Positions 1 through 64,000 of a stretch of DNA of 64,000 nucleotides are shown here, in pieces. The translations under genes and the position numbers were made by a program. The notes beneath the pieces are model-generated. The model did not search any database, was not told the origin of the DNA, and saw only the letters and a list, made by a program, of their open reading frames with translations. Within the stretch, counting starts at the first letter, position 1, and each line of letters starts with the position of its first letter. This DNA comes from Marinitoga piezophila KA3. GTDB lineage: Bacteria; Thermotogota; Thermotogae; Petrotogales; Petrotogaceae. The stretch lies in NCBI RefSeq assembly GCF_000255135.1, contig NC_016751.1, positions 992,001 through 1,056,000 of the forward strand. The letters are read 5' to 3'.

Positions 1-2006
1 GAGATGTTTTAGAACAGTTTACCATTGATTTGACAAAAATGGCAGAAGAAAAGAAATTAATGCCTGTTATTGGAAGAGATATTGAAATCCAAAGAACTAT
101 TGAGATATTAAGCAGAAAAACAAAAAACAATCCTGTTCTCGTTGGTGATCCAGGTGTAGGTAAAACAGCTATAGTAGAAGGATTAGCACAGAGAATAGTA
201 AAAGGTGCTGTTCCAGATGCATTAATAGACAAAAGAATTTTACAGCTAGATATGGGTAGATTACTGGCAGGCGCAAAATTCAGAGGAGAATTTGAAGAAC
301 GTCTAAAAAATGTAATCGATGAAGTAAAAAAACAGGGTGATAAAATTATATTATTCATTGATGAATTGCATACAATTATCGGCGCAGGAAAAGCAGAAGG
401 AAATTCGATGGATGCTGCAAATATGTTAAAACCTGATCTTGCACGAGGAGAATTAAGAGTTATAGGTGCAACAACACTTGATGAATATAGACAGTATATT
501 GAAAAAGATAAAGCTCTTGCAAGAAGATTCCAACCTGTTCAGGTTGATGAACCTTCATTAGAAGACGCAATAGAAATCTTGAGAGGTATAAAAGAAACAT
601 TTGAAAAACATCACAATGTTAAAATTTCAGATGAAGCAGTAGTTGCAGCAGTGAAGTTATCACATAGATATATAACAGATAGATTCTTACCAGATAAAGC
701 TATAGATTTAATCGACGAAGCTGCAGCAAAAGCAAGACTTGAAAAGAGCTCTAAATTATCCAATATTAAGAAATTGGAATACGAAGCAAAGGAATTAGAA
801 GAAGAAATTAACGACTTAACAGTAAAAGGAAAATATGAAGAAGCTGCTTTAAAGAAACAAAAATTATTTGAATTGGAAAAAGAAATTGAGAGACTAAAAG
901 AAGAATACGAAAAGGAAAAAGACAAAGAAGAGGAAGAAGTAATTGTAGATGAAGACAAAATTGCAGAAATTATTGAAAAATGGACAGGAATTCCAGCTAA
1001 AAAAATGCTCGAAGAAGAAAGAGAAAAATTACTTAACCTTGAAAAAGAAATACACAAAAGAGTTGTAGGGCAGGAAGATGCTATTGTTAAAGTTGCTCAA
1101 CATATAAGAAAAGCAAGGGCTGGTTTAAAAGATCCAACAAGACCTATAGGTTCATTCTTATTCCTTGGTCCAACTGGAGTTGGTAAAACAGAATTAGCAA
1201 AAGCATTAGCTGAAGTATTATTTGATACAGAAGACGCACTAATCAGAATTGACATGTCTGAATACATGGAAAAGCATGCAGTTTCAAGATTAATTGGTTC
1301 ACCTCCAGGATATGTAGGATATGAAAGAGGAGGTCAATTAACAGAAGCTGTTAGAAGAAAACCGTATTCAGTAATACTAATCGATGAAGTAGAAAAAGCA
1401 CATCCAGATGTATTCAATGTATTATTACAGGTATTAGACGACGGAAGATTAACCGACGGAAAAGGTAATACCGTAGACTTCAGAAATACCATTATTATAA
1501 TGACAAGCAACATCGGTTCTGAAGGGATTTTAAAAACATTAGAACACAAAGGGCACCTTGGATTTGTAAGCGAAGAAGAAAAGGCTTCTACAGAAGAAGA
1601 ACTGGAAAAATTGATAAAAGAAGAATTAAAGAAATTCTTTAGACCGGAATTCCTTAACCGTTTAGATGAAATAGTGGTATTTAAACCATTAACCATAGAA
1701 GAAGTAAAAGAAATTGTTGGAATATTATTAAAACGCACAGAAGAAAGATTAAAAGAAAAAGATATAGAATTAATGATTACAGAAGACGCAAAAGAATATA
1801 TTGCTAAAAAAGGTTATGATAGAATCTTTGGTGCTCGTCCATTAAGAAGAGTTATAGAAAGAGAAATCGAAATGGAATTGGCAAATAAAATAATTGCTGG
1901 CGAAATTCCTCCAAAAAGTAAAGTAATTATTGACTTAAAAGATGATAAATTATTAATCAGAACCAGCAACGGCGAAATAAAACCAAAAGAAGAAAAGAAA
2001 AATTAA
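1..2006 (+). CDS. clpC: ClpC-type AAA+ unfoldase, 5' end outside the window
   Basis: ATP-driven protein unfoldase that feeds substrates to ClpP or acts as a chaperone in the cytoplasm. The reading frame is open to the left edge, so the N-terminal repeat domain is missing; a TTG at 30 is only an internal codon. Visible in order: D1 AAA+ domain with Walker [10 protein letters not shown] and Walker B FIDELH, a short coiled-coil/UVR-like middle region rich in Glu and Lys (about residues 250-300 of the visible part), and D2 with Walker [10 protein letters not shown], Walker [10 protein letters not shown] and the C-terminal Clp D2 small domain. The short middle region points to ClpC rather than ClpB, whose M-domain is longer. 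A strong hairpin terminator follows at once. Confidence 0.93.
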
Positions 2007-2020
2007 ATAATTCATATTTA

Positions 2021-2047
2021 AAGGCAGGTGCAAAACCTGCCTTTTTA
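2021..2047 (+). terminator. Rho-independent terminator after clpC
   Basis: Perfect stem aaggcaggt / acctgcctt with a short gcaaa loop, followed by a T-run, 15 bases after the clpC stop. Confidence 0.85.
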
Positions 2048-2118
2048 TTATTTATTCTTTAAGGATTTTCCTATCCGTCTATTGAAAAATTAATTAGATT
2101 AAAAAGCGTGGTGATTAG

Positions 2119-3060
2119 ATGAAACATCTAAAATTTCTTTCAATAGTATTTTTAATATATTTATCTACTTTCATATTTGCAAATAACCAGATTACATTAC
2201 CAGCAAGCATAATTTCTATTGATAATATCTTTTCTTTAAAAGATATTTTTCCTGAAATAAAAAATGACAGAACACTTGCTTTCTTTACAGGCGAAACTAT
2301 AACTTATGACGCTTCAAAACTTAAAAATATGATTGAGTCTCTTACAAATTATGAAAATATAACCTTTGAGTCAACCATAATAACAATATTTTATATGCCA
2401 ACTAAAACAAAAAATAATTCTAATTTAAACAAAAATGATACAAAATATATATTGGAAGATTATTTTAAAAATATATTCCTTGAAGATTCAAAAACAGCAA
2501 CTATCAATTCCTTTGAAATAAGCAAGTTTTATACAGACACAAAAGTCTCAACTGTACTTGATATAAATTATCGAAGAACTATGAACAATGTATTTGGTAA
2601 TTTTTTAATACTTGATGATTTTAATAATAAAAAATATATATCCTTCAAAGCAAATGTTTCAAATTATAAAAATGTATTTATAGCAAAAAACAATATAGAT
2701 TATAAAACTCCTTTAAATGATTCACTTTTAGCAACAAAAACCGTTGATATATATTCTCTTAATTTTTCACCACTTATAGTTGAAAAAAAAGATTTAATAA
2801 AATTTCAAGCTAATAGAAAAATAAGAAAAAATGAAATTATTTACGAAAATTCAGTAAAAAAGATACCTGATGTAAAAGCCGGCCAGATAATTCCTGTCGA
2901 AGTTTATGCTTATGGTGTAAAAATATTATCGTGGATGCGCGTTTTAAATGATGCAATAATTGGTGAAATTGTTTCAGGAAGAAATGAAAAAACAGGAGTA
3001 TTAATAACAGGAAAGTTATACAAAGGACCAAAAGTAATTATTGACATAGGAGGTAACTAA
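2119..3060 (+). CDS. flgA: Flagellar P-ring assembly chaperone FlgA
   Basis: Periplasmic chaperone needed to assemble the flagellar P-ring from FlgI. The protein (313 aa) has an N-terminal signal peptide (MKHLKFLSIVFLIYLSTFIFA), a poorly conserved middle, and a C-terminal SAF/FlgA region from about residue 190, where alternating basic and hydrophobic strands end in the typical segment GRNEKTGVLITGKL. It is the first gene of flgA-flgH-flgI-flgJ-like, with one base to flgH, so the four are surely co-transcribed. The ATG follows a GGTGAT site. Divergent outside the C-terminus; the call rests on C-terminal similarity plus context. Confidence 0.85.
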   Translation: MKHLKFLSIVFLIYLSTFIFANNQITLPASIISIDNIFSLKDIFPEIKNDRTLAFFTGETITYDASKLKNMIESLTNYENITFESTIITIFYMPTKTKNNSNLNKNDTKYILEDYFKNIFLEDSKTATINSFEISKFYTDTKVSTVLDINYRRTMNNVFGNFLILDDFNNKKYISFKANVSNYKNVFIAKNNIDYKTPLNDSLLATKTVDIYSLNFSPLIVEKKDLIKFQANRKIRKNEIIYENSVKKIPDVKAGQIIPVEVYAYGVKILSWMRVLNDAIIGEIVSGRNEKTGVLITGKLYKGPKVIIDIGGN

Positions 3061-3061
3061 G

Positions 3062-3673
3062 ATGAAAAGGATTTCGTTTATTATCATGATAATCTTATTA
3101 TCAACATTTTCATTTTCGGATTCATTATGGAAAAAAGCCCATACAAAAAATTTATACTCAAATCCAGAAAAGGTATATTCCCTGGGAGATATTATAACAG
3201 TAGCTGTTTCTGAAGCACCATCTTTAAGTTTATCAGATAACAACCCTGATCCTTTTTCTGGTGTAATGGGAACAGTTGGCGCAATATTTAATACAATAGG
3301 AAATCTTGATCTAACTAAATTTTTACCTCTTGGCGCAAATTCTCCAGATAAGGTTAGCGTTTCAAATAAAAAAACCTCTTCTCAAAGTCAGGCAAAGGTT
3401 AGTTTATATGTTTCTGCAAAAGTAGTTGAGGTCTTAGATAATGGCATTGTAAAAATATACGGAGAAAAGGAATTTAAGGTAGATTCACAGAAAAAGATAA
3501 TGATAATAGAAGGTTATGTTGATCCGCAATATATTAAAGATGGCGTTATAGACTCTAAAAATCTTGCTGAAGCAAAAATATGGTATCAGGGAGATACTGA
3601 TTTACAAAAAAATCCCAACAAAAAAACATGGTTGGCATGGATGCTTTCTGGAATATCAAATCTATTCTTTTAA
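3062..3673 (+). CDS. flgH: Flagellar L-ring protein FlgH
   Basis: FlgH forms the outer-membrane L-ring around the flagellar rod. The 203-aa protein has a signal peptide ending near SFSDS, then the family pattern: SLGDIITVAVSE (about residues 40-51), a Gly/Leu-rich linker, and the C-terminal half with AKVSLYVSAKVVEVLDNGIVKIYGEKE and the closing segment near IEGYVDPQYI. FlgH of proteobacteria is a lipoprotein, but this protein contains no cysteine at all, so lipid anchoring is not possible as read. It lies between flgA and flgI in the normal order. Confidence 0.9.
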   Translation: MKRISFIIMIILLSTFSFSDSLWKKAHTKNLYSNPEKVYSLGDIITVAVSEAPSLSLSDNNPDPFSGVMGTVGAIFNTIGNLDLTKFLPLGANSPDKVSVSNKKTSSQSQAKVSLYVSAKVVEVLDNGIVKIYGEKEFKVDSQKKIMIIEGYVDPQYIKDGVIDSKNLAEAKIWYQGDTDLQKNPNKKTWLAWMLSGISNLFF

Positions 3674-3682
3674 GGGGTGACT

Positions 3683-4675
3683 ATGGTGAAAAAAACTTTT
3701 ATTATATTTAGCTTAATTATAATGCTTTATTCTATATCTTTTTCAGCTGTAAGATTAAAAGATATTGCCTATTTTAGAGGTGCAAGAGATAATCAGTTAT
3801 TTGGAATTGGTGTGGTAACAGGATTAAATGGCACAGGAGATTCAGGGAAGGTTACATCAGAATTACTATCAAATATGATGAAAAATCTTAACATCAATAT
3901 TCAAAATTCATTCACAACAAAAAATTCGGCTATTGTTTTTGTTTTTGCTGATATACCGGCTTTTTATAAAGAAGGTATGAAACTGGATGTTGTTGTAACA
4001 GCTGCAGGAGATTCAAAAAGCCTTGAAGGAGGATATTTAATACAAACTCCTTTATACGGTGCAGACGGTCAGGTGTATGCTGTTGCTCAGGGAAGTGTAA
4101 TTACAGGTGGTGTAGAAGTTAGCAATACTGCAAACCTTCAAAAGAGAAACAAGGTAAACGGTACAATTCCCCAGGGAGCAATAGTAGAAAATGAAATACC
4201 TGCAAATATCGTTTCAAATGATACTGTAACAGTGCTACTCAGAAACCCCGATATAACAACAGCAGCAAGAACAGCATTATCAATTAATGCTCAATTTGGT
4301 CAAAAATTAGCTAAGGCTATGGATCCTTCTGCTATACGTGTAAAAATACCTGATGTTTTCTCAGACGATTTAATTTCATTCCTCGCATTAATAGAAGATG
4401 TTGAAATTGATCCAGATTCAAAAGCAAAAATTGTTATAAACGAAAAAACAGGAACTATAGTATTTGGCGGAAATGTAAAAATAGCAGATTTTACTATAAG
4501 TTATGGTAATTTTGTTATTACTGTTAATAATGGAAAAGTGGGAGATAGTGATGCAACTATATATAATTTGGTCAATGCATTAAAAGCAGCAGGTGCAACT
4601 CCCCAAGATATAATCGCTATTATACAAAATCTTTCATCTGCCGGATATTTATATGCTGAACTGGTGGTGATATAA
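3683..4675 (+). CDS. flgI: Flagellar P-ring protein FlgI
   Basis: FlgI builds the periplasmic P-ring. A GTG at 3677 is in frame, but the ATG at 3683 is preferred because it sits five bases after AAGGGGTG. The protein (330 aa from this start) shows a signal peptide, then RLKDIAYFRGARDNQLFGIGVVTGLNGTGDSG-type family sequence, NMMKNLNI, the central SLEGGYLIQTPLYGADGQVYAVAQG block and the C-terminal APQDIIAI-like region (here ATPQDIIAIIQ). The length is close to family norm. It overlaps the next gene by one base (TAATG), which indicates translational coupling. Confidence 0.95.
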   Translation: MVKKTFIIFSLIIMLYSISFSAVRLKDIAYFRGARDNQLFGIGVVTGLNGTGDSGKVTSELLSNMMKNLNINIQNSFTTKNSAIVFVFADIPAFYKEGMKLDVVVTAAGDSKSLEGGYLIQTPLYGADGQVYAVAQGSVITGGVEVSNTANLQKRNKVNGTIPQGAIVENEIPANIVSNDTVTVLLRNPDITTAARTALSINAQFGQKLAKAMDPSAIRVKIPDVFSDDLISFLALIEDVEIDPDSKAKIVINEKTGTIVFGGNVKIADFTISYGNFVITVNNGKVGDSDATIYNLVNALKAAGATPQDIIAIIQNLSSAGYLYAELVVI

Positions 4676-4947
4676 TGAATATTTCATCAATAACATTAAA
4701 TGGCGCTCCAAAGGATTATCATAATCTAAAAAAAGAAGAAGTTGCTGCAGAATTGGTAAGTTCAGTATTCTCAAAAGTATTTAAAGATATGTATAACTCA
4801 AAGGCATTTGAAAACACCTTACTTCCAAAATCTAATACAGAGAAATGGTTTAATGATATGATTATCGATCAATATTCAGTACTAATAGCAAAAAACAACA
4901 TGAAACCTCTTATAAACGACATCCTAAAAGCTTATCAAAAACCTTGA
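4675..4947 (+). CDS. flgJ: FlgJ-like rod-binding protein, short form
   Basis: A 90-aa protein matching only the N-terminal rod-binding half of FlgJ (PF10135-like): FSKVFKDMYNSKAF, the proline segment, then NDMIIDQYSVLIAKN. The C-terminal muramidase half of enterobacterial FlgJ is absent, as in many bacteria where peptidoglycan opening is done by a separate enzyme. Its ATG overlaps the flgI stop. It presumably helps rod assembly in the periplasm, although no clear signal peptide is visible. A terminator follows at once, ending the operon. Confidence 0.75.
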   Translation: MNISSITLNGAPKDYHNLKKEEVAAELVSSVFSKVFKDMYNSKAFENTLLPKSNTEKWFNDMIIDQYSVLIAKNNMKPLINDILKAYQKP

Positions 4948-4975
4948 GGAAACCATAATGGTTTCCTCATTTATA
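4946..4975 (+). terminator. Terminator of the flgA-flgH-flgI-flgJ operon
   Basis: Nine-base perfect stem gaggaaacc / ggtttcctc with loop ataat, overlapping the stop codon. The T-run behind it is weak (atttatatt). Confidence 0.65.
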
Positions 4976-5029
4976 TTATAAATTTATTTTTCAAAAATTT
5001 AATTTATATGTTAATTTTTTCATAATCAT

Positions 5030-5058
5030 CACTTTAAATTTTTATTTTATGATATAAT
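5030..5058 (+). promoter_or_regulatory. Probable sigma-A promoter for the 5100 gene
   Basis: Good -10 TATAAT at 5053-5058 about 40 bases before the start codon. No clear -35 is seen at the expected spacing (cacttt). Confidence 0.4.
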
Positions 5059-5099
5059 TAAATTGATTTTATTAATTATTAAAATTATGGAGGTGGAGC

Positions 5100-6401
5100 A
5101 TGAAAAAGGTTTTACTTGTATTTACCATTCTTATCATTTCATTGAGTATTTTTGCTGATATTTATCAATTAATTCCGGAAAATTCCAAAACAGTTTTTGT
5201 TTTTCACAATGCACAAAAAGTATATGAAGACTTAAAAACAGTTAATTCATTTGGAACTGTATTGGACGATCCGCTATATGCAGAAACATATGCTGTCGCA
5301 TATATCGATGCTATAGCTCAATCTCTGGAAATGGAAAGCTCTGATATATACGATGCATTTAAAAATAACATTGCTTTTTTTGTAGTTGAACCTGAAGATA
5401 ACAATTACGATTTCGGTATTATACTCGGTCCTTTAAACGATGGCGAAAAGTTTGTTGAAGTATTCAAAAAATTAGCAGATACATTAATCCCTACAGACGA
5501 TGTAAATCTTAACCTCAGCTATATAGTTAAAAAAAGCGATTTACAGGATTATTTAATCATTACATCAAATGGTGATTTTTACAACAATACAAAAATTGGT
5601 TATACGCCTAAAAAACGATTTAATGATACAGGTATTTATGAAGAAATTCAAACAAGCAGCTTAAACGGTTATGGATTCTCATATATAAAAGATTCTATCT
5701 TATATGGAAAATTCTATATCCTGGATAATATACCTGAAAATATAAAAGACTCATTTAATTACGAAACAGATAATTTCTATGGATTATATTATTCAAAAAC
5801 AAATTATATTCCAAAAGATTTTGATACAAATATCCCAGGTTTAAATATCTCCGGCGATACAATAAAAGATATATTAAACAAATCAAATTGGGTTGAGCAA
5901 AACATGAATATGAATATAAATAGCGATGAAGAAACTGGAGAAATAAATATAGATCTTATCTTCTCTTTGGTCGCCAACACTGGATTAACAATTAAAGAAG
6001 TTGAAGATATTCTTTCAAAAAATGATACCACATACAAAGTAATATCAGATAATTATATAAAAATCGAAGAAAATGTAGAAGACAAAGAATTAAGCATATA
6101 TATATGGAAGGATGGAGATTTATTATACGTTTCAAACAAAGAAAAAGAAGAAGTTTATAAATTCCAGAAATCAAAAGAAAAATTATCTCAAAACAAAGTA
6201 TACAATGAATTAAAAAACAAGGTTCCAAATCCACAATTTAGCATAATGTTCTTTGATTTAAAAAATATAATAAAATTTGCAGAAGATTATCTTGGGATTT
6301 CAGGATTAACAGAAAAAAATTATGGCGGATTGGCATCTGCTATATTAACAAAGGATGTTGAAGGAAATCCTGTAGTTGAAATTAATTTTGTTATGAAATA
6401 A
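5100..6401 (+). CDS. Secreted protein, possibly DUF3352-like
   Basis: Function not recognised. The 433-aa protein starts behind GGAGGTGGAGC and has a clear signal peptide (MKKVLLVFTILIISLSIFA). The mature part opens with LIPENSKTVFVFHNAQKVYEDL, a pattern seen in DUF3352-type proteins, where a protein 'too visible to be cytoplasmic' folds as repeated alpha/beta units; I rate that match as weak. It has no cysteine, no membrane segment besides the signal, and many Asp, Asn and Lys. It is transcribed alone, from its own promoter to a bidirectional terminator. Most likely a periplasmic or toga-associated soluble protein. Confidence 0.7.
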   Translation: MKKVLLVFTILIISLSIFADIYQLIPENSKTVFVFHNAQKVYEDLKTVNSFGTVLDDPLYAETYAVAYIDAIAQSLEMESSDIYDAFKNNIAFFVVEPEDNNYDFGIILGPLNDGEKFVEVFKKLADTLIPTDDVNLNLSYIVKKSDLQDYLIITSNGDFYNNTKIGYTPKKRFNDTGIYEEIQTSSLNGYGFSYIKDSILYGKFYILDNIPENIKDSFNYETDNFYGLYYSKTNYIPKDFDTNIPGLNISGDTIKDILNKSNWVEQNMNMNINSDEETGEINIDLIFSLVANTGLTIKEVEDILSKNDTTYKVISDNYIKIEENVEDKELSIYIWKDGDLLYVSNKEKEEVYKFQKSKEKLSQNKVYNELKNKVPNPQFSIMFFDLKNIIKFAEDYLGISGLTEKNYGGLASAILTKDVEGNPVVEINFVMK

Positions 6402-6414
6402 TACTCCTATAAAT

Positions 6415-6448
6415 AAAAAAGCTGGTTCATTTTCGAACCAGCTTTTTA
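6415..6448. terminator. Bidirectional terminator between convergent genes
   Basis: Stem gctggttc / gaaccagc flanked by an A-run on the left and a T-run on the right, so it can stop transcription from both sides. Confidence 0.85.
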
Positions 6449-6452
6449 TTAT

Positions 6453-6782
6453 TTAAGCTTCTTCAACAGTATCTACAATTTTAACGATTTTATCGAGCTT
6501 TGTCATTTCAAAAATCTTTCTAACCTGTGATTGTAATCCTGCTAAAACAAGTTCTTTATTAAGATTTCTTGCTTCTTTTAATAAACTTACAACTGCCCCT
6601 AATCCAGCACTGTCAATATATGAAACCGCTGACATATCAATCACAAACTTAGTAAATTTAGGTTCAGCAAATTTCTCTTTTACCTTTTGTTTAAACGTTG
6701 CGGAATGATAAGCATCAATTTCACCTTCAACCTTTATTAAATAATAGGAGTCCTTTTCTGAGAAATCAACTGTGAAATCCAT
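6453..6782 (-). CDS. STAS-domain anti-sigma factor antagonist
   Basis: Single-domain STAS protein (109 aa) of the SpoIIAA/RsbV type. Family members bind an anti-sigma kinase and release a sigma factor when unphosphorylated. The motif YIDSAGLGAV places the phosphorylatable serine at Ser58, the same position number as in SpoIIAA. The start ATG lies behind GGAGGTGG. No cognate anti-sigma kinase or sigma factor lies in this window, so the partner is unknown; Thermotogota have such STAS proteins without sporulation. It sits between two flagellar gene groups, which could hint at a link to motility, but this is only context. Confidence 0.88.
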   Translation of the reverse strand: MDFTVDFSEKDSYYLIKVEGEIDAYHSATFKQKVKEKFAEPKFTKFVIDMSAVSYIDSAGLGAVVSLLKEARNLNKELVLAGLQSQVRKIFEMTKLDKIVKIVDTVEEA

Positions 6783-6826
6783 TATTCCACCTCCATAATC
6801 ATGTACTATTAAGATATCTCAACGAT

Positions 6827-6854
6827 ATTATACCATATTTTTTTTCAGATTCAA
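6827..6854 (-). promoter_or_regulatory. Promoter of the STAS gene
   Basis: On the minus strand TTGAAT, 16-base spacer, TATAAT, 45 bases before the start codon. Confidence 0.6.
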
Positions 6855-6907
6855 AAACATTTAAAAAAAGATAATTTTATTCGAATAAATAAATTTAAAT
6901 AGATAAC

Positions 6908-6936
6908 TTGATTTTTATAAAAAAATAGTATATAAT
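6908..6936 (+). promoter_or_regulatory. Promoter of the 6984-8373 membrane gene pair
   Basis: TTGATT, 17-base spacer, TATAAT, followed by AAGGAGGGG at 6971-6979 before the first start codon. Confidence 0.7.
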
Positions 6937-6983
6937 ATTAATGATTATAAATCAAATACTTAATATTTTTAAGGAGGGGTTTT

Positions 6984-7421
6984 ATGAAATTTATTCCTGT
7001 ATTTTTTATGGCTTTAGGATTATTTATTATTACTTCAATTACAATAAGCTGGCCTACATCTTTTTTGATAATCTTTGAAATACTCTTTGGAATTTTTGCA
7101 TTAATATTTCCATTTCTTGGAAACAAAAATACTGTACTTGAACTTTCAACAGATGGCGAAAAGGTAACATTAAGGGGTGAAGAAGCCGAAGAAATAATAG
7201 ATGATATAACAGAAAATCTATGGAATAAACGTTTTTTAACCTCAAAAAATCGAAAAATAAAGTTTGTATCAGATTTGATTTTTGGTTTATTAACAGGACC
7301 TATATTACTACTCGATGCATTTGATATATATAACTTTAATTTTGGATATAAAGATATTTTTTTTGTGATAGTCGGCGCATGGTTAATATCCTATGGAATA
7401 ACAAAAATCTTAAAACGATAA
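6984..7421 (+). CDS. Small membrane protein of unknown function
   Basis: Not recognised. The 145-aa protein has two N-terminal hydrophobic segments (about residues 3-22 and 26-45), a charged cytoplasmic stretch with an acidic cluster (GEEAEEIIDDITENLW), and two more membrane segments (about 93-110 and 123-140), so probably four transmembrane helices. It lies 13 bases before a second membrane protein and shares its promoter. The pair may work together, for example as a membrane-stress sensor, but no direct evidence supports that. Confidence 0.65.
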   Translation: MKFIPVFFMALGLFIITSITISWPTSFLIIFEILFGIFALIFPFLGNKNTVLELSTDGEKVTLRGEEAEEIIDDITENLWNKRFLTSKNRKIKFVSDLIFGLLTGPILLLDAFDIYNFNFGYKDIFFVIVGAWLISYGITKILKR

Positions 7422-7434
7422 GCGGGGTGGGACA

Positions 7435-8373
7435 ATGATATACGGCATATTATTTATAATTTTAGGAGCTTTAATATTATTATCTCTTTCAGGAAATATT
7501 ATAACAATAGGAATTATTATAAAAGGTTTTTTAGCCGCAGCAAGTATTGTATTTGGTATTTCAAATTTTAAGAAAAAAACAGAAGAAGCCCTTGCTTCAG
7601 TTATATTTGGCCTCTTACTTGTAATTGATATCACAATCGGATTTAAAAATCCTCTTTCCTTTGGTGATGTATTTATGCTCTATATTGGAAGTTTATTATT
7701 TTCCGCCGGATTAATTGGAATCTTTTCATTTAAAGTTTCTATATCCATGAAAAAAAACGATAAAACACAGGAAGAAAAAGTTTTTACGCCTGAAAAAAAT
7801 TCTGAATTAAAAGTTTATATTGATACCAGCTGGAGTGATAATAGCGTAACACTAAACGAAGACGAAAAAAATAAAATTAAAGTTATCGAATCCTATAAAA
7901 ATTCCTTATTTAAAAATTATATTCTTTTTGAAAATAACGAATTAAAGCTTAAAAACAAATTACGTTTTGACTCAATAAAATCCATGGAAAAGATGGCAAA
8001 TATAATAAAAATCCCGGAAAATTATGAAACACATATTGAAATAAATTCAAACACAGGAAATCTATTACTGGATTTATTTGGAATAAACAACAAAATAACA
8101 AAAATTGACGCAAAAGCTTCAAAAATCCATATAATCCCATCTTCAAAGAACGACAGTGAAATTTATATAAAATCATATCTAAGTAACATTATATTTGAAA
8201 TACCAAATGAAGTTTTTGTAATTCTAAAACACAATGGAGAATTTTCCATGAAAGATTTAAATAACTTCATCAAAAAAGATGACAACACATATGTTTCAAA
8301 TAATTTCGAAAACTCCAAATACACATGTACTATCAATTTAGTATCAGAGATGTCAAAGATATCGTCCTTTTAA
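7435..8373 (+). CDS. Membrane protein with LiaF-like layout
   Basis: Not firmly recognised. The first ~110 residues form four hydrophobic segments (starting MIYGILFIILGALILLSLSG), followed by a soluble part of about 200 residues rich in beta strands, with short repeats of the type KLKNKLRFDS, NTGNLLLDLFG and KASKIHIIPSS. That layout (four-helix membrane part plus C-terminal beta-solenoid or 'toast-rack' domain) resembles LiaF/DUF4097-type proteins that regulate envelope stress systems. No sensor kinase is next to it. Second gene of a two-gene unit; terminator at its stop codon. Confidence 0.6.
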   Translation: MIYGILFIILGALILLSLSGNIITIGIIIKGFLAAASIVFGISNFKKKTEEALASVIFGLLLVIDITIGFKNPLSFGDVFMLYIGSLLFSAGLIGIFSFKVSISMKKNDKTQEEKVFTPEKNSELKVYIDTSWSDNSVTLNEDEKNKIKVIESYKNSLFKNYILFENNELKLKNKLRFDSIKSMEKMANIIKIPENYETHIEINSNTGNLLLDLFGINNKITKIDAKASKIHIIPSSKNDSEIYIKSYLSNIIFEIPNEVFVILKHNGEFSMKDLNNFIKKDDNTYVSNNFENSKYTCTINLVSEMSKISSF

Positions 8374-8405
8374 GGCTTTCCAATATGGAAAGCCTTAATT
8401 TTTTA
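8372..8405 (+). terminator. Rho-independent terminator
   Basis: Ten-base perfect stem aaggctttcc / ggaaagcctt, loop aatat, then aattttttag. Confidence 0.85.
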
Positions 8406-8468
8406 GGGAATATTACCTCAATAATAGAAATATATTAATGAGTATATTCGCAGGAGGCGATTTTATAT

Positions 8469-9203
8469 ATGACAAGAGGTTTATATTTCTCAACAATGGG
8501 AATGCTTGCCAACATGGCTCAACTGGATAATATTTCAAATAATCTTGCAAATGCTGATACTGCAGGATATAAAAAAGATGAAATAATGTTTAAAGCCTAT
8601 CTTGAAAAAGAATTTAGAAATTATGATTCTACCGATATAAACCGCGGAAAACATGTTGGTTATATGGAAACTGCTTTAATTGCCGATGAAACAAAACCCA
8701 TATTGGAGCAAGGACAGATAACAACAACAAATAATCCTTTAGATTTTGCAATTTTTGGAGATGGCTTTTTTAAAGTTATGAGAAATAACAACATTTATTA
8801 TTCAAGAAATGGAGAATTCAATAGAAATGATAAAGGATTTTTAGTTACTTCTGAAGGCGATTATGTTTTAGACGAAAATAATAAACCTATACAAATTCCA
8901 CAAAATTTCAATGTTGATGAAAAAGGAAATATTTACAATGGTAATCAATTAACAGGTCAAAAAATAGCAATAGTAAATCTTGAAAACCCTTCAAAATTTG
9001 GAATAAATCTCTTTACAGGAAATGAAATAAAAGCTGATAATTTCAGGATTATTCAGGGAAGTATAGAAAAATCAAATGTGAATACCTTAAAAGAAATGAT
9101 AAATCTTATAAATGCTAATAGAGCATTTAATATTTTAGAAAAATCTGTAACTACCCAGGACACAATGACAGGTAAGGTAATAGAAAGCGCTCAAAGAATT
9201 TAA
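8469..9203 (+). CDS. flgF: Flagellar rod protein FlgF/FlgG family
   Basis: Rod protein of the flagellar basal body. The 244-aa protein has the conserved N-terminus with NISNNLANADTAGYKKDE, the central DFAIFGDGFFKVM block and the C-terminal coiled-coil ending (GSIEKSNVNTLKEMINLINA), so it is a complete member of the family. It is shorter than the next gene, flgG, and precedes it, which suggests FlgF for the proximal rod; FlgF and FlgG are hard to tell apart by sequence alone. Preceded by GCAGGAGGCG. Promoter not clear. Confidence 0.88.
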   Translation: MTRGLYFSTMGMLANMAQLDNISNNLANADTAGYKKDEIMFKAYLEKEFRNYDSTDINRGKHVGYMETALIADETKPILEQGQITTTNNPLDFAIFGDGFFKVMRNNNIYYSRNGEFNRNDKGFLVTSEGDYVLDENNKPIQIPQNFNVDEKGNIYNGNQLTGQKIAIVNLENPSKFGINLFTGNEIKADNFRIIQGSIEKSNVNTLKEMINLINANRAFNILEKSVTTQDTMTGKVIESAQRI

Positions 9204-9250
9204 AATAATATAAAATAACCTATTTAAGATAATTCAAGGAGGAAGATATT

Positions 9251-10036
9251 ATGTTAGTATCATTATATTCTGCATCAACAGGAATGATTGCTCAACAGAG
9301 AAGACTTGATACTGTATCAAACAATCTTGCTAACGTTGACACAACAGGTTATAAAGCTCAAAGGATTGAGTTTCAGGACTTGTTATACACACCTATAAAA
9401 GAAGCTGGAACACCTACAGCACAAAACTCAATGCTACCAACTGGAGAATATGTTGGTCATGGTGTTAGAATAGCAGCAACAAATAGAATATTCACACAGG
9501 GAAACATTGAACAAACTGGTGGAACATTTGATTTAGCCATTTTCGGAGACGGTTTCTTTCAGGTACAAATGCAGGACGGAAGAATTGCATATACAAGAGA
9601 CGGTGCATTTAAAATCGATGCAAATGGAAGGCTTGTTAATTCAAACGGTCTTTTGATGGTTCCAAATATTACAATACCAGCAAACGCAACAGGTGTAAAT
9701 ATATCACCTGATGGAATTGTAAGTGCAAAATTACCAGATGGAACAACTCAAAACGTTGGTAATATAACATTGGTAAAATTTGTAAATCCAGCTGGATTAA
9801 AGGCTATTGGAAATAATCTTTATCTTGCAACAGATGCTTCAGGTGTAGCAACTGAAGGTATACCAAACCAGGACGGCTACGGTTCAATTGAACAGGGTTC
9901 TCTTGAAAAATCAAATGTGGATGTAGTAAAAGAAATGGTAAATATGATTGTTGCTCAAAGAACATATGATTTAAATGCCAGAGCTGTTCAAACGGCAGAT
10001 GATTTCTTAAGAACGGTGGGAACACTTAAGAGATAA
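9251..10036 (+). CDS. flgG: Flagellar distal rod protein FlgG
   Basis: Distal rod protein, 261 aa, the usual FlgG length. It shows the full pattern: LYSASTGMIAQQRRLDTVSNN at the start, NVDTTGYKAQRIEF, the LQDG-type core (here TFDLAIFGDGFFQVQM), QDGRIAYTRDGAF, and the C-terminal QGSLEKSNVDVVKEMVNMI with QRTYDLNARAVQTAD. Separated by 47 bases from flgF with a good GGAGG site, and by 21 bases from the downstream mscS, so the three are probably one transcript. Confidence 0.95.
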   Translation: MLVSLYSASTGMIAQQRRLDTVSNNLANVDTTGYKAQRIEFQDLLYTPIKEAGTPTAQNSMLPTGEYVGHGVRIAATNRIFTQGNIEQTGGTFDLAIFGDGFFQVQMQDGRIAYTRDGAFKIDANGRLVNSNGLLMVPNITIPANATGVNISPDGIVSAKLPDGTTQNVGNITLVKFVNPAGLKAIGNNLYLATDASGVATEGIPNQDGYGSIEQGSLEKSNVDVVKEMVNMIVAQRTYDLNARAVQTADDFLRTVGTLKR

Positions 10037-10057
10037 TAATTAATTGGGGGATATAAT

Positions 10058-10867
10058 ATGAATATCGATGTTAATCTAATAGTAGATTATGCAATACGTA
10101 TAGGAATAAGTATTATAGTCTTATTTCTTTCAAAATACTTTTCCAAAATTGCATATAAAACTATTGTTACCGTAACAGAAAAAACGGGAAAAGAACTTGA
10201 ATATAAAAATACGTTAAAAGTATTAACAAATATAGTATCTTATACCCTTGGTGGTTTTATTATATTATCCCTCATATTTAAAGATTTTATGCCGTTTCTT
10301 ACAGGACTTGGAGTTTCAGGTGTTATTGTGGCATTTGCAATTCAAGAACCTTTATCTAATTTTATTTGTGGAATATTATTAATGTTTTCAAAAACAATAA
10401 AAGAAAAAGATATTGTTGAAGTTAATGGAATATCTGGAATAATAGATCAAATAGACTTGAATCATACAATACTAAAAACCTTTGATGGAAAACTTATAAG
10501 AATTCCAAACAAAACAATCTGGAACAGTTCAATAACAAATTTCTGGCCTGAAGACATACGAAGAAACGAGATAAATATTGGAGTTTCTTATGATACAGAC
10601 CTGAATAAATTCCTTAATATTATAGATGAATATTTAAATTCTTCCTCTTTAATATATAGAGATGAAAATCATAAACCATGGGTTTTATTTTCTGGATTTA
10701 ATTCATCATCAATTGACTTTTCTTTAAAATTCTGGCTTAAAAAAGAAGTTTATTTCGAAAATCCAAATAAAATTGCAGCAGAAATACATAAATTACTTAA
10801 TGAACATAATATAGAAATTCCATTTACTCAAATAGACGTTAACTTAAAAAACAACGCCAACCTTTAA
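10058..10867 (+). CDS. mscS: MscS-family mechanosensitive channel
   Basis: Membrane channel that opens under tension to release solutes. The 269-aa protein has three transmembrane segments in the first ~110 residues. The third, pore-lining one is GLGVSGVIVAFAIQEPLSN, with the Gly/Ala packing pattern of MscS TM3. The beta-domain with DIVEVNGISGIIDQIDLNHT and the R(I)PNKTIWNSSITNF motif follows, then the alpha/beta C-terminal domain. Length matches the small MscS class. Lies 21 bases behind flgG and probably shares its transcript; a terminator overlaps its 3' end. Confidence 0.9.
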   Translation: MNIDVNLIVDYAIRIGISIIVLFLSKYFSKIAYKTIVTVTEKTGKELEYKNTLKVLTNIVSYTLGGFIILSLIFKDFMPFLTGLGVSGVIVAFAIQEPLSNFICGILLMFSKTIKEKDIVEVNGISGIIDQIDLNHTILKTFDGKLIRIPNKTIWNSSITNFWPEDIRRNEINIGVSYDTDLNKFLNIIDEYLNSSSLIYRDENHKPWVLFSGFNSSSIDFSLKFWLKKEVYFENPNKIAAEIHKLLNEHNIEIPFTQIDVNLKNNANL

Positions 10868-10884
10868 TCGGTTGGCGTTGTTTT
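10853..10884. terminator. Bidirectional terminator between mscS and ahcY
   Basis: Stem aacgccaacc / ggttggcgtt with a seven-base loop containing the mscS stop, followed by gTTTTattatt; A-rich on the other side. Confidence 0.8.
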
Positions 10885-10885
10885 A

Positions 10886-12109
10886 TTATTTCCAACTATT
10901 TAAGTATTCAATTTGTTCAGGAGTTAATTCGTCTATATCTATTCCCATAGTCTTTAATTTTATCTTCGCAATATTTAAATCCACTTCATAAGGAACAGGT
11001 CTTACAGAAACTTCTATTTCGCCTTTATGTTCTTTAATATATTTTGCACCTTCTAATTGTAAAGAGAAAGATAAGTCCATTATTTCTACTGGATGTCCAT
11101 CGCCATTTACAAGATTTACAAGTCTCCCCATTCCAAGTAAATACAATTTATTTCCATTTGGCATTGTATATTGAGTTACACCCGGTCTTACCTCTTTCTT
11201 TTCTGTATTTATTCTTTCAAGATCTGCAACCTTTACTTCAATATCGAAATGTCCTGCATTAGCTAAAACAACTCCATCTTTCATCATCATAAAGTGTTTT
11301 TCAGTTATTACATCAATATCTCCTGTTACAGTAACAAAGAAATCTCCAATTTTTGCTGCTTCATCCATTGGCATTACAGAAAATCCATCCATTACAGCTT
11401 CTATTGCCTTTATTGGATCAACTTCTGTTACTATTACCCTTGCTCCTAACCCTTTGGCTCTCATTGCAACACCTTTACCACACCAGCCATATCCAGCTAC
11501 AACAACATTTTTACCCGCTACTGTAAGATTGGTTGATCTTATTATTCCATCCCATGTTGATTGCCCTGTTCCATACCTATTATCAAAAAGATATTTCATA
11601 TATGAATCATTTATATCTATTACAGGAACTGGCAATTTCCCATCATTTAAAAGCGCCTTATATCGCTTTATCCCTGTAGTCGTTTCTTCATTAATCCCCC
11701 AAATATTCTCAAGCAATTCTGGAAATTTTTCAACTATTCTAATTCCAAGATCTGCACCATCATCTATAACAATATTAGGTTTAATTTCAAGAACTTTATC
11801 TATATTTTTCCAATATAATTCTTCATCTGTTGATCTTTTTGCATATACATTTACACCATATGTCTTCAACGCTTCAGCAACATCATCTTGCGTGGACAAA
11901 GGATTACTACTTGTAATAGCAACATTTGCACCAAGCTCATGTAAAACAACAGCTGTATATGCTGTTTTTGCCTCTAAATGAATACTCATTGCCACATTAA
12001 TTCCTTTAAAAGGTTGTTCATCCATATACATTTCTTTTAAAGTATTTAAAACCTTCATGTGCTGTTTAACCCATTCAATCTTCTTTCTTCCTGATTCTAC
12101 TAAATCCAT
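10886..12109 (-). CDS. ahcY: S-adenosylhomocysteine hydrolase
   Basis: Splits S-adenosylhomocysteine to adenosine and homocysteine with bound NAD, closing the methyl cycle in the cytoplasm. The 407-aa protein has the substrate side with SIHLEAKTAYTAVVL (His44), DDGAD at 117-120 and EETTTG at 141-146, the Rossmann motif GYGWCGKG at 206-213 and NAGHFD at 284-289. It ends at QIEYLNSWK and lacks the C-terminal KPxxYRY-type tail that closes over NAD in the neighbouring subunit of most family members; this shorter form is known from Thermotoga. The ATG follows AGGAGGGG. Confidence 0.95.
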   Translation of the reverse strand: MDLVESGRKKIEWVKQHMKVLNTLKEMYMDEQPFKGINVAMSIHLEAKTAYTAVVLHELGANVAITSSNPLSTQDDVAEALKTYGVNVYAKRSTDEELYWKNIDKVLEIKPNIVIDDGADLGIRIVEKFPELLENIWGINEETTTGIKRYKALLNDGKLPVPVIDINDSYMKYLFDNRYGTGQSTWDGIIRSTNLTVAGKNVVVAGYGWCGKGVAMRAKGLGARVIVTEVDPIKAIEAVMDGFSVMPMDEAAKIGDFFVTVTGDIDVITEKHFMMMKDGVVLANAGHFDIEVKVADLERINTEKKEVRPGVTQYTMPNGNKLYLLGMGRLVNLVNGDGHPVEIMDLSFSLQLEGAKYIKEHKGEIEVSVRPVPYEVDLNIAKIKLKTMGIDIDELTPEQIEYLNSWK

Positions 12110-12148
12110 ATTCTTCCCCTCCTGTTTTTCATCTTATCCCTTACTAAA

Positions 12149-12177
12149 ATTATACACTATTTTTACAATAAACAAAA
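12149..12177 (-). promoter_or_regulatory. Probable ahcY promoter
   Basis: Minus-strand TATAAT at the expected distance, with TTTTGT 17 bases upstream as a weak -35. Confidence 0.4.
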
Positions 12178-12194
12178 ATCTTTTTGTGGTGTTG

Positions 12195-12560
12195 ATTGAG
12201 AAAAATAAAAACTCCCTCAAGTAGAAAAATAATATTCACTCAGACGGCAAGAATTTCTAATCCTTGTTCTATAAAAAACACTCCTAAAAAGGTTTCTTCA
12301 GGCGGTGAAATTTCTTATAATTGTGAAAAATAAAAACTCTTTCAGACAACTCGAACGCTGATCCTCAAAAACTGCTCATATTCGCGGGGTCGCTTAGATT
12401 CTGCATCCCTGCAGAAGCTGCGCTCAAAAAAACATCCTGTTTTTTTGTCCCTCTTCATTCGCAGTTTTTTCGGGCGTTCTTCGAGTCTTCATTCGTTTTT
12501 ATTTTTCACAATACTTTTGCTGTTCCGGCTCACACAATATTTCCGTTAGGGAAATTTCAA
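12195..12560. repeat. Nested inverted-repeat element in a 540-base intergenic region
   Basis: No gene is seen between 12110 and 12648. The sequence holds an 18-base perfect inverted repeat, ttgtgaaaaataaaaac plus one base (12320-12337 and 12495-12512). Inside it are partly matching flanks (aactcgaacgc against gcgttcttcgagt; caaaaactgc against gcagttttttc) and a 9-base stem caaaaaaac / gtttttttg at 12425-12447. An outer pair gtgaaatttc (12305-12314) / gaaatttcaa (12551-12560) and a degenerate direct copy of the left arm (ttgagaaaaataaaaactc from 12197) extend the pattern. The core 12350-12480 is clearly more GC-rich than the surroundings. It could be a miniature mobile element or a structured RNA; the family is unknown to me. 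Confidence 0.6.
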
Positions 12561-12612
12561 GCCTTCATTCACCTTTTTATTCATGTTTTCTTTTATGTTT
12601 TACTTATATAAT

Positions 12613-12647
12613 AAAATCCCCGGTTATAAAAAATAACCGGGGATTTT
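12613..12647. terminator. Terminator of kamA
   Basis: Stem aaaatccccggtta / taaccggggatttt, GC-rich at the base, with A/T runs on both sides so it works in either direction. Confidence 0.85.
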
Positions 12648-12648
12648 A

Positions 12649-13764
12649 TTATGGTTGTGGATTTTCAACAACGAATTCTTCAACAAGTTCCTTATAATCA
12701 TCAAGCCAATATGCATTTGGATTTCTTTTATATACCATAAACTTACCTGCATTATTAGGATCATGTGCCCTTTGATATCTAAAGATAATATGCTCTTTTG
12801 TAAGTCCTGCAACTTCAATCTTACCTGTTTCATGAGACATAGCAAATTTAGCTCTCTTAGCAAGTCCAGAAACATTCATAATAGCCTTTAAGAAAATTTG
12901 ATATCCTTCTTCAACAGGCACTGCAAATGGTTTATTACCAGCAACAGGTCTTCCCTGAAATACATAATATGGTGGAACACCTATAAATGAAAGCTTTTTA
13001 AACAATGCTTCCAATGTCTTATAATCAGCATTTACACCTTTAATTAACGGTGTCTGGTTGGCTAAAATTGCTCCTGCTTTTAATAACATATTTACAGCTT
13101 TAATTGCTACATCAGTTATTTCATTTGGATGATTAAACTGTGTCATAATATATATCTTCTTTTCATCAGTTGAATATTTTTTAATCATTTCAATTAATTT
13201 TGGATCGTCAATAATTCTATGTGGATTAAATGCAACCATCTTTGATCCAATTCTTATAATCTGAACATGTTCAATTTCTCTAATCTGTTTTATAATATTT
13301 TCCAGCTTTTCAGTTGCAAGCAATAATGGATCTCCACCTGTTAATAATACATTTGTTATTTCCTTATGTTGTCTTATATATTCAAGGTCTTCACTTACAT
13401 CTCTAACAACCTCTGCACCAACATTTATAAACAATCTTTTTCTAAAACAGAATCTACAAAAACCTCCACATACATCATTTACCAAAAGCAAAGCTGTATC
13501 TCTATATTTATGCTGCAATCCTTTGCTTATGGTATATGACTTCTCATTGGATGCATCTAATCTTCCCCATTCTTCCAATTCACCCATTTGCGGAATTATC
13601 AAATTCCTTATAGGATCATTGGGATCCTCCCAATTAATTAATCCAAGATAATAATCATTTGCTCTAAATTTGTATTTTTCAGTTACTTTTTTTAACTGTT
13701 CTTTCTCTTCCTGTGATAATTGTTCCACCTGATCAATTTTTACTAAATACTTTACCTTACTCAA
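12649..13764 (-). CDS. kamA: KamA-family radical SAM aminomutase
   Basis: Radical SAM enzyme of the lysine 2,3-aminomutase family, which moves an amino group from C2 to C3 using an iron-sulfur cluster, SAM and PLP. The cluster motif is CGGFCRFC (Cys99, Cys103, Cys106), followed by RKRLF; LLTGGDPLLL binds SAM and TPLIKGVN is the family PLP region. At 371 aa it is shorter than classical KamA (about 416), so substrate (lysine or glutamate) cannot be settled. The start is a TTG placed behind AAGGAGGAGG; no ATG fits. It has its own promoter and is not simply part of the B12 operon. Confidence 0.85.
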   Translation of the reverse strand: MSKVKYLVKIDQVEQLSQEEKEQLKKVTEKYKFRANDYYLGLINWEDPNDPIRNLIIPQMGELEEWGRLDASNEKSYTISKGLQHKYRDTALLLVNDVCGGFCRFCFRKRLFINVGAEVVRDVSEDLEYIRQHKEITNVLLTGGDPLLLATEKLENIIKQIREIEHVQIIRIGSKMVAFNPHRIIDDPKLIEMIKKYSTDEKKIYIMTQFNHPNEITDVAIKAVNMLLKAGAILANQTPLIKGVNADYKTLEALFKKLSFIGVPPYYVFQGRPVAGNKPFAVPVEEGYQIFLKAIMNVSGLAKRAKFAMSHETGKIEVAGLTKEHIIFRYQRAHDPNNAGKFMVYKRNPNAYWLDDYKELVEEFVVENPQP

Positions 13765-13811
13765 TTCATCCTCCTCCTTTCGTTCTTTTTGTATAAATAT
13801 AACTCAATTCT

Positions 13812-13840
13812 ATTATATCAAATTTCACAATTTTTATCAA
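13812..13840 (-). promoter_or_regulatory. kamA promoter
   Basis: Minus strand TTGATA, 17-base spacer, TATAAT; nearly consensus. It abuts the stop of btuD, so kamA can be transcribed apart from the B12 operon. Confidence 0.75.
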
Positions 13841-13841
13841 A

Positions 13842-14612
13842 TTAATACTCAAAAATCACCTGTGGCTTATTTTTGAAAGGATGCTCCACAATAAAACATT
13901 CTATATCAAAAATTTCTTTCATTATTTTCCTGGTAATTACTTTTTCAGGCGTTCCTGAATACTTTATTTCACCATTTTTTAAAATATATATTCTATCAGA
14001 ATACAATGATGCAATATTAATATCGTGGAATATTGCCAGTATTCCTTTATTATTTTCTACAACTTCATTTTTCACCATTCTTATTAATTGCTGGGTAAAT
14101 CCTGGATCTATTTGAGAAACAAATTCATCAAGTAATAAAATATCGGTCTGTTGAACCAGAGCACGCGTTAACATCACGCGTTGCTTTTCACCACCACTTA
14201 AATAATTATATACTCTATTCTTAAAAACATATGTATTTGTTTTTTTCATTGTTTCTTCCATTACTTTGTTATTTTCCTCAACTGATACTAAACCCGCATA
14301 TGGAATTCTTCCAGAAGAAATAATATCTTCCACTTTAAAATCAAATGATGTAAAGAATTCCTGTGGAACAACAGCAATCTTTTTAAACAATTCTTTTTTG
14401 GAATATTCATAAATAGATTTATTTTCAACATATATATTCCCTTTCATTGGTTTTTCTAAACCAGTTAAAAGTTTTAATATAGTTGTTTTCCCTGAACCAT
14501 TTGGCCCTATTATAGAAACAAATTCACCTTTTTCAAGATACATTTCAGAAATATTCAATTTAAAATGATTGTTATATGAAAAGATAAGATCTTTTATCTT
14601 TAAAATACTCAT
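13842..14612 (-). CDS. btuD: Cobalamin ABC transporter, ATPase subunit
   Basis: ATPase of a FecCDE/BtuCDF-type importer. The 256-aa protein has Walker A GPNGSGKTT (36-44), the Q-loop near VVPQEF, signature YLSGGEKQRVML and Walker B DILLLDEF, then a switch histidine in IFHDINIA. It overlaps the permease gene by four bases. B12 as substrate is inferred from the cobalamin riboswitch leading the operon, because this ATPase family also serves iron siderophores. Confidence 0.9.
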   Translation of the reverse strand: MSILKIKDLIFSYNNHFKLNISEMYLEKGEFVSIIGPNGSGKTTILKLLTGLEKPMKGNIYVENKSIYEYSKKELFKKIAVVPQEFFTSFDFKVEDIISSGRIPYAGLVSVEENNKVMEETMKKTNTYVFKNRVYNYLSGGEKQRVMLTRALVQQTDILLLDEFVSQIDPGFTQQLIRMVKNEVVENNKGILAIFHDINIASLYSDRIYILKNGEIKYSGTPEKVITRKIMKEIFDIECFIVEHPFKNKPQVIFEY

Positions 14613-15625
14613 ATCTTTCTTCCTCTTTTCATGATAATTATGAATATAGGAGCCCCTACTATAGAAGTAGTTACACCAATTGGAAGCTCTGTAGGTCTAA
14701 AAAGGTATCTTGAAAACAAATCGGCAAACCCGAGAAATATTCCTCCATAAATAATAGATCCCAATGTTGAATATCTAATTCCAGGACCTGTTAATTTCCT
14801 CACCAGATGTGGAATTATCAAACCTACAAAACCTATAATCCCTGCTTTGGAAACAACAACAGCAACTGCAAAAACATTAATTAAAAGTACTAAAATTTTT
14901 ATTTTCTCGGGATTAACTCCAGAATAAACCGAAATATCGTCTCCCATTGCTACCACTTCAATTTTTTTATGAAATACAAAATTCACAGTAATTTGTAAAA
15001 TCAAAAAAAACAATAGAAGATATAAATCTCCCCAGACTATATTTCCTGTACTTCCCATTAGCCAGAAGTTTATATGCAATAAATTTTGCCAGAATAAAAC
15101 TGTCAATAATGTCGAAACTGAATTAAATGTAAATCCAACAATCACACCACTTAAAATTAAAGATATAACAGGAATTTTTTTCCCTTCTTTTGCTAATAAA
15201 AAGGTAATAAATGTTGCTATAATCGCTGAAATAAACGAAAACATCTCTATTCCAAAAGGTAATTCAAGACCATATACACTTTTTAAAGCGGTGTATAATA
15301 TAGCTCCAAAACTTGCCCCTGAAGAAATACCAATAATAAACGGATCTGCAAGTGGATTTTTTATTATCATTTGAAAATCATTCCCTGCAACGGCAAGTAT
15401 TGCCCCTATAAGCAATGTTCCTAAAACACGAGGCAATCTTAAATTAAATATTATTCTATTGTACAATGTATTTTCAGATAAATTAAAAAATCCTTTTATT
15501 ACCTCAACAAATGGAATATTTATAGTTCCAAGTGAAACAAAAAGAATTATAGAAAAAAACACTAAAACAATTCCAGAAATCAGGTAAAAAATCGGGGAAG
15601 TTTTCCCCGATTTAATTAATTTCAT
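14609..15625 (-). CDS. btuC: Cobalamin ABC transporter, permease subunit
   Basis: FecCD/BtuC-family permease, 338 aa with about ten hydrophobic segments. Recognisable family blocks are NLRLPRVLGTLLIGAILAVAG, NPLADPFIIGISSGASFGA and, near the end, GFVGLIIPHLVRKLTGP, which contacts the ATPase. It overlaps the binding-protein gene and the ATPase gene by four bases each, so the three are translated in a coupled way. Confidence 0.92.
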   Translation of the reverse strand: MKLIKSGKTSPIFYLISGIVLVFFSIILFVSLGTINIPFVEVIKGFFNLSENTLYNRIIFNLRLPRVLGTLLIGAILAVAGNDFQMIIKNPLADPFIIGISSGASFGAILYTALKSVYGLELPFGIEMFSFISAIIATFITFLLAKEGKKIPVISLILSGVIVGFTFNSVSTLLTVLFWQNLLHINFWLMGSTGNIVWGDLYLLLFFLILQITVNFVFHKKIEVVAMGDDISVYSGVNPEKIKILVLLINVFAVAVVVSKAGIIGFVGLIIPHLVRKLTGPGIRYSTLGSIIYGGIFLGFADLFSRYLFRPTELPIGVTTSIVGAPIFIIIMKRGRKI

Positions 15626-16506
15626 CTATTTTCACTGAAGAGTTTATTTAGCTCTCCCAATAAGTCTATTAATCCTGTATTTGGTAAAGAAGCCTTATTT
15701 CCGTCTATGATAAATACTTTCTTGTTTTTTACAGCTTTTATATCTTTAAATTGTTCAGCATTCATAATTAAATCATATGCTCCTTTATCCCCAGGATAAT
15801 ATGAAGGAACAAGAATTATATCAGGATCTTCCTTAATTACAAATTCCGGACCCACTGCAAACCATCCATTATTTCCTGTATATGGAGCAGTTACATTAAT
15901 ACCACCAGCATATGCAATTAATTCATTTAAATATGCTCCAGTTCCACATGTCCACATCTGTGAAACACTACCATATGCAGAAAGATATATAACTCTTGGT
16001 TTCTCTTTCCATGTAAATGTATTTTTGGCTATATTCAACATTCTCTGTCTTAACTTAAATGAATAATCCTGTGCAGTTTTTTCCTTCCCAAGAATTACAC
16101 CTACAAGAGATAAATCCCTGAACATTTCATTTAAAGTAGTTGGATTTATAACAAAAGCCTTTATTCCAAATTTTTCAAGCTTTGAAACTTCCCCTTCCTG
16201 AAATCCCCCGGTTAATAATACAACATCAGGATTTAAAGATACAATTTTTTCAACATTTAGCGGAACCATATTTCCTATTTTCTCAACATCTGTAATATAG
16301 GAATCAAAATCAGTAACTCCAACAACTTTATCCTTAGCACCAAGCTTTACAATAAAATCAGAAATAGCTGGTGCAGCTACAACAATCCTTTCTACCTCTT
16401 TATCAAATACAACAACCCTTCCAAGATCATCTACAAGTGTCACAGATTGAAAAGCAAATGCCATAAAAGATAATAACAACAGCGTTGCCAAAAATACCTT
16501 CTTCAT
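15622..16506 (-). CDS. btuF: Cobalamin ABC transporter, binding protein
   Basis: Periplasmic binding protein of the BtuF/FepB class, 294 aa. It has a signal peptide (MKKVFLATLLLLSFMAFAF) but no lipobox cysteine, so it is soluble or held by its signal helix. The mature part begins with TLVDDLGRVVVF, the typical opening of the class, and contains the two-lobed layout with KIVSLNPDVVLL. First gene of the operon, directly behind the riboswitch. The ATG follows AGGAGGGAT. Confidence 0.9.
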   Translation of the reverse strand: MKKVFLATLLLLSFMAFAFQSVTLVDDLGRVVVFDKEVERIVVAAPAISDFIVKLGAKDKVVGVTDFDSYITDVEKIGNMVPLNVEKIVSLNPDVVLLTGGFQEGEVSKLEKFGIKAFVINPTTLNEMFRDLSLVGVILGKEKTAQDYSFKLRQRMLNIAKNTFTWKEKPRVIYLSAYGSVSQMWTCGTGAYLNELIAYAGGINVTAPYTGNNGWFAVGPEFVIKEDPDIILVPSYYPGDKGAYDLIMNAEQFKDIKAVKNKKVFIIDGNKASLPNTGLIDLLGELNKLFSENR

Positions 16507-16536
16507 CTATAATCCCTCCTATATAAAATCTATTTT

Positions 16537-16561
16537 CCATCTTCTTTTCGCGAGAAGATGG
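16537..16561 (-). promoter_or_regulatory. Hairpin between riboswitch and btuF: expression platform candidate
   Basis: Perfect nine-base stem ccatcttct / agaagatgg with loop cgcgaaa on the RNA, between the aptamer P1 stem and the GGAGG of btuF. There is no U-run directly behind it, so control of translation or an alternative pairing is more likely than simple termination. Confidence 0.5.
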
Positions 16562-16562
16562 A

Positions 16563-16735
16563 ACAAATCCCTTTAAAGCAGGTCTCCCGGCTTGTGGATC
16601 TTCCTACTCCTGGCGCCTTCCCGGAATATAAACAATTCCAGTGGCGTTACTTTGCCAGTTTCGTCCCCACTCACGGTGGCGCGCCCGCAGCGGATTTTCA
16701 CCGCTTTCCCTTACACTTTAAAGGAATTTTTATTT
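16563..16735 (-). promoter_or_regulatory. Cobalamin riboswitch
   Basis: Aptamer of the B12 class, read on the minus strand. P1 is formed by 16716-16729 and 16565-16578 (ctttaaag core with one G-T pair). Inside are the conserved pieces GGTGAAAATCCGC, GCCACCGTGAGTGGGGACG, AACGCCACTGGAATT, GGGAAGGCGCCAGGAGTAGG and the B12-box region AAGCCGGGAGACCTGCTT at 16576-16593. Established for the class: adenosylcobalamin binding lowers expression of transport genes. A minus-strand TATAAT at 16756-16761 upstream is the probable promoter -10. Confidence 0.95.
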
Positions 16736-16794
16736 ACTTTTTATTTTTCGAGTATATTATATCATATAATTTCATGAATATAAAGAACCATAAA

Positions 16795-16820
16795 AAAACC
16801 CCGGGAAAATTCCCGGGGGT
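16795..16820 (-). terminator. Terminator of the propeller lipoprotein gene
   Basis: Minus strand: CCCCGGGAA, short loop, TTCCCGGGG followed by seven Ts; strong intrinsic terminator that separates the gene from the B12 operon. Confidence 0.88.
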
Positions 16821-16828
16821 ATAACAGA

Positions 16829-19800
16829 TCAATTTGCAGCTAAACCTTCAAAGTTTAACCAGTTATAATCCTTTTCTAAATCAAGATTGCTATCTAATAT
16901 TACAAGGCCGTTTTCGCCATCAGATACAACATAATGATCATTAGTTCCATCATTTACCTTTTCCACAAACGTTGTATTTCCCTGAGTATCATAAGAATTT
17001 TCTACGTAATTTCCATCACTGTCTGAATCATTGCTTGCACCTATATTTCTTGCATCTGCATCACCAAGTTCTGTTGGATCAGAAACCTTCATAATTATTA
17101 CACCTTTATTTCCTGCAGATAATATAAGCGTATCTGTGCCATCTAAGGTTATATCTGTAATAAATGCATCATCAAATCTTGAACTTCCTAATTTAGTTAA
17201 CGTTGCGCTACTGGTATCTCCTTCATATTTCAAAATTATTACACCTTCGGATCCAGCTGCTGCATATATATACGTTTTTGTTGCACCAATTGTTGCTGTT
17301 TCAATATCAAAAATACTACCATTACTTAAATTATATCCACTATAATCTGAACTTGTTGTTGGGGCACCAAGATTTGAAATATCATATATTTCAATAGAAT
17401 CAGTTGTAGAAACTATTAATCTATTATCATCAGTTGTTGCTGAATCAGTTACTATTTTTCCAGAAAGCTGAACTCTGTTTACAAAATCATAATTTCCGCT
17501 ATTTTCATAAACATTTAATCCTCCACTACCGGAACTTACATAAACAACTGTTGAAACTATAGTTACATTATAAGCTTCTCCTAAAATAGGTAAACTCTTT
17601 AATTTAGTAAGATTTCCATTTGAAGTATCAAATTTTAATACATCTACTCCATAACTCCCTTTGGATACAAAAATATTTGTTAATTGTGTAGCTTCAACAC
17701 TCTTTGCAATTCCATCAAGCTGTATTGATGCTGTTGATTTTGCAGTTGTAAAGGATAATGTTGTTGCGTCTAAAATATTTACTCCATTTTCTGAATCAGC
17801 TACAATAATATAATTTTCCAATGTTTTTGTGGCTTTTGCTACAGCCCCATTATCCAATGTATTAATTTTTTCCATAGTATCAATATTTAAGATTAATAAT
17901 CCATATCTCTTATTTCCAGCAAATAAAGTTCCACCATCGATAAGTATATTACCTACATAATAAATACCGCTATCATATTTTGAATCTTCGCTTAATGTAT
18001 TTCCATCTAATTTTATAACTCCATTTGTTCCTGCAGCTATATATACATAACCGTCTTTGTAACTAACATCATATGCTTCCATACTTGCATTTGCAACCTC
18101 TGAAGGATTTGCTGGATCTGAAATATCTATCTTATATACTCCTCCGCTTCCCGCTGCAACATATGCATAATTTCCGTCAACATATACATTTAATGCACCA
18201 CTTATTTCATAACTACCAATTTCTGTTGGGCTATTAATATTGCTAATATCTACAATATGCAATCCATCATTTGCAGCAACATATACATAATCTCCAGATT
18301 GGTACAATCCTCTTACATCTGAAGAACCTAAAATACTTGAAACGTAAGATAATTCTCCTGCACTATTATCAAAATGCAATATCTGTAATCCTTCTGTTGA
18401 TGCTGCAACCAGAATATATGCCTTTGTAGATGGACTTGTTACAGTTGTTTCAAGAACATCATATGCAGTACTTCCAAAATAATAAGAATCTGTTTTCTTT
18501 GTTAAAGCTGAACTTGATGGTGTATATTCATAAACTGCTACTCCGTTATTTCCATCTGAAACAGCTATATATTCTTTACTATCAAATTCAAATTTAGATA
18601 AATTATATACATAACCTTCTGTATTTACTGAATTTGCAACAGTTGCTGGGGTTGAAGCAGAAGTATCAGAAATATCAATTACAAATATTCCTTCATATCC
18701 TCCTGCTACAAACAATGTATCCAGACCTGAAGTGGTAAATTCATAGAAATCATCTTTAGAAGGTATCCAATCTTCTCCACCTTTTCCGTCTGATACCTTT
18801 ACTCTCCAATAATAGGTTCTACCTCTATCTAATTTATCCACTCCTAAGATTTTAAGAATATTCACCGTTGTCGATGATGAAGTATCACTCTTAAGATTAT
18901 TTTTATCAACTCCTATGTATACAGTGTATTTTAGCTCATCACCATTTTCATCACTGGCATCTGGGAAAGTTACATTTTCCGTACCAATATTCACATTTTG
19001 CGCTTCATCTGAAGGTGTTACATTTGAATCAGCATCTGATGGAAATTCTGGAATTGAATTTTCAACAGGAACACTCTTTTTATAATTTCTTGCAAAGATA
19101 ATAAAATCTTCTATTCCTATTTTCCCATCTTTAAAAGCCACACTATAAATATTTTCATCAACCCAATCCTTAACAGGTGCAATTTCTGCAGGATATATAT
19201 CACATTGTGTTGAGTACAATGTATCTCCCTGCTGTGTTCCATAATGTTTTACAAAAATAAGGAAGTCATTTAAATCAACTTTATTATCTCTCTCATCATT
19301 ACTCGTATCTTCATTATCAAAATCACCTAAAAGAACAGGATTATAAACAACTATATCTCCAGCATATACACTATAACTAATATCTGCATTGTTTAAATCC
19401 TTTGCACTTAAATTTGTTATTGTAATCTGTCCTGGAGTCTTTGGAGAATCTCCCTGACCCACTAATTTTAATTCCAACACATCTTCATCTTCAAAATTCA
19501 TTCCATCTGTTTTTACAAGTGAAATTCTTAATCCATTTGGAATTTCTTTAACTATCATTTGAGGAGCACTTTCACTGCCTATATATTCCACTGTTGCATT
19601 TGTTGTATCATCGAATTTTACAATATTATTTGAAGGTAACATAACATCAAATTCCAGAGCAAGAGTATCGGAAACTCCTTTCATGTGAATAGCAACAGTT
19701 GCTGGATCACCTGATTTTATTGCAAGGTTATCTGTAACCGATATGCCATCTTCAAATGGATCTGAAGCTTTTGTGATAACGCGTTTACTTTTTTCATCAT

Positions 19801-20176
19801 AAAATGCAGCTTCTGTTTCCAACTTGTCTGTTTCAAGGTTTAGATATTTTCTTTTTAATGTAAATAGCTTTTCACCTTTGGTTATATCTCTTTGAGCTTT
19901 AGAAAATAATACAATTGTTTTATTATCCATTGGTTTAATTATAGCTATTGAATTATCTTTATCATATAAAAATGCATCTTCTGGTATTTTTTTATTGATC
20001 ACTATTTCAATAGCTGAAGCATTTACATTAGAATAAAAATTGTAATTTGATGCCAGAGTTACGCTGACTTCATCGGTATTCAACGATGAAACAGGAATTC
20101 TTTTAAAACAACTACTCAACAGGATAATTATCATTATCCCCAACAGGATTACAAATCCTTTCCGTTTAATATTCAT
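16829..20176 (-). CDS. Large lipoprotein: cohesin-like, dockerin-like, FN3 and LVIVD propeller
   Basis: The ATG at 20176 is chosen because it follows GGAGGTGA; ten further in-frame codons lie upstream. The 1115-aa protein has a lipoprotein signal with lipobox LLSSC (Cys23). Then: about 145-280, a cohesin-like beta domain (opening VTDNLAIKSGDPATVAI); about 283-367, a dockerin-like segment with two Asp-rich calcium-loop/F-helix units ending VDLNDFLIFVKHYG and GKIGIEDFIIFARNY; about 376-483, an FN3-like module (YYWRVKVSDGKGGEDW); and about 487-1105, many LVIVD-type beta-propeller repeats of the form YVAAGSGGVYKIDIS. No catalytic site is visible. Probably a cell-surface binding or scaffolding lipoprotein. 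Related in build to the next gene. Confidence 0.8.
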   Translation of the reverse strand: MNIKRKGFVILLGIMIIILLSSCFKRIPVSSLNTDEVSVTLASNYNFYSNVNASAIEIVINKKIPEDAFLYDKDNSIAIIKPMDNKTIVLFSKAQRDITKGEKLFTLKRKYLNLETDKLETEAAFYDEKSKRVITKASDPFEDGISVTDNLAIKSGDPATVAIHMKGVSDTLALEFDVMLPSNNIVKFDDTTNATVEYIGSESAPQMIVKEIPNGLRISLVKTDGMNFEDEDVLELKLVGQGDSPKTPGQITITNLSAKDLNNADISYSVYAGDIVVYNPVLLGDFDNEDTSNDERDNKVDLNDFLIFVKHYGTQQGDTLYSTQCDIYPAEIAPVKDWVDENIYSVAFKDGKIGIEDFIIFARNYKKSVPVENSIPEFPSDADSNVTPSDEAQNVNIGTENVTFPDASDENGDELKYTVYIGVDKNNLKSDTSSSTTVNILKILGVDKLDRGRTYYWRVKVSDGKGGEDWIPSKDDFYEFTTSGLDTLFVAGGYEGIFVIDISDTSASTPATVANSVNTEGYVYNLSKFEFDSKEYIAVSDGNNGVAVYEYTPSSSALTKKTDSYYFGSTAYDVLETTVTSPSTKAYILVAASTEGLQILHFDNSAGELSYVSSILGSSDVRGLYQSGDYVYVAANDGLHIVDISNINSPTEIGSYEISGALNVYVDGNYAYVAAGSGGVYKIDISDPANPSEVANASMEAYDVSYKDGYVYIAAGTNGVIKLDGNTLSEDSKYDSGIYYVGNILIDGGTLFAGNKRYGLLILNIDTMEKINTLDNGAVAKATKTLENYIIVADSENGVNILDATTLSFTTAKSTASIQLDGIAKSVEATQLTNIFVSKGSYGVDVLKFDTSNGNLTKLKSLPILGEAYNVTIVSTVVYVSSGSGGLNVYENSGNYDFVNRVQLSGKIVTDSATTDDNRLIVSTTDSIEIYDISNLGAPTTSSDYSGYNLSNGSIFDIETATIGATKTYIYAAAGSEGVIILKYEGDTSSATLTKLGSSRFDDAFITDITLDGTDTLILSAGNKGVIIMKVSDPTELGDADARNIGASNDSDSDGNYVENSYDTQGNTTFVEKVNDGTNDHYVVSDGENGLVILDSNLDLEKDYNWLNFEGLAAN

Positions 20177-20301
20177 AATTTCACCTCCATGTGGTTTATA
20201 TTCCATCCAATCTGATTATCGTCCTTTTTTTGAATATCTTTAATGTTATTTTTTATTAATATGATATTATATTAGACTTAAAATTATCTTTTTTGGTTCA
20301 A

Positions 20302-20339
20302 TAAAAAAAATAACAACGCCTCTTTAAGGCGCTGTTATT
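20302..20339 (-). terminator. Terminator of the 1631-aa lipoprotein gene
   Basis: Minus strand AATAACAGCGCC / GGCGTTGTTATT pair (one G-T) followed by a long T-run; overlaps the stop codon. Confidence 0.85.
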
Positions 20340-23300
20340 GTATTAAAACCTTACCTACATCAGATATATCAATATCCAGATAGTTATCTATTCCCGATGC
20401 AAACTTTGTGTTATCTGTAAATCTAAGTTCTGTTTCTCCAGGAGTTCCAATTGCTTTAAAGGTAAGTTGTAATATATCACTATTATTTATACTAAAGGTT
20501 CCTCCTAAGGATAAAATAGATATGCTTATTTTTCCATTTGAAATGCTTATAAGTAATCCTTTACCAGTTAATTCTCCTATACCTTTTATATCGTTTTCTG
20601 TAATGGATAGTTTAGCCGGATCATATGTAATTTCTATATCACATGCCTGAATATTTTCTATAACCTGCCCGTGTATTATCACATTACCTTTAGACCCTGA
20701 TTGTATCGTTGTATCTTTAAAATAAAGTTTTGGAACTAATGGTCCTGTATCTTCTTTTATTGTGAATGAATAGGTATCGCTTGATGTTTCTCCACCCTTT
20801 CCATCCTTCGCAACTACTTTCCAGTAATATGTTGCTCCAGTTTGAAGATTGGATACACTTAATGATGTATTGGCCAAATTTGTTTTATATGGTGTTGAAA
20901 GATTTGGATCTGTTGATAAATATACATCATATGTTAGTGAATCGCCATCAGGATCACTACAACTCCACTGTAAGGTTATATCCGGTTCAATATCTGTTGC
21001 ATTGTTCTGTGGCGAAAGCAATACAGGCTTATCAGGCGGCGTATTTTGTTGTAAAGCAGTTGTAAATGAATATGTTTTACTTGATGTCTCTCCACCTTTT
21101 CCGTCTTTTGCAACTACTTTCCAGTAATATGTTTTACCTGAATCAAGAGTTACTGTATAATCGGTATTTGTATAGTCGCTTTCTTTTGGTGTTGTAAATT
21201 GCTGCGAATCTGAGATGTATATATCATATTTTAACGTATCTCCATCCGGATCGTTTCCCTGCCATTTTAATGTTACTGTTGTAGGAATATTTTCTGCTTT
21301 ATCTGCTGGTTCAAGCAACTCTGGTTCTAATGGTGGATTATTTTCATTGGATGATTCTGTTATTGTAAATACCCACAATGGCCCTGAGGTTATATTTCCT
21401 TCGCTATCTTTTGCTATTACTTTCCAATAATATGTTCCTGGAACCAAATTTGTAATTTCATAATTTTTAGCAGTTATATTTTTTGCTTTTAATCCAGGCT
21501 CCTGTACATTTCCAAAATACAAGTCATAAGTTACGCTGTCTCCATCTGGATCATATGATTCCCATTTCAAAGTAAGTGTCTTTAAACTTAATGTACTTTT
21601 ATCTGCCGGGTATGGATTATATGGCTTTATTGGAGGTCTATTATCCGGCATTGTGATTAAGTTTGCATGAATATTTCCGGTATGTTTTCTATCTCCAAGA
21701 TATATTGGCCATCCTGAATCTTTCAGCTCTATTGAATCGCCATATACTCCATAAATGAACCCATTTAACGTTCCAAAAACTATAACACCATTTTCATCTA
21801 TATTTGGTGATGATTTTAATTTTAACTGCGTTTCCTCCGTATCCTGATACGTCCACTCTTCAGTAGAGTTTATTACCCTAAAACTTTTTTTACCGCCTAA
21901 ATATTTATATTCTCCTGTAAGAGTAACATTATATAATTGTTCATTATATAAATCTTTTTCCAGAATATCAGTTATATAGTAATATTTATAAAGATATCCA
22001 CTTTCGCCTACAAATACTATTGAATTATCTGTATCAACTACTATACTTCCTGTAATTACTTCATCTAATTCTTTTTCAAATATTTTATTTCCATACAAAT
22101 CATATCCATATATTTTTTTCTCTTTTGTTCCAAAATATATGTTTCCATTTTTATCCATGGATAAATCTGTTGAAATCTGTTGAGCAAAGGATATTTTAAA
22201 CAATTCTTCTCCTGTATTGCTGGATAATCCATACAGGAATTGTCCAATACCTAAATACAGGTTATTTCCATTAACTACTATATTTGTAGTTGCATTACCA
22301 AATAATTCTTTTTTCCATATTTCGTTGCCAAACGCTCCAAATTTATACAATATACCTGTATCCGTTACTACGAATATTTCTCCATTCACTCCAATAGACA
22401 CAGGCTTTGATATAGGACCTTCCAACTCTGTTTTTTCATATAACGTGCCATCTGGATTTATTATATATAACTCACCTAATTCATCACCTATAATTATTTG
22501 ATTAATTGGATTTAACACCACAGGAGCTTTTATAAAGCCTTCTGTATTATATTTCCATATTATATTCCCATAGGTATCCAATGCATATATTGCTCCGTCT
22601 GATGTTGAAAAATAAATTGTATTATCTTCAGAAATTGCAGGCGATTGAATTGCACTACCTATATATTTTTTAAATTTTAAATCTGCGGGCTTTAAAATTG
22701 TTTTAAAAGAATATATATCGCTTTCTGTTTCAAATTCTCCATCAGAAGCTATAATTTTCCAATAATATCTTTTATTATTTTCAAGTGTAATGTTAAAATA
22801 TGTAGCTTCGGTTGTACCAATAGCCTGTAATTCTTCATTTTCCTGAGCAAGATATATAGTATATTTCAAAGGATCATCTTCTGGATCTTCGCCTTTCCAG
22901 GAGAGTGTTACTTTTATAGGAACCTCTGTTCTTTGATTCTCAGGATAAATTAACACAGGTTTCTCAGGTTGATGATTATTTCTACTATATAGATTTCTAT
23001 TATGCTCTGAATTTTTTCCGTCTTGACACCATATATTATCTGTAGCCTCTTCTGAGGGAATTATAGATAATGCATATAAATTATTCTGAGAAATTCCCAA
23101 TAGCAATCCATCATTAAAAGATGAGGATAATATTTCTCCAAATTCATCTTTATTATTTGTAGATTCAAAGTTTTTGTATATTCCGTTTTTCGTAAAAATA
23201 TATATATTATTTCCATGAATTATTTTGCTCTTATTGTACAAATTAGCAATAGAATAACTTGCTTTAAGTTTTCCGGATTTTGAAATTTTAAATATTTTAG

Positions 23301-25230
23301 AATTTCCGAAAACATAAACATACTCTCCATCATAAATTCCTTCACCATATATATTATCACTTAAAGTTATTTCCCAATTTTCATCTCCTTCCTGTGTATA
23401 ACTATATAATTTCTCACCTGTTGCAAAATACAAATTATAATTTTCATCAGAAATAATAGAACCTGTCAATTTATTTGATAAATTAATTTCACAAAGTACC
23501 TTGCCAAGTGGTTTTGTAATTATAATTTTCCCACTATTTTCATAATTACCCGAAATCACCATTTTACCATTTTCAATTATCGTTAATGGAGCTATTGGTT
23601 CAATTTCATATATTTTATTAAATTTTACTGTATCTCTAGAAAGATCATAAGCTACTATATTACCATTTTTAACTGTAATATAAAGTGTATTTTGACCTGC
23701 TGTTAAACCTATAATAGTATCTGATATTTCCAGAGATATTGTTTTTTGAATAATGAATTTACTTAAATCAATTACCTTTATTTCACCATTTTCAGAAGGA
23801 ATATATAAAATTCCATTATAAATAATACCACCAGGTAAAAGGCCTTCAACTTCTATGATATTATTTTCTGAAGAATCTGTATTTAATTTATATATTTTAT
23901 CATTTGTTATAACATAAATTTTTTCATCATAGATAAACATATCTTTTATATCTTCTATTTCTTTTTGCCATTCAAGGGAAACGGGCTCTTTTGTTGTTTT
24001 TATTTTATACACTTCACTCCAGCTTTTCTCACCATAAGGATCTTCTGACATTACTTTTAGATAATATACCTTATTCTTTTCAAGAGATATATCATAGTAT
24101 GTATCTTCAAGATTTGTGGCAATTGGAGATAAGTACATTGGATTATTACCCATATAAAGTGAGAATTTCAATTTATCATTATCTTTATCCACTCCATTCC
24201 AATTTAATCTGATATTATCCGGAATTATTGAATTGTTTTTTGGATATATAAATTCCGGATTTTCAGGTGTTTGATTTACATCCTGAACTATTATATTTAA
24301 AACTCCCAGTGAATTTTCTTTTGTATCCGATACCACTATCTGTTCCTGAATTTGTTTTGTTAAATCTGGATGTTTTACAAAATCATAATCTGGTTTGAAT
24401 ATATACTTACTTCTTTCAATCATTGCACCTTTATTATTTGTTAATATATGGTATTCTATTGGATCGTTTTCTCTATCGTATACAAAATTTTTCAAATCCA
24501 ATTCAAATTTTTCATTTTCTTTTATCACAAATGTTTTAGCGGGAAAGTCAACAACAGGAGGTGTATTGTCATCTGTTTTGAATGTCCATATATCTGATGT
24601 TTCACTTGCACCCATTGAATCAAAAACTACTACTTTCCAATAATATTTTGTATTTAACTTTAAATCTTTTACGGTATATTCTGTTTTTGTAAGATATGTT
24701 GCAATCGGTGTTATAAGCGATGTAGATTCATCAAGATAAAGATTGTAATAAACATTATCTCCATCAAAATCCACACTTTTAATCCATTGAAACTTTATTT
24801 CATATGGAAAAACTTCTTCTGCACCATCTCTTGGATTTATTAAAAAAGTTTTAGTTGGAGGATTTTTATTGATTTTTTCAATTCTAAATTCAATAATTTT
24901 TCTATCTAAATTCCCTTTTTTATCTACTGCTTCAAGTTTCCATGAATATGTTTTATCTTCATCAAGGGATAAATTAATTTCTGTTTCTGTATATTCCTTA
25001 ATATCTTTTATTACCTTTTTATCAGTATTGGAAAATAAATAAAAATTATAATACAGAAGATCATTATCAGTATCTTCTGCCTTCCAGGAAAATTTAACTT
25101 CTTTATCAGTTAAAGATTCGCCATTTTGTGGAGTCATCTCCAATATTTTCGGGGGATTGTTTTTAAATATACATCCCTGAAAGAGAAAAAGCATCAGTAA
25201 TATAATTATAAGATTTAAAATTTTCTTCAT
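20335..25230 (-). CDS. Giant lipoprotein: FN3 modules, two propellers, C-terminal cohesin-like domain
   Basis: A 1631-aa protein with lipobox LFQGC (Cys20). In order, by counting residues: FN3-like modules at 24-118 and 124-219; a cadherin/Ig-like module at 224-318; FN3 at 322-413; a PQQ-like beta-propeller at 418-735; FN3 at 754-845; a second propeller at 848-1190 (repeats such as IYFSTSDGAIYALDTYGN); three FN3 modules at 1199-1291, 1298-1392 and 1398-1491; and a cohesin-like domain at 1498-1631 (KLYFKDTTIQSGSKGNVII, DIEITYDPAKL, ILQLTFKAIG). No enzyme domain is seen. Long, exposed and modular, it fits a surface or toga scaffold. The separate promoter is not clear; GGAGG precedes the ATG. 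Confidence 0.82.
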   Translation of the reverse strand: MKKILNLIIILLMLFLFQGCIFKNNPPKILEMTPQNGESLTDKEVKFSWKAEDTDNDLLYYNFYLFSNTDKKVIKDIKEYTETEINLSLDEDKTYSWKLEAVDKKGNLDRKIIEFRIEKINKNPPTKTFLINPRDGAEEVFPYEIKFQWIKSVDFDGDNVYYNLYLDESTSLITPIATYLTKTEYTVKDLKLNTKYYWKVVVFDSMGASETSDIWTFKTDDNTPPVVDFPAKTFVIKENEKFELDLKNFVYDRENDPIEYHILTNNKGAMIERSKYIFKPDYDFVKHPDLTKQIQEQIVVSDTKENSLGVLNIIVQDVNQTPENPEFIYPKNNSIIPDNIRLNWNGVDKDNDKLKFSLYMGNNPMYLSPIATNLEDTYYDISLEKNKVYYLKVMSEDPYGEKSWSEVYKIKTTKEPVSLEWQKEIEDIKDMFIYDEKIYVITNDKIYKLNTDSSENNIIEVEGLLPGGIIYNGILYIPSENGEIKVIDLSKFIIQKTISLEISDTIIGLTAGQNTLYITVKNGNIVAYDLSRDTVKFNKIYEIEPIAPLTIIENGKMVISGNYENSGKIIITKPLGKVLCEINLSNKLTGSIISDENYNLYFATGEKLYSYTQEGDENWEITLSDNIYGEGIYDGEYVYVFGNSKIFKISKSGKLKASYSIANLYNKSKIIHGNNIYIFTKNGIYKNFESTNNKDEFGEILSSSFNDGLLLGISQNNLYALSIIPSEEATDNIWCQDGKNSEHNRNLYSRNNHQPEKPVLIYPENQRTEVPIKVTLSWKGEDPEDDPLKYTIYLAQENEELQAIGTTEATYFNITLENNKRYYWKIIASDGEFETESDIYSFKTILKPADLKFKKYIGSAIQSPAISEDNTIYFSTSDGAIYALDTYGNIIWKYNTEGFIKAPVVLNPINQIIIGDELGELYIINPDGTLYEKTELEGPISKPVSIGVNGEIFVVTDTGILYKFGAFGNEIWKKELFGNATTNIVVNGNNLYLGIGQFLYGLSSNTGEELFKISFAQQISTDLSMDKNGNIYFGTKEKKIYGYDLYGNKIFEKELDEVITGSIVVDTDNSIVFVGESGYLYKYYYITDILEKDLYNEQLYNVTLTGEYKYLGGKKSFRVINSTEEWTYQDTEETQLKLKSSPNIDENGVIVFGTLNGFIYGVYGDSIELKDSGWPIYLGDRKHTGNIHANLITMPDNRPPIKPYNPYPADKSTLSLKTLTLKWESYDPDGDSVTYDLYFGNVQEPGLKAKNITAKNYEITNLVPGTYYWKVIAKDSEGNITSGPLWVFTITESSNENNPPLEPELLEPADKAENIPTTVTLKWQGNDPDGDTLKYDIYISDSQQFTTPKESDYTNTDYTVTLDSGKTYYWKVVAKDGKGGETSSKTYSFTTALQQNTPPDKPVLLSPQNNATDIEPDITLQWSCSDPDGDSLTYDVYLSTDPNLSTPYKTNLANTSLSVSNLQTGATYYWKVVAKDGKGGETSSDTYSFTIKEDTGPLVPKLYFKDTTIQSGSKGNVIIHGQVIENIQACDIEITYDPAKLSITENDIKGIGELTGKGLLISISNGKISISILSLGGTFSINNSDILQLTFKAIGTPGETELRFTDNTKFASGIDNYLDIDISDVGKVLIQ
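20761..21140. repeat. 300-base tandem period encoding FN3 modules
   Basis: 20761-20840 and 21061-21140 are near-identical stretches exactly 300 bases apart, encoding YYWKVVAKDGKGGETSS twice. This shows recent internal duplication of one FN3-like module of 100 residues. Confidence 0.75.
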
Positions 25231-25309
25231 TTCAATTCCTCCAATTTTCTATACTATCTCTAAATTATTATTCTATATTATATATCGATTATCCCCCAAA
25301 AATAATAAC

Positions 25310-25345
25310 AAATAAAAAAGGCAACCATTTAAGGTTGCCTAAAAT
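25310..25345 (-). terminator. cstA terminator
   Basis: Stem ggcaacc / ggttgcc with a T-run on the minus side, 18 bases after the cstA stop. Confidence 0.8.
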
Positions 25346-25356
25346 ACTTTATAACA

Positions 25357-27051
25357 TTAAATTTCTTCTTCTACTTCTTCCAGATCTTTTTTACCTGCAC
25401 GGGCGATAGCTATAAATCCTTCTACAAAAATCCAGAGAGCTATAATGAGAGTAGCAACTGTAATGAATATTAATAAGCTATTATTACTTGCTATAAATTT
25501 CTTTAAGTTTAATACTGTTGCATATAATGTCATAACCATCATAAATAACATTGGTAATCCTGTAATCCATATTGGCTTTTTCTTCTGTGCAAGATATACA
25601 GTACCAATAAGCAATGCTAAACTGGCAAGTAACTGATTTAAAGCACCAAATACTGGCCAGAGAATTAAAGCACCTTTACCGTCTCCAGTTGACAATGCTA
25701 ATCCCATTGCTGCAAGAATCACTATTGCTGTTGCAACATATCTATTTTCAAGAGGTTTAACTATGATTTTTCCTTCTTTATTTGAGAATAATTCCTGCAA
25801 TGCAAATCTTTGAATTCTTGTTGATGAATCCATTGTTGTACCAGCAAATGAAACAATAAATACAGCCATTATTGTTTTTGCAAGGTCAAGAGGAATGCCA
25901 TAAGAGTTCATAAGATTTGCTGAACCATTGATAACTGCTGATAATTTTGCACCAAGACCGCTTGCTGCTGCCCATGATGAATAATGTGATGTAAATGCTT
26001 CAACGCCTCCACCATTCATACCAAGACCTGCAGTTACTGCAATAATAACAATTGTTGCAAGAACTCCTTCTAAAATCATTCCGCCGTAACCAATCATCTG
26101 AGCATCTGTTTCTTTTTCCAATTGTTTAACTGTAGTTCCTGAAGCAGCTAAACTATGGAACCCTGATATTGCACCACAGGCTATTGTTATGAAAAGAATT
26201 GGGAATATAGGTGGTGCATCTGGAACTGTTTGAAATGCAGGAGCAACGATTTTTGGATGTCCAATAATTACTCCAAGAACCAATAATCCCATAGCAATTA
26301 ATAATTCATGTGAATTTATATAATCCCTTGGCTGCAATAACTTATGAACAGGCATAGTTGAAGCGATGAAAACATATGCCATCAATATATAAATCCATGT
26401 AATTATTGCATTTCCACCAAGTTTTATAGGCATAACAACACCTATGCCAATAGTTACATACATTAAAATAACAGCAATTATTGAATAAAGTGTATCGTTT
26501 TTACCTTTGTTATAAATCATATAACTTAACCACATGGCAATAGGTATTTCCATCCATACTGGAAATACTGACTGTGGATACATATTAAACAACAATGCAA
26601 CAATAAGTCCAAATACTGCCAGAACTATCCATAATAAGAACTGGATTAAAATCAAGAATATCTTTGCTGTTCTTTCGTTAATTAAATTACCTGTTAATTC
26701 ACCTATAGTTTTACCCTGATTTCTTGCTGAAACTACAAGTGATGTAAAATCATGTACTGCACCCATAAATATAGAACCAAAGAATACCCAGATAAATGCA
26801 GGTACCCAACCCCAGATAACACCTATTGCTGGACCAACTATTGGACCTGTTCCTGCAATAGTTGTAAAGTGGTGTCCCAATAAAATATGCTTTTTAGTAG
26901 GAACATAGTCAACACCATCTTCAAATTCCTTTGAAGGTACCGGGTTGTTGTCGTTAAGACCGAAAATCTTTTTTGCTATCCATTTGCCATATGTGTTATA
27001 GGCCAACCAATAACCTACAAATGCTAAAATAGCCAACAATAACGAATTCAC
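25357..27051 (-). CDS. cstA: CstA-family transporter (pyruvate/peptide)
   Basis: Integral membrane protein of the CstA family, 564 aa with many hydrophobic segments. The family signature near the N-terminus is clear: GHHFTTIAGTGPIVGPAIGVIWGW followed by GAVHDFTSLVVSAR. CstA of E. coli was first linked to peptides and its paralogue BtsT to pyruvate import. The gene lies directly downstream of a LytS/LytTR sensor pair, the same partnership as BtsSR with BtsT, so pyruvate is the best guess for the substrate. The start is GTG, placed behind GAAAGGGGGT. Own terminator behind it. Confidence 0.92.
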   Translation of the reverse strand: MNSLLLAILAFVGYWLAYNTYGKWIAKKIFGLNDNNPVPSKEFEDGVDYVPTKKHILLGHHFTTIAGTGPIVGPAIGVIWGWVPAFIWVFFGSIFMGAVHDFTSLVVSARNQGKTIGELTGNLINERTAKIFLILIQFLLWIVLAVFGLIVALLFNMYPQSVFPVWMEIPIAMWLSYMIYNKGKNDTLYSIIAVILMYVTIGIGVVMPIKLGGNAIITWIYILMAYVFIASTMPVHKLLQPRDYINSHELLIAMGLLVLGVIIGHPKIVAPAFQTVPDAPPIFPILFITIACGAISGFHSLAASGTTVKQLEKETDAQMIGYGGMILEGVLATIVIIAVTAGLGMNGGGVEAFTSHYSSWAAASGLGAKLSAVINGSANLMNSYGIPLDLAKTIMAVFIVSFAGTTMDSSTRIQRFALQELFSNKEGKIIVKPLENRYVATAIVILAAMGLALSTGDGKGALILWPVFGALNQLLASLALLIGTVYLAQKKKPIWITGLPMLFMMVMTLYATVLNLKKFIASNNSLLIFITVATLIIALWIFVEGFIAIARAGKKDLEEVEEEI

Positions 27052-27127
27052 TAAAAATACCCCCTTTCAATTTTTAAACTATACCATTATAAAAATATCA
27101 TACAATATTCATCTTTTTCGACAAAAG

Positions 27128-27155
27128 TAAAAAAAAATGCCCCAAACGGGCAAAT
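27128..27155 (-). terminator. Terminator behind the response-regulator gene
   Basis: Stem tgccc / gggca with loop, followed on the minus strand by nine Ts; lies between the regulator and cstA, so cstA needs read-through or its own promoter. Confidence 0.7.
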
Positions 27156-27163
27156 TTCTAAAC

Positions 27164-27859
27164 TCAAAGATTTAAAATTTTCTTGACATGCCTTAAATAT
27201 GTTTTACCTATTGGTAATATTTTTTTATTTTTCAATTCCAGAGAAGATAGTTCTTTTATATATTTTTCTATATAATCAAGATTCACAATATACGATTTAT
27301 GAATCCTTACAAAATTTTTTGGCAAATTTTTTGATAGTTCTGAAAATTTTCTAAAATGCTTAAGTATATATTCATTATCAAATGTAAATACATGTATGGT
27401 TTTGTCAAAAAATTCAAAATAATATATATCTTTAAAATCAAGAAATATTATTTCTTTTTCATCTTCAACAGCCAATTTTGTAGTTTTGTTTTCTGTGTTG
27501 GTAAATAATTGTTTTATTCTATTTATTGTCTCAATAAAACGTTCTTCTGAGACAGGCTTTGTTATATAGTCAAGAGCATTAACCTCAAATGCATCTACAG
27601 CATATTCCGAATATGCTGTTACAAAAACTATTTTATGCTGATTTAAGTATTTCGCTGCCTTTATTCCGTTCATTTTTGGAAGTTCTATGTCTAAAAATAT
27701 AACGTGAATTTCATTATTCTTTGATTTTTTCATAAACTCTTCAATGCTTTCATAACAACCAACAATATTAAAATCACTCATTTCATGTATTAAATCCTTT
27801 AATGATTCCCTTGCGTAATATTCATCATCTATTATAGCCACATTAATCAATTGTCTCAC
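27164..27859 (-). CDS. btsR: LytTR-type response regulator, BtsR-like
   Basis: Two-domain regulator, 231 aa: receiver domain with phosphoacceptor Asp57 in FLDIELPKMNG, and LytTR DNA-binding domain with the typical FVRIHKSYIVNLDYIEKY and LPIGKTYL. In E. coli BtsR activates the CstA-type pyruvate transporter btsT; here the neighbouring cstA is the obvious target. It overlaps the sensor kinase gene by 17 bases. No binding-site repeat was identified by eye upstream of cstA. Confidence 0.9.
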   Translation of the reverse strand: MRQLINVAIIDDEYYARESLKDLIHEMSDFNIVGCYESIEEFMKKSKNNEIHVIFLDIELPKMNGIKAAKYLNQHKIVFVTAYSEYAVDAFEVNALDYITKPVSEERFIETINRIKQLFTNTENKTTKLAVEDEKEIIFLDFKDIYYFEFFDKTIHVFTFDNEYILKHFRKFSELSKNLPKNFVRIHKSYIVNLDYIEKYIKELSSLELKNKKILPIGKTYLRHVKKILNL

Positions 27860-29507
27860 CTACTTTTTTAGGTATCTTTATTTCCACAGTAGTCCCACCA
27901 AACAATCCACTTTTTATTGAGAAATTATAATCATCATTATACAGGGATTTTAGTCTATTTTCTATTAATGTCAACCCCTTACCCTTTTTTCTCGAATTCA
28001 ACATTCCCTTTCCATCATCTTCCACATAAATATAAAAACTATTTTCTTTTTCTAAAAATCGTATATTTATGTTTAGAATAGTATCCTTCATTCCATGTTT
28101 TATTGAGTTTTCTACAATAGGTTGAAGTATAAAAGGTGGAACAAGTATTTCACTGTATTTTTCATAATCTTCAACATTATAATTTATTTTATCCTTAAAT
28201 CTTAATTTCATTAATGAAAGATAATTTTTAGTAAATGTCAATTCCTTATTAAGAGTAACATACGTGCTATTTTCATATAAAGTATATCTCAAAAGTTCTG
28301 ACAAATCGTCTATAAATTTATTTACCTTTTCAGGTTCTTTCTTTGAAATATATTTTATAGCATTTAATGTGTTAAATAAGAAATGTGGACTTAAATTCGC
28401 CATTAATTCTCGCAATTTCTCCTCTGTTGCCATTTTTAATTCTTCATTGATTTTGGCAGTTGATATTATTAATGAAAGTGTCTGTGCCAGTTTTTTACCA
28501 AAGACTATATCTGAATTTTTTATTGTATTATTTCTGGAATAATACAGCTTCAATGTCCCTATTAGTTTCCCTTCTACATTTTCAAGAGGAACTATAATCG
28601 CCGAATATAACGGACAATTAGGATATGGGCAATTAATTCCCTTTTTCCCAACTATCTTTAATCCCTGACCGCTTTTTATTACTTTTTTTGTAGCCTCTGT
28701 CTTTATTGGTATTCCAGAATAATGATGGTCATCACCTATCCCAACATGAGCTAATATTTTCTTTTTATCTGTTAATGCAACAGCTTCAAAAGAAGTATTA
28801 TCAAGTATTGTCTTTGCAATCTCTCTTGCGCTTCGTTCAGTGAATCCGTCTTTTATTGTATTCAAAGACCTTTCCATTATTACAAAAATTGAGTTTATAG
28901 CATTTTCCGTTGTATATTCCAGCTTTTCTTCCATATTAATTATCATGAAATTAAGGAATGAAACACCTAAAGCATTTGTGATAACCATTGGGAATAATAT
29001 ATTAAAGGTTATATTATAAGCTACCTCGAAAGGTTTTACCATTAATAACACATAGGTTAAATGTATAATCTCTATTACCGCTGTATAAAACAAAGTTCTA
29101 AAAAAGGTAAAATGTTTTCTTCCATAATATTGAGATATAAAACCACTAATTAAACCTGCTGATATTGTTCCAAAAAAACATGGAACAGCGGTAATTCCGC
29201 CTAAAAACAATCTAAACGTCGCTGCAATTATGCCAGCTACCAATCCTCCTGGCATTCCACCAATCATTCCAGAAAGAATAACGCCTATATCTCTATAATT
29301 TACAATTGCACCATTATACGGAATTCCAAAAATTGTTCCAAGAATCCCTAAAAATCCTCCAATTATTCCAAGAATAAGCTTATTTTTGACAACAAGAGTA
29401 TTGCCAAAAATCTTTTTTATAAAATATGTCTGCATTATAATATAGGTAATAACAAGAATAAGTGAAACCCTTTCAAGCAATAAAAAACTTATGCTATCCT
29501 TCAACAT
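27843..29507 (-). CDS. btsS: LytS-family sensor histidine kinase, BtsS-like
   Basis: Membrane sensor kinase, 554 aa. About six hydrophobic segments lie in residues 8-190 with GGMPGGLVAGIIAATFRL, the hallmark of the 5TMR-LYT sensor domain. A GAF-like domain follows (about 215-350, with CPYPNCPL), then the His kinase core with PHFLFNTLNAI (His375) and an ATPase domain with ENSIKHG, DDGKGM and GKGLTLIENRL. LytS/BtsS members sense small metabolites or membrane state; BtsS senses pyruvate. Its start overlaps the stop of the small upstream gene. Confidence 0.92.
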   Translation of the reverse strand: MLKDSISFLLLERVSLILVITYIIMQTYFIKKIFGNTLVVKNKLILGIIGGFLGILGTIFGIPYNGAIVNYRDIGVILSGMIGGMPGGLVAGIIAATFRLFLGGITAVPCFFGTISAGLISGFISQYYGRKHFTFFRTLFYTAVIEIIHLTYVLLMVKPFEVAYNITFNILFPMVITNALGVSFLNFMIINMEEKLEYTTENAINSIFVIMERSLNTIKDGFTERSAREIAKTILDNTSFEAVALTDKKKILAHVGIGDDHHYSGIPIKTEATKKVIKSGQGLKIVGKKGINCPYPNCPLYSAIIVPLENVEGKLIGTLKLYYSRNNTIKNSDIVFGKKLAQTLSLIISTAKINEELKMATEEKLRELMANLSPHFLFNTLNAIKYISKKEPEKVNKFIDDLSELLRYTLYENSTYVTLNKELTFTKNYLSLMKLRFKDKINYNVEDYEKYSEILVPPFILQPIVENSIKHGMKDTILNINIRFLEKENSFYIYVEDDGKGMLNSRKKGKGLTLIENRLKSLYNDDYNFSIKSGLFGGTTVEIKIPKKVGETID

Positions 29508-29776
29508 GGATCCCTCATCATTGCTCTATCTCCAAAATCTCCAAGATCTTTAATTTCTGAATCAGTAAGTTCTTTGTTTTTTCTTTTAGCTTCTTTATAA
29601 AAATTCAATGTTTCAATGATTTCTACAAAATCCATTTCATCAAGCATTTCTTTTGCCTTCCCCTGAGGCGCCTTTGATACAAATACATAAATTTTTTCAT
29701 ACTTATCTTTTATCTTATTTATACTTCTAACGTCTATAACTCCTATACCAAAACCATATAACACTAAGCTCTTCAA
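29501..29776 (-). CDS. Small protein coupled to the sensor kinase, unknown
   Basis: Not recognised. A 91-aa protein with a hydrophobic start (MKSLVLYGFGIGVIDV), a strand-helix pattern (KYEKIYVFVSKAPQGKAKEMLDEMDFVEIIETL) and a charged C-terminus ending MMRDPC. The start is a TTG behind GAGGGGGG. Its stop overlaps the ATG of the kinase gene by four to seven bases, so the two are translated together and it opens the cstA-regulator operon. It could be a regulatory partner of the kinase. A sequence search would show whether it always travels with LytS genes. Confidence 0.7.
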   Translation of the reverse strand: MKSLVLYGFGIGVIDVRSINKIKDKYEKIYVFVSKAPQGKAKEMLDEMDFVEIIETLNFYKEAKRKNKELTDSEIKDLGDFGDRAMMRDPC

Positions 29777-29819
29777 TGTTATCCCCCCTCAAAATCTTTT
29801 TATTAATTTCATCTATATT

Positions 29820-29849
29820 ATTATACCACTTACAAAACTTTTTATGTAA
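29820..29849 (-). promoter_or_regulatory. Probable promoter of the sensor operon
   Basis: Minus strand TTACAT, 18-base spacer, TATAAT, 44 bases before the TTG start. Confidence 0.5.
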
Positions 29850-29877
29850 TTTTCAATTAACATTAAAAGAGTATAAT
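29850..29877 (+). promoter_or_regulatory. Probable promoter of the 29934 lipoprotein gene
   Basis: TTTTCA, 16-base spacer, TATAAT; divergent from, and next to, the sensor operon promoter. Confidence 0.45.
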
Positions 29878-29933
29878 AATATTGAACAATTTTAAAAATA
29901 TAATCAATACAAAAATTATCAGAGGTGATTTTT

Positions 29934-31403
29934 ATGAAAAAAGTATTATTATTTATTTTTGCTTTAAGCATTCTGTTTTCAGGATGTATTTTTAATAAAG
30001 AAGAAGTTTCACTAAAACCTGTTGCTGAAACACTCGCACCGTTAAGGGAATATATTTCAACTGCTGAAACAATAATTGGTCTTGCTCAGGGGAAAAAAGA
30101 GGATGTTATTCCAGAAAAAACAGTAAATATAGAACATATCCCCGATTTAATTGGCAAAACTCCTGAACAGGTTTATATTGAATACGGAGGTACAGGTTCT
30201 AACACCGTAAGAGTTCCTAATACAGGGTATTTTGATAACTTTTACGGTAAAGATTCTCATATTAGAGCTGCATTTTATATGACTCCTACAACATTAACAG
30301 ATGAAAGTACAGGATATATCTTAGAAGTATATATGGATCCTTATCTTGATCTTTCTGTAAAATATGATTATGAAAAATATAAGGTTGCATTTAATTCCTG
30401 GGAATTCAAATTGAAAAATCTCTTAGAATATAAAACAGTATTATCAGATGGTAGCGTTGTTAATAGAAATATTATTGAACAAAAAGAAGATTGGGATTCT
30501 ACTGTAGGATATGCAATGTTTGAAGCACCTGATATTTTGCAAAATCTAAATGAATATCTATATCCGGATAATATCCCACAACCTGCCACAACAACAGGTA
30601 TAGATTGGTATTCACATACTATTTCTGAAATTGATTCTTTCTGGAATAGAATTACAGCAGAAGAATTTTATACCGAATCTTCAACAGAAATTAATGGAGA
30701 AGATATATTTATGAATTCAGGTATCACATATATCAAAACAGAAAAGGATTTTCTCTGGGATACCGACACAAAAACTGTTGTTAGGTTCAAAACGGTTGGA
30801 AAGGATCAAACAACAAAATCCTTTACAGCAACTGGAAATATAGGCGTAATCTGGTATTCTGCAAGTGATGATGTAACTATAGATGCCACTGGTTCAGAAA
30901 ATAATCTTACGCATTATAAGAAAGTATTTATGGAATGGTGGGATTCACCAGAAAATATAAGCGAAAATAATTTCTCATATAAGGAAATTATTGAATTAGA
31001 AGAAACAGGAGAAAATACTGCAGAATATGAAGGAACTATTAAAAAGTTCTGGAATGGTAATGATACTGGAAATGGATATTATGTCTCTTTGAAAAAGGAT
31101 TCAAATGATAATTATGTCTTTAGTATAGGCTGGCAATGGTTTGAAGCTACAGATAAATCAATTACTAAAGGAGATGCTTCAAGCGAAGATTCCAATATAG
31201 AAAGTTTCCAGATTGTGGATAATGAACTTGTAATAAAACTTAAAAACGGTGGCACATTTAAAGGTCATTTTGCCAATGGCGCATTTGTTGGAACATATGA
31301 ATATAATGGAGAAACTTATAATAATGTAATAATAAGTTCTATTGGAATTGCTTTAAATGATCAAAAATTTAAATTTAACAAAGACGGAAATTTAATCGAA
31401 TAA
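29934..31403 (+). CDS. Lipoprotein of unknown function
   Basis: Not recognised. The ATG at 29934 is preferred to an in-frame GTG at 29925 that lies inside the AGAGGTGA site. The protein has 489 aa with lipobox LFSGC (Cys18) and many Tyr, Trp and acidic residues. Segments such as VRFKTVGKDQTTKSFTATG and the last part (LKNGGTFKGHFANGAFVGTYEYNG, a MORN-like beta turn pattern) suggest a beta-rich extracytoplasmic protein. Single-gene unit ending in a strong bidirectional terminator. Confidence 0.7.
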   Translation: MKKVLLFIFALSILFSGCIFNKEEVSLKPVAETLAPLREYISTAETIIGLAQGKKEDVIPEKTVNIEHIPDLIGKTPEQVYIEYGGTGSNTVRVPNTGYFDNFYGKDSHIRAAFYMTPTTLTDESTGYILEVYMDPYLDLSVKYDYEKYKVAFNSWEFKLKNLLEYKTVLSDGSVVNRNIIEQKEDWDSTVGYAMFEAPDILQNLNEYLYPDNIPQPATTTGIDWYSHTISEIDSFWNRITAEEFYTESSTEINGEDIFMNSGITYIKTEKDFLWDTDTKTVVRFKTVGKDQTTKSFTATGNIGVIWYSASDDVTIDATGSENNLTHYKKVFMEWWDSPENISENNFSYKEIIELEETGENTAEYEGTIKKFWNGNDTGNGYYVSLKKDSNDNYVFSIGWQWFEATDKSITKGDASSEDSNIESFQIVDNELVIKLKNGGTFKGHFANGAFVGTYEYNGETYNNVIISSIGIALNDQKFKFNKDGNLIE

Positions 31404-31411
31404 ACATTATA

Positions 31412-31450
31412 TAAAAATCCCCGATTGATAAATATCAATCGGGGATTTTA
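31412..31450. terminator. Bidirectional terminator before hydA
   Basis: Stem aatccccgattgata / tatcaatcggggatt with T-run; serves the lipoprotein gene on plus and hydA on minus. Confidence 0.9.
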
Positions 31451-33160
31451 TTAATTTCTGGCAACATAATGAGTATGAAGGAGATGATGGGCTATTTCAC
31501 TATTTGGTTCACCTAAAAATTCTTTATACAATTCTTTTACAGCAGGATTTTCGTGTGATTTTCTTAATTTTGAACCATAATCAATTTCATAAATTGCTTC
31601 CATTCTCTTTAATAAAATTTCTTCTGTTGTAGGAATTGGTTGTCCGCCACCACCTATACATCCACCCGGACATGCCATAAATTCTACAAAATGATATTCC
31701 ACTTCGCCATTTTTCATTCTTTCAAGCAATTTTCTTGCTGCACCCAAGGTATTTACAACAGCTACTTTTATAATCTTTCCATTTATTTCAACCTCGGCTT
31801 CTTTTACCATATCCAAACCTCTAACAGCAGTAAAATCAAGCTTTTCAAGCTCTCTTCCTGTTAATATTTCATACGCTGTTCTCAAAGCGGCTTCCATAAC
31901 ACCACCTGATGCGCCGAATATTGCTCCAGCACCTGTTGATATGCCAAATGGATTATCATATTCCTCTTCAGGTAGATTTTTAAAGTCTATTCCTGACTCT
32001 TTTATCATCTTGGCTAATTCTCTTGTCGTCAATACAAAATCTACATCTCCAGCATGTTCTGGTCTGTTCATTTCATATTTTTTCGCTGTACATGGCATTA
32101 TCGATACCACTACTAATTTTTCCTTCGGAATACCCAATTTTTTTGCATAATAATGTTTGGCAACAGCACCAAACATCTGTTGTGGAGATTTTGCTGAAGA
32201 CAGATGAGGAAGATATTCAGGATAATTGTGTTCTATAAACTTAATCCAGCCAGGACTACATGAAGTAAATAACGGAAGCTTTCCCCCTTCTTTAAATCTA
32301 TGTATAAATTCAGTTCCTTCCTCAACAATAGTCAAATCTGCAGTAAAATTAGTATCAAATACCTTATCAAATCCCAACAATCTTAAAGCTGCTACGAGTT
32401 TACCTGTTGAAATTGTTCCAGGCTCCATACCAAATGGTTCTCCTATAGCTACTCTAACTGCGGGTGCAGTTTGAACTATGGTTACTTTTTCCGGATCATT
32501 TAATGCATTCCAAACACCATCTATATGATAAACCTCATGTAATGCACCCGTAGGACAATTCATTACACATTGACCACAATTTGTACAATCTACATTTCCC
32601 ATACCTTCATCCATAAATGTAGTTACTATTGTATTTGGACCTCTATCAGCGAATGTGAAAATATTAACACTTTGTATATTAGAGCAAGCTCTTATACATC
32701 TTCCGCAAACTATACATTTTGTGGGTTCTCTAACAATTGCATAACTGGAATAATCAGAAACAAGGTTTTTCTCAACTGGTGGAATATTAACCTTTGTAAC
32801 TCCTATTTCTTCAGCAATTTCCTTTAATTCACATGATGTAGCTTTTGAACATGTCAAACAATTCAATTCACAACTAATACCATGAGAAGCTATTATCAAC
32901 TGCATTATCGTTCTTCTAACTCTTCTTACCTTTTCAGAATGTGTTTTTATCTTCATCCCTTCAGAAATCTTCACGGCACATGATGGAACTAATGTTTTTG
33001 AACCCTCAACCTCAACAACGCACAATCTACATCCGCCATATGGCTCCATACCTTCTATATAGCACAATGTTGGTATTTTTATATTTGCTTTTTTTACAGC
33101 TTCAAGAATAGTAATTCCTTCTGGCATATCATATTCTCTATTATTTATAGTGATTCTCAT
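31451..33160 (-). CDS. hydA: [FeFe] hydrogenase catalytic subunit HydA
   Basis: Makes or oxidises H2 at the H-cluster, in the cytoplasm. The 569-aa protein has an N-terminal [2Fe-2S] domain (Cys33, 44, 47, 61), a His-Cys3 cluster (H93, then C97, C101, C104 region), two [4Fe-4S] motifs (CIVCGRCIRAC and CTNCGQCVMNC) and the H-cluster motifs: FTSCSPGW (Cys301), IMPCTAKKYE (Cys357) and FMACPGGCIGGGGQP (Cys497, 501). The first motif has Ser where clostridial enzymes have a second Cys. It is shorter than Thermotoga maritima HydA (645 aa), and the C-terminal iron-sulfur extension is not visible. Last gene of hydC-hydB-hydA. Confidence 0.95.
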   Translation of the reverse strand: MRITINNREYDMPEGITILEAVKKANIKIPTLCYIEGMEPYGGCRLCVVEVEGSKTLVPSCAVKISEGMKIKTHSEKVRRVRRTIMQLIIASHGISCELNCLTCSKATSCELKEIAEEIGVTKVNIPPVEKNLVSDYSSYAIVREPTKCIVCGRCIRACSNIQSVNIFTFADRGPNTIVTTFMDEGMGNVDCTNCGQCVMNCPTGALHEVYHIDGVWNALNDPEKVTIVQTAPAVRVAIGEPFGMEPGTISTGKLVAALRLLGFDKVFDTNFTADLTIVEEGTEFIHRFKEGGKLPLFTSCSPGWIKFIEHNYPEYLPHLSSAKSPQQMFGAVAKHYYAKKLGIPKEKLVVVSIMPCTAKKYEMNRPEHAGDVDFVLTTRELAKMIKESGIDFKNLPEEEYDNPFGISTGAGAIFGASGGVMEAALRTAYEILTGRELEKLDFTAVRGLDMVKEAEVEINGKIIKVAVVNTLGAARKLLERMKNGEVEYHFVEFMACPGGCIGGGGQPIPTTEEILLKRMEAIYEIDYGSKLRKSHENPAVKELYKEFLGEPNSEIAHHLLHTHYVARN

Positions 33161-34369
33161 TTAAATCACCTCTTCTTTAAAAAATTTATCAAGAACAGAA
33201 TAGATAAAATTAACTGAAGATTGTCCAAATCCACATCTCGCAGCGAGCATAATAGATTCTTTTAATTCACCTATTATCTTTTTATATTCATCATTATAGC
33301 CATTTCTTTTTAATTTCAATAATATCTCTTTGATATTCCTATTTCCTTCACGGCAGGGGAAACAAGTTCCACATGTCTCTTTTACAAAAAATTCCGATAC
33401 ATTCAGCAATATTTCAATTAAATCATGATTTTTGGATACTACTATCATTCCGCCAGAGCCAATAGAACTTCCAGCTGCTTCGAGATCTTCATAGGTATAT
33501 CTAACATTAATCTCATTATCCTTTAATATTGAAGTAGCTATACCTCCTGGAACTACAAAGTTTAATTCTTCAATAGGTCCTCCTGCTAATTCCACTATTT
33601 CCCTTATTGTACAACTACCAAATTCAATTTCATACACATCTGGAACTTTAACATCTCCATTTATTGATATAAGTTTTGTTCCTCTACTTTTTTCAGTTCC
33701 TAATCTGGCATATACATTATCTTCATATTTCATAATCTCCGCAACTGTTGCTAATGTTTCAACATTATTTACCACAGTTGGTTTTCCAAATAACCCTTCT
33801 TGAACTGGATATGGAGGTTTAATTCTTGAAAATCCTCTTTTACCCTCTATTGAATTTATTAATGATGTTTCGTCACCACAAACATATGCACCTGCACCCT
33901 TTACCAGTTTCAATTCAAAGTCAAATCCGCTTCCCAAAATATCTTTTCCTAATAACCCACTATGATATGCATCTTTAATAGTTTTTTCAAATATTTCTAT
34001 AGCCTTTGAATACTCACCTCTAATATAAATATATCCGTAATTTGCTTTTACAGCATAAGCAGCTATAATGATTCCTTCAAGTACCTTAAATGGCATATTT
34101 TCCAATAAAAATCTGTCTTTAAATGTACCTGGTTCTCCCTCATCAGCATTACAAATTAAAAATTTCACATCATTTTCCTGAGCAAGGGCGTATTGCCATT
34201 TTCTTCCTGTTGGAAATCCTGCTCCACCTCTTCCACGCAACCCAGATTCGGTTATTTTTTTCACAATTTCTTCTGGCATTAATTTCAAAGAGTTTTTCAA
34301 CCCTAAGTATTCATATTCTTCTGGTGTTTTTTTCAAGTCAGTTTTTAAAAAAATCTTTTCTTCTATCAT
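33161..34369 (-). CDS. hydB: Hydrogenase flavoprotein subunit HydB, compact form
   Basis: NuoF-like subunit that binds FMN and NADH. Visible: GRGGAGFPTG (46-55), NADEGEPGTFKDR (74-86), GAGAYVCGDETSL and the [4Fe-4S] motif with Cys333, 336, 339 and 379. At 402 aa it is close to plain NuoF. Thermotoga maritima HydB (about 626 aa) carries in addition an N-terminal thioredoxin-like [2Fe-2S] domain and a C-terminal 2[4Fe-4S] ferredoxin domain; neither is present here. Whether the complex is still electron-bifurcating is therefore open. It abuts hydA directly. Confidence 0.92.
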   Translation of the reverse strand: MIEEKIFLKTDLKKTPEEYEYLGLKNSLKLMPEEIVKKITESGLRGRGGAGFPTGRKWQYALAQENDVKFLICNADEGEPGTFKDRFLLENMPFKVLEGIIIAAYAVKANYGYIYIRGEYSKAIEIFEKTIKDAYHSGLLGKDILGSGFDFELKLVKGAGAYVCGDETSLINSIEGKRGFSRIKPPYPVQEGLFGKPTVVNNVETLATVAEIMKYEDNVYARLGTEKSRGTKLISINGDVKVPDVYEIEFGSCTIREIVELAGGPIEELNFVVPGGIATSILKDNEINVRYTYEDLEAAGSSIGSGGMIVVSKNHDLIEILLNVSEFFVKETCGTCFPCREGNRNIKEILLKLKRNGYNDEYKKIIGELKESIMLAARCGFGQSSVNFIYSVLDKFFKEEVI

Positions 34370-34384
34370 ATATTCTCACCACCT

Positions 34385-34804
34385 TTATATACAGTTTTTT
34401 AATAATGAAACTGCCTGTTGTGGTGTAACTTTGGTATATATTTTGTTGTTTATCATCATTACAGGTCCCTCACCACAATGTCCCAAGCATTCAACAATTT
34501 CAAGTGTAAATTTTCTATCCTTTGTTGTTTCTCCCGAGTCAATCCCTAAATATTCTTTAATCATTTCAACTACATTTTTACTGTTATTTAAATGGCAGGA
34601 TAGACTATTACATACACGAATTATATAACGACCACGTGGTTTAGTGTGAAACATTGAATAAAAAGTTATTACACCATATAATTCAGATTTTGGCATACCT
34701 CTTTTTTTTGCAATTCTGATAATCTGTTCTTCTGGAATATACCCATATGTGTTTTGAATTTCATGCAACTCATCAAGAAGCGGTTTTTCATAGAATTTTT
34801 CCAT
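34385..34804 (-). CDS. hydC: Hydrogenase subunit HydC, NuoE-like
   Basis: Thioredoxin-like [2Fe-2S] subunit, 139 aa. Cluster ligands are Cys65 and Cys70 (VCNSLSC) and Cys106 and Cys110 (ECLGHC), the normal NuoE spacing. The N-terminal helices carry YGYIPEEQIIRIAKK and GVITFYSMF, the interface with the HydB core. First gene of the hyd operon, 15 bases upstream of hydB; the ATG follows a GGGGGTG site. Confidence 0.93.
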   Translation of the reverse strand: MEKFYEKPLLDELHEIQNTYGYIPEEQIIRIAKKRGMPKSELYGVITFYSMFHTKPRGRYIIRVCNSLSCHLNNSKNVVEMIKEYLGIDSGETTKDRKFTLEIVECLGHCGEGPVMMINNKIYTKVTPQQAVSLLKNCI

Positions 34805-34855
34805 GTTTTTTCACCCCCTTAATTCAATATTAGCACTTTATTAAAAAAAATACTA

Positions 34856-34873
34856 TTGTGATTATATTCATTT
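34856..34873 (-). promoter_or_regulatory. Possible Rex-like operator before hydC
   Basis: TTGTGA-6-TCATTT resembles the Rex consensus TTGTGA-6-TCACAA in the left half and in three bases of the right half. It overlaps a minus-strand TATAAT (34861-34866), so it sits where a redox repressor would act. Weak match. Confidence 0.3.
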
Positions 34874-34944
34874 ATTTGCATTGAGAAGTAATAAAAAATA
34901 ATAAAAGTTTAATATTGTGCATTTTTCCACTTATTCTGATTATA

Positions 34945-34971
34945 TTGATGGCAGAAGTTATATGTTATAAT
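34945..34971 (+). promoter_or_regulatory. Probable promoter of the M29 peptidase gene
   Basis: TATAAT at 34966-34971, with TTGATG 15 bases upstream (or TATTGA with 17); 37 bases before the start codon. Confidence 0.5.
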
Positions 34972-35007
34972 AAAAGTAATTTCATATTATAAAGAAAGAG
35001 GTGTATT

Positions 35008-36228
35008 ATGGATAGAAAATTATTGGAAAAATATGCTGAACTTGCTGTGAGGGTTGGCGTAAATATTCAAAAAGGACAGAGATTATTGTTAAGAACCTCT
35101 GTAGACGCTGTTGAATTTTCAAGATTAATCGCTGAAAAGGCTTATGAAGCCGGGGCAAAAGAGGTATATGTTAGATATAGTGATGAATATATAACCTTTT
35201 TAAAATTAAAAAATGCACCTGAAGAAATTATTGAGGAGGTTCACAGTTGGGAAGTTGAAGCAGCAAAATTTTTCTGTGACGAAAAAGGGGCTTTCCTCAG
35301 TGTAATTAGCTCAGATCCAGATCTTTTTAAGGAAATACCTCCAGAAATTATAGGAAAATTCTCCAAAGCAAATCAAATGGCAATGAAAGAGGTATCAAAA
35401 GAAATTATGTCAGGAAAGGTAAGTTGGTCTGTTGTGGCAGTCCCTAATGAAAAATGGGCTAAAAAGGTTTTCCCTGAATCCACAAATCCCGTTGAAGATT
35501 TATGGAATGCTATATTAAAAACTATAAGGGTTAATGAAAATGATGATCCTGTGGAATTATGGAATAAACACATAGAAAATCTTAATAAAAGAACGGAATT
35601 TTTAAATAAAAGACAGTATGAATATTTAAGATACAAAGGGCCAGGAACAGATTTAATGGTTGGAATGCCGGAAAATCATATTTGGGTTGCAGGAACACAA
35701 AAAAATGTAGATGGAACCGTATTTTTACCAAACATTCCAACGGAAGAGGTTTTTAGTGCTCCACATAAAGATAAGATAAATGGATATGTTAGAAACAGCA
35801 AACCTTTAGTTTATGGCGGAAATATTATAGATGGGTTTACAATGGAATTTAAGGACGGAAAAATCGTAAAGGTAACTGCTGAAAAAGGTGAAGACGTATT
35901 AAAACAGGCAATTTCACTTGATGAAGGCGCAAGCTACCTTGGCGAAGTGGCTCTTGTCCCTGTAGATTCACCAATTTATCAACTCAATACTATTTTCTAT
36001 AATACGCTTTTTGATGAAAATGCCGCTTCACACTTTGCATTTGGAAAGGCTTATCCAATATGTATTAAAGATGGAACAAAAATGTCTGAGGAAGAATTAA
36101 AAGAACATGGTTTAAATACCAGTATTACACATGTAGACTTTATGATTGGAAATGAAGAATTAGATGTTTATGGAATAAAAGACGGAAAAGAAGAATTAAT
36201 TATGAAAAATGGAAAATGGGCAATATAA
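35008..36228 (+). CDS. M29-family metallo-aminopeptidase
   Basis: Cytoplasmic aminopeptidase of the thermophilic M29 family (AmpS, aminopeptidase T), which removes N-terminal residues using two metal ions. The 406-aa length is standard. The metal-binding and active-site set is visible in order: NIPTEEVFSAP, LGEVALVP, SHFAFGKAYP and ITHVDFMIG. The opening YAELAVRVGVNIQKGQRLLL is typical of the family. Single gene with promoter in front and a strong terminator behind. Confidence 0.93.
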   Translation: MDRKLLEKYAELAVRVGVNIQKGQRLLLRTSVDAVEFSRLIAEKAYEAGAKEVYVRYSDEYITFLKLKNAPEEIIEEVHSWEVEAAKFFCDEKGAFLSVISSDPDLFKEIPPEIIGKFSKANQMAMKEVSKEIMSGKVSWSVVAVPNEKWAKKVFPESTNPVEDLWNAILKTIRVNENDDPVELWNKHIENLNKRTEFLNKRQYEYLRYKGPGTDLMVGMPENHIWVAGTQKNVDGTVFLPNIPTEEVFSAPHKDKINGYVRNSKPLVYGGNIIDGFTMEFKDGKIVKVTAEKGEDVLKQAISLDEGASYLGEVALVPVDSPIYQLNTIFYNTLFDENAASHFAFGKAYPICIKDGTKMSEEELKEHGLNTSITHVDFMIGNEELDVYGIKDGKEELIMKNGKWAI

Positions 36229-36264
36229 TAAAAATACCCGGAGGTTTTCTCCGGGTATTTTTAT
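36228..36264. terminator. Bidirectional terminator of the peptidase gene and the amino-sugar operon
   Basis: Stem aaaaatacccggag / ctccgggtattttt with T-runs on both strands; overlaps the stop of the SIS gene on the minus strand. Confidence 0.88.
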
Positions 36265-37190
36265 TCTAAAATAACAGATTTGCTGAGATTTCTTGGTTTA
36301 TCTGGATTATGACCTTCTGTTAAAGCTTTTTTGTATCCAAGATATTGCGGAAGTATCATTTTGAGGGGACTTTCAAATCCATTCTTATATGGTATCTTTA
36401 AATCACCATTTTCTCCTACAAAAATCACTTCGGCTTCCATTACCCTTAATTCTTCTGCAAGTATTCTTTCTTCTTTTGTATCCTTTGAATTTATTATAAC
36501 AAGCGTTTTATCCGTAACCAATGATTTTGGTCCATGTCTATATTCCAATGGCTCATGAAATTCCACATTTTGTATAGCCATTTCTTGAATCTTTAAAGCG
36601 CCTTCTTTAGAAATTCCATATTGTTCTTCAAAACCTAAAAATACAAAATGGCTGAATTTTTTTAAGTCTATTTTGTCTATTATGCTTTCCACATTCTTTA
36701 CCACTTCAATTGATTCATTTGAAAGCTCATGCTTTTCTATACCATTTAATAAAAAGTTTAATATAAACACAAAAGAACCTGTCATTACCACGCTTTCTTC
36801 ATTGGCAAAATCAAAAACAAAACTTTCATCGCATACCTTTGTAAGTGTTGAATTCTTTTCACATGTAATACCTATGGTCTTTATCTTTCTTTTTTTAAAA
36901 TGCTCTACAGCCTTCACTGTTTCTGTTGATTCTCCTGTTCTTGATAGGAATATTGCAACATCGCTTTCTGGAACCTTATCAAATACTATTACATTTCCAC
37001 CTGAAATTATTTCGGCATTATATCCATTTTTTCTTAGCATTTCTGTTGTAATGTATCCAAGATTATATGAAGAACCGCATCCTACAAAGGTATATTTTTT
37101 ATCTTTTTCAAATGAAAAATCAAATTCCTTTGTATGTTTTAATAATTCCGGTATTCTTTCTATTTCCCTTAAAGTTTTTTCACCTTTCAT
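36261..37190 (-). CDS. SIS-domain sugar-phosphate deaminase/isomerase
   Basis: Two SIS domains, as in GlmS C-terminal half, AgaS and NagB-II. The start is the ATG at 37190, which overlaps the permease stop as ATGA; a longer in-frame extension to 37301 lies inside the permease gene and is not used. The 309-aa protein shows FVGCGSSYNLGYIT, LSRTGESTETVKAV and GPKSLVTDKT, the sugar-phosphate binding loops. In an operon with a hexosaminidase and a sugar ABC importer it probably turns glucosamine 6-phosphate (or similar) into fructose 6-phosphate. No glutaminase domain is present. Confidence 0.85.
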   Translation of the reverse strand: MKGEKTLREIERIPELLKHTKEFDFSFEKDKKYTFVGCGSSYNLGYITTEMLRKNGYNAEIISGGNVIVFDKVPESDVAIFLSRTGESTETVKAVEHFKKRKIKTIGITCEKNSTLTKVCDESFVFDFANEESVVMTGSFVFILNFLLNGIEKHELSNESIEVVKNVESIIDKIDLKKFSHFVFLGFEEQYGISKEGALKIQEMAIQNVEFHEPLEYRHGPKSLVTDKTLVIINSKDTKEERILAEELRVMEAEVIFVGENGDLKIPYKNGFESPLKMILPQYLGYKKALTEGHNPDKPRNLSKSVILE

Positions 37191-38422
37191 CCTTTCACCG
37201 CCCCTTGTGTTATTCCGGCTATAATGTGTTTCTGGAAAATCAAAAATGCAATTATAACCGGTATTCCTATAATCGATGATGCTGCCATTAATGTTGGCCA
37301 TTCAACCTGATTGAACTTCTGGAATAATGCAAGACCAACCTGAACAGTTCTCATTTCCTTTGAAGTAGTCATTACCAATGGATAAAACAGCATATTCCAT
37401 GAACTGATAAAGGTATTTATTCCCATAACCGCAAGCGCTGGTTTTGACAATGGGAATATTACATGGAACAATACCTGAAAGGTATTTGCGCCATCCACAT
37501 ATGCTGCCTGTTCAAGCTCTATAGGGAGTTGTTCTATGTACTGTTTTAATAAGAATATTCCAAATGGGGTTACAAGAAACGGGACGATTAGGGAATAATA
37601 GGTATCAATCCATCCAAAGTTTTTCATAAGGATAAATATTGGTATTATGGTAACCTGAGGGGGAATCATCATAGTTGCCAATACTATTAAAAATAACACA
37701 TTTTTTCCAAAAAATTCTCTTCGAGCAAATGCATATGCCACCATTGTAGAGAATATTATATTTCCAACAACTGCAAAAATAGCTATTATAAAACTATTAA
37801 ACATATATCGCCCAAACATATTTTCTTTCCAGACGTTTACAAAATTTAGCATCGTTGGGAATTTGTATTTTATCTTAAAATCATCAAGATAAACAGTGGC
37901 ATTTTTAGTGTTAAATAAAAATGCTATTTTGGTTATGTGTTTCAAGTTTACACCATTTTTGCTAATATTTTTTGAACTAATTGAAACTTTCTGCCATTTA
38001 TTTGAATCATTATTAATTTCAACCTTAATATCAGAATAATTGCCATCAATATCATAAAACTGCATATCAAAAGCTTTTACATTATCTGATTTTATATAAA
38101 AATCCAGTGTTTTCATAACTCTTAAATCCATATCATTTGTAAGAAGAGCTATTTTTTGGTTTTCACCTGTGATTAAAACCTTTAAACTCTGTGTGCTTTC
38201 TGGAGAATCCTTTACTAATCCTATTTTAGCGCCATTATATGTTTTTACTTTTCTTTTTACATAACGAATATACTTAATCTCAAAATCATTAAGATATTTC
38301 TCAGTAATCACATGTGTTAAATTTCCCTGCGGAATTATTGCAGTAAAAAACATTGTTAATAATGGAAATAGGGAGATTCCAAGTAAAACAAACATAATCA
38401 AAAGAAATGTAAATCTCTTCAT
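37187..38422 (-). CDS. Sugar ABC permease, MalG-like, with extracytoplasmic beta-domain
   Basis: Inner-membrane permease, 411 aa. After TM1 (residues 5-30) an insert of about 135 residues (55-188) stands outside the membrane. It reads like a carbohydrate-binding beta-sandwich: LDFYIKSDNVKAFDMQFYD, NKWQKVSISS and ATVYLDDFKI follow the CBM-type pattern. The membrane core follows with the EAA loop EQAAYVDGANTFQVLFHVIFP. Plain MalG/UgpE permeases are about 280 aa. The insert may hand sugars to the pore or hold the binding protein. It starts directly at the stop of the partner permease. Confidence 0.85.
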   Translation of the reverse strand: MKRFTFLLIMFVLLGISLFPLLTMFFTAIIPQGNLTHVITEKYLNDFEIKYIRYVKRKVKTYNGAKIGLVKDSPESTQSLKVLITGENQKIALLTNDMDLRVMKTLDFYIKSDNVKAFDMQFYDIDGNYSDIKVEINNDSNKWQKVSISSKNISKNGVNLKHITKIAFLFNTKNATVYLDDFKIKYKFPTMLNFVNVWKENMFGRYMFNSFIIAIFAVVGNIIFSTMVAYAFARREFFGKNVLFLIVLATMMIPPQVTIIPIFILMKNFGWIDTYYSLIVPFLVTPFGIFLLKQYIEQLPIELEQAAYVDGANTFQVLFHVIFPLSKPALAVMGINTFISSWNMLFYPLVMTTSKEMRTVQVGLALFQKFNQVEWPTLMAASSIIGIPVIIAFLIFQKHIIAGITQGAVKG

Positions 38423-39297
38423 TATATATCACTCCTAAGCAGGCGCTTCTGTATAATGGTGAATATAAGAATTATCGTCATTAAGATATATGCTATTGCA
38501 GAAGCATAACCCATATCAAATTGCCTAAACGAAGTTTGATAGAGATAATGTACCACTGTCTGTGTGGCATTTGATGGTCCTCCACCTGTCATGGTGAAGA
38601 TTTCTGCAAATATCTGAAATGATCTAATTGTATTCAAGGATATAATGAAAAACATAGTTGGTTTTAATAAAGGTAATGTTATAGAAAAAAATGTCTGTAT
38701 TTTTGAAGCACCGTCTATTGATGCAGCTTCATAAACCTCACCAGGAATACTTTGCAATCCTGCAAGGAATAATATGGTATAATAACCTATAGCTGCCCAT
38801 ATATCCATAATCATTATTGCGAGCAATGCTGTTTTTGTAGATGCAAGCCAGCTTGTCCCAAGAGGTTTTATTCCTATTAACGGCAACATTTGATTGAAAA
38901 ATCCATTTGCGCTGTATAGATATATCCATATTGTTGATATAACAACCATGGATATTACTGAAGGCAGAAAAAATCCAGCCTTAAATAAATCTTTTAAAGG
39001 CAATGACTTACTGTTGATTAATACAGCAAGTATAAGAGAAAATGTTGTGGTAAATGGAATAGTTCCAATTACAAATATAAACGTGTTTTTTAAAGCCTTT
39101 AAAAAGACTTCATCGCTAAATGCACGTGTATAATTTGAAAATCCAACAAAATCAAAATGTGGATTTAATCCTGTATAATTGGTAAAACTCATAAAAAAGG
39201 AATATCCTATTGGAAATATTCCAAAAACCATAAATATTATTAAAAATGGCGAAAGCAATATAAGAGTTTCTAAATTATATCGTGTTTTCTTTTTCAT
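38422..39297 (-). CDS. Sugar ABC permease, MalF/UgpA-like
   Basis: 291-aa permease with six hydrophobic segments. The EAA loop EVYEAASIDGASKIQTFFSITLPLLKP contacts the ATPase, which is not encoded here; thermophiles often share one MsmK/MalK-type ATPase among several importers. It sits between the binding protein and the second permease. The family motif FSNYTRAFSDEVFLKALKNT is present. Confidence 0.92.
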   Translation of the reverse strand: MKKKTRYNLETLILLSPFLIIFMVFGIFPIGYSFFMSFTNYTGLNPHFDFVGFSNYTRAFSDEVFLKALKNTFIFVIGTIPFTTTFSLILAVLINSKSLPLKDLFKAGFFLPSVISMVVISTIWIYLYSANGFFNQMLPLIGIKPLGTSWLASTKTALLAIMIMDIWAAIGYYTILFLAGLQSIPGEVYEAASIDGASKIQTFFSITLPLLKPTMFFIISLNTIRSFQIFAEIFTMTGGGPSNATQTVVHYLYQTSFRQFDMGYASAIAYILMTIILIFTIIQKRLLRSDI

Positions 39298-39316
39298 TTT
39301 TTCAACTCCTTAAAAG

Positions 39317-39342
39317 GCCTGCGTAGGTGGCTCTACGCAGGC
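39317..39342 (-). promoter_or_regulatory. Intercistronic hairpin behind the binding-protein gene
   Basis: Ten-base perfect stem gcctgcgtag / ctacgcaggc, loop agccac (minus strand), between the binding-protein stop and the first permease start. No long U-run, so it is more likely a partial terminator or an mRNA 3'-end stabiliser that raises binding-protein expression over the permeases. Confidence 0.6.
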
Positions 39343-39349
39343 AATTTTC

Positions 39350-40558
39350 TTAATGATTCAATACTTGCTGTATCTTGAGGTTATAATATCTTAATGTGCT
39401 TTCTACATCCTGATCTTCTAAAATCATTTTTTCTATAGCTTCTGTTAAATATTGCTGAATCTTGAACCATTGTGGATGTGAAGGTGCTGGTCTTGCATAT
39501 TTGTTTTGTTCATAGAATACCTGATGCATTGGATGGTCTTCAAACCATGGATCCTTATCTGCTCCAACTACTGAAGGGAATACTGAAGGTACTAATTTTG
39601 TAATCTGCATTGCAACGTCTGACTTTAATAAGTATTTTACTAATTTCATAGCTGCTTCTTTATGCTTTGACTGTTCTGTAATTGCCAATACTTCTGCTCC
39701 GGCAAATGATGCATGATAACCGCTCCATTTGTTTGGTTTTGGTATTAATGTTACATCAAATAATATATTTGGATAATTGTTTTCAATTCCTGAAATATCC
39801 CATGCTCCACTTACATACATACCTAATTTTCCTTCTCCAAATGCTTTTGCTAAATCTGCCTGTTTTGTCTTTAATGAATATTTTGATAATGCTTTATAGA
39901 ATTTTGCAGTTTCTATAACCTTTGTTGAATATAATAATGATTTTTTCATATCCTTTGAGAGAATTGATGCTTCATTTCCCCATACTGCTGGTAAGAACCA
40001 TTGCTGCCATGGACTGAAATTTTCACCAGCTGGCATACCAAATCCATAAATATCATCACCTAAAGCATCGATTTTCTGTGCTGCAACATATAATTCTTCC
40101 CATGTTTCTGGTGGATTATTTGGATCAAGTCCTGCTCTTTCAAATAAGTCTAAATTAAAGAATAAAGCTCTTGTTCCCAATAACCATGGCATTGCCCAAT
40201 AATGGCCATCATATTCAACTGAAGTCCAGCCAAAATAATGATCCTTTTCTTTTGCTGCATAATCGTCCATATTCATAATAGTTTTTTGACTTGCAAAGTT
40301 TGCAACCCATGTGTTTCCAAGTTCAACAACATCTGGTGCATTATTTGCTGCAATAGCTGTAACAATTTTATCAAAACCATTTGACCATGATAACTGTACA
40401 TACTCCACTTCAATATCAGGATTTTCCTTCATAAATTGACCAAGAATCTTTGCTGATGATTCATCATCAAGCATAAACCCCCAGAATGTTATCTTGGTTT
40501 TACCAAATGAGAAAACTACCAATAAACTCAATACCAATACCAAAAACAACTTTTTCAT
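39350..40558 (-). CDS. Sugar ABC transporter binding protein
   Basis: Family 1 extracellular solute-binding protein, 402 aa. Signal peptide MKKLFLVLVLSLLVVFSFG, then KITFWGFMLDDESSAKILGQFMKENPDIEVEYVQ, the typical opening. No lipobox cysteine. Recognises an oligosaccharide by family; the neighbours (hexosaminidase, SIS enzyme) suggest chitobiose-like or muropeptide sugars. The ATG follows AAGGGGAGG. Confidence 0.92.
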   Translation of the reverse strand: MKKLFLVLVLSLLVVFSFGKTKITFWGFMLDDESSAKILGQFMKENPDIEVEYVQLSWSNGFDKIVTAIAANNAPDVVELGNTWVANFASQKTIMNMDDYAAKEKDHYFGWTSVEYDGHYWAMPWLLGTRALFFNLDLFERAGLDPNNPPETWEELYVAAQKIDALGDDIYGFGMPAGENFSPWQQWFLPAVWGNEASILSKDMKKSLLYSTKVIETAKFYKALSKYSLKTKQADLAKAFGEGKLGMYVSGAWDISGIENNYPNILFDVTLIPKPNKWSGYHASFAGAEVLAITEQSKHKEAAMKLVKYLLKSDVAMQITKLVPSVFPSVVGADKDPWFEDHPMHQVFYEQNKYARPAPSHPQWFKIQQYLTEAIEKMILEDQDVESTLRYYNLKIQQVLNH

Positions 40559-40588
40559 ACAAATACCTCCCCTTTAAATTTGGTGATT

Positions 40589-42004
40589 TTATATTTGATG
40601 TTCCTTAATTACGCGTATTGCCTGATAAATGGATATTAATTTCGTTGAATAGGTAACTATATGATTATCGCTTTCATATAATTCTTCATCCTGATCATTT
40701 CTGATAATTACATAAATAACCTTTTTAAATTGTCTCTTCAATCTTTTTTGCAATCGCAATTGTTCTGAAAATCTAAATGAATCAAGCACAAAAGAAATTG
40801 CAATATTACCTTCAAATTTTTCTTCTTCCGTTTCACCTGTAACAGGATCATATGAATATACATTTGCATCTTTAAATTCAAATTTTACCAGTTCTTCAAG
40901 AATCTTTAAGTCATTTGCCGTTGTATCTGCCTGACTGAGATTTTTTGGTTTTGGAATAAAAATCGCAGGATTTTTTAACTCAAACTTCTCGTTTAAACTT
41001 ACCTTTAATGCCTTTCTTGCTATTTTATTCAAAAAACTTCCCTTATACTCCGATGTATAATACTTTTTTTGCAATTTCTCAATCTTTTCTATTTTGTTTT
41101 TAAGAAGTTTTTTATCAATTTCTCCATTCTCAACTGCATTTATAAAGGCATTATATATAGGTTTAAAGTTTTCCCTTGCTTCTGCTATTAATAAGATATC
41201 TCCGCCATTATTAAAGAACATCTTTACGCCTTTTTCAGGAAAATAATTATTATAATACGCTTTCATTTCAATGGCATCGCTAATTACAAGACCATTATAT
41301 TTAAGCTTTTCACGCAATAAATCCGTCAATATTTTTTTTGAAACTGTAGCCAGCTCTTTGTCCAGGGATTTATAGATAATATGGGCTGTCATAATCATTT
41401 CAATTCCAGTATTTATTGCTTCTTCAAATGGAAAAATATCTTCATCTTCAAATGAAAAATCATCGATTACAGGAGTTTCTTCATGTGAATCCTGAATGGC
41501 CTTTCCATGACCGGGAAAATGCTTTGCTGTTGGTAAAATACCTGAATCTAACAATCCCCTGATATATTCTTTACCAAATTCTGCAACCTTTCTCGGATCA
41601 TCGGAAAAAATTCTAAAGCCAGTAACCGCACTTGAATCTCTGTGCAAAACATCTAAAACTGGAGAAAAAACCATATTAAAACCATATTCTTTTAATTTAT
41701 CCCCGGAATATTTTCCATACTCATATGCATATTCCGGGGCGTTAACCTTTCCAATAGAATAATTTCCAGGGGAAGAAAGTATTCCCGGAACTGTCTCAAG
41801 CTGGCCGCCTTCATGGTCGGAGGTAATTAATAACGGAAAATCAAGTGAATATAATTTGTCCATGGAAATCTGCAATTCTTCTATACTTCTCATATTTCCT
41901 GGATATAATATTACTCCAGCAGGTTTATATTCTTTTATAATCTCAATTGCTTCGTCATCCAATCCATCTGGAAAACCTAAAAAGAACAATTTCCCATAAT
42001 TCAT
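40589..42004 (-). CDS. nagZ: GH3 beta-N-acetylhexosaminidase, NagZ-like
   Basis: Glycoside hydrolase family 3, 471 aa without a signal peptide, so cytoplasmic. The NagZ hallmark KHFPGHGKAIQDSHEETP holds the Asp-His pair that acts as acid/base, and the nucleophile Asp is in GLVISDAIEMKA. Substrate loops SDHEGGQ and TGFRIFSDDP are also NagZ-like. The C-terminal ~150 residues form an extra alpha/beta domain found in GH3 enzymes from Bacillus-type bacteria. It would release GlcNAc from imported chitobiose or muropeptides. Confidence 0.9.
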   Translation of the reverse strand: MNYGKLFFLGFPDGLDDEAIEIIKEYKPAGVILYPGNMRSIEELQISMDKLYSLDFPLLITSDHEGGQLETVPGILSSPGNYSIGKVNAPEYAYEYGKYSGDKLKEYGFNMVFSPVLDVLHRDSSAVTGFRIFSDDPRKVAEFGKEYIRGLLDSGILPTAKHFPGHGKAIQDSHEETPVIDDFSFEDEDIFPFEEAINTGIEMIMTAHIIYKSLDKELATVSKKILTDLLREKLKYNGLVISDAIEMKAYYNNYFPEKGVKMFFNNGGDILLIAEARENFKPIYNAFINAVENGEIDKKLLKNKIEKIEKLQKKYYTSEYKGSFLNKIARKALKVSLNEKFELKNPAIFIPKPKNLSQADTTANDLKILEELVKFEFKDANVYSYDPVTGETEEEKFEGNIAISFVLDSFRFSEQLRLQKRLKRQFKKVIYVIIRNDQDEELYESDNHIVTYSTKLISIYQAIRVIKEHQI

Positions 42005-42006
42005 TC

Positions 42007-43107
42007 CTATCGCCTCTTTTTCATGTTATAGTATATTTCAAGGAACTTTTCTGCACCATTTTTAGTGGAAAACATCTTGTGTAATATCAAAGAAGCCGCT
42101 CCACGCGAAGTTAAAAAGTCTTTAGAAGATGTATGATTAAGATAAATATTTCTATTTTCAAACATAAATACTTTTTCTTTTATTTGACTTATAAACACAT
42201 CAAGAAATTCATTATCAAGCAAAACGATATTTCCACCTATTAATACAGTATCTGGATCAAATACACTGATAAAATTGGAAATCTTTTCTGAATAATAATC
42301 AAGAAATTCTCTGGAATTATCCAATAATTTTTCAATTGGATAGTTTCTTAACTCTTCAAAAGATATTCTCTTTTCATCATTAATCATGGCCTTTTTTATT
42401 TCAACTTCACCGGCATAATTATTACTTCCATGATATAATCTGTTTTTAATGATTATTCCAACACCTATACCGGTTCCGTCGTTAACATAATATGGAATTG
42501 AAATATGAAAATATAAAATGTTTTTCGATTTTTCCCTGTTACATAAATTAAAGTATAAGGCCCCACAATTACTGTCATTTTCAATATAAACAGGGATATT
42601 ATCCTTTCTCTCAATCTTTGAAACAAGATTAAAGTTTCTAATATTCAAAGCCTTGGAATATATAATCTTTCCATTTTTAGAATCAATAATACCCGGAAGA
42701 GATATTCCAATGCCATATATATCCAGTTCGCTGTAACTTTCAATAACGTTATTTAATTGAGAAATGATATTTTCTTCATTAATCATTACGCTTATCCTTT
42801 TTGAAGAAATAACCTTTCCTGCAAGATCAGTCAAAGCAACTTCAATACCATCCTGTTCAACAGATATTCCAAGGATATGCCCTATTGAATAAGCAAATTG
42901 AAATACAGTTGTTTTTCTTCCTCCTTGAGGTGTAGAAGATAATTCATCAACCTTTTTTATTAAATTCAAATCTTTTAATTTATTCAAAGAACGAGAAACT
43001 GTGGATTTTTCCAAACCTGTTTCTTTTGAAATTTCCATTAAATATGTCTTTTCCTTTTTCCATATAAAATTCAATGTTTTTATTAATGAATCGGTAATTC
43101 TTATCAT
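42007..43107 (-). CDS. ROK-family transcriptional regulator
   Basis: NagC/XylR-type regulator, 366 aa: an N-terminal winged helix (about 1-70, with EISKETGLEKSTVSRSLNKLKDLNLI) and an ASKHA-fold sugar-binding part with YGIGISLPGIIDSKNG, ENDSNCGALY and GGNIVLLDN. The typical ROK CXCGXXGC zinc motif is not seen. It probably represses the operon it heads and responds to the imported amino sugar or its phosphate. The stop lies two bases before nagZ. Confidence 0.88.
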   Translation of the reverse strand: MIRITDSLIKTLNFIWKKEKTYLMEISKETGLEKSTVSRSLNKLKDLNLIKKVDELSSTPQGGRKTTVFQFAYSIGHILGISVEQDGIEVALTDLAGKVISSKRISVMINEENIISQLNNVIESYSELDIYGIGISLPGIIDSKNGKIIYSKALNIRNFNLVSKIERKDNIPVYIENDSNCGALYFNLCNREKSKNILYFHISIPYYVNDGTGIGVGIIIKNRLYHGSNNYAGEVEIKKAMINDEKRISFEELRNYPIEKLLDNSREFLDYYSEKISNFISVFDPDTVLIGGNIVLLDNEFLDVFISQIKEKVFMFENRNIYLNHTSSKDFLTSRGAASLILHKMFSTKNGAEKFLEIYYNMKKRR

Positions 43108-43174
43108 CTAAATCACTCCATGTATTTTATAATTTTCTAATCGAATTTCAATTCTTTTTTAGTTGTTTTATTTT

Positions 43175-43201
43175 TAGTTAGTTGCTTGATGCAACCAACC
43201 A
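43175..43201 (-). promoter_or_regulatory. Palindromic operator, probably for the ROK regulator
   Basis: Arms tagttagttgc / gcaaccaacca around ttgat; nine of eleven arm pairs match. It lies 68 bases upstream of the regulator's own ATG, as expected for autoregulation, between two divergent genes. Confidence 0.55.
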
Positions 43202-43295
43202 ACTTAAATATAACATAATTATAAAAAAAATTCAAATAACATTAATAATAGCATTTTTCCAATATTTCAAAATAAATGGATTTTTTTAAGAACCA

Positions 43296-43325
43296 TTGAC
43301 TTTTTTTAATATTTTTTATTATAAT
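43296..43325 (+). promoter_or_regulatory. Promoter of the 43372 gene
   Basis: TTGACT, 18-base spacer, TATAAT, 47 bases before the start codon. Confidence 0.65.
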
Positions 43326-43371
43326 AAATATAGTTTCATCTTTAATTTAAATTAATGAAAGGAGTGGAAAA

Positions 43372-44448
43372 ATGAAAAAAACTTTTTTTGTTATTATTTT
43401 GATAGTTCTAACTTTTCAGGTATTATTGGCAAAAGGCTACATATATAAATTTGATAAATTTTCTAACTTTCATAATATAATAGTAGATGATTTTAATAAT
43501 ATATATCTTGGAAATCTTCAAAATGAAATTATAAAAATCAACATGAAAAGCGAGATTGAATGGATTTATAATTCCACGAACCAAATTTTACAGATATATC
43601 CTGTAAACAACAAAATTGCATTTACAACAATGGATAACAAATTAATATTTCTCAATGCTGATGGAACGCTTTATACTATGAAAAAATTTAATTTAAAAAC
43701 TCCACCTATTTTGTTTTCAAAATTAAATAATGGCACTCTATTAATGCTTATGAATAATTTAATATACTCAGTAAGACTGGAAAAAAGGCAAATTATATTA
43801 AATGTTCTGTCTAAAAATTTCTTATCCAAATTGCCGTATAATACCTCTTCCAAAATCATAGATGATAATTTATATTTGGCAATTAAAGATAATTTTGGAA
43901 TTCATAAAGCTATTTATAAAAATAATGCACTTTCTCATGAATTAATGGAAAGTGCCAGTATAAAAAACGAACATTTAAGTTTCGGATTCCCTGCTTTCTA
44001 TGAAAATAATGTTATATTTGCTATTGATGAAAAACTGTATTCAAAAAAACTTGGAAACAATCATACCAATTTCATATTCAATATTTTCGATGTTTATAAT
44101 AACTTTAAAGATTTCAAGCCATATATAAATTCAAATATTATTGTGTATAATAAAGAAATATTTTTCACTACAAGTTATAATGATTTAATTATTCTCAACA
44201 TAAATGGAAAATTAAAAAAGACAATTAATTTAAATTATTCCGCTTATCAATACAAAATGAAGATAAGAAATGATAAGATTTACATTCTTTCTCAAAATAA
44301 ATATAATGGAAAACTACTAACTTTTGATATTAATAATAACAAAATAGAGGATCTTCTTGAATTAAATGACGGTGCTCTTGATTTCAATATTATCAATGAC
44401 AATATCTATATTTTGACTTATTATGGTCTTTATAAAATTGCCAGGTAA
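43372..44448 (+). CDS. Secreted propeller-like protein
   Basis: Not recognised by name. The 358-aa protein has a signal peptide (MKKTFFVIILIVLTFQVLLA) and no lipobox. The mature part is a row of weak beta-propeller repeats with units such as NNIYLGNLQNEIIKINMKSEIEW, NKLIFLNADGTLYTMK and NDLIILNINGKLKKTINL, a PQQ-like pattern. Six or seven blades seem likely from length. Probably periplasmic and a binding protein; no enzyme motif. Single-gene unit with strong promoter and terminator. Confidence 0.7.
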   Translation: MKKTFFVIILIVLTFQVLLAKGYIYKFDKFSNFHNIIVDDFNNIYLGNLQNEIIKINMKSEIEWIYNSTNQILQIYPVNNKIAFTTMDNKLIFLNADGTLYTMKKFNLKTPPILFSKLNNGTLLMLMNNLIYSVRLEKRQIILNVLSKNFLSKLPYNTSSKIIDDNLYLAIKDNFGIHKAIYKNNALSHELMESASIKNEHLSFGFPAFYENNVIFAIDEKLYSKKLGNNHTNFIFNIFDVYNNFKDFKPYINSNIIVYNKEIFFTTSYNDLIILNINGKLKKTINLNYSAYQYKMKIRNDKIYILSQNKYNGKLLTFDINNNKIEDLLELNDGALDFNIINDNIYILTYYGLYKIAR

Positions 44449-44469
44449 AATTATATTTCGAATATCAAT

Positions 44470-44508
44470 TAAAATAACCCTTCCAGAAATTCTGGAAGGG
44501 TTATTTTA
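44470..44508. terminator. Bidirectional terminator
   Basis: Near-perfect palindrome with arms aaaataacccttccagaa / ttctggaagggttatttt; overlaps the stop of the minus-strand ATPase gene. Confidence 0.88.
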
Positions 44509-46032
44509 ATTCACTTTCGATGGACTTTCAAAATTCGTTTTTATAAACCATACATTGATTTTTACTCCTTCTATTTCTTCTATTTCATGTTTGAAATCCT
44601 CTATTGCTTCTGAATATATCACAAGCCAGCCTTCTTTTAAACCACTTCTTTTTAAATATTCTACTAATTGTTTTTTTGCTATTTCATATTCGTATTTTAT
44701 TATATTTGCCTTTACTTCTATTAGATATTCTTTTTCTTTATACATTACCATTAAATCTATTCTTCCTCCACCTATCTGTGTTTCTGGATATACTTTCCCA
44801 TCAAGCAATCCCATGTATGTACTTAAAAATTGATCCAAATTGTATTGATATACTCCTTCATAATAATTTCTGCCTTTGAACATTACAGCTCCTCTGCTTT
44901 TTATATACTCTATATATCTTTTGAATAACTCATTGAGTTTTAAGTTTCCGTCTTTATCTATATATTTTTTCAGATTATCTTCATATTCTAATATTTTTTT
45001 TCTTTCTCCATTTATTTTTGGTTTGAAATGATTATATAATTTTTTGTAGTATAACGGTACTTTTACACAACATTTCCCTTCACAATCATCTATTACTCCA
45101 TGTAAATACAGAAATTTTATTCTTTCATCACTTATATCAAATTCAACGCTTTCTGGTTCAAATAGTATCTGCATTACTATTTCTTTTTCTTCGTGTGCTT
45201 TTGATATTATATTTTCCATATTTTTGTCTATGTATTTTTTTATATAGTCATATAATGTTTTTTCAAAATGCTTTTCTGTTATTATCTTTTCTCCTTTTGC
45301 TTTTTTTACCACTAAATCATATGCAAGACCATTGGTTAGTCCAGGTTGCCCTGCTGCATTATGCCATATTAATTCTTTTACCTTTTCATCGAATAATTGT
45401 CCTGTTTCCTTTTCATGTTGTGAAAGTAAGTCATATACCTGTTCTTTTGTAAAGTATGGTACTTCCATATGTTCTGCTATATTAAATGGACTGGCGTTGT
45501 CTTCTAATACTCCGCTTAAATAACTTACACTGATTAATATTACACTTCGAAGTTTGTACATCTCTTTTTTATGATATATTTTTCTTATTACATGCAATAA
45601 TGTATTCATTATTTCCTCATTATTTAATTTTTCAAATTCATCTATCATTAATACTACTTCTTTTCCGGTTTTTTTATATATCTCCTCAAATATATTTTTT
45701 ATCATTCTTATTTTTTGAGGTTTTGTTTCAAGAGTTATATTGTATTTTTCTGCTTCTTCTATTATTTCTTCATAAAAGGTTTCTATAAACTCTTCTTCCG
45801 TTTTCATATTTTTATAATCTTCAAAGGATAAAAAAATGGTTATATATTTATCCTTTATCTTCTCAACTATATCATTTAATAACGTGGTTTTCCCGCTCTG
45901 TCTCGGTGCAGATACTGTAAAGTATCTCCAGTTTTCTATATGATTAAGTGATTCTGCCATTATATCCGGTCTTTCAACATAATAACATGTTTTCTTATCA
46001 ACAGGTCCTGATGTACAAAACGTCCTCATCAT
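44506..46032 (-). CDS. AAA ATPase with C-terminal PD-(D/E)XK nuclease domain
   Basis: The ATG at 46032 (or the next codon, also ATG) is preferred because GTGGAGGTGG lies just upstream; a longer frame to 46059 lacks such a site. The 508-aa protein has Walker A APRQSGKTTLL near residue 45, Walker B VVLMIDEFEKL, a sensor motif SVILISVSYLSG and a winged-helix-like middle. The C-terminus carries the nuclease fold (PDDEXK_9-like) with GGGRIDLMVM and YLIEVKA, giving catalytic Asp and ExK. Such AAA-35-type ATPases occur in many copies in thermophiles; their role is unknown, and defence or toxin-like functions have been proposed. Confidence 0.85.
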   Translation of the reverse strand: MMRTFCTSGPVDKKTCYYVERPDIMAESLNHIENWRYFTVSAPRQSGKTTLLNDIVEKIKDKYITIFLSFEDYKNMKTEEEFIETFYEEIIEEAEKYNITLETKPQKIRMIKNIFEEIYKKTGKEVVLMIDEFEKLNNEEIMNTLLHVIRKIYHKKEMYKLRSVILISVSYLSGVLEDNASPFNIAEHMEVPYFTKEQVYDLLSQHEKETGQLFDEKVKELIWHNAAGQPGLTNGLAYDLVVKKAKGEKIITEKHFEKTLYDYIKKYIDKNMENIISKAHEEKEIVMQILFEPESVEFDISDERIKFLYLHGVIDDCEGKCCVKVPLYYKKLYNHFKPKINGERKKILEYEDNLKKYIDKDGNLKLNELFKRYIEYIKSRGAVMFKGRNYYEGVYQYNLDQFLSTYMGLLDGKVYPETQIGGGRIDLMVMYKEKEYLIEVKANIIKYEYEIAKKQLVEYLKRSGLKEGWLVIYSEAIEDFKHEIEEIEGVKINVWFIKTNFESPSKVN

Positions 46033-46214
46033 TTCCACCTCCACACAGTAAATAGGCATAAATATTATATCACAATATGCTTATTCTAATTTAAATAAAT
46101 ATTTTAAAAATTTCAAAGAAACACATTTAAGTTTTTTTATTGTCTTTTTTCTATATGAAATGGAAAATTTTTTCATTTTTTCTTGTTTGGAATGTAAATA
46201 TTTTCATGAGAGAA

Positions 46215-46228
46215 TGAAAACGTTGAAA
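46215..46228. promoter_or_regulatory. LacI-type operator candidate
   Basis: tgaaaacgttgaaa matches ten of the first ten bases of the LacI-family palindrome TGAAAACGTTTTCA and loses the right end. It lies 20 bases before the binding-protein ATG of the operon that carries its own lacI-type gene. Confidence 0.5.
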
Positions 46229-46248
46229 TTTTATAAGGGGGGAATCTT

Positions 46249-47925
46249 ATGAAAAAAGTTATGGTAACCTTGGGAATATTGGTATTGTTAGTAAGTACTT
46301 TTTTTGGTGCAAGATATGCAAGAAATGAAACTTTGTACGTTGGGGGAGGATTATGGGAACCACCAAGTAACTGGAATCCATTCCTTCCATGGGGTTCAGT
46401 CTCAGGGACGATAGGGTTAGTTTATGAAACACTTTTCAACTATGATCCAATTACAGGTCAAATGGAACCATGGCTTGTAAAAGATGGAAAATGGGTAGAT
46501 AAAAACACATATGAAATAACATTAAGAGATAATTTAAAATGGAGCGATGGGAAAAAATTTACAACTCAGGATGTGAAATTTACATTTGAGCTTGGTAAGA
46601 AATATGAAGATGTTTATTATCACAATCTCTGGGAAAGTCTTGACAGAATTGAGCTCGGAAGCAACAATAAAGTAAGATTCATTTTTAAAGAACCATCTTA
46701 TCATTCATGGGAAGTAAATTTATACAGTATTCCTATTTTGCCAGAACACATATGGAAAAACAAATCAAAAAATGAAATCATAGAAGGTGCAAATGAATAT
46801 CCTGTTGGTTCTGGTATGTATAAGGTCGAAGGCTGGAGTCAGGATAGATGTATCTTTGTTAGAAATGACGATTGGTGGGGTAATGAAGTATTTGGAAAAC
46901 CCGTTCCAAAAAGGGTAATTGAAATTGTTATTTCAAGTAACAACGTTGCACTTGGTATGTTATTACAGGGAACTCTTGATTGGAGTAACTTCTTCCTTCC
47001 TGGAATACCAAGACTTGCAAAAATTTATGAAAATATTAAAACATGGTATAAAGAATCTCCATATATGTTATCTTCAAGTACAGCATATTTATTCATGAAC
47101 ACAAAGAAACCACCTATGGACAATGCACAATTCAGAAAAGCCGTAGCTTATGCAATTGATAAGCAGAATATAGTTAATAAAGTTTATGAAAATCAGGTTA
47201 TTGCAGCAGATTCACTTGGTTTCTTGCCAACACCTGCATGGAAAAAATACGAAGACAAAAAGGTTTTAGAAAAATATGGATTTAATTATTCACCAGCAAC
47301 AGCAAAGAAATTATTGGATGAAGCAGGATATGTAGATAGAAACGGTGATGGCTGGAGAGATTTGCCAGATGGTAGCACAATTGATTTATTAATAGTTGTT
47401 CCATATGGCTGGACAGACTGGATGGAATCAGTAAAATCAATTGCTGAAGATTTAAGAAAGGTTGGAATTAAAGCTGAAGCAAAATTCCCTGATCAGGGTA
47501 AATATGAAGAAGATATGTCAACAGGAAACTTTGATATGCTCATTAATGATTACGGTTCAACAAGTTCTGTTTCACCATGGACATTATTAAATTTTGTAGC
47601 AAATCCATTGATTATGGATGAAATGTGGGATGGAAACTTTGGAAGATATGAAAATGAAAAATTGTTCTCACTTATAAAAGAAATAAACAAAACACCTTTC
47701 TCAGAAGAAGCAAAATTAAAGGAACTATTCTCAGAAGCAGAAAAAATCTTATTAAAAGAAATGCCAGCAATTCCTGTATGGCACAACGGATTGTGGTTCC
47801 AGGCAAGTACTTATGCATGGGAAAATTGGCCAGATGAAAATAATCCTTATGGTTATCCATGTAGCTGGCCAGGACAATGGCAGTTTGGAGCAGTAAAAAT
47901 CTTATTAAACTTAAAAGCTAAGTAA
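46249..47925 (+). CDS. Oligosaccharide/peptide ABC transporter binding protein, family 5
   Basis: Solute-binding protein of the DppA/OppA class, 558 aa, with signal peptide (MKKVMVTLGILVLLVSTFFG) and no lipobox. Family motifs: PLVYETLFNYDP-like GLVYETLFNYDPITGQ, LRDNLKWSDGKKFTTQDVKFTFE, and FRKAVAYAIDKQNIV. In Thermotoga this class often binds beta-linked oligosaccharides rather than peptides. The GH1 glycosidase and LacI regulator in the same operon favour a sugar such as cellobiose or mannobiose here. First gene of the operon. Confidence 0.92.
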   Translation: MKKVMVTLGILVLLVSTFFGARYARNETLYVGGGLWEPPSNWNPFLPWGSVSGTIGLVYETLFNYDPITGQMEPWLVKDGKWVDKNTYEITLRDNLKWSDGKKFTTQDVKFTFELGKKYEDVYYHNLWESLDRIELGSNNKVRFIFKEPSYHSWEVNLYSIPILPEHIWKNKSKNEIIEGANEYPVGSGMYKVEGWSQDRCIFVRNDDWWGNEVFGKPVPKRVIEIVISSNNVALGMLLQGTLDWSNFFLPGIPRLAKIYENIKTWYKESPYMLSSSTAYLFMNTKKPPMDNAQFRKAVAYAIDKQNIVNKVYENQVIAADSLGFLPTPAWKKYEDKKVLEKYGFNYSPATAKKLLDEAGYVDRNGDGWRDLPDGSTIDLLIVVPYGWTDWMESVKSIAEDLRKVGIKAEAKFPDQGKYEEDMSTGNFDMLINDYGSTSSVSPWTLLNFVANPLIMDEMWDGNFGRYENEKLFSLIKEINKTPFSEEAKLKELFSEAEKILLKEMPAIPVWHNGLWFQASTYAWENWPDENNPYGYPCSWPGQWQFGAVKILLNLKAK

Positions 47926-47962
47926 TTATAAGTTTCTTCATATACTTTGTCCTCAATATTTC

Positions 47963-47985
47963 GGCTGTCAGGCCACCTGGCAGCC
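47963..47985 (+). promoter_or_regulatory. Intercistronic hairpin behind the binding-protein gene
   Basis: Stem ggctgtcagg / cctggcagcc (one G-T pair) with a three-base loop, 37 bases after the stop of the binding-protein gene. Same position as the hairpin at 39317 in the other sugar operon; likely raises the ratio of binding protein to permeases. Confidence 0.6.
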
Positions 47986-48030
47986 TTTCCTGATTACCCT
48001 GTTTTTTTACTTCGTTTGGAGGTGCCGTTA

Positions 48031-49020
48031 ATGAATAGTTATTTAAAGAAAAAGTTTTCAATATACTTTTTAACCTTTTTTGTAGCAATAACAATTGACT
48101 GGGCAATACCCAGATTTATGCCAGGTAATCCTGTTGCACTGCTTATGGGCAGATTTGCAGCAATGCCAGGTTCAAGGCAATTAATGATGTCTTACTTCAC
48201 TGAAGCATTTGGGTTAAATAAACCGCTTTTAACTCAATATATAGATTTCTGGAAAGCCTTTTTCCATGGTGATCTTGGCGTAAGTTTATATCTTTATCCA
48301 AAACCTGTTATGGAAGTAATAAAAGAGGCTATTCCATATGATTTAATGTTATTATTGCCATCAATATTATTAAGCTGGATTGTTGGGAATAAACTCGGTG
48401 CTTATGCAATAAAGAATAAATTCGTGGAAAAGGTTATTATTCCTCTTTCTTACTTTTTTACAGCAATGCCATACTTCTGGTTTGCTATTATTTTAGCCTG
48501 GTTTTTAGGTGTTGTAAATCCTATATTTCCAATTTCAGGTGCTTATAGTTATTCAATAAATCCTGAATGGTCTGTAGATTTTATCCTTGACTTTCTTTCA
48601 CACTGGATATTGCCTTTTTTATCATTATTTATGGTAATGCTTGGCGGTTGGGCTATAGGTATGAGAAATATGATTATTTATGAAGTTGAATCAAATTACT
48701 CAAGATATATGAGAAGTTTAGGATTATCTCAGCGTTTGAGATTAAATTATGCATACAAAAATGCTTTGCTTCCACAAATTACAGGTCTTGCTTTACAATT
48801 GGGAACAATAGTTGCAGGAGCCTTAACAACAGAGGTTGTTTTTTCATATCCTGGAATTGGTTATTTATTATTACAGGCAATTTTACATCAGGATTATTTC
48901 CTTATCCAGGGTTGTTTCTTATTTATAGTTCTTGGTGTATTAATAGCTAATTTTATTGTTGATATAGTTTATGTATTAATCGATCCACGTGTAAAAGCTT
49001 CATTTGTAGAAGGGGCGTGA
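48031..49020 (+). CDS. ABC permease, DppB-like
   Basis: The ATG at 48031 follows TTTGGAGGTG; an in-frame extension to 47947 runs through the hairpin and is not used. The 329-aa permease has six hydrophobic segments, the N-terminal PRFMPGNPVALLMGRF block typical of DppB, and the EAA-type motif YMRSLGLSQRLRLNYAYKNALLPQITGLA. Partner of the DppC-like permease five bases downstream. Confidence 0.93.
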   Translation: MNSYLKKKFSIYFLTFFVAITIDWAIPRFMPGNPVALLMGRFAAMPGSRQLMMSYFTEAFGLNKPLLTQYIDFWKAFFHGDLGVSLYLYPKPVMEVIKEAIPYDLMLLLPSILLSWIVGNKLGAYAIKNKFVEKVIIPLSYFFTAMPYFWFAIILAWFLGVVNPIFPISGAYSYSINPEWSVDFILDFLSHWILPFLSLFMVMLGGWAIGMRNMIIYEVESNYSRYMRSLGLSQRLRLNYAYKNALLPQITGLALQLGTIVAGALTTEVVFSYPGIGYLLLQAILHQDYFLIQGCFLFIVLGVLIANFIVDIVYVLIDPRVKASFVEGA

Positions 49021-49024
49021 GGAA

Positions 49025-49882
49025 ATGAAAGAATGGTTGAAAAATCATGAAGGGTTATATTATACCTTTACAAATAGACGTGTAATTTTTGGGAGCATTG
49101 TATTGATATTTTTTGTTTTGCTTGCAATAATTGGACCAATGATTGCAAAATTTGATCCGCTTGATACCTCAAGCATGCCATATTCTCCGCCAAATTCCAC
49201 CAACTGGCTTGGAACAACAACCTTTGGTCATGATATATTTTCACAACTTGTCTATGGTTTAAGAAGTTCATTATACCTTGGAATAATAGGCGGTGGAATT
49301 GCTACAATAGTAGGACTTATAATTGGATTTATATCCGGCTATTTAGGGGGATTTTCAGATGAGTTCTTAATGATGATTACAAATATCATGATGGTAATTC
49401 CTACTATGGCATTACTGATTATAATTGCAGCTTATTTACCATATAGAGGCGTTACAATAGAAAGTATAATAATTGGTTTAACCAGCTGGCCGTGGACAGC
49501 CCGTGCTGTAAGATCACAAACACTTTCATTAAAATCAAGGGAATTTGTACAGCTGGCTAAAATTACAGCGGTAAAACCCATGAAAATAGTTTTTAAGGAA
49601 ATAGCACCAAATATGATGTCTTATGTGTTTATGGTATTTATCCTTCAATTTGGAGGAGCAATATTATCGGCAATTGGACTTGATTTTATAGGTCTTGGTC
49701 CAACAAGGGGCGTTTCACTTGGAACCATGCTTCAACAGGCTGTATTATGGAGTGCTATTCAATTAAAAATGTGGTGGTGGGTTGTTCCACCAGGATTGGT
49801 AATAACAATCTTTGTAGGAACATTGTTCTATGTAAATACAGGATTAGACGAAGCATTTAACCCTCGTCTCAGGAAACAGTGA
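49025..49882 (+). CDS. ABC permease, DppC-like
   Basis: 285-aa permease with N-terminal cytoplasmic helix, TM1 and the OppC_N opening (NRRVIFGSIVLIFFVLLAIIGP), then LGTTTFGHDIFSQLVYGLRSS, the standard DppC block. The EAA loop is EFVQLAKITAVKPMKIVFKEIAPN. Six bases separate it from the first ATPase gene. Confidence 0.93.
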   Translation: MKEWLKNHEGLYYTFTNRRVIFGSIVLIFFVLLAIIGPMIAKFDPLDTSSMPYSPPNSTNWLGTTTFGHDIFSQLVYGLRSSLYLGIIGGGIATIVGLIIGFISGYLGGFSDEFLMMITNIMMVIPTMALLIIIAAYLPYRGVTIESIIIGLTSWPWTARAVRSQTLSLKSREFVQLAKITAVKPMKIVFKEIAPNMMSYVFMVFILQFGGAILSAIGLDFIGLGPTRGVSLGTMLQQAVLWSAIQLKMWWWVVPPGLVITIFVGTLFYVNTGLDEAFNPRLRKQ

Positions 49883-49888
49883 GGTGGT

Positions 49889-50860
49889 ATGATGAACCCA
49901 TTATTAGAGGTAAATAATCTAAAAGTTTATTATAGTACATTAAAAGGTGAAGTTAAGGCTATAGACGGTGTTTCATTTAATCTACATGAAGGTGAAGTTT
50001 TGGGAATAGCTGGAGAATCAGGTTGTGGAAAATCCACACTTGTTAATTTCTTTGTATTCCCATATGAGCCAATGCATTACGCCGGAGGCAGTGTAAAATT
50101 ACGGGGAATGGAATTAACAAATCTGGCAGATAAGGATATGAATAAGATTCTCTATAAAAAGATTTCCATAATTCCTCAATATGCTTTAGATGCACTATCA
50201 CCAACAAAAAAGATTAAACGTATAATCACGGATTTCCTTGCTGAACATGGTTATCAATATGATGCAAAAAAAGTAGAAGAACGTCTTGAAATGGTGAATC
50301 TTGACAAAAGTGTTTTAAACAGATATCCTGTAGAGTTATCCGGTGGGATGAAACAAAGAGTGGTTATGGTTATTTCAACTTTACTCGATCCAGATATTTT
50401 AATTGCAGATGAAGTAACCTCGGCTCTGGATGTTAGCTCGCAAAAGTTTGTAATTCAAATGCTTGAAAAGTTTATGCATGAGGGAATTGTAAAATCAATA
50501 ATGTTTATAACCCATGATATTTCAGTATTATATCAAATTGCCAACAGAATTATGATTCTATACGCAGGGCATGTCGCTGAAATAGGGCCCACAGATGAAA
50601 TAATAAAAAATCCAAAACATCCATATACAAAAGCACTTATAGATTCATTACCAAAGATGAATATAAAATTTGAAGAACAAAGACTTAAGAGCATTCCTGG
50701 ACATCCACCAATGTTATTGAATCCACCTTCAGGATGCCGATTTGCAGATAGATGTCCAGTTGCAATTGATAAATGTAGAAAGGCTGTACCTCAGGAAAAA
50801 AGAATTGGAGAAAATCATTCTATATATTGCTGGAATGCTGGAGATGATTTAAATGATTAA
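49889..50860 (+). CDS. ABC transporter ATPase, DppD-like
   Basis: First ATPase of the oligopeptide-type importer, 323 aa: Walker A GESGCGKST, signature LSGGMKQRVVMV, Walker B DILIADEV and the C-terminal oligo_HPY region with CRFADRCPVAIDKCRK, whose cysteines bind an iron-sulfur cluster in some members. ATG ATG at the start, behind GAGGTGG; the first is taken. It overlaps the second ATPase by eight bases. Confidence 0.93.
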   Translation: MMNPLLEVNNLKVYYSTLKGEVKAIDGVSFNLHEGEVLGIAGESGCGKSTLVNFFVFPYEPMHYAGGSVKLRGMELTNLADKDMNKILYKKISIIPQYALDALSPTKKIKRIITDFLAEHGYQYDAKKVEERLEMVNLDKSVLNRYPVELSGGMKQRVVMVISTLLDPDILIADEVTSALDVSSQKFVIQMLEKFMHEGIVKSIMFITHDISVLYQIANRIMILYAGHVAEIGPTDEIIKNPKHPYTKALIDSLPKMNIKFEEQRLKSIPGHPPMLLNPPSGCRFADRCPVAIDKCRKAVPQEKRIGENHSIYCWNAGDDLND

Positions 50861-51797
50861 AATTAAAAATTTATCTAAAACCTTTTCAAGTGGATTTATA
50901 AAAAAAGAATATGTAAAAGCGGTGGATAATGCTACATTTGAAATAGAAGATGGAAAAATTGTTTCACTTATAGGAGAATCAGGAAGCGGAAAAACTACAA
51001 TTGGAAAGTTAATATTAAAATTGGTAAAACCTACTGAAGGCGAGATATTATATAAAGATAGAAATATATATGATTATAATCCCATTGAATATTATAGAAA
51101 TGTTCAGGGCGTTTTTCAGGATCCATTTGCATCATTCAATCCCATTTATAAAATAGATAATATATTCGATATGCTCTTTAATAGCTTATACAATGAAATT
51201 CCAAAAAGCGAAAGGCTTGGAAGAATTGAAAAATCACTTAAAGATGTGGGATTAAATCCAAAACATATTATTGGAAAGTATCCTCATCAATTATCTGGAG
51301 GACAATTACAAAGATTATTAATAGCAAGGGCTTTAATACTTGAAAGCAAATTCCTCGTTGCCGATGAGATTATCAGTATGCTCGATGCATCAACAAGGGT
51401 TGACGTTTTAAATATTCTTGGAGATTTAAAATATAAAAATAAAATGAGTATTTTATTTATTACACATGATTTATCCCTTGGATATTACATAAGCGATTGG
51501 ATGCTTATTATGTATAGGGGAACTATCGTAGAAATGGGAGATACAAAGGAAATATTTTCCAATCCTTTGCATCCATATACACAAATGCTTTTTGATTCAG
51601 TACCAACTCTGGATAAAAAATGGGATGATTCAGAAACAAGCACAGAAACTGGTGAAGAACCACCGAAAACAGGTTGTAAATTCGCACACAGATGTCCTTT
51701 TGCAACAGATAAATGTAAAACATATAATATGGAAAGCTATACAGTTAATAAAAATCATCAGGTAAGTTGTATAAAATTTGCCAACAAAAATAATTGA
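50853..51797 (+). CDS. ABC transporter ATPase, DppF-like
   Basis: Second ATPase, 314 aa: Walker A GESGSGKTT, signature LSGGQLQRLLIARAL, Walker B FLVADEI followed by SMLDAS, and C-terminal CKFAHRCPFATDKCK. Together with the DppD-like subunit it forms the heterodimer that powers the importer. The next gene starts right after its stop. Confidence 0.93.
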   Translation: MIKIKNLSKTFSSGFIKKEYVKAVDNATFEIEDGKIVSLIGESGSGKTTIGKLILKLVKPTEGEILYKDRNIYDYNPIEYYRNVQGVFQDPFASFNPIYKIDNIFDMLFNSLYNEIPKSERLGRIEKSLKDVGLNPKHIIGKYPHQLSGGQLQRLLIARALILESKFLVADEIISMLDASTRVDVLNILGDLKYKNKMSILFITHDLSLGYYISDWMLIMYRGTIVEMGDTKEIFSNPLHPYTQMLFDSVPTLDKKWDDSETSTETGEEPPKTGCKFAHRCPFATDKCKTYNMESYTVNKNHQVSCIKFANKNN

Positions 51798-51808
51798 GAG
51801 GTGATAAG

Positions 51809-53257
51809 ATGTTTAAAAATGATTTTTTATTTGGTGTTTCATTATCAGGAATGCAATTTGAAATGGGCTCAATAAAGGATTTAGACGATAGAACAGATTG
51901 GTATAAATGGACTACAGATAAGATGAATATAATAGCGGGAATTGTTAGTGGAGATAGAGCTGAAAATGGCTCCAATTACTGGAATCAATATGAAGAAGAT
52001 CATTCAAATATGGTGAAATACGGAATGAATGCTATTAGAATTGGCGTTGAATGGTCAAGAATATTCCCTGAAAGCACAGAAAATATATTTGCAAAGATTG
52101 AGCGCGATGGTGATAAAATATATAATGTAGAGGTTACAGAAGAAACAATTTCTGAATTAGAAAAAGTTGCTAATATGGAAGCCGTTGAACATTATAAAAA
52201 GATATTAAAGGATTTGAAAAATAAAGGAATTCATGTTATACTGGATTTAACCCATTTCAGTTTACCTGTATGGCTTCATGATCCTATAAAAGTTCAAAGA
52301 AAAGGTTTATGGAATGTCAAGGAACAGGGGTGGGTATCAACATTATCTGTAACAGAACTTGCTAAGTTTGCAGGTTTCTGTGTAAAACACTTTGATGAAT
52401 TTGTAGATGAATGGAGCAGCATGAATGAACCACAAATTGTCTCCTCTCTTGGATATCTTCTGGTAAAATCAGGATTCCCACCAGCATATCCAGATGAAAA
52501 AGCATATAAATTAAGCATGATAAATCAGGCTCAGGCACATGCAAGAGCATATGACGTTATAAAAAAATACACAGATAAACCTATGGGACTTGTATACTCA
52601 TTTACACCTGTTTATCCAGAAAGTGATGAAGCTGGAGACTGTGTGGCAAAAGCTCTTGATTTCTATAACTTCTGGTTTATGGACATGATTACATATGGAA
52701 ATGTAGATGGTGAAACAAGGGAAGATATGAAGAACAAAATCGACTTTATAGGTGTCAACTATTATACAAGAGCTGTTATTGCAAAAGATGAAAACTCAGA
52801 AGAAGGATGGACTGTATTAAGCGACTATGGCTACGATTGCGAACCATATTCAAAATCAAAAGCTGGATTCCCAACAAGCGAAATGGGCTGGGAAATATAT
52901 CCAGAAGGAATATATGAAGTTTTAAAATTCCTCAATGAAAGATATAATTTAAGAATGATAGTTACGGAAAATGGAACAGCGGATTCAGAAGATAGGGTAA
53001 GACCTTTCTTTGTATTATCTCATTTAAATCAAATTGAAAAAGCTGCTGAAGAAGGAATAAAAATAGAAGGATATCTTCACTGGTCATTAATAGATAATTT
53101 CGAATGGGCTGAAGGATTCTCAAAGAGATTTGGACTTATGAAGGTTGATTATGAAACTAAAAAACGAACACCAAGACCAAGTTTATTGGTATATGCAGAT
53201 ATTATAAAAAATAAAACTACAAAGCATTTAATTGACAGTGTTTTCTATATGAAATGA
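51809..53257 (+). CDS. GH1 beta-glycosidase, LacS/archaeal-like
   Basis: Retaining beta-glycosidase of family GH1, 482 aa from the ATG at 51809 (GAGAGGTGATAAG precedes; a TTG five codons upstream is not used). Catalytic acid/base Glu207 is in SSMNEPQ and the nucleophile Glu387 in VTENG; NYYTRAV and HWSLIDNFEWAEGF are also family marks. The layout, with long loops after the first strand, resembles Sulfolobus LacS and Pyrococcus beta-mannosidase. No signal peptide, so it cleaves disaccharides after import: beta-glucosides, galactosides or mannosides. Confidence 0.93.
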   Translation: MFKNDFLFGVSLSGMQFEMGSIKDLDDRTDWYKWTTDKMNIIAGIVSGDRAENGSNYWNQYEEDHSNMVKYGMNAIRIGVEWSRIFPESTENIFAKIERDGDKIYNVEVTEETISELEKVANMEAVEHYKKILKDLKNKGIHVILDLTHFSLPVWLHDPIKVQRKGLWNVKEQGWVSTLSVTELAKFAGFCVKHFDEFVDEWSSMNEPQIVSSLGYLLVKSGFPPAYPDEKAYKLSMINQAQAHARAYDVIKKYTDKPMGLVYSFTPVYPESDEAGDCVAKALDFYNFWFMDMITYGNVDGETREDMKNKIDFIGVNYYTRAVIAKDENSEEGWTVLSDYGYDCEPYSKSKAGFPTSEMGWEIYPEGIYEVLKFLNERYNLRMIVTENGTADSEDRVRPFFVLSHLNQIEKAAEEGIKIEGYLHWSLIDNFEWAEGFSKRFGLMKVDYETKKRTPRPSLLVYADIIKNKTTKHLIDSVFYMK

Positions 53258-53280
53258 TTTAAGTTAGGAGGCGTTTTGCC

Positions 53281-54279
53281 TTGAAAATAACCATAAAAGA
53301 TGTTGCAAGAGAAGCCAATGTTTCCATTGCAACGGTATCCAGAGTATTAAATGGAACAGGTAAGGTTAATAAAAAAACAAAAGAACAGGTATTAAAAGCT
53401 GTTAAAAAGCTTGGTTATAAAACTTCCACAATTCCACTGGCACAGGATCTCAAGATTATAGGGATCCTCGTGCCGGATCTTTTTGCATATCATTATAGTG
53501 AAATTATAGAAGGAGCTACAGAAACATTAAGAAAAAATGGTTATGGTTCTATAATTGCCACATTTAATGGTCGTATTCTCGAAGAAGAGGTTGCAATTGA
53601 ATACTTTTTTACAAGAAGGGTATATGGAGTAATAGTCTGCACATCAGAAGAAGATGATGAAAAATTAAGAAGATTACTCGATATAGCCATTCCAGTGGTT
53701 ACTGTAGACAGAGAAAATACTGATTTCAGGTTTGACTCTGTAAACATAGACAATTATCTTGGTGGAAAAATGGTTGCAAAATATTTACTGTCAAAAGGAC
53801 ATAAAAAATTCTTACACATTACCGGAGATATTGATTTATACTCAATTAGATATAGAAGAGACGGCTTCAAATATCAAATAGAAAAATCTGGTGGAAGAGT
53901 AAATGTTCTTGAATCAAGCTTTACAACAGGAACAACTTATAAAAAGCTAAAAGAATATATAAGAAAAAATGGTGTTGATTTTACAGCAATATTCACATCA
54001 GACGATTTAATTGCTCTTGAAACATTAAAGGTATTATACGATGAAGGAATTAAAGTACCCGATGATGTTTCAGTAATGGGATTTGATGATGGTTATATGG
54101 CACAATTTAGCATTCCACCATTAACAACAGTAAAGCAGCCAAGAAAAGAAATGGGAAAAATGGCTGCAAGATTGTTAATTGATAGGCTAAATCCCGAAAA
54201 AAGAAATAGCGTTGTTAGAAAAATGATGATGTCCCTTGAAATAGTTGAAAGGGAATCTGTAAAAAATATTGAGAGGTGA
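53281..54279 (+). CDS. LacI-family transcriptional regulator
   Basis: 332-aa repressor starting with TTG behind TAGGAGGCG. HTH motif TIKDVAREANVSIATVSRVLNG at residues 4-25, then the hinge and the periplasmic-binding-like effector domain (DDLIALETLKVLYDEGIKVPDDVSVMGFDD). It lies inside the importer operon and probably controls it from the operator candidate at 46215. The effector is likely the imported sugar. Confidence 0.93.
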   Translation: MKITIKDVAREANVSIATVSRVLNGTGKVNKKTKEQVLKAVKKLGYKTSTIPLAQDLKIIGILVPDLFAYHYSEIIEGATETLRKNGYGSIIATFNGRILEEEVAIEYFFTRRVYGVIVCTSEEDDEKLRRLLDIAIPVVTVDRENTDFRFDSVNIDNYLGGKMVAKYLLSKGHKKFLHITGDIDLYSIRYRRDGFKYQIEKSGGRVNVLESSFTTGTTYKKLKEYIRKNGVDFTAIFTSDDLIALETLKVLYDEGIKVPDDVSVMGFDDGYMAQFSIPPLTTVKQPRKEMGKMAARLLIDRLNPEKRNSVVRKMMMSLEIVERESVKNIER

Positions 54280-54283
54280 TTAT

Positions 54284-55144
54284 ATGGAAAAAATAGGTGT
54301 TGTTATTGATTCAGGTTGTGACCTTCCAAAAGATATAGCTGAAAAACATAATGTAAGAATTCTTCCTTTACGAACATTTATAAATGGTGAAGAATATGAA
54401 GACGGGACATTTAGTGAAGAATTTCTCTTCGAACATTTAGATGAAGATGTTAAAACATCACTGCCAAAACCAGAAAAAATTAAAGAAACTATGGAAAATA
54501 TGATTAATGAAGGTTATAAAAAAATTCTTACATTTAACATTTCACATGGTTTAAGCGGCTCTTATAATATATTTACAATGGTATCAAGGGAATTAAGGGA
54601 AAAATATCCAGATGTAAGAATAGAAAATATCGATACACTAAATATTTCTATTGGTTCAGGTATTATAGTATATAGAGCTTTAGAATATATAGAACATGGT
54701 TTTTCATATGATGAAATACTGGAAAAAGTGAAAAAAGACATTAATAACGCTACCGTATTTTATGTTATCCCAACATTAAAATACCTTGCAAGAGGAGGAA
54801 GGATAGGAAAGGTTTCTGCTGCTATTGGAAACTTTCTCGATGTTAAGCCTATAATTTCTGTTAACGAAGAGGGAATCTATTATACAGTGGCTAAAGTAAG
54901 AAACATTAGAAGGGCTGTTAATGCCATGTATGAAGAATTCTTAAAATTCGTTGGGGAGAGGGATTTTTATGCTGTTGTTAGTATTACAGGAAAATCAGAA
55001 AAGGCTGTATCTTTGCAGAACATGTTATTTTCAAAAATGAGAGCACTTGAAAATTCTTTAAAGGTTTTTATGTGGGATGTTTCTGCAACATTGGCTGTTC
55101 ATACAGGACCGGATCTTGTTGGAATTGGAATTTTAAGGATATAA
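54284..55144 (+). CDS. DegV-family fatty-acid-binding protein
   Basis: DegV proteins bind a fatty acid and, as FakB, present it to a DhaK-type kinase; this is established for firmicutes. The ATG at 54284 follows GAGAGGTGAT and gives 286 aa; a TTG five codons earlier overlaps lacI and is not used. Marks: VVIDSGCDLP (Asp/Ser loop), SGLSGSY-like HGLSGSYN, ARGGRIGKVSAAIGNFLDVKPII, and the closing HTGPDLVGIG. No FakA partner lies in the window. Confidence 0.92.
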   Translation: MEKIGVVIDSGCDLPKDIAEKHNVRILPLRTFINGEEYEDGTFSEEFLFEHLDEDVKTSLPKPEKIKETMENMINEGYKKILTFNISHGLSGSYNIFTMVSRELREKYPDVRIENIDTLNISIGSGIIVYRALEYIEHGFSYDEILEKVKKDINNATVFYVIPTLKYLARGGRIGKVSAAIGNFLDVKPIISVNEEGIYYTVAKVRNIRRAVNAMYEEFLKFVGERDFYAVVSITGKSEKAVSLQNMLFSKMRALENSLKVFMWDVSATLAVHTGPDLVGIGILRI

Positions 55145-55167
55145 AATTTTTATCATAGGTGATACAG

Positions 55168-55845
55168 ATGAAAAAAGGATTTTATTTCCTATTGATAATT
55201 ATTATCATCTTAATTCTAATATCCTGCGAAAAAGGAGAAAAAGATATGCAAAACAACTATATATTACATAAGGATATCACCGTTACAATATTCTGGGTTG
55301 GAGAAGATGCCAGCGAAGAAAATGGCTATATCACCAACACTCCAAGCGCCTGGGACGAAAAATGGACAGAACATTATGGCGGCATAGACGATCCAGATAA
55401 CAGAAACGGTTATTATCCTGCAGGATTTATCCCAAAAGAAAATCCATTCTATTTTGCTTTACCATATAATGATTTCGATGAAAACGGAAATAGAAAAAAA
55501 GAAGCATATGAAATTATTCCATGGGCCAAAGAAAAGAAATGGGGAAATCTGGAATCTATGTGCAAAAACAGATGGATAAAGATAATAAAAGGCGATAAAG
55601 TCGCTTATGCACAATGGGAAGATGTTGGTCCATTTAATGAAGACGATAAAGAATATGTTTTTGGAAATTCAAAACCTAAAAATACCATAAACAATTATGC
55701 AGGATTGGATGTTTCACCTGCTGTAAGGGATTATCTTAACTTAAAAGACATTGATAAAATAGACTGGCAATTTGTTGATGAAAAAGACGTTCCAGATGGT
55801 CCGTGGAAAGAAATAATTACAACAAGTCAAATATACTGGGAATAA
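55168..55845 (+). CDS. Lipoprotein of unknown function
   Basis: Not recognised. The ATG at 55168 follows AGGTGATACAG. The 225-aa protein has lipobox LILISC (Cys20). The mature part is rich in Trp, Asp and Pro, with VAYAQWEDVGPFNEDD and AGLDVSPAVRDYLNL, a pair of motifs I have seen together in uncharacterised lipoproteins; the folded core may be a double-psi beta-barrel. It lies 23 bases after degV and may share its transcript. Terminator at its end. Confidence 0.65.
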   Translation: MKKGFYFLLIIIIILILISCEKGEKDMQNNYILHKDITVTIFWVGEDASEENGYITNTPSAWDEKWTEHYGGIDDPDNRNGYYPAGFIPKENPFYFALPYNDFDENGNRKKEAYEIIPWAKEKKWGNLESMCKNRWIKIIKGDKVAYAQWEDVGPFNEDDKEYVFGNSKPKNTINNYAGLDVSPAVRDYLNLKDIDKIDWQFVDEKDVPDGPWKEIITTSQIYWE

Positions 55846-55847
55846 AG

Positions 55848-55880
55848 AAAAAGGTCCGGATAAAACCGGACCTTTTATTA
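55848..55880. terminator. Bidirectional terminator
   Basis: Stem aaaggtccgg / ccggaccttt with T-run; ends the importer transcript and the convergent pmbA operon. Confidence 0.88.
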
Positions 55881-55896
55881 TTAGCTATTTATTATA

Positions 55897-57213
55897 TTAT
55901 GCATTACCTGCTATATCAATTTCAGAAATAATTACTGATGGTGCTATTGTACTGCTAAATGAAATCCACATATCGTTTCCTGCTTCTTCAATCTTTGATA
56001 ATACATCAAGGAAATTACCGGAAATTGTAATCTGTTCCACACCACTTACTATCTTACCGTTTTCTACCTTTAATCCCTGTGCTCCAAGTGAAAATTCACC
56101 GGAAATAGGATTTGCACCTGAATGTAATCCTTCAAGAGAAGTAATTATAATACCGTCTCCCAGAGTTTCAACAAGTTCATCAAAATTTTTCTTTCCAGGT
56201 TCAAAATACATATTAACAGGTGCAATACCTCTTCCAAGGGCATTACCTGTAGATTCCTTTCCCTCTTTTTTAGCTGTTTTTAAGTTATATAAAAATGTTT
56301 TAAATACACCATTTTCAAGTATTGTTTTTTCCTGTGTAGGAACACCTTCACTGTCAAATGGTGCATTGTTTAAAGAACCTTCATAATATGGAATATCTTT
56401 AATATTTACAATATCGCTTCCAATTTTTTCACCAAGTTTTTCCTTCAATGGTGACATATTTTTCTGTGCGTTTTCAGCTGAAATCATAGGAATAAGCATA
56501 GTTGCCAATAAACTGGTAAATTCGTCACTTCTAATAATAACCCTATATTTCCCGCTTTTCACTGATTTTGAACCTATTTTGGCTATAGCCTCTTCAGCTG
56601 CTCTTTTTCCAATTGCTTCAAGGTCTAATTTTTCAGGTTTTGGGGCAATTCCAAACCAGAATCCTGATCTTGGTGATTCGTCTTTTGCCACAACTGAAGC
56701 ATATGCATATCCGCCATCACCTTTATAACTTTTCTCCAATCCCAATGTATTTGCAATAATAATTTCAGATGTTTGGTGAGCAAACATTGCCATTGGAACC
56801 ATCACAATTCTTTCATCTTTACCTGCTGTTTCTGACATTTTATATAATCTATCCAATTTTTCCTTTACGCTTAACTTTTCAAATTCACCATAATATGATT
56901 CAAATTCAGGATACTTCCCAGAACCGTCATAAAAAAGATTTTCTTCTTCTGAATCTATTATTTCATAATTTGTAATTGCTTCTTCCACTAACTTTTCAGG
57001 AGTATCAAATATCGTTGTTGAAGCTGTTCCTATCTTTCCATCCTTTAATACCGTTAAAGAAATTGAATTGCTATTTGCATCTTTATACTCATCCAATTCT
57101 CCATTGCCCAATCTTAAAGAAAATTCATATGTTCCATTATATGAAATCTGTGCTTCAAAACCTTTTTCTTTTGCTAATTTAAATGCTTTATCTTTAAATT
57201 CATTGAATGTCAT
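55897..57213 (-). CDS. pmbA: TldD/PmbA-family protease subunit PmbA (TldE)
   Basis: 438-aa partner of TldD. Family marks: NSISLTVLKDGKIGTAS, VIIRSDEFTSLLATML, and the C-terminal GAQGLKVENGKIVSGVEQITISGNF. PmbA lacks the HExxxH metal motif and acts as the other half of a TldD/TldE heterodimer that trims small peptides or unfolded tails. It overlaps tldD by four bases. Confidence 0.92.
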   Translation of the reverse strand: MTFNEFKDKAFKLAKEKGFEAQISYNGTYEFSLRLGNGELDEYKDANSNSISLTVLKDGKIGTASTTIFDTPEKLVEEAITNYEIIDSEEENLFYDGSGKYPEFESYYGEFEKLSVKEKLDRLYKMSETAGKDERIVMVPMAMFAHQTSEIIIANTLGLEKSYKGDGGYAYASVVAKDESPRSGFWFGIAPKPEKLDLEAIGKRAAEEAIAKIGSKSVKSGKYRVIIRSDEFTSLLATMLIPMISAENAQKNMSPLKEKLGEKIGSDIVNIKDIPYYEGSLNNAPFDSEGVPTQEKTILENGVFKTFLYNLKTAKKEGKESTGNALGRGIAPVNMYFEPGKKNFDELVETLGDGIIITSLEGLHSGANPISGEFSLGAQGLKVENGKIVSGVEQITISGNFLDVLSKIEEAGNDMWISFSSTIAPSVIISEIDIAGNA

Positions 57214-58601
57214 TTATTTCGCCCCCCAACGATAATTTCAGAAACCCTTATTGTTGGCTGTCCTACATCAGCAGGAATGCTTCCTGAAATGGAACCACAC
57301 ATTCCCTGACCACGTTTTATATCGTTTCCAACCATATCTATCTTTTGAATTATTTCATAACCTTTTCCTATTAATGTTGCTCCCCTAACTGGTTTTGTTA
57401 TTTTACCGTTTTCTATTAAATATCCTTCATTAACTGCAAAATTAAATTCTCCTGTTGATGGATTTACAGAACCTCCACCAAGTCTTTTTGCATATAATCC
57501 ATATTCTGTATTTGCTATTATTTCTTCTGGGTGATAATCACCTGGCAAAATAAATGTATTTGTCATTCTTGAAGTTGGTGCAAATGTATAATCCTGCCTT
57601 CTTGCGCTACCAGTGGATTTCATACCCATTTTTCTTGCACCAAGCTTATCTATCATATATCCTTTTAAAATACCATTTTCAATTAATACATTCCTCTGTG
57701 TTGGCGTTCCTTCATCATCTACATTTAAAGAACCCCATGCATTTGGAATTGTTCCATCATCAACTGCAGAAACGCATTCTGCTGCAACCTTTTCTCCCAA
57801 TTTACCTGCAAATACAGATGCGCCTTTTGCTACAGCTGTTGCCTCTAAAGCATGTCCAACAGCTTCATGGAAAATAACACCACCAAATTCATTTGAAATA
57901 ACAACAGGATATTTCCCAGCTGGTGCTGGTTCTGCCTTAACCATTCTTGCAGCTGTTCTCGCAGCTACCTTTCCAGCTTCTTCTACATCTATAACATTAA
58001 AAAATTCAAATCCCATTCCTGCTCCAGGGCCATAAAATCCTGATTCCATAACGCCATTATGTTCTGCAACAGCATTTATCATTAATCTTGTTCTTACCCT
58101 ATTATCTTCAACAAAAACACCTTCTGAGTTTGCTATTAATACATTTTGATCATATTCCCAATAATATACAACTACCTGAGATATTAAGTCTGAGTAATTT
58201 TTTGCTGCATTATATGCTCTCTTCATTACAGCAACCTTTTTTCTTTTTGAAATATCTTCAGGATACAAAAATACAGGATGTTTATTTTCATATTCTGTTT
58301 TGTTTAAATTTAAAACAAGGTCTTCTACCTTTATTTCACCAAGAGCTTCTCCAACTCTTTTGGCTACACTTAATAATGACTCTCTTGAAAGATCATTGGT
58401 ATATGCATATACTGCCTTTGTTCCTAAAAATCCTCTAACCCCAACTCCAAATCGATTCCCTGTTGTTGCACTTTCAAGACTTCCATTCTTCATAGTAAAG
58501 TTATTTGTATATCTTTTCTCAACAAATACTTCGGCAAAATCGCCGCCGTGTTTGAGAACGGTTCCTATAATATCCTGTACAAGCTCTTTACTTAACACCA
58601 T
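57210..58601 (-). CDS. tldD: TldD metalloprotease
   Basis: 463-aa catalytic half of the TldD/PmbA protease. The zinc motif HEAVGH (245-250) and GHALEATAVAKGASVF are intact, as is the C-terminal GQGMCGSISGSIPADVGQP with the third ligand Cys. The ATG follows a GGGGGTGA site. First gene of tldD-pmbA; its promoter lies inside the hairpin behind nth. Confidence 0.94.
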   Translation of the reverse strand: MVLSKELVQDIIGTVLKHGGDFAEVFVEKRYTNNFTMKNGSLESATTGNRFGVGVRGFLGTKAVYAYTNDLSRESLLSVAKRVGEALGEIKVEDLVLNLNKTEYENKHPVFLYPEDISKRKKVAVMKRAYNAAKNYSDLISQVVVYYWEYDQNVLIANSEGVFVEDNRVRTRLMINAVAEHNGVMESGFYGPGAGMGFEFFNVIDVEEAGKVAARTAARMVKAEPAPAGKYPVVISNEFGGVIFHEAVGHALEATAVAKGASVFAGKLGEKVAAECVSAVDDGTIPNAWGSLNVDDEGTPTQRNVLIENGILKGYMIDKLGARKMGMKSTGSARRQDYTFAPTSRMTNTFILPGDYHPEEIIANTEYGLYAKRLGGGSVNPSTGEFNFAVNEGYLIENGKITKPVRGATLIGKGYEIIQKIDMVGNDIKRGQGMCGSISGSIPADVGQPTIRVSEIIVGGRNK

Positions 58602-58630
58602 TTCACCCCCGAATATTTTGTTATGATATC

Positions 58631-58659
58631 ATTATAACATAAGAACCCATAATTCGCAA
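58631..58659 (-). promoter_or_regulatory. tldD promoter, embedded in the nth hairpin
   Basis: Minus strand TTGCGA, 17-base spacer, TATAAT. The -35 lies in the loop and right arm of the hairpin 58641-58677. Confidence 0.55.
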
Positions 58660-58677
58660 AGCGAATTATGGGTTCTT
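58641..58677. terminator. Long hairpin after nth
   Basis: Seventeen-base perfect stem aagaacccataattcgc / gcgaattatgggttctt with loop aaa, touching the nth stop. On the minus strand the tail is ttatgttat, a weak U-run, so termination of nth is probable but not certain. Confidence 0.6.
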
Positions 58678-59308
58678 ATTTTTGATTATAATCACATAAC
58701 TCTTTTATTGGACAAATATCGCACTTCGGATTCCTCGCCTTACAAATATTTCTTCCATGATAAATTAACCAGTGATGCGCCTGTCCCCACAAATTCTTTG
58801 GAATTACCTTCATTAAATCCTCTTCGGTTTTTTTAACATCCTTTGCATTTGCCAGTCCAATTCTATTTGCAACTCTAAAGACATGTGTATCAACCGCAAT
58901 TGCATCTTTTCCAAAAGCTACGCTTAAAATCACATTTGCTGTTTTCCTTCCAACTCCCGGCAATTCCATTAACTCTTCTCTCGTTTGTGGAATTTCTCCA
59001 TTGTACTTTTCAACCAAAATCTGACATGTTTTTATAATATTCTTGCTTTTTGTTTTGTATAATCCAACACCTTTAATGTATTCCTCAAGCTCCTCAGGAT
59101 TTAATTTAGCAAAATCATACGGTGTTTTAAACCTTTTAAACAACTCTGGTGTAACTTTATTTACCTGATTATCTGTAGTTTGTGCTGAAAGCATTACAGC
59201 AATTAACAATTCGAAATTATTACTATATTTCAACGCTGTTTTCGATTCGGGATAGGTTTCTGATAGTATTTTTAATATCTTTTTTATTTCCGATTTTGAT
59301 TTTTTCAT
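58676..59308 (-). CDS. nth: Endonuclease III
   Basis: DNA glycosylase/AP lyase for oxidised pyrimidines. The 210-aa protein has the HhH motif LPGVGRKTANVIL with catalytic Lys122, Asp140 in AVDTHVFRVANR, and the [4Fe-4S] loop with Cys189, 196, 199 and 205 (C-x6-C-x2-C-x5-C). All catalytic and cluster residues are present. Start ATG behind a GAGGTGAT site. It is divergent from the next gene. Confidence 0.95.
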   Translation of the reverse strand: MKKSKSEIKKILKILSETYPESKTALKYSNNFELLIAVMLSAQTTDNQVNKVTPELFKRFKTPYDFAKLNPEELEEYIKGVGLYKTKSKNIIKTCQILVEKYNGEIPQTREELMELPGVGRKTANVILSVAFGKDAIAVDTHVFRVANRIGLANAKDVKKTEEDLMKVIPKNLWGQAHHWLIYHGRNICKARNPKCDICPIKELCDYNQK

Positions 59309-59376
59309 TTATTTTATCACCTCGATACTATTATATCATATTATTTTACCAATATTTTGTACGATTATATTTATGA

Positions 59377-59382
59377 TATAAT
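59377..59382 (+). promoter_or_regulatory. -10 of the glycosyltransferase-fusion gene
   Basis: TATAAT 50 bases before the start codon; TTGTAC lies 14 bases upstream, too close for a standard -35. Confidence 0.4.
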
Positions 59383-59432
59383 ATAGAAAAGAGTACTTTT
59401 AATACAAAAATTTAATACTTAGGAGGAAGTCC

Positions 59433-61895
59433 ATGGCATTAAAAAAATTTTTTGAAAAAAATGAATTTAGTAAAGTAATTGATCTGTTTAATTCAAAAAA
59501 TCATAAAACTGAAGAAGACTATATTATCACTGCTTTATCTTATTTTAATTTAAATCAAACAAATAAAGCTATTTCTCTTTTAAAAGAAATTTTAAGAGAA
59601 AATCCAGACAATTTGGATGCTCTTTTTAATCTAACAACTATATATTATAAAATAAAAAACTGGAATAAAGTAAAAGAATTTGGTTTAAAATATTATGAAA
59701 AGGATAATAATGATTGGGCCATTAATGATATGCTGGCAGAATTATGGCTATTTGAAGGTGATTTTGACAAAAGTTTATTCCATTTAGAAAATGCATTTAA
59801 TGCTGCGCCATCTGAAATGTCAGCGTATTTTAAAAATAGAATTTCCATTTTTAAAGAAAAAATTAATAAAGTAAAAAAATTACCAAAATTGGCTTTTATA
59901 TGCGCTAAAGGTTTAGATAATTTTATCAATGATATTATAGATGGTTTATCAGAAAATTATTGGGTAAGAAAATTTGTTGTAACCACAGATAAAGAAATAT
60001 ACTCTGCTATTGATTGGGCTGACATCATATGGTTTGAATGGGCTAACGAAGTAGCTATAATTGGAAGTAATTATCAAAATACTTCAACAAAACCCGCAAT
60101 AGTGAGATTACACAGTTATGAATCTTTAGCATATTATCCTCAAAAAATAAACTGGAATAACATAGATAAATTGATATTAGTTGCTGAACATATTAAAGAT
60201 ATTATTAAAATGTATATGCCAAATATAGAAAATCTGGTTGATATAGAAGTTATAAATAATGGTATAGATATTGAAAAAATAAAATTTACCCCACATAAAA
60301 AAGGCTTTAATATTGCCTGGGTTGCCCATATTTCATATAAAAAAAATCCTCCCATGATGCTTCAAATTATAAAAAAATTAGTTGAGAAAGATAATAGATA
60401 TAAGCTTCATATTGCTGGAGATTTTCAAGATTTGAGATATGAAATATACTTAAAACATATGGTGAGGGAAATGAATCTTGAAAATAACGTCATTTTTTAT
60501 GGTTGGGTTGATGATATGGATGAATGGTGGGAAGATAAAAACTATTTACTTTCAACAAGTATTCATGAAAGTTTTGGATATAACATTGCTGAAGCTTTAG
60601 CAAAAGGAATTAAACCAATAATACATAATTTCTATGGTTCAAAAAATTTATGGCCAGAAAATTTTATTTTCAATACTATAAATGAAGCTGTGGATATGAT
60701 TTTATCTAATGATTATGATTCAGAAAAATATAGAAAATTTATAGAAAAATATTCGTTAGATAAACAAATTGATGAAATAAAAAAAATCATAAAAATTCAA
60801 ACAGCAAAACAATCATCAAATAATTATTATTTAAAAAAGGAAATATTGACGTTATATTATAAATCATTTAGTGGCTCAAATACAATATCGTTGTATAAAT
60901 TAAATTCATGGAAAATAAAAGAAAAATATGATATCAAATTATACAAATTAACTGCTAATTTTTTTAAGAAAAAAGAAATATTGAAAAGTAAAATGATAAT
61001 TACAACACATGGACCGATATTTAAAAATAATAATATTATAAATTTGGAGTTATGGCATGGCTTTCCATTAAAGGCTATGGGATTAATGGATAACAACGAA
61101 AAAAATAAAATTAAGGTTAAAAAAATATTTAGCAATACAGATTATATTATTTCTTATTCTAATATGTATAGTATGTTAATGTCTGCTTGTACAGGAATTC
61201 CAAAGGAGAAATTTTTTATCACAGGAATGCCGCGAAATGATTTCTTATTTTTATCAAGTGGAAAAAATAATATATCAAAATTTTATAATGTTCTTGATAA
61301 AAAGATAATATTTTTTATGCCGACTTTTAGATTTGGATTTAACAGAGTGGAAGGAAAGAAAAATTTTAATAATATATTTGGATTTGAACATTTTGATTAT
61401 GAAGTTTTTTTTGAATTTTTAAAACAAAATAATATATTATTTATTGCCAAACTTCATCCAAATGAAGAAAATAAAATTAATATAAATATAAATAATGAAA
61501 ATTTTAAATTATTAAGAGATAGAGACCTAGAAAAAAATAATATGGATTTATATGAATTAATAAATGGAGTTGATTTATTAATTACTGACTATTCTTCTAT
61601 ATATTTTGATTATTTATTATTGAATAAACCTATAATTTTTACACCAGTTGATCTTGAGGAATATAAAAAAACAAGAGGTCTTCTATTAGACCCGTATGAC
61701 TACTGGACCCCAGGTGAAAAAGCATTGACTCAAAAAGAATTACAGAAATATATTTTAAAAGCTTTCAATAATGATGAATATAGTGAAAAAAGAAATGAAA
61801 TAAAGAATATTATTCATTATTATCAAGATGAAAAATCATCTCAAAGAGTATGGAATCTGATAGATGAATTAATAGGTAGAAAAAAAATTTTTTAA
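59433..61895 (+). CDS. TPR - GT4 glycosyltransferase - TagF-like glycerophosphotransferase fusion
   Basis: An 820-aa three-part protein. Residues 1-140 are TPR-like helices (AISLLKEILRENPDNLDALFNL). About 155-465 is a GT4-type glycosyltransferase with NNGIDIEKIKF, IAWVAHISYKKNP and HESFGYNIAEALAKG. About 490-815 is a CDP-glycerol glycerophosphotransferase (TagB/TagF family) with LELWHGFPLKAMG, GMPRNDFLF, FMPTFR and LLITDYSSIYFDYLLLNKP. TagF polymerises glycerol phosphate from CDP-glycerol in wall teichoic acid synthesis; tagD next to it makes that donor. The gene is AT-richer than its neighbours. Probably assembles a glycerol-phosphate-bearing surface glycan. The ATG follows TTAGGAGG. Confidence 0.85.
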   Translation: MALKKFFEKNEFSKVIDLFNSKNHKTEEDYIITALSYFNLNQTNKAISLLKEILRENPDNLDALFNLTTIYYKIKNWNKVKEFGLKYYEKDNNDWAINDMLAELWLFEGDFDKSLFHLENAFNAAPSEMSAYFKNRISIFKEKINKVKKLPKLAFICAKGLDNFINDIIDGLSENYWVRKFVVTTDKEIYSAIDWADIIWFEWANEVAIIGSNYQNTSTKPAIVRLHSYESLAYYPQKINWNNIDKLILVAEHIKDIIKMYMPNIENLVDIEVINNGIDIEKIKFTPHKKGFNIAWVAHISYKKNPPMMLQIIKKLVEKDNRYKLHIAGDFQDLRYEIYLKHMVREMNLENNVIFYGWVDDMDEWWEDKNYLLSTSIHESFGYNIAEALAKGIKPIIHNFYGSKNLWPENFIFNTINEAVDMILSNDYDSEKYRKFIEKYSLDKQIDEIKKIIKIQTAKQSSNNYYLKKEILTLYYKSFSGSNTISLYKLNSWKIKEKYDIKLYKLTANFFKKKEILKSKMIITTHGPIFKNNNIINLELWHGFPLKAMGLMDNNEKNKIKVKKIFSNTDYIISYSNMYSMLMSACTGIPKEKFFITGMPRNDFLFLSSGKNNISKFYNVLDKKIIFFMPTFRFGFNRVEGKKNFNNIFGFEHFDYEVFFEFLKQNNILFIAKLHPNEENKINININNENFKLLRDRDLEKNNMDLYELINGVDLLITDYSSIYFDYLLLNKPIIFTPVDLEEYKKTRGLLLDPYDYWTPGEKALTQKELQKYILKAFNNDEYSEKRNEIKNIIHYYQDEKSSQRVWNLIDELIGRKKIF

Positions 61896-62044
61896 TAAAA
61901 ATTTTAATCACTTCTTGCAAGATTTATAAAAAATAAGAAAATGATATTCTAAGAATCATAACATAAATGGTATGAATTTACTGATATTGTAAAAAATAAT
62001 TCCAATAATTCTAATTTTTTAAAAAAACTTGAATATTATAAATG

Positions 62045-62073
62045 TCTTTTTCTTCTCGAAAAAGAGTTTTTTT
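62045..62073 (+). terminator. Terminator in the 320-base gap behind the glycosyltransferase fusion
   Basis: Stem tctttttc / gaaaaaga followed by gTTTTTTT. The rest of the gap 61896-62215 is very AT-rich; no gene is seen in it. Confidence 0.65.
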
Positions 62074-62215
62074 AATTAATCAGATTTTAGTAATACTTAA
62101 TTAATTTTGATGATTTTTATTATACTATTTTTTCTCCAATATCCAAAACCCATGTTAAAAAAATACAAAATTTTAACTACTAAAATAATAAAGAATTTAA
62201 TTTTGAGGTGAAAAA

Positions 62216-62719
62216 ATGAAAACAGTAATAACCTATGGGACATTTGATTTATTTCATATAGGACATCTTAAATTATTGCAAAGAGCAAAAGAACTAGGAG
62301 ATAGATTAATAGTAGCAGTTTCAACTGATGAATTTAATGCAATAAAAGGAAAAAAATCTATAATCCCCTACGATCAAAGAGCAGAAATCGTTAAAAATAT
62401 TAAATGTGTTGATATGGTTATTCCAGAAAAAAATTGGGAACAAAAAATTGAAGATATTAAAAAATATAATGTAGATATTTTTGTAATGGGAGAAGATTGG
62501 AAAGGAAAATTTGATTTTTTAAAAGAATATTGTGAAGTTGTATATTTACCAAGAACAGAGGGAATATCCTCTACAGAAATAAAACAAATTCTACAACATA
62601 TCTCTAAACTATCTACCACCGAATTAAAAAAAGCTTTAGATATATTGACAAAAATAGATTTTGAAGAATTGAAAGAAGCTTTTCAAATTTTAGAACAACT
62701 AAAAAAGAATTTATGGTAA
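62216..62719 (+). CDS. tagD: Glycerol-3-phosphate cytidylyltransferase TagD
   Basis: Makes CDP-glycerol from CTP and glycerol 3-phosphate. The 167-aa protein has the nucleotidyltransferase motif HIGH (His14, His17), YGTFDLFH, the MGEDWKGKFD block and RTEGISST (113-120), all matching Bacillus TagD. The C-terminal ~35 residues (LSTTELKKALDILTKIDFEELKEAF) are an extra charged helix not in the 129-aa enzyme. It follows the TagF-like fusion gene on the same strand, which makes a joint pathway very likely. The ATG follows TTTTGAGGTG. Confidence 0.92.
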   Translation: MKTVITYGTFDLFHIGHLKLLQRAKELGDRLIVAVSTDEFNAIKGKKSIIPYDQRAEIVKNIKCVDMVIPEKNWEQKIEDIKKYNVDIFVMGEDWKGKFDFLKEYCEVVYLPRTEGISSTEIKQILQHISKLSTTELKKALDILTKIDFEELKEAFQILEQLKKNLW

Positions 62720-62776
62720 ATAATTTATTAGTAATAAATATTTAAGAAAAATAAGTATTGTATTTTACTTAGAAAA

Positions 62777-62970
62777 GCGGACACTGAAAAATTATCAAAA
62801 AATATTATAATAGAAAAAGAAAAAAATGACCACGTGAGTGAAAATAGAAAAAGATATAGATTGAATTCAAAGAATAAATAATAAAATTATGTGAAGTGTG
62901 TAAAAAAGTATATGATTTGAGTCACGATATAGCATAAGTAATATAATTATTTATAAAAGAATCATACCTT
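62777..62970 (+). pseudogene. Remnant of an IS3-family transposase orfA
   Basis: Decayed fragment in the 409-base gap 62720-63128. gcggacactgaaaa at 62777 looks like an IS3-type terminal end. From 62837 one frame reads NRKRYRLNSKNK then stops; from 62878 another frame reads IIKLCEVCKKVYDLSHDIA, stop, and the line continues to LFIKE. Together these match the start of an IS3/IS150 OrfA (KRY..EFK...IKLC...VYDLS.....WIKE) broken by one frameshift and stops. No second end or orfB was found, so only a scar is left. Confidence 0.5.
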
Positions 62971-62977
62971 TTAAAAT

Positions 62978-63012
62978 CTTCTGGAATTTTTATGAGATTC
63001 CAGAAGTTTTTT
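62978..63012 (+). terminator. Terminator behind the tagD region
   Basis: Stem cttctggaat / attccagaag, loop ttttatga, followed by seven Ts. Confidence 0.8.
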
Positions 63013-63024
63013 TATTTAATTAAT

Positions 63025-63053
63025 TTGCTTATAATAGAATTTTATGCTATAAT
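63025..63053 (+). promoter_or_regulatory. Promoter of the terminal ATPase gene
   Basis: TTGCTT, 17-base spacer, TATAAT, 75 bases before the ATG. Confidence 0.65.
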
Positions 63054-63128
63054 AAAAATACAAAGATATGTTTGCTAAATATATCTTTTGCAAATATACT
63101 TTTGTATTTTTTAATAGGAGAAGATACT

Positions 63129-64000
63129 ATGAAAATGATAAATCGTGAAAAAGAAAAAGATTTTTTAGAAAAAAAAATTTATTCAAATAAAAGTGAATTA
63201 ATAATTCTATATGGCCGAAGAAGGGTTGGAAAAACCTTCTTACTGGAAAAAACCTTTGAAGAAAAGGCTGTATTTTTCACTGCTGATCTTTCTAATACTT
63301 CATATCTAATCAATAGATTTTCCAGGGAAATAATATCCAAACTTCCAAATTTTCCCGGAAATATCCAGGTTAATCAATGGGATGATTTTTTTGGTTTATT
63401 GAAAATGTATTTACTACAAAATAGAGATAAAATAATAATATTCGATGAATTTCAATATATTCCATTTCAGGATTCTTCATTTATGTCTATATTCCAAAGA
63501 TGGTGGGATACAGAATTCAGTAAGATGAATGTCAATTTTATTTTATGTGGTTCATATTCCGGAATGATAGAAAAAATCGCACTTGAACACAATAGCCCAT
63601 TATATGGTCGAAGAACCGGACAATACAAAATATTACCCATGGATTTCTTTGATTCTTCAAAGTTTCTTCCTAATTTCAATATTGAAGATAAAATATATAT
63701 ATATAGTATAACTGATGGTATTCCACTATACTTAAAAGAATTTTCTGAATTTTCTAATTTTGAAGAGGCACTTTTTAATAGAGTGTTTTCACCAGGGGAA
63801 TTTCTCGTTGAAGAAGGAAAATTCTTAACTATGGAAGAATTTAAAAAGGATCCTTCAAATTATTTTTCCATTATGCGAGTAATTGCCGATGGAAAAACTA
63901 CACCTGTAGAAATTTCAAATTTCAGTGGTGTAGAAAATAGAAAGATTTCCACATACCTTTCAAAGTTGCTGGATGTTGAACTAATAAAAAAGGAATTTCC
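63129..64000 (+). CDS. PF01637/DUF234-type ATPase, 3' end outside the window
   Basis: Reading frame open to the right edge, 290 codons visible; the ATG follows AATAGGAG. It shows Walker A YGRRRVGKTFLL, Walker B IIIFDEFQYI, sensor GSYSGMIEK, then SPLYGRRTGQYKILPMDFFD, and begins a winged helix near PVEISNFSGVENRKISTYLSKL. This is the common archaeal-type ATPase family found in many copies in Thermotogota; a DUF234 domain with nuclease-like features usually forms the missing end. Function unknown, genomic-island-like. Confidence 0.85.
   Translation, partial: MKMINREKEKDFLEKKIYSNKSELIILYGRRRVGKTFLLEKTFEEKAVFFTADLSNTSYLINRFSREIISKLPNFPGNIQVNQWDDFFGLLKMYLLQNRDKIIIFDEFQYIPFQDSSFMSIFQRWWDTEFSKMNVNFILCGSYSGMIEKIALEHNSPLYGRRTGQYKILPMDFFDSSKFLPNFNIEDKIYIYSITDGIPLYLKEFSEFSNFEEALFNRVFSPGEFLVEEGKFLTMEEFKKDPSNYFSIMRVIADGKTTPVEISNFSGVENRKISTYLSKLLDVELIKKEF

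Follow-up and report, generated by a model that had tools for sequence, protein, structure and literature searches.

We consider it fairly probable (about 0.63) that two lipoproteins encoded by adjacent genes of Marinitoga piezophila KA3, of 1115 aa (P1) and 1631 aa (P2), each contribute one half of a non-cellulosomal cohesin-dockerin complex that joins two lipid-anchored proteins of the envelope. Cohesins and dockerins are best known from cellulose-digesting machines. In the Thermotogota, almost every cohesin adjoins a dockerin gene, and this phylum-wide adjacency suggests a largely overlooked protein-docking system that operates without a cellulosome. Beyond the initial annotation, which had recognized cohesin-like and dockerin-like modules in this pair of proteins, the present analysis identifies the X domain and a rule of paired genes that holds across the phylum, together with a second pair in KA3 and a terminator between P2 and P1.

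Architecture of the lipoprotein pair in KA3

The KA3 genome consists of 2,244,793 bases in two contigs, the larger one of 2,231,407 bases. Both ORFs were confirmed on the minus strand of the window (the whole 64,000-nucleotide stretch analysed), at 16829-20206 for P1 and 20335-25230 for P2. P1 starts at residue 11 of its 1125-aa ORF, where an ATG at 20176 is preceded by GGAGGTG, which yields the 1115-aa product (Table 1). The initial annotation had placed a cohesin-like module followed by a dockerin-like one in P1 and a cohesin-like domain at the end of P2, and had seen no catalytic domain in either protein; both module assignments hold, the Pfam search found no catalytic domain in P1 or P2, and the module edges agree within about 10 residues.

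Table 1. Features of the P1 and P2 genes and of their products, in coordinates of the window
Feature	Coordinates	Strand	Description
P1 gene	16829..20176	-	1115-aa lipoprotein (B-type): X domain, cohesin, dockerin, FN3, LVIVD propeller
P1 signal peptide and lipobox	20108..20176	-	LLSSC, Cys33 of long ORF; by inspection
P1 X domain	19760..20110	-	beta-rich, about 115 aa; long-ORF residues 33-149
P1 cohesin-fold domain (CohN)	19340..19759	-	long-ORF residues 150-289
P1 dockerin	19073..19339	-	long-ORF residues 290-378; two F-hand-like repeats, KVDLNDFLIFVKHY and KIGIEDFIIFARNY, both loops with insertions
P1 FN3-like domain	18752..19054	-	weak Ig_Rha78A_N match and sequence
P1 LVIVD beta-propeller region	16832..18739	-	PF08309, 1e-20
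P2 gene	20335..25230	-	1631-aa lipoprotein (A-type): FN3 repeats, two PQQ-like propellers, C-terminal cohesin
P2 C-terminal cohesin (CohC)	20338..20760	-	Pfam, profiles; fold from M. lauensis orthologue
P2 signal peptide and lipobox	25171..25230	-	FLFQGC, Cys20; by inspection
P2 second PQQ/BamB-like propeller	21988..22683	-	residues 850-1081; Pfam
Intrinsic-terminator-like hairpin	20309..20339	-	directly 3' of P2, ahead of P1
Intrinsic-terminator-like hairpin	16799..16818	-	3' of P1

The gene preceding P2 is likewise followed by a terminator-like hairpin, and because such hairpins follow this gene, P2, and P1, the two lipoprotein genes are probably transcribed separately in KA3 despite their adjacency; a P2-P1 operon is disfavoured by the terminator between them. 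The pair is flanked by genes at 13842-16506 and 25357-29507 of the window, and the same flanks occur in most of the Marinitoga loci examined. On one side are the genes of an ABC importer (a PF01497 periplasmic binding protein, a permease, and an ATPase), and on the other those for CstA, a response regulator, and a histidine kinase of the 5TMR-LYT type.

Cohesin, dockerin, and X modules

The C-terminal cohesin of P2 scores 24.6 bits against the Pfam cut-off of 24.1 (PF00963, residues 1516-1617) and was found at 1.3e-16 by a cohesin model built without Marinitoga sequences. The P1 cohesin, CohN, evolves fast, with 18-42% identity to its congeneric orthologues. In KA3, it lies below the Pfam cohesin threshold and was missed too by the cohesin model that excludes Marinitoga; its orthologue in another genome (G044) exceeds the Pfam cut-off at 28.8 bits, and a profile of CohC domains recovered the KA3 domain at 5e-6. 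The structure check proposed in the initial annotation for this region of P1 returned a cohesin fold: in Foldseek, the AF2 model of CohN (pLDDT mostly 70-91) has as its best PDB match the cohesin 2xdh (E 2.9e-7, TM 0.78 on the target), followed by many further cohesins. CohC of M. lauensis, modelled in a linked construct, has pLDDT 84-92, and the construct matches 6kgc (TM 0.81) and, within the top ten, 2xdh (TM 0.83). Thus, in these models, both domains have the jelly-roll cohesin fold. The models built without Marinitoga sequences gave zero matches in 588 shuffled proteins. In the tree, CohN and CohC of Marinitoga form separate lineages, with KA3 CohN on a long branch.

The P1 dockerin of KA3 is also below the Pfam threshold, and a Dockerin_1 search of the KA3 genome gave no match; the dockerins of this genome were detected instead with a family-built profile. 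A dockerin HMM from which all Marinitoga sequences were excluded matched residues 290-377 of P1 at 9.3e-19, 17 of the 22 family dockerins match PF00404 (Dockerin_1; best 1.5e-9), and the best PDB matches of the family profile are dockerins (2y3n_B at 5e-10, then 6kg9 and 6kge). The family alignment contains five invariant Asp residues and two DFxxFxxxY helices. Dockerins consist of two F-hand repeats, each of about 22 residues, in which an Asp-rich calcium loop leads into a helix. Judged by its sequence, the P1 module is a dockerin with two such repeats, and its two near-equivalent helices liken it to the dockerins with dual binding modes. In AF2 models, based on alignments of 4-5 sequences, helices are predicted in both repeats, with pLDDT mostly below 50.

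The first loop of the dockerin is a canonical 12-residue calcium loop in most relatives (for example, DFDGNGKVDLSD in G021, Kosmotoga pacifica); the KA3 version, DFDN-EDTSNDER-DNKVDLND, keeps the ligand Asp and carries 8 inserted residues. Loop 2 contains about 20 extra residues in KA3 P1 and in nearly all B-type proteins (defined below) and, in KA3, has Gly at position 9; across both loops, the ligand Asp are mostly kept. Given the retention of these Asp, the canonical loop 1 of the relatives, and the precedent of a functional type-II dockerin that tolerates a four-residue insertion in calcium loop 1 (PMC5141474), binding between P1 and P2 would likely be calcium-dependent. The X domain of P1, modelled at pLDDT about 70, belongs to a module that recurs directly ahead of dockerins, in some proteins with a cohesin placed between the two and in others not.

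Neighbouring cohesin and dockerin genes across the Thermotogota

Of 103 Thermotogota genomes searched with the family profiles, 53 gave dockerin matches and 32 gave cohesin matches; the 59 stronger cohesin matches were kept. Nearly all of these (57 of 59) lie at most 2.3 kb from a dockerin match; some of the loci from which the profiles were built came out of these same searches, but adjacency was no criterion of the profiles. The two exceptions are located at contig ends, one of them on a Marinitoga contig that stops within the B gene. By a rough estimate, the chance of such adjacency is about 1% or less per locus. In 18 of the 57 cases, the cohesin match is within 100 bases of the dockerin, mostly as a cohesin within a B protein; most of the other paired matches represent a separate neighbouring gene. 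No cohesin was detected near 33 of the 78 dockerin matches, mostly those of the peptidase and propeller types.

The proteins fall into A-type lipoproteins, which end in a cohesin, and B-type proteins, which consist of an X domain, an optional cohesin, a dockerin, and then cargo. In all 34 A-type proteins, no module follows the cohesin, the dockerin of B lipoproteins is mostly near the lipid anchor, and the lipobox pattern is present in 26/34 A-type and 36/42 B-type ORFs. In the Marinitoga genomes, a P2-type gene adjoins a P1-type gene, and the same A and B pair, with the genes often touching or overlapping, recurs in several further families of Thermotogota; the shared occurrence in relatives on which the initial annotation had counted is therefore borne out within the genus and outside it. 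The B cargo is an LVIVD propeller in Marinitoga, a solute-binding protein family 5 domain in K. pacifica (PF00496, 9e-59), a caspase-like peptidase domain in G006 and G007, a beta-helix in G029, LRR in G012, and a PQQ propeller in G013.

Several of these loci have features of their own. In K. pacifica, one locus (L030:3958-16105) encodes two X-cohesin-dockerin lipoproteins, and the 1120-aa one of these, which carries the family 5 domain, adjoins apparent ABC permease and ATPase genes, an arrangement that suggests docked solute receptors. The loci L029:9064-13806 and L034:1289-3672 encode X-cohesin-dockerin lipoproteins with a caspase-like (Peptidase_C14) domain. Proteins of family f9 (L086:6826-9534, L088:8335-11100, and others) are secreted, about 900 aa long, with a C-terminal dockerin, propeller-like repeats recognized by eye, and no detected cohesin neighbour. 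At a further cohesin/dockerin locus (L027:6858-13524, G041), the dockerin protein is in two ORFs relative to L071, the split being a frameshift or an assembly error. Outside the Thermotogota, a scan of the genome collection found only weak dockerins in Latescibacteria, at loci without a cohesin or X domain.

KA3 itself contains two dockerin and three cohesin matches in the family profile search. The second pair of this genome (G000:C2:783457-786299, the same as L028:9458-12300) consists of a gene for a 459-aa cohesin lipoprotein that overlaps by 4 bp the gene for a 488-aa papain-like peptidase (PF00112, 1.8e-24), which has a C-terminal dockerin and a signal peptide without a lipobox. On a plain reading, the cohesin lipoprotein anchors the secreted peptidase. 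Similar pairs are encoded in G080 and G013. In the tree, the cohesins that accompany the peptidases branch as a lineage of their own, and, in the alignment, the peptidase dockerin is shorter than the P1 dockerin and of a different subtype.

Partner choice and comparison with known docking systems

Within Marinitoga, the mean pairwise identity is 62% for the P1 dockerin, 65% for CohC, 63% for the X domain, and 37% for CohN, with 41% for the C-terminal part of P1 and 61% for the remainder of P2. Because the dockerin and CohC are both well conserved, and CohN is fast-evolving and missing from many dockerin proteins, the P1 dockerin and the P2 CohC appear to be the likeliest pairing. This pair is apparently what selection keeps, given that dockerins without CohN retain an adjacent CohC and that CohN has the lowest identity of the modules; the recurrence of the pair with very different cargo also counts for such docking. 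The P1 dockerin, located near the membrane anchor, would dock onto CohC, at the far C-terminal end of P2, and so connect the FN3/PQQ-propeller arm of P2 with the FN3/LVIVD-propeller head of P1. CohN might then offer a further docking site, one that changes fast and would accept a different dockerin, such as the one on the KA3 peptidase. We infer that P1 and P2 face the same compartment, perhaps on the toga or in the periplasm, and bind each other there, with a need for calcium, and that the propellers have ligands.

Thus, of the assembly proposed in the initial annotation, the docking of the P1 dockerin to the cohesin end of P2 stands as the best-supported pairing, but the prediction of the complex suggested there as a check did not yield one. 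AF2 was applied to linked CohC/X-CohN-Doc (an M. lauensis DNA read-through, L064:9260-11041, with in-frame stops as Gly and an artificial linker); the dockerin had pLDDT 30-50, pTM was 0.36, and no credible complex emerged. Several observations count against a docking pair, namely, the inversion of P1 in G042, the calcium-loop insertions, the dockerins that lack a nearby cohesin, an X-CohN-Doc protein (G043:C3) with no detectable CohC neighbour, and the terminator between P2 and P1, as a result of which the KA3 pair need not be co-transcribed.

The G043:C3 protein, along with the location of CohN and the dockerin next to each other in one chain, an arrangement retained in Marinitoga, in Kosmotoga, and in further genomes, would fit a dockerin that binds its own cohesin, either in cis, masking itself, or in trans, forming a chain of P1; CohC would then be free to serve a different dockerin, such as the one on the peptidase. 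We regard this as unlikely because many related dockerin lipoproteins lack CohN and yet have an adjacent CohC, and because CohN is the least conserved module whereas CohC and the dockerin are among the most conserved. A little less probable again is a small cross-specific network, made up of all three cohesins and both dockerins that KA3 encodes, which would also hold the papain-like peptidase on the envelope. The genome has exactly this number of matches, and the peptidase, secreted without a lipobox, has a cohesin lipoprotein as its overlapping neighbour, but the separate lineage of the peptidase-associated cohesins and the short dockerin of a different subtype argue against exchange with P1 and P2.

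Alternatively, the modules could be mere structural spacers, dockerin-cohesin recognition having been lost in Marinitoga, as the insertions in both P1 calcium loops, the Gly in loop 2, and the weak Pfam scores might imply. This is the least probable of the three readings: within the genus, few parts of these proteins are as well conserved as the dockerin and CohC, and the four-residue loop insertion mentioned above comes from a functional type-II complex (PMC5141474). For docking of the P1 dockerin to CohC, as we prefer, the geometry has to be considered as well. With the cohesin at the tip of A and the dockerin near the anchor of B, the simplest arrangement for long A proteins such as P2 is one that spans a pair of membranes, either the inner membrane and the toga or those of neighbouring cells; a long A could also bind B in one membrane by folding back, and we rate a two-membrane bridge as improbable as the loss of recognition. 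If the bridge were real, cohesin-dockerin pairs would serve Thermotogota as tethers of the envelope or as fasteners in adhesion.

A cellulosome is excluded: KA3 encodes three single-cohesin proteins and two dockerin proteins, one of which is the papain-like peptidase. Like KA3, the archaeon Archaeoglobus fulgidus is a non-cellulolytic host with cohesin and dockerin modules and no cellulosome. Its modules are encoded by adjacent genes, and we know of no propellers in this system. Unlike the thermotogal pairs, it is not known to include an X domain, and no phylum-wide gene-pair pattern has been described for it. The best Foldseek match of CohN, 2xdh, is the non-cellulosomal cohesin of this archaeon, according to Voronov-Goldman et al. 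2011 as cited in PMC9705933; the A. fulgidus pair binds strongly (PMC9705933), and its high affinity has been used in engineering (PMC9705933, PMC6394049).

In cellulosomal type-II complexes (ScaA-ScaF of Clostridium thermocellum and ScaA-ScaB of Acetivibrio cellulolyticus), as here, the dockerin comes after a beta domain, its cohesin partner belongs to an anchoring protein, and a loop insertion is known (PMC5141474); profile matches included 3l8q, 4wi0_B, and 4u3s_B. In contrast to those complexes, the Thermotogota pair includes neither a multi-cohesin scaffoldin nor a glycoside hydrolase, and the thermotogal X domain, which showed no sequence match to the cellulosomal X-module, may be separated from the dockerin by a cohesin. 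The non-cellulosomal system of ANME archaea resembles the K. pacifica B protein in that dockerins are found on OppA/NikA-type solute-binding proteins, but it includes scaffoldin-like proteins with up to five cohesins (PMC9012536), whereas Thermotogota mostly have one cohesin per protein and pair it with a neighbouring gene.

Our literature search found no paper linking cohesins to Marinitoga, with a prior mention of Thermotogota in broader cohesin surveys being possible, and the word dockerin is absent from the best-ranked papers found on Marinitoga, Kosmotoga, Mesotoga, and Thermosipho. Peer et al. in 2009 reportedly surveyed non-cellulosomal cohesins and dockerins across the three domains. 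Such modules are already known in archaea and bacteria (PMC9012536); in the literature searched, cohesin-dockerin pairs in Thermotogota are apparently undescribed. The sequence evidence indicates that, in a phylum of mostly thermophilic bacteria, cohesin-dockerin docking without cellulosomes probably serves as a general means of joining envelope proteins encoded by neighbouring genes, with cargo as varied as propellers, peptidases, and solute-binding proteins. What cohesins do outside cellulosomes thereby becomes testable in bacteria, and many natural, probably thermostable cohesin-dockerin pairs are on offer, a shortage of such pairs having been stated in designer-cellulosome work (PMC6394049). 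In the Thermotogota themselves, the pairs may be relevant to the way in which the toga is kept in place or decorated.

Follow-up and report, generated by a model that had tools for sequence, protein, structure and literature searches.

A compact HydABC operon of Marinitoga piezophila resembles the NADH-dependent, non-bifurcating hydrogenase of Syntrophomonas wolfei

Trimeric [FeFe] hydrogenases of the HydABC type are described in bifurcating and non-bifurcating forms. Hyd1ABC of Syntrophomonas wolfei, purified as an FMN-containing heterotrimer, has a HydB1 subunit of 407 aa without the N-terminal [2Fe-2S] and C-terminal [4Fe-4S] clusters, and it oxidizes NADH and reduces NAD+ with no need for ferredoxin (Losey 2017, PMC5626996). 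Non-bifurcating homologues, including that of S. wolfei, are reported to be without the B2-B5 clusters (Schut 2022, PMC9304861); the C-terminal HydB cysteines are conserved across all characterized bifurcating [FeFe] hydrogenases, and the C-terminal cluster of HydA is not conserved in them (Furlan 2022, PMC9499530). According to Losey 2020 (PMC7311640), the two forms cannot be told apart by cluster number alone; non-bifurcating HydB has T or S at position 232, K, S or A at 234, a tyrosine at the FMN site and no GGPSG, and bifurcating HydB has A or E at 232, M at 234, a phenylalanine at the FMN site and GGPSG. The same paper names Marinitoga, Petrotoga, Halanaerobium, Ignavibacterium and Selenomonas among the predicted holders of the non-bifurcating enzyme, states that some genomes hold both kinds, and restricts H2 formation from NADH by the non-bifurcating enzyme to low H2 pressure.

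The window analyzed here is a stretch of 64,000 nucleotides from Marinitoga piezophila KA3 (NCBI RefSeq assembly GCF_000255135.1, contig NC_016751.1, positions 992,001 to 1,056,000 of the forward strand). On its minus strand, from 34804 to 31451, lies a compact operon hydC-hydB-hydA. HydC (34385-34804; 139 aa) is a NuoE-like gamma subunit with a thioredoxin-like [2Fe-2S] domain (cluster cysteines 65, 70, 106 and 110), HydB (33161-34369; 402 aa) is a NuoF-like beta subunit with the FMN/NADH domain and one [4Fe-4S] cluster, and HydA (31451-33160; 569 aa) is the catalytic subunit of a group A6 [FeFe] hydrogenase. The hydC-hydB gap is 15 bp; hydB and hydA abut, with the start of hydA at the stop of hydB. 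From sequence and by analogy, we take this to be, with a probability of about 0.92, an NADH-dependent, ferredoxin-independent, non-bifurcating hydrogenase of the S. wolfei Hyd1ABC kind. The S. wolfei enzyme, likened here by its published description, has the same architecture, and its host is unrelated to M. piezophila.

On one side of the operon lies a divergently transcribed M29 aminopeptidase gene, on the other a convergent gene (29925-31403) of unknown family. Between the latter and hydA is a terminator-like hairpin with a 16-bp stem (31414-31449), which probably acts in both directions; the terminator scan, which scored it on the plus strand only, gave 2 terminator-like sites against 1.5 expected. 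A promoter scan returned 20 sites against 19.9 expected, Rfam models had no match in 29800-36300, the tRNA scan found none, and plasmid matches by tblastn were all below 60% identity.

The sequence-only reading had proposed that the 402-aa HydB is without the N-terminal thioredoxin-like and C-terminal ferredoxin domains of the Thermotoga enzyme, and three lines of evidence agree with it. The only Pfam domains are Complex1_51K (Nuo51 FMN-binding) and NADH_4Fe-4S; in alignment with T. maritima HydB (626 aa), the protein covers residues 175-552 and both ends are absent; and an AlphaFold model (built from 35 sequences; mean pLDDT 87.8, pTM 0.90) has the same extent. Seven cysteines are present in total, four of which fit cluster B1 (Cys 333, 336, 339 and 379), and the chain ends at residue 402, with none of the B2-B5 clusters of the bifurcating HydABC / Bfu family. 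The homologous bifurcating HydABC of T. maritima (7p5h) is described with cluster domains at both ends of HydB, the A/M/F residues, GGPSG and a C-terminal extension of HydA, all of which the compact enzyme lacks. Nor are the missing parts concealed by a missed upstream frame or a frameshift, the outcome that would have overturned the proposal: reading back from the hydB ATG, the third codon is already an in-frame stop, which leaves no room for a concealed N-terminal part, and hydC is closed in the same way. Other frames before hydC hold nothing beyond short peptides, and the place of the C-terminal part is taken directly by the start of hydA.

Structural comparison places the protein with complex I. 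Of the 402 residues in the model, 391-401 superpose on NuoF chains of complex I (Z 47-50); the model also aligns to residues 113-529 of the HydB chain of a bifurcating NiFe-hydrogenase (7t2r_B). Among the best 50 PDB matches, complex I and related flavoprotein chains came first; T. maritima HydB is not one of these 50, which excludes nothing. NuoF/Nqo1, on which the whole HydB model superposes, shares the non-bifurcating residues at the NADH/FMN site, but its partner is the complex I arm, whereas that of compact HydB is a HydA with an H-cluster.

Compact HydB shows every non-bifurcating character of Losey 2020 (PMC7311640) and does not show the bifurcating set. T82 and K84 align with T. maritima positions 232 and 234, Tyr162 lies in GAGAYVCG, and GGIAT stands where bifurcating HydB has GGPSG (T. 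maritima 427-431). The numbers 232, 234 and 427-431 of that paper agree with our alignment; the Phe/Tyr site is printed there as 367, and GAGA(F/Y)VCG aligns here to T. maritima 312. All 21 compact HydBs of the family (taken to be Petrotogaceae, phylum Thermotogota) have the non-bifurcating pattern, including one fragment (L069) in which the tested positions are still covered. A search of genome contigs gave at least 80 named related loci, a set without named members of the window's own family and without S. wolfei; among the 80 listed, four are of the bifurcating type (L126, L147, L148 and L167) and in one (L171) position 232 is occupied by Asn. The residue criteria are not perfectly clean, since four of the 80 listed loci mix signatures (N-K-Y with GGPSG in L099 and L100; T-K-Y with GGPSG in L111 and L129). 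Together with the published accounts (PMC5626996, PMC7311640, PMC9304861), these residue tests bear out the view that the missing HydB domains matter for bifurcation.

We weighed the possibility that the operon encodes a minimal bifurcating enzyme, in which FMN, B1 and the HydC cluster suffice and ferredoxin binds at another site, such as HydA, in the manner of the monomeric clostridial hydrogenases. In favor of this, the operon retains HydC and the NuoF core, and HydA keeps ferredoxin-type clusters, but the characterized enzyme of the same architecture needs no ferredoxin (PMC5626996), C-terminal clusters are described in all characterized bifurcating enzymes (PMC9499530, PMC9304861), and the residues at the FMN/NADH and GGPSG sites are non-bifurcating in all 21 compact HydBs of the family. 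We therefore consider a minimal bifurcating enzyme very improbable.

As to activity and direction, we infer for the non-bifurcating enzyme a single linear route, which we favor on the strength of the domains present and of the precedent in S. wolfei. NADH would reduce the FMN of HydB, and electrons would pass singly through the [4Fe-4S] cluster of HydB (B1) and the iron-sulfur chain of HydA to the H-cluster, where protons would be reduced to H2; the reaction would be reversible, with H2 formed only at low H2 pressure. Since the clusters proposed to make up the ferredoxin branch (the N-terminal [2Fe-2S], the B2/zinc site and two C-terminal [4Fe-4S]) are absent, there would be no second path on which to split or merge electrons.

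HydA scores 877.4 bits against NCBIfam NF040763 (“NADH-dependent [FeFe] hydrogenase, group A6”; cut-off 765). The best score in the genome (914 bits) belongs to a second, bifurcation-marked copy, so the A6 name alone is no proof of non-bifurcation, and passing this model is necessary rather than sufficient for the non-bifurcating class. The subunit carries a [2Fe-2S] cluster, two ferredoxin-type [4Fe-4S] clusters, a His/Cys [4Fe-4S] site at which Cys97 is an additional cysteine, and the H-cluster motifs TSCSPGW (299), MPC (355) and MACPGGC (495); L2 and L3 are canonical, L1 is TSCSPGW, and the protein has the motifs of a catalytic [FeFe] hydrogenase. HydA had also been thought shorter than usual, which is true relative to T. 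maritima (569 vs 645 aa) but says nothing about bifurcation, as the solved bifurcating HydA1 chains 8a6t_A (571) and 7q4v_A (583) are equally short.

In the L1 motif, Ser302 aligns with C300 of CpI and Cys301 with C299, which we take to be the cubane ligand and the proton relay, respectively. The CpIII paper (PMC12138974) gives these roles to the aligned cysteines. The same serine is found in the HydA1 chain of A. woodii, the structure of which is solved, and for this reason does not by itself argue against activity or for novelty. Counting only loci with a readable L1, it occurs in 21/21 compact HydAs, in 38/42 other non-bifurcating-type loci among the matches listed, and in 1/21 of the bifurcating type, 20 of which come from one family; this leaves out 26 non-bifurcating-type loci, 2 bifurcating-type loci and 9 without a HydA match. 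Judged by their A partner, many of the loci lacking a readable L1 appear to be relatives of complex I or formate dehydrogenase. As a marker of non-bifurcation, TSCSPGW amounts to a tendency only, with Ser in A. woodii HydA1 and Cys in T. kivui and T. maritima. Literature searches for TSCSPGW/TSCSP gave one paper on such hydrogenases, in which the Ser/Cys change is noted (PMC3787301); the accessible portions of two reviews (PMC8924675, PMC6288185) contain nothing on the TSCSPGW motif.

A four-residue insert in compact HydA yields the pattern H93-x3-C97-x3-C101-x2-C104-x5-C110. Each of the family's 20 readable compact HydAs has this H-x3-C-x3-C-x2-C-x5-C arrangement, as does that of Halanaerobium saccharolyticum (L093); with readable L1, the plain H-x3-C-x2-C-x5-C is found in 41/42 other non-bifurcating-type loci among the matches listed (L093 being the exception) and in 21/21 of the bifurcating type. 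The HydCBA of H. saccharolyticum, a member of another phylum (Bacillota), further resembles the compact operon in its HydB (54% identical, no ferredoxin tail, T-K-Y) and in its TSCSPGW. The insert may supply the His-ligated cluster of HydA with a fifth ligand; in T. maritima HydABC this cluster links two protomers (Furlan 2022, PMC9499530). A more speculative proposal, which we think unlikely, is that the compact enzymes of the family and of Halanaerobium form a distinct subtype, in which the insert would give this normally His-ligated [4Fe-4S] cluster an all-cysteine ligand set and a shifted potential, changing or cutting the electron bridge between protomers, and, together with the L1 serine, would tune the enzyme for NADH as the sole donor.

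The M. piezophila genome has genes for three proteins of the [FeFe] hydrogenase type, and HydE, HydF and HydG are grouped there, each above its cut-off. A second HydABC operon lies 0.95 Mb from the compact one (L056 5564-10028, minus strand), with hydC, a free thioredoxin-like protein (132 aa; 9117-9515; no Pfam match), hydB (596 aa) and hydA (577 aa). Identity between the compact and second copies is 54% for HydA and 45% for HydB. In contrast to the compact form, the second HydB has an N-terminal thioredoxin-like domain and a C-terminal domain with two [4Fe-4S] clusters (two CxxCxxCxxxC motifs), A/M/F and GGPSG, its HydA has TSCCPGW, and the operon includes the extra thioredoxin-like gene. 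The organism thus seems to have both routes, bifurcating and non-bifurcating. The examination of second copies covered all of the 21 family genomes but G046: both C-terminal motifs and GGPSG are present in 20/20 HydBs and A/M/F in 19/20, the contig of the remaining one (L191) ending before these residues are reached. The compact form, whose recurrence in many bifurcating enzymes would have told against the proposal, was not seen among these 20, all of which keep the C-terminal clusters. In eight of the 20, however, the HydB frame (494-515 aa) is without the fused N-terminal domain and keeps the rest, so that loss of this domain alone is no marker of non-bifurcation.

The free thioredoxin-like protein encoded next to the second hydB raises the idea that a working compact enzyme is completed in trans by a part of the second HydABC, either its separate thioredoxin-like [2Fe-2S] protein or some further subunit. 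We give this even less credence than a minimal bifurcating enzyme: the gene belongs to the other operon, 0.95 Mb away, no separate ferredoxin-tail gene occurs in the compact operon, and the residue signature of compact HydB is itself non-bifurcating.

When the window HydB was searched against 103 genomes of the phylum, high-scoring compact copies were recovered in all 21 family genomes, 20 of them intact with the three genes in order (538-893 bits) and one, in the draft G041, interrupted by two TGA codons (625 bits). Its presence in 21/21 family genomes rules out that the compact operon arose as an artefact of assembly. Among the matches listed for the remaining 82 genomes, none exceeded 376 bits or 49% identity; G003 and G004, outside the family, have NuoF-like frames of 432-436 aa with 44-45% identity to the window HydB. 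In a tree of the HydB core (120 sequences, quick method), HydBs of the bifurcating type fall into a single clade (SH-aLRT 100) with the compact ones outside it, and compact HydBs of the family group with Halanaerobium (SH-aLRT 100); for a monophyletic family that excludes Halanaerobium, support is only 46. Within the family, the groupings by genus are broadly alike for compact and second copies. That the operon is a dead remnant of a full HydABC, as the broken G041 copy and the serine in place of CpI Cys300 might suggest, is scarcely credible given 20 intact copies, a separate clade that does not derive from the bifurcating paralogue, and the same serine in the solved A. woodii HydA1.

The compact HydABC is a known and previously tested form of which this operon is an ordinary member; the form is not unusual, and Marinitoga and Petrotoga had already been named as holders (PMC7311640). 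Because the organism has a further HydABC in which every published marker of bifurcation is present, the physiological role of the compact enzyme is probably to take NADH surplus to what that other enzyme uses with reduced ferredoxin. The extra-cysteine insert and the L1 serine are small testable details rather than a new system. Published criteria speak against annotating the operon as a bifurcating hydrogenase. The family, with its compact and bifurcation-marked HydABC, offers a natural pair for asking which parts bifurcation needs, as host and maturation genes are shared.

In the compact HydA encoded in the window (31451-33160, reverse strand), the first H-cluster motif (L1) reads TSCSPGW, with a serine at the position of C300 in the reference CpI. 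The motif of the His-ligated cluster is four residues longer and gains Cys97 through this insert. Both TSCSPGW and the Cys97 insert are conserved among the compact copies of the family. One family genome, a draft assembly, carries a broken compact hydCBA (L069; G041:C2:17200-18198), which could reflect either genuine decay or an assembly error.

The second HydABC operon of this genome (locus L056) includes, between hydC and hydB, a gene for a free thioredoxin-like [2Fe-2S]-type protein of 132 aa (L056:9117-9515, reverse strand). A Pfam search with this protein returned no matches; of 19 other genomes examined, 18 have relatives, with open frames of 93-160 aa. A HydB carrying the bifurcation markers (A/M/F residues, GGPSG and two C-terminal CxxCxxCxxxC motifs) has an open frame of 494-515 aa in 8 of 20 family genomes examined (loci L173, L174, L177, L180, L181, L182, L183 and L189); these eight proteins have no fused N-terminal thioredoxin-like domain and keep the C-terminal 2x[4Fe-4S] region.

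Elsewhere in the window, at 25357-29507 on the reverse strand, a gene for a CstA-type carbon starvation transporter adjoins a pair of genes for a 5TM-Lyt histidine kinase and a LytTR response regulator. Two large proteins encoded at 16829-25230, likewise on the reverse strand, one of 1125 aa with LVIVD repeats and one of 1631 aa with matches of beta-propeller and fn3 type, are probably located at the cell surface.

A HydA of the A6 type (the NCBIfam NADH-dependent [FeFe] hydrogenase group) stands alone in a genome from another family (G091, L061:5382-7184, reverse strand; 600 aa, L1 = TSCCPGW), with neither HydB nor HydC recognized near it in the ORF list of the 13-kb stretch. The window's own genome encodes a third [FeFe] hydrogenase-type protein (670 aa; L057:3875-5887, reverse strand, at ~0.89 Mb on G000:C2), in which a methyl-accepting chemotaxis signalling domain is joined to an H-cluster domain with SPCPSL in the L1 region; this protein looks like a putative H2 sensor.
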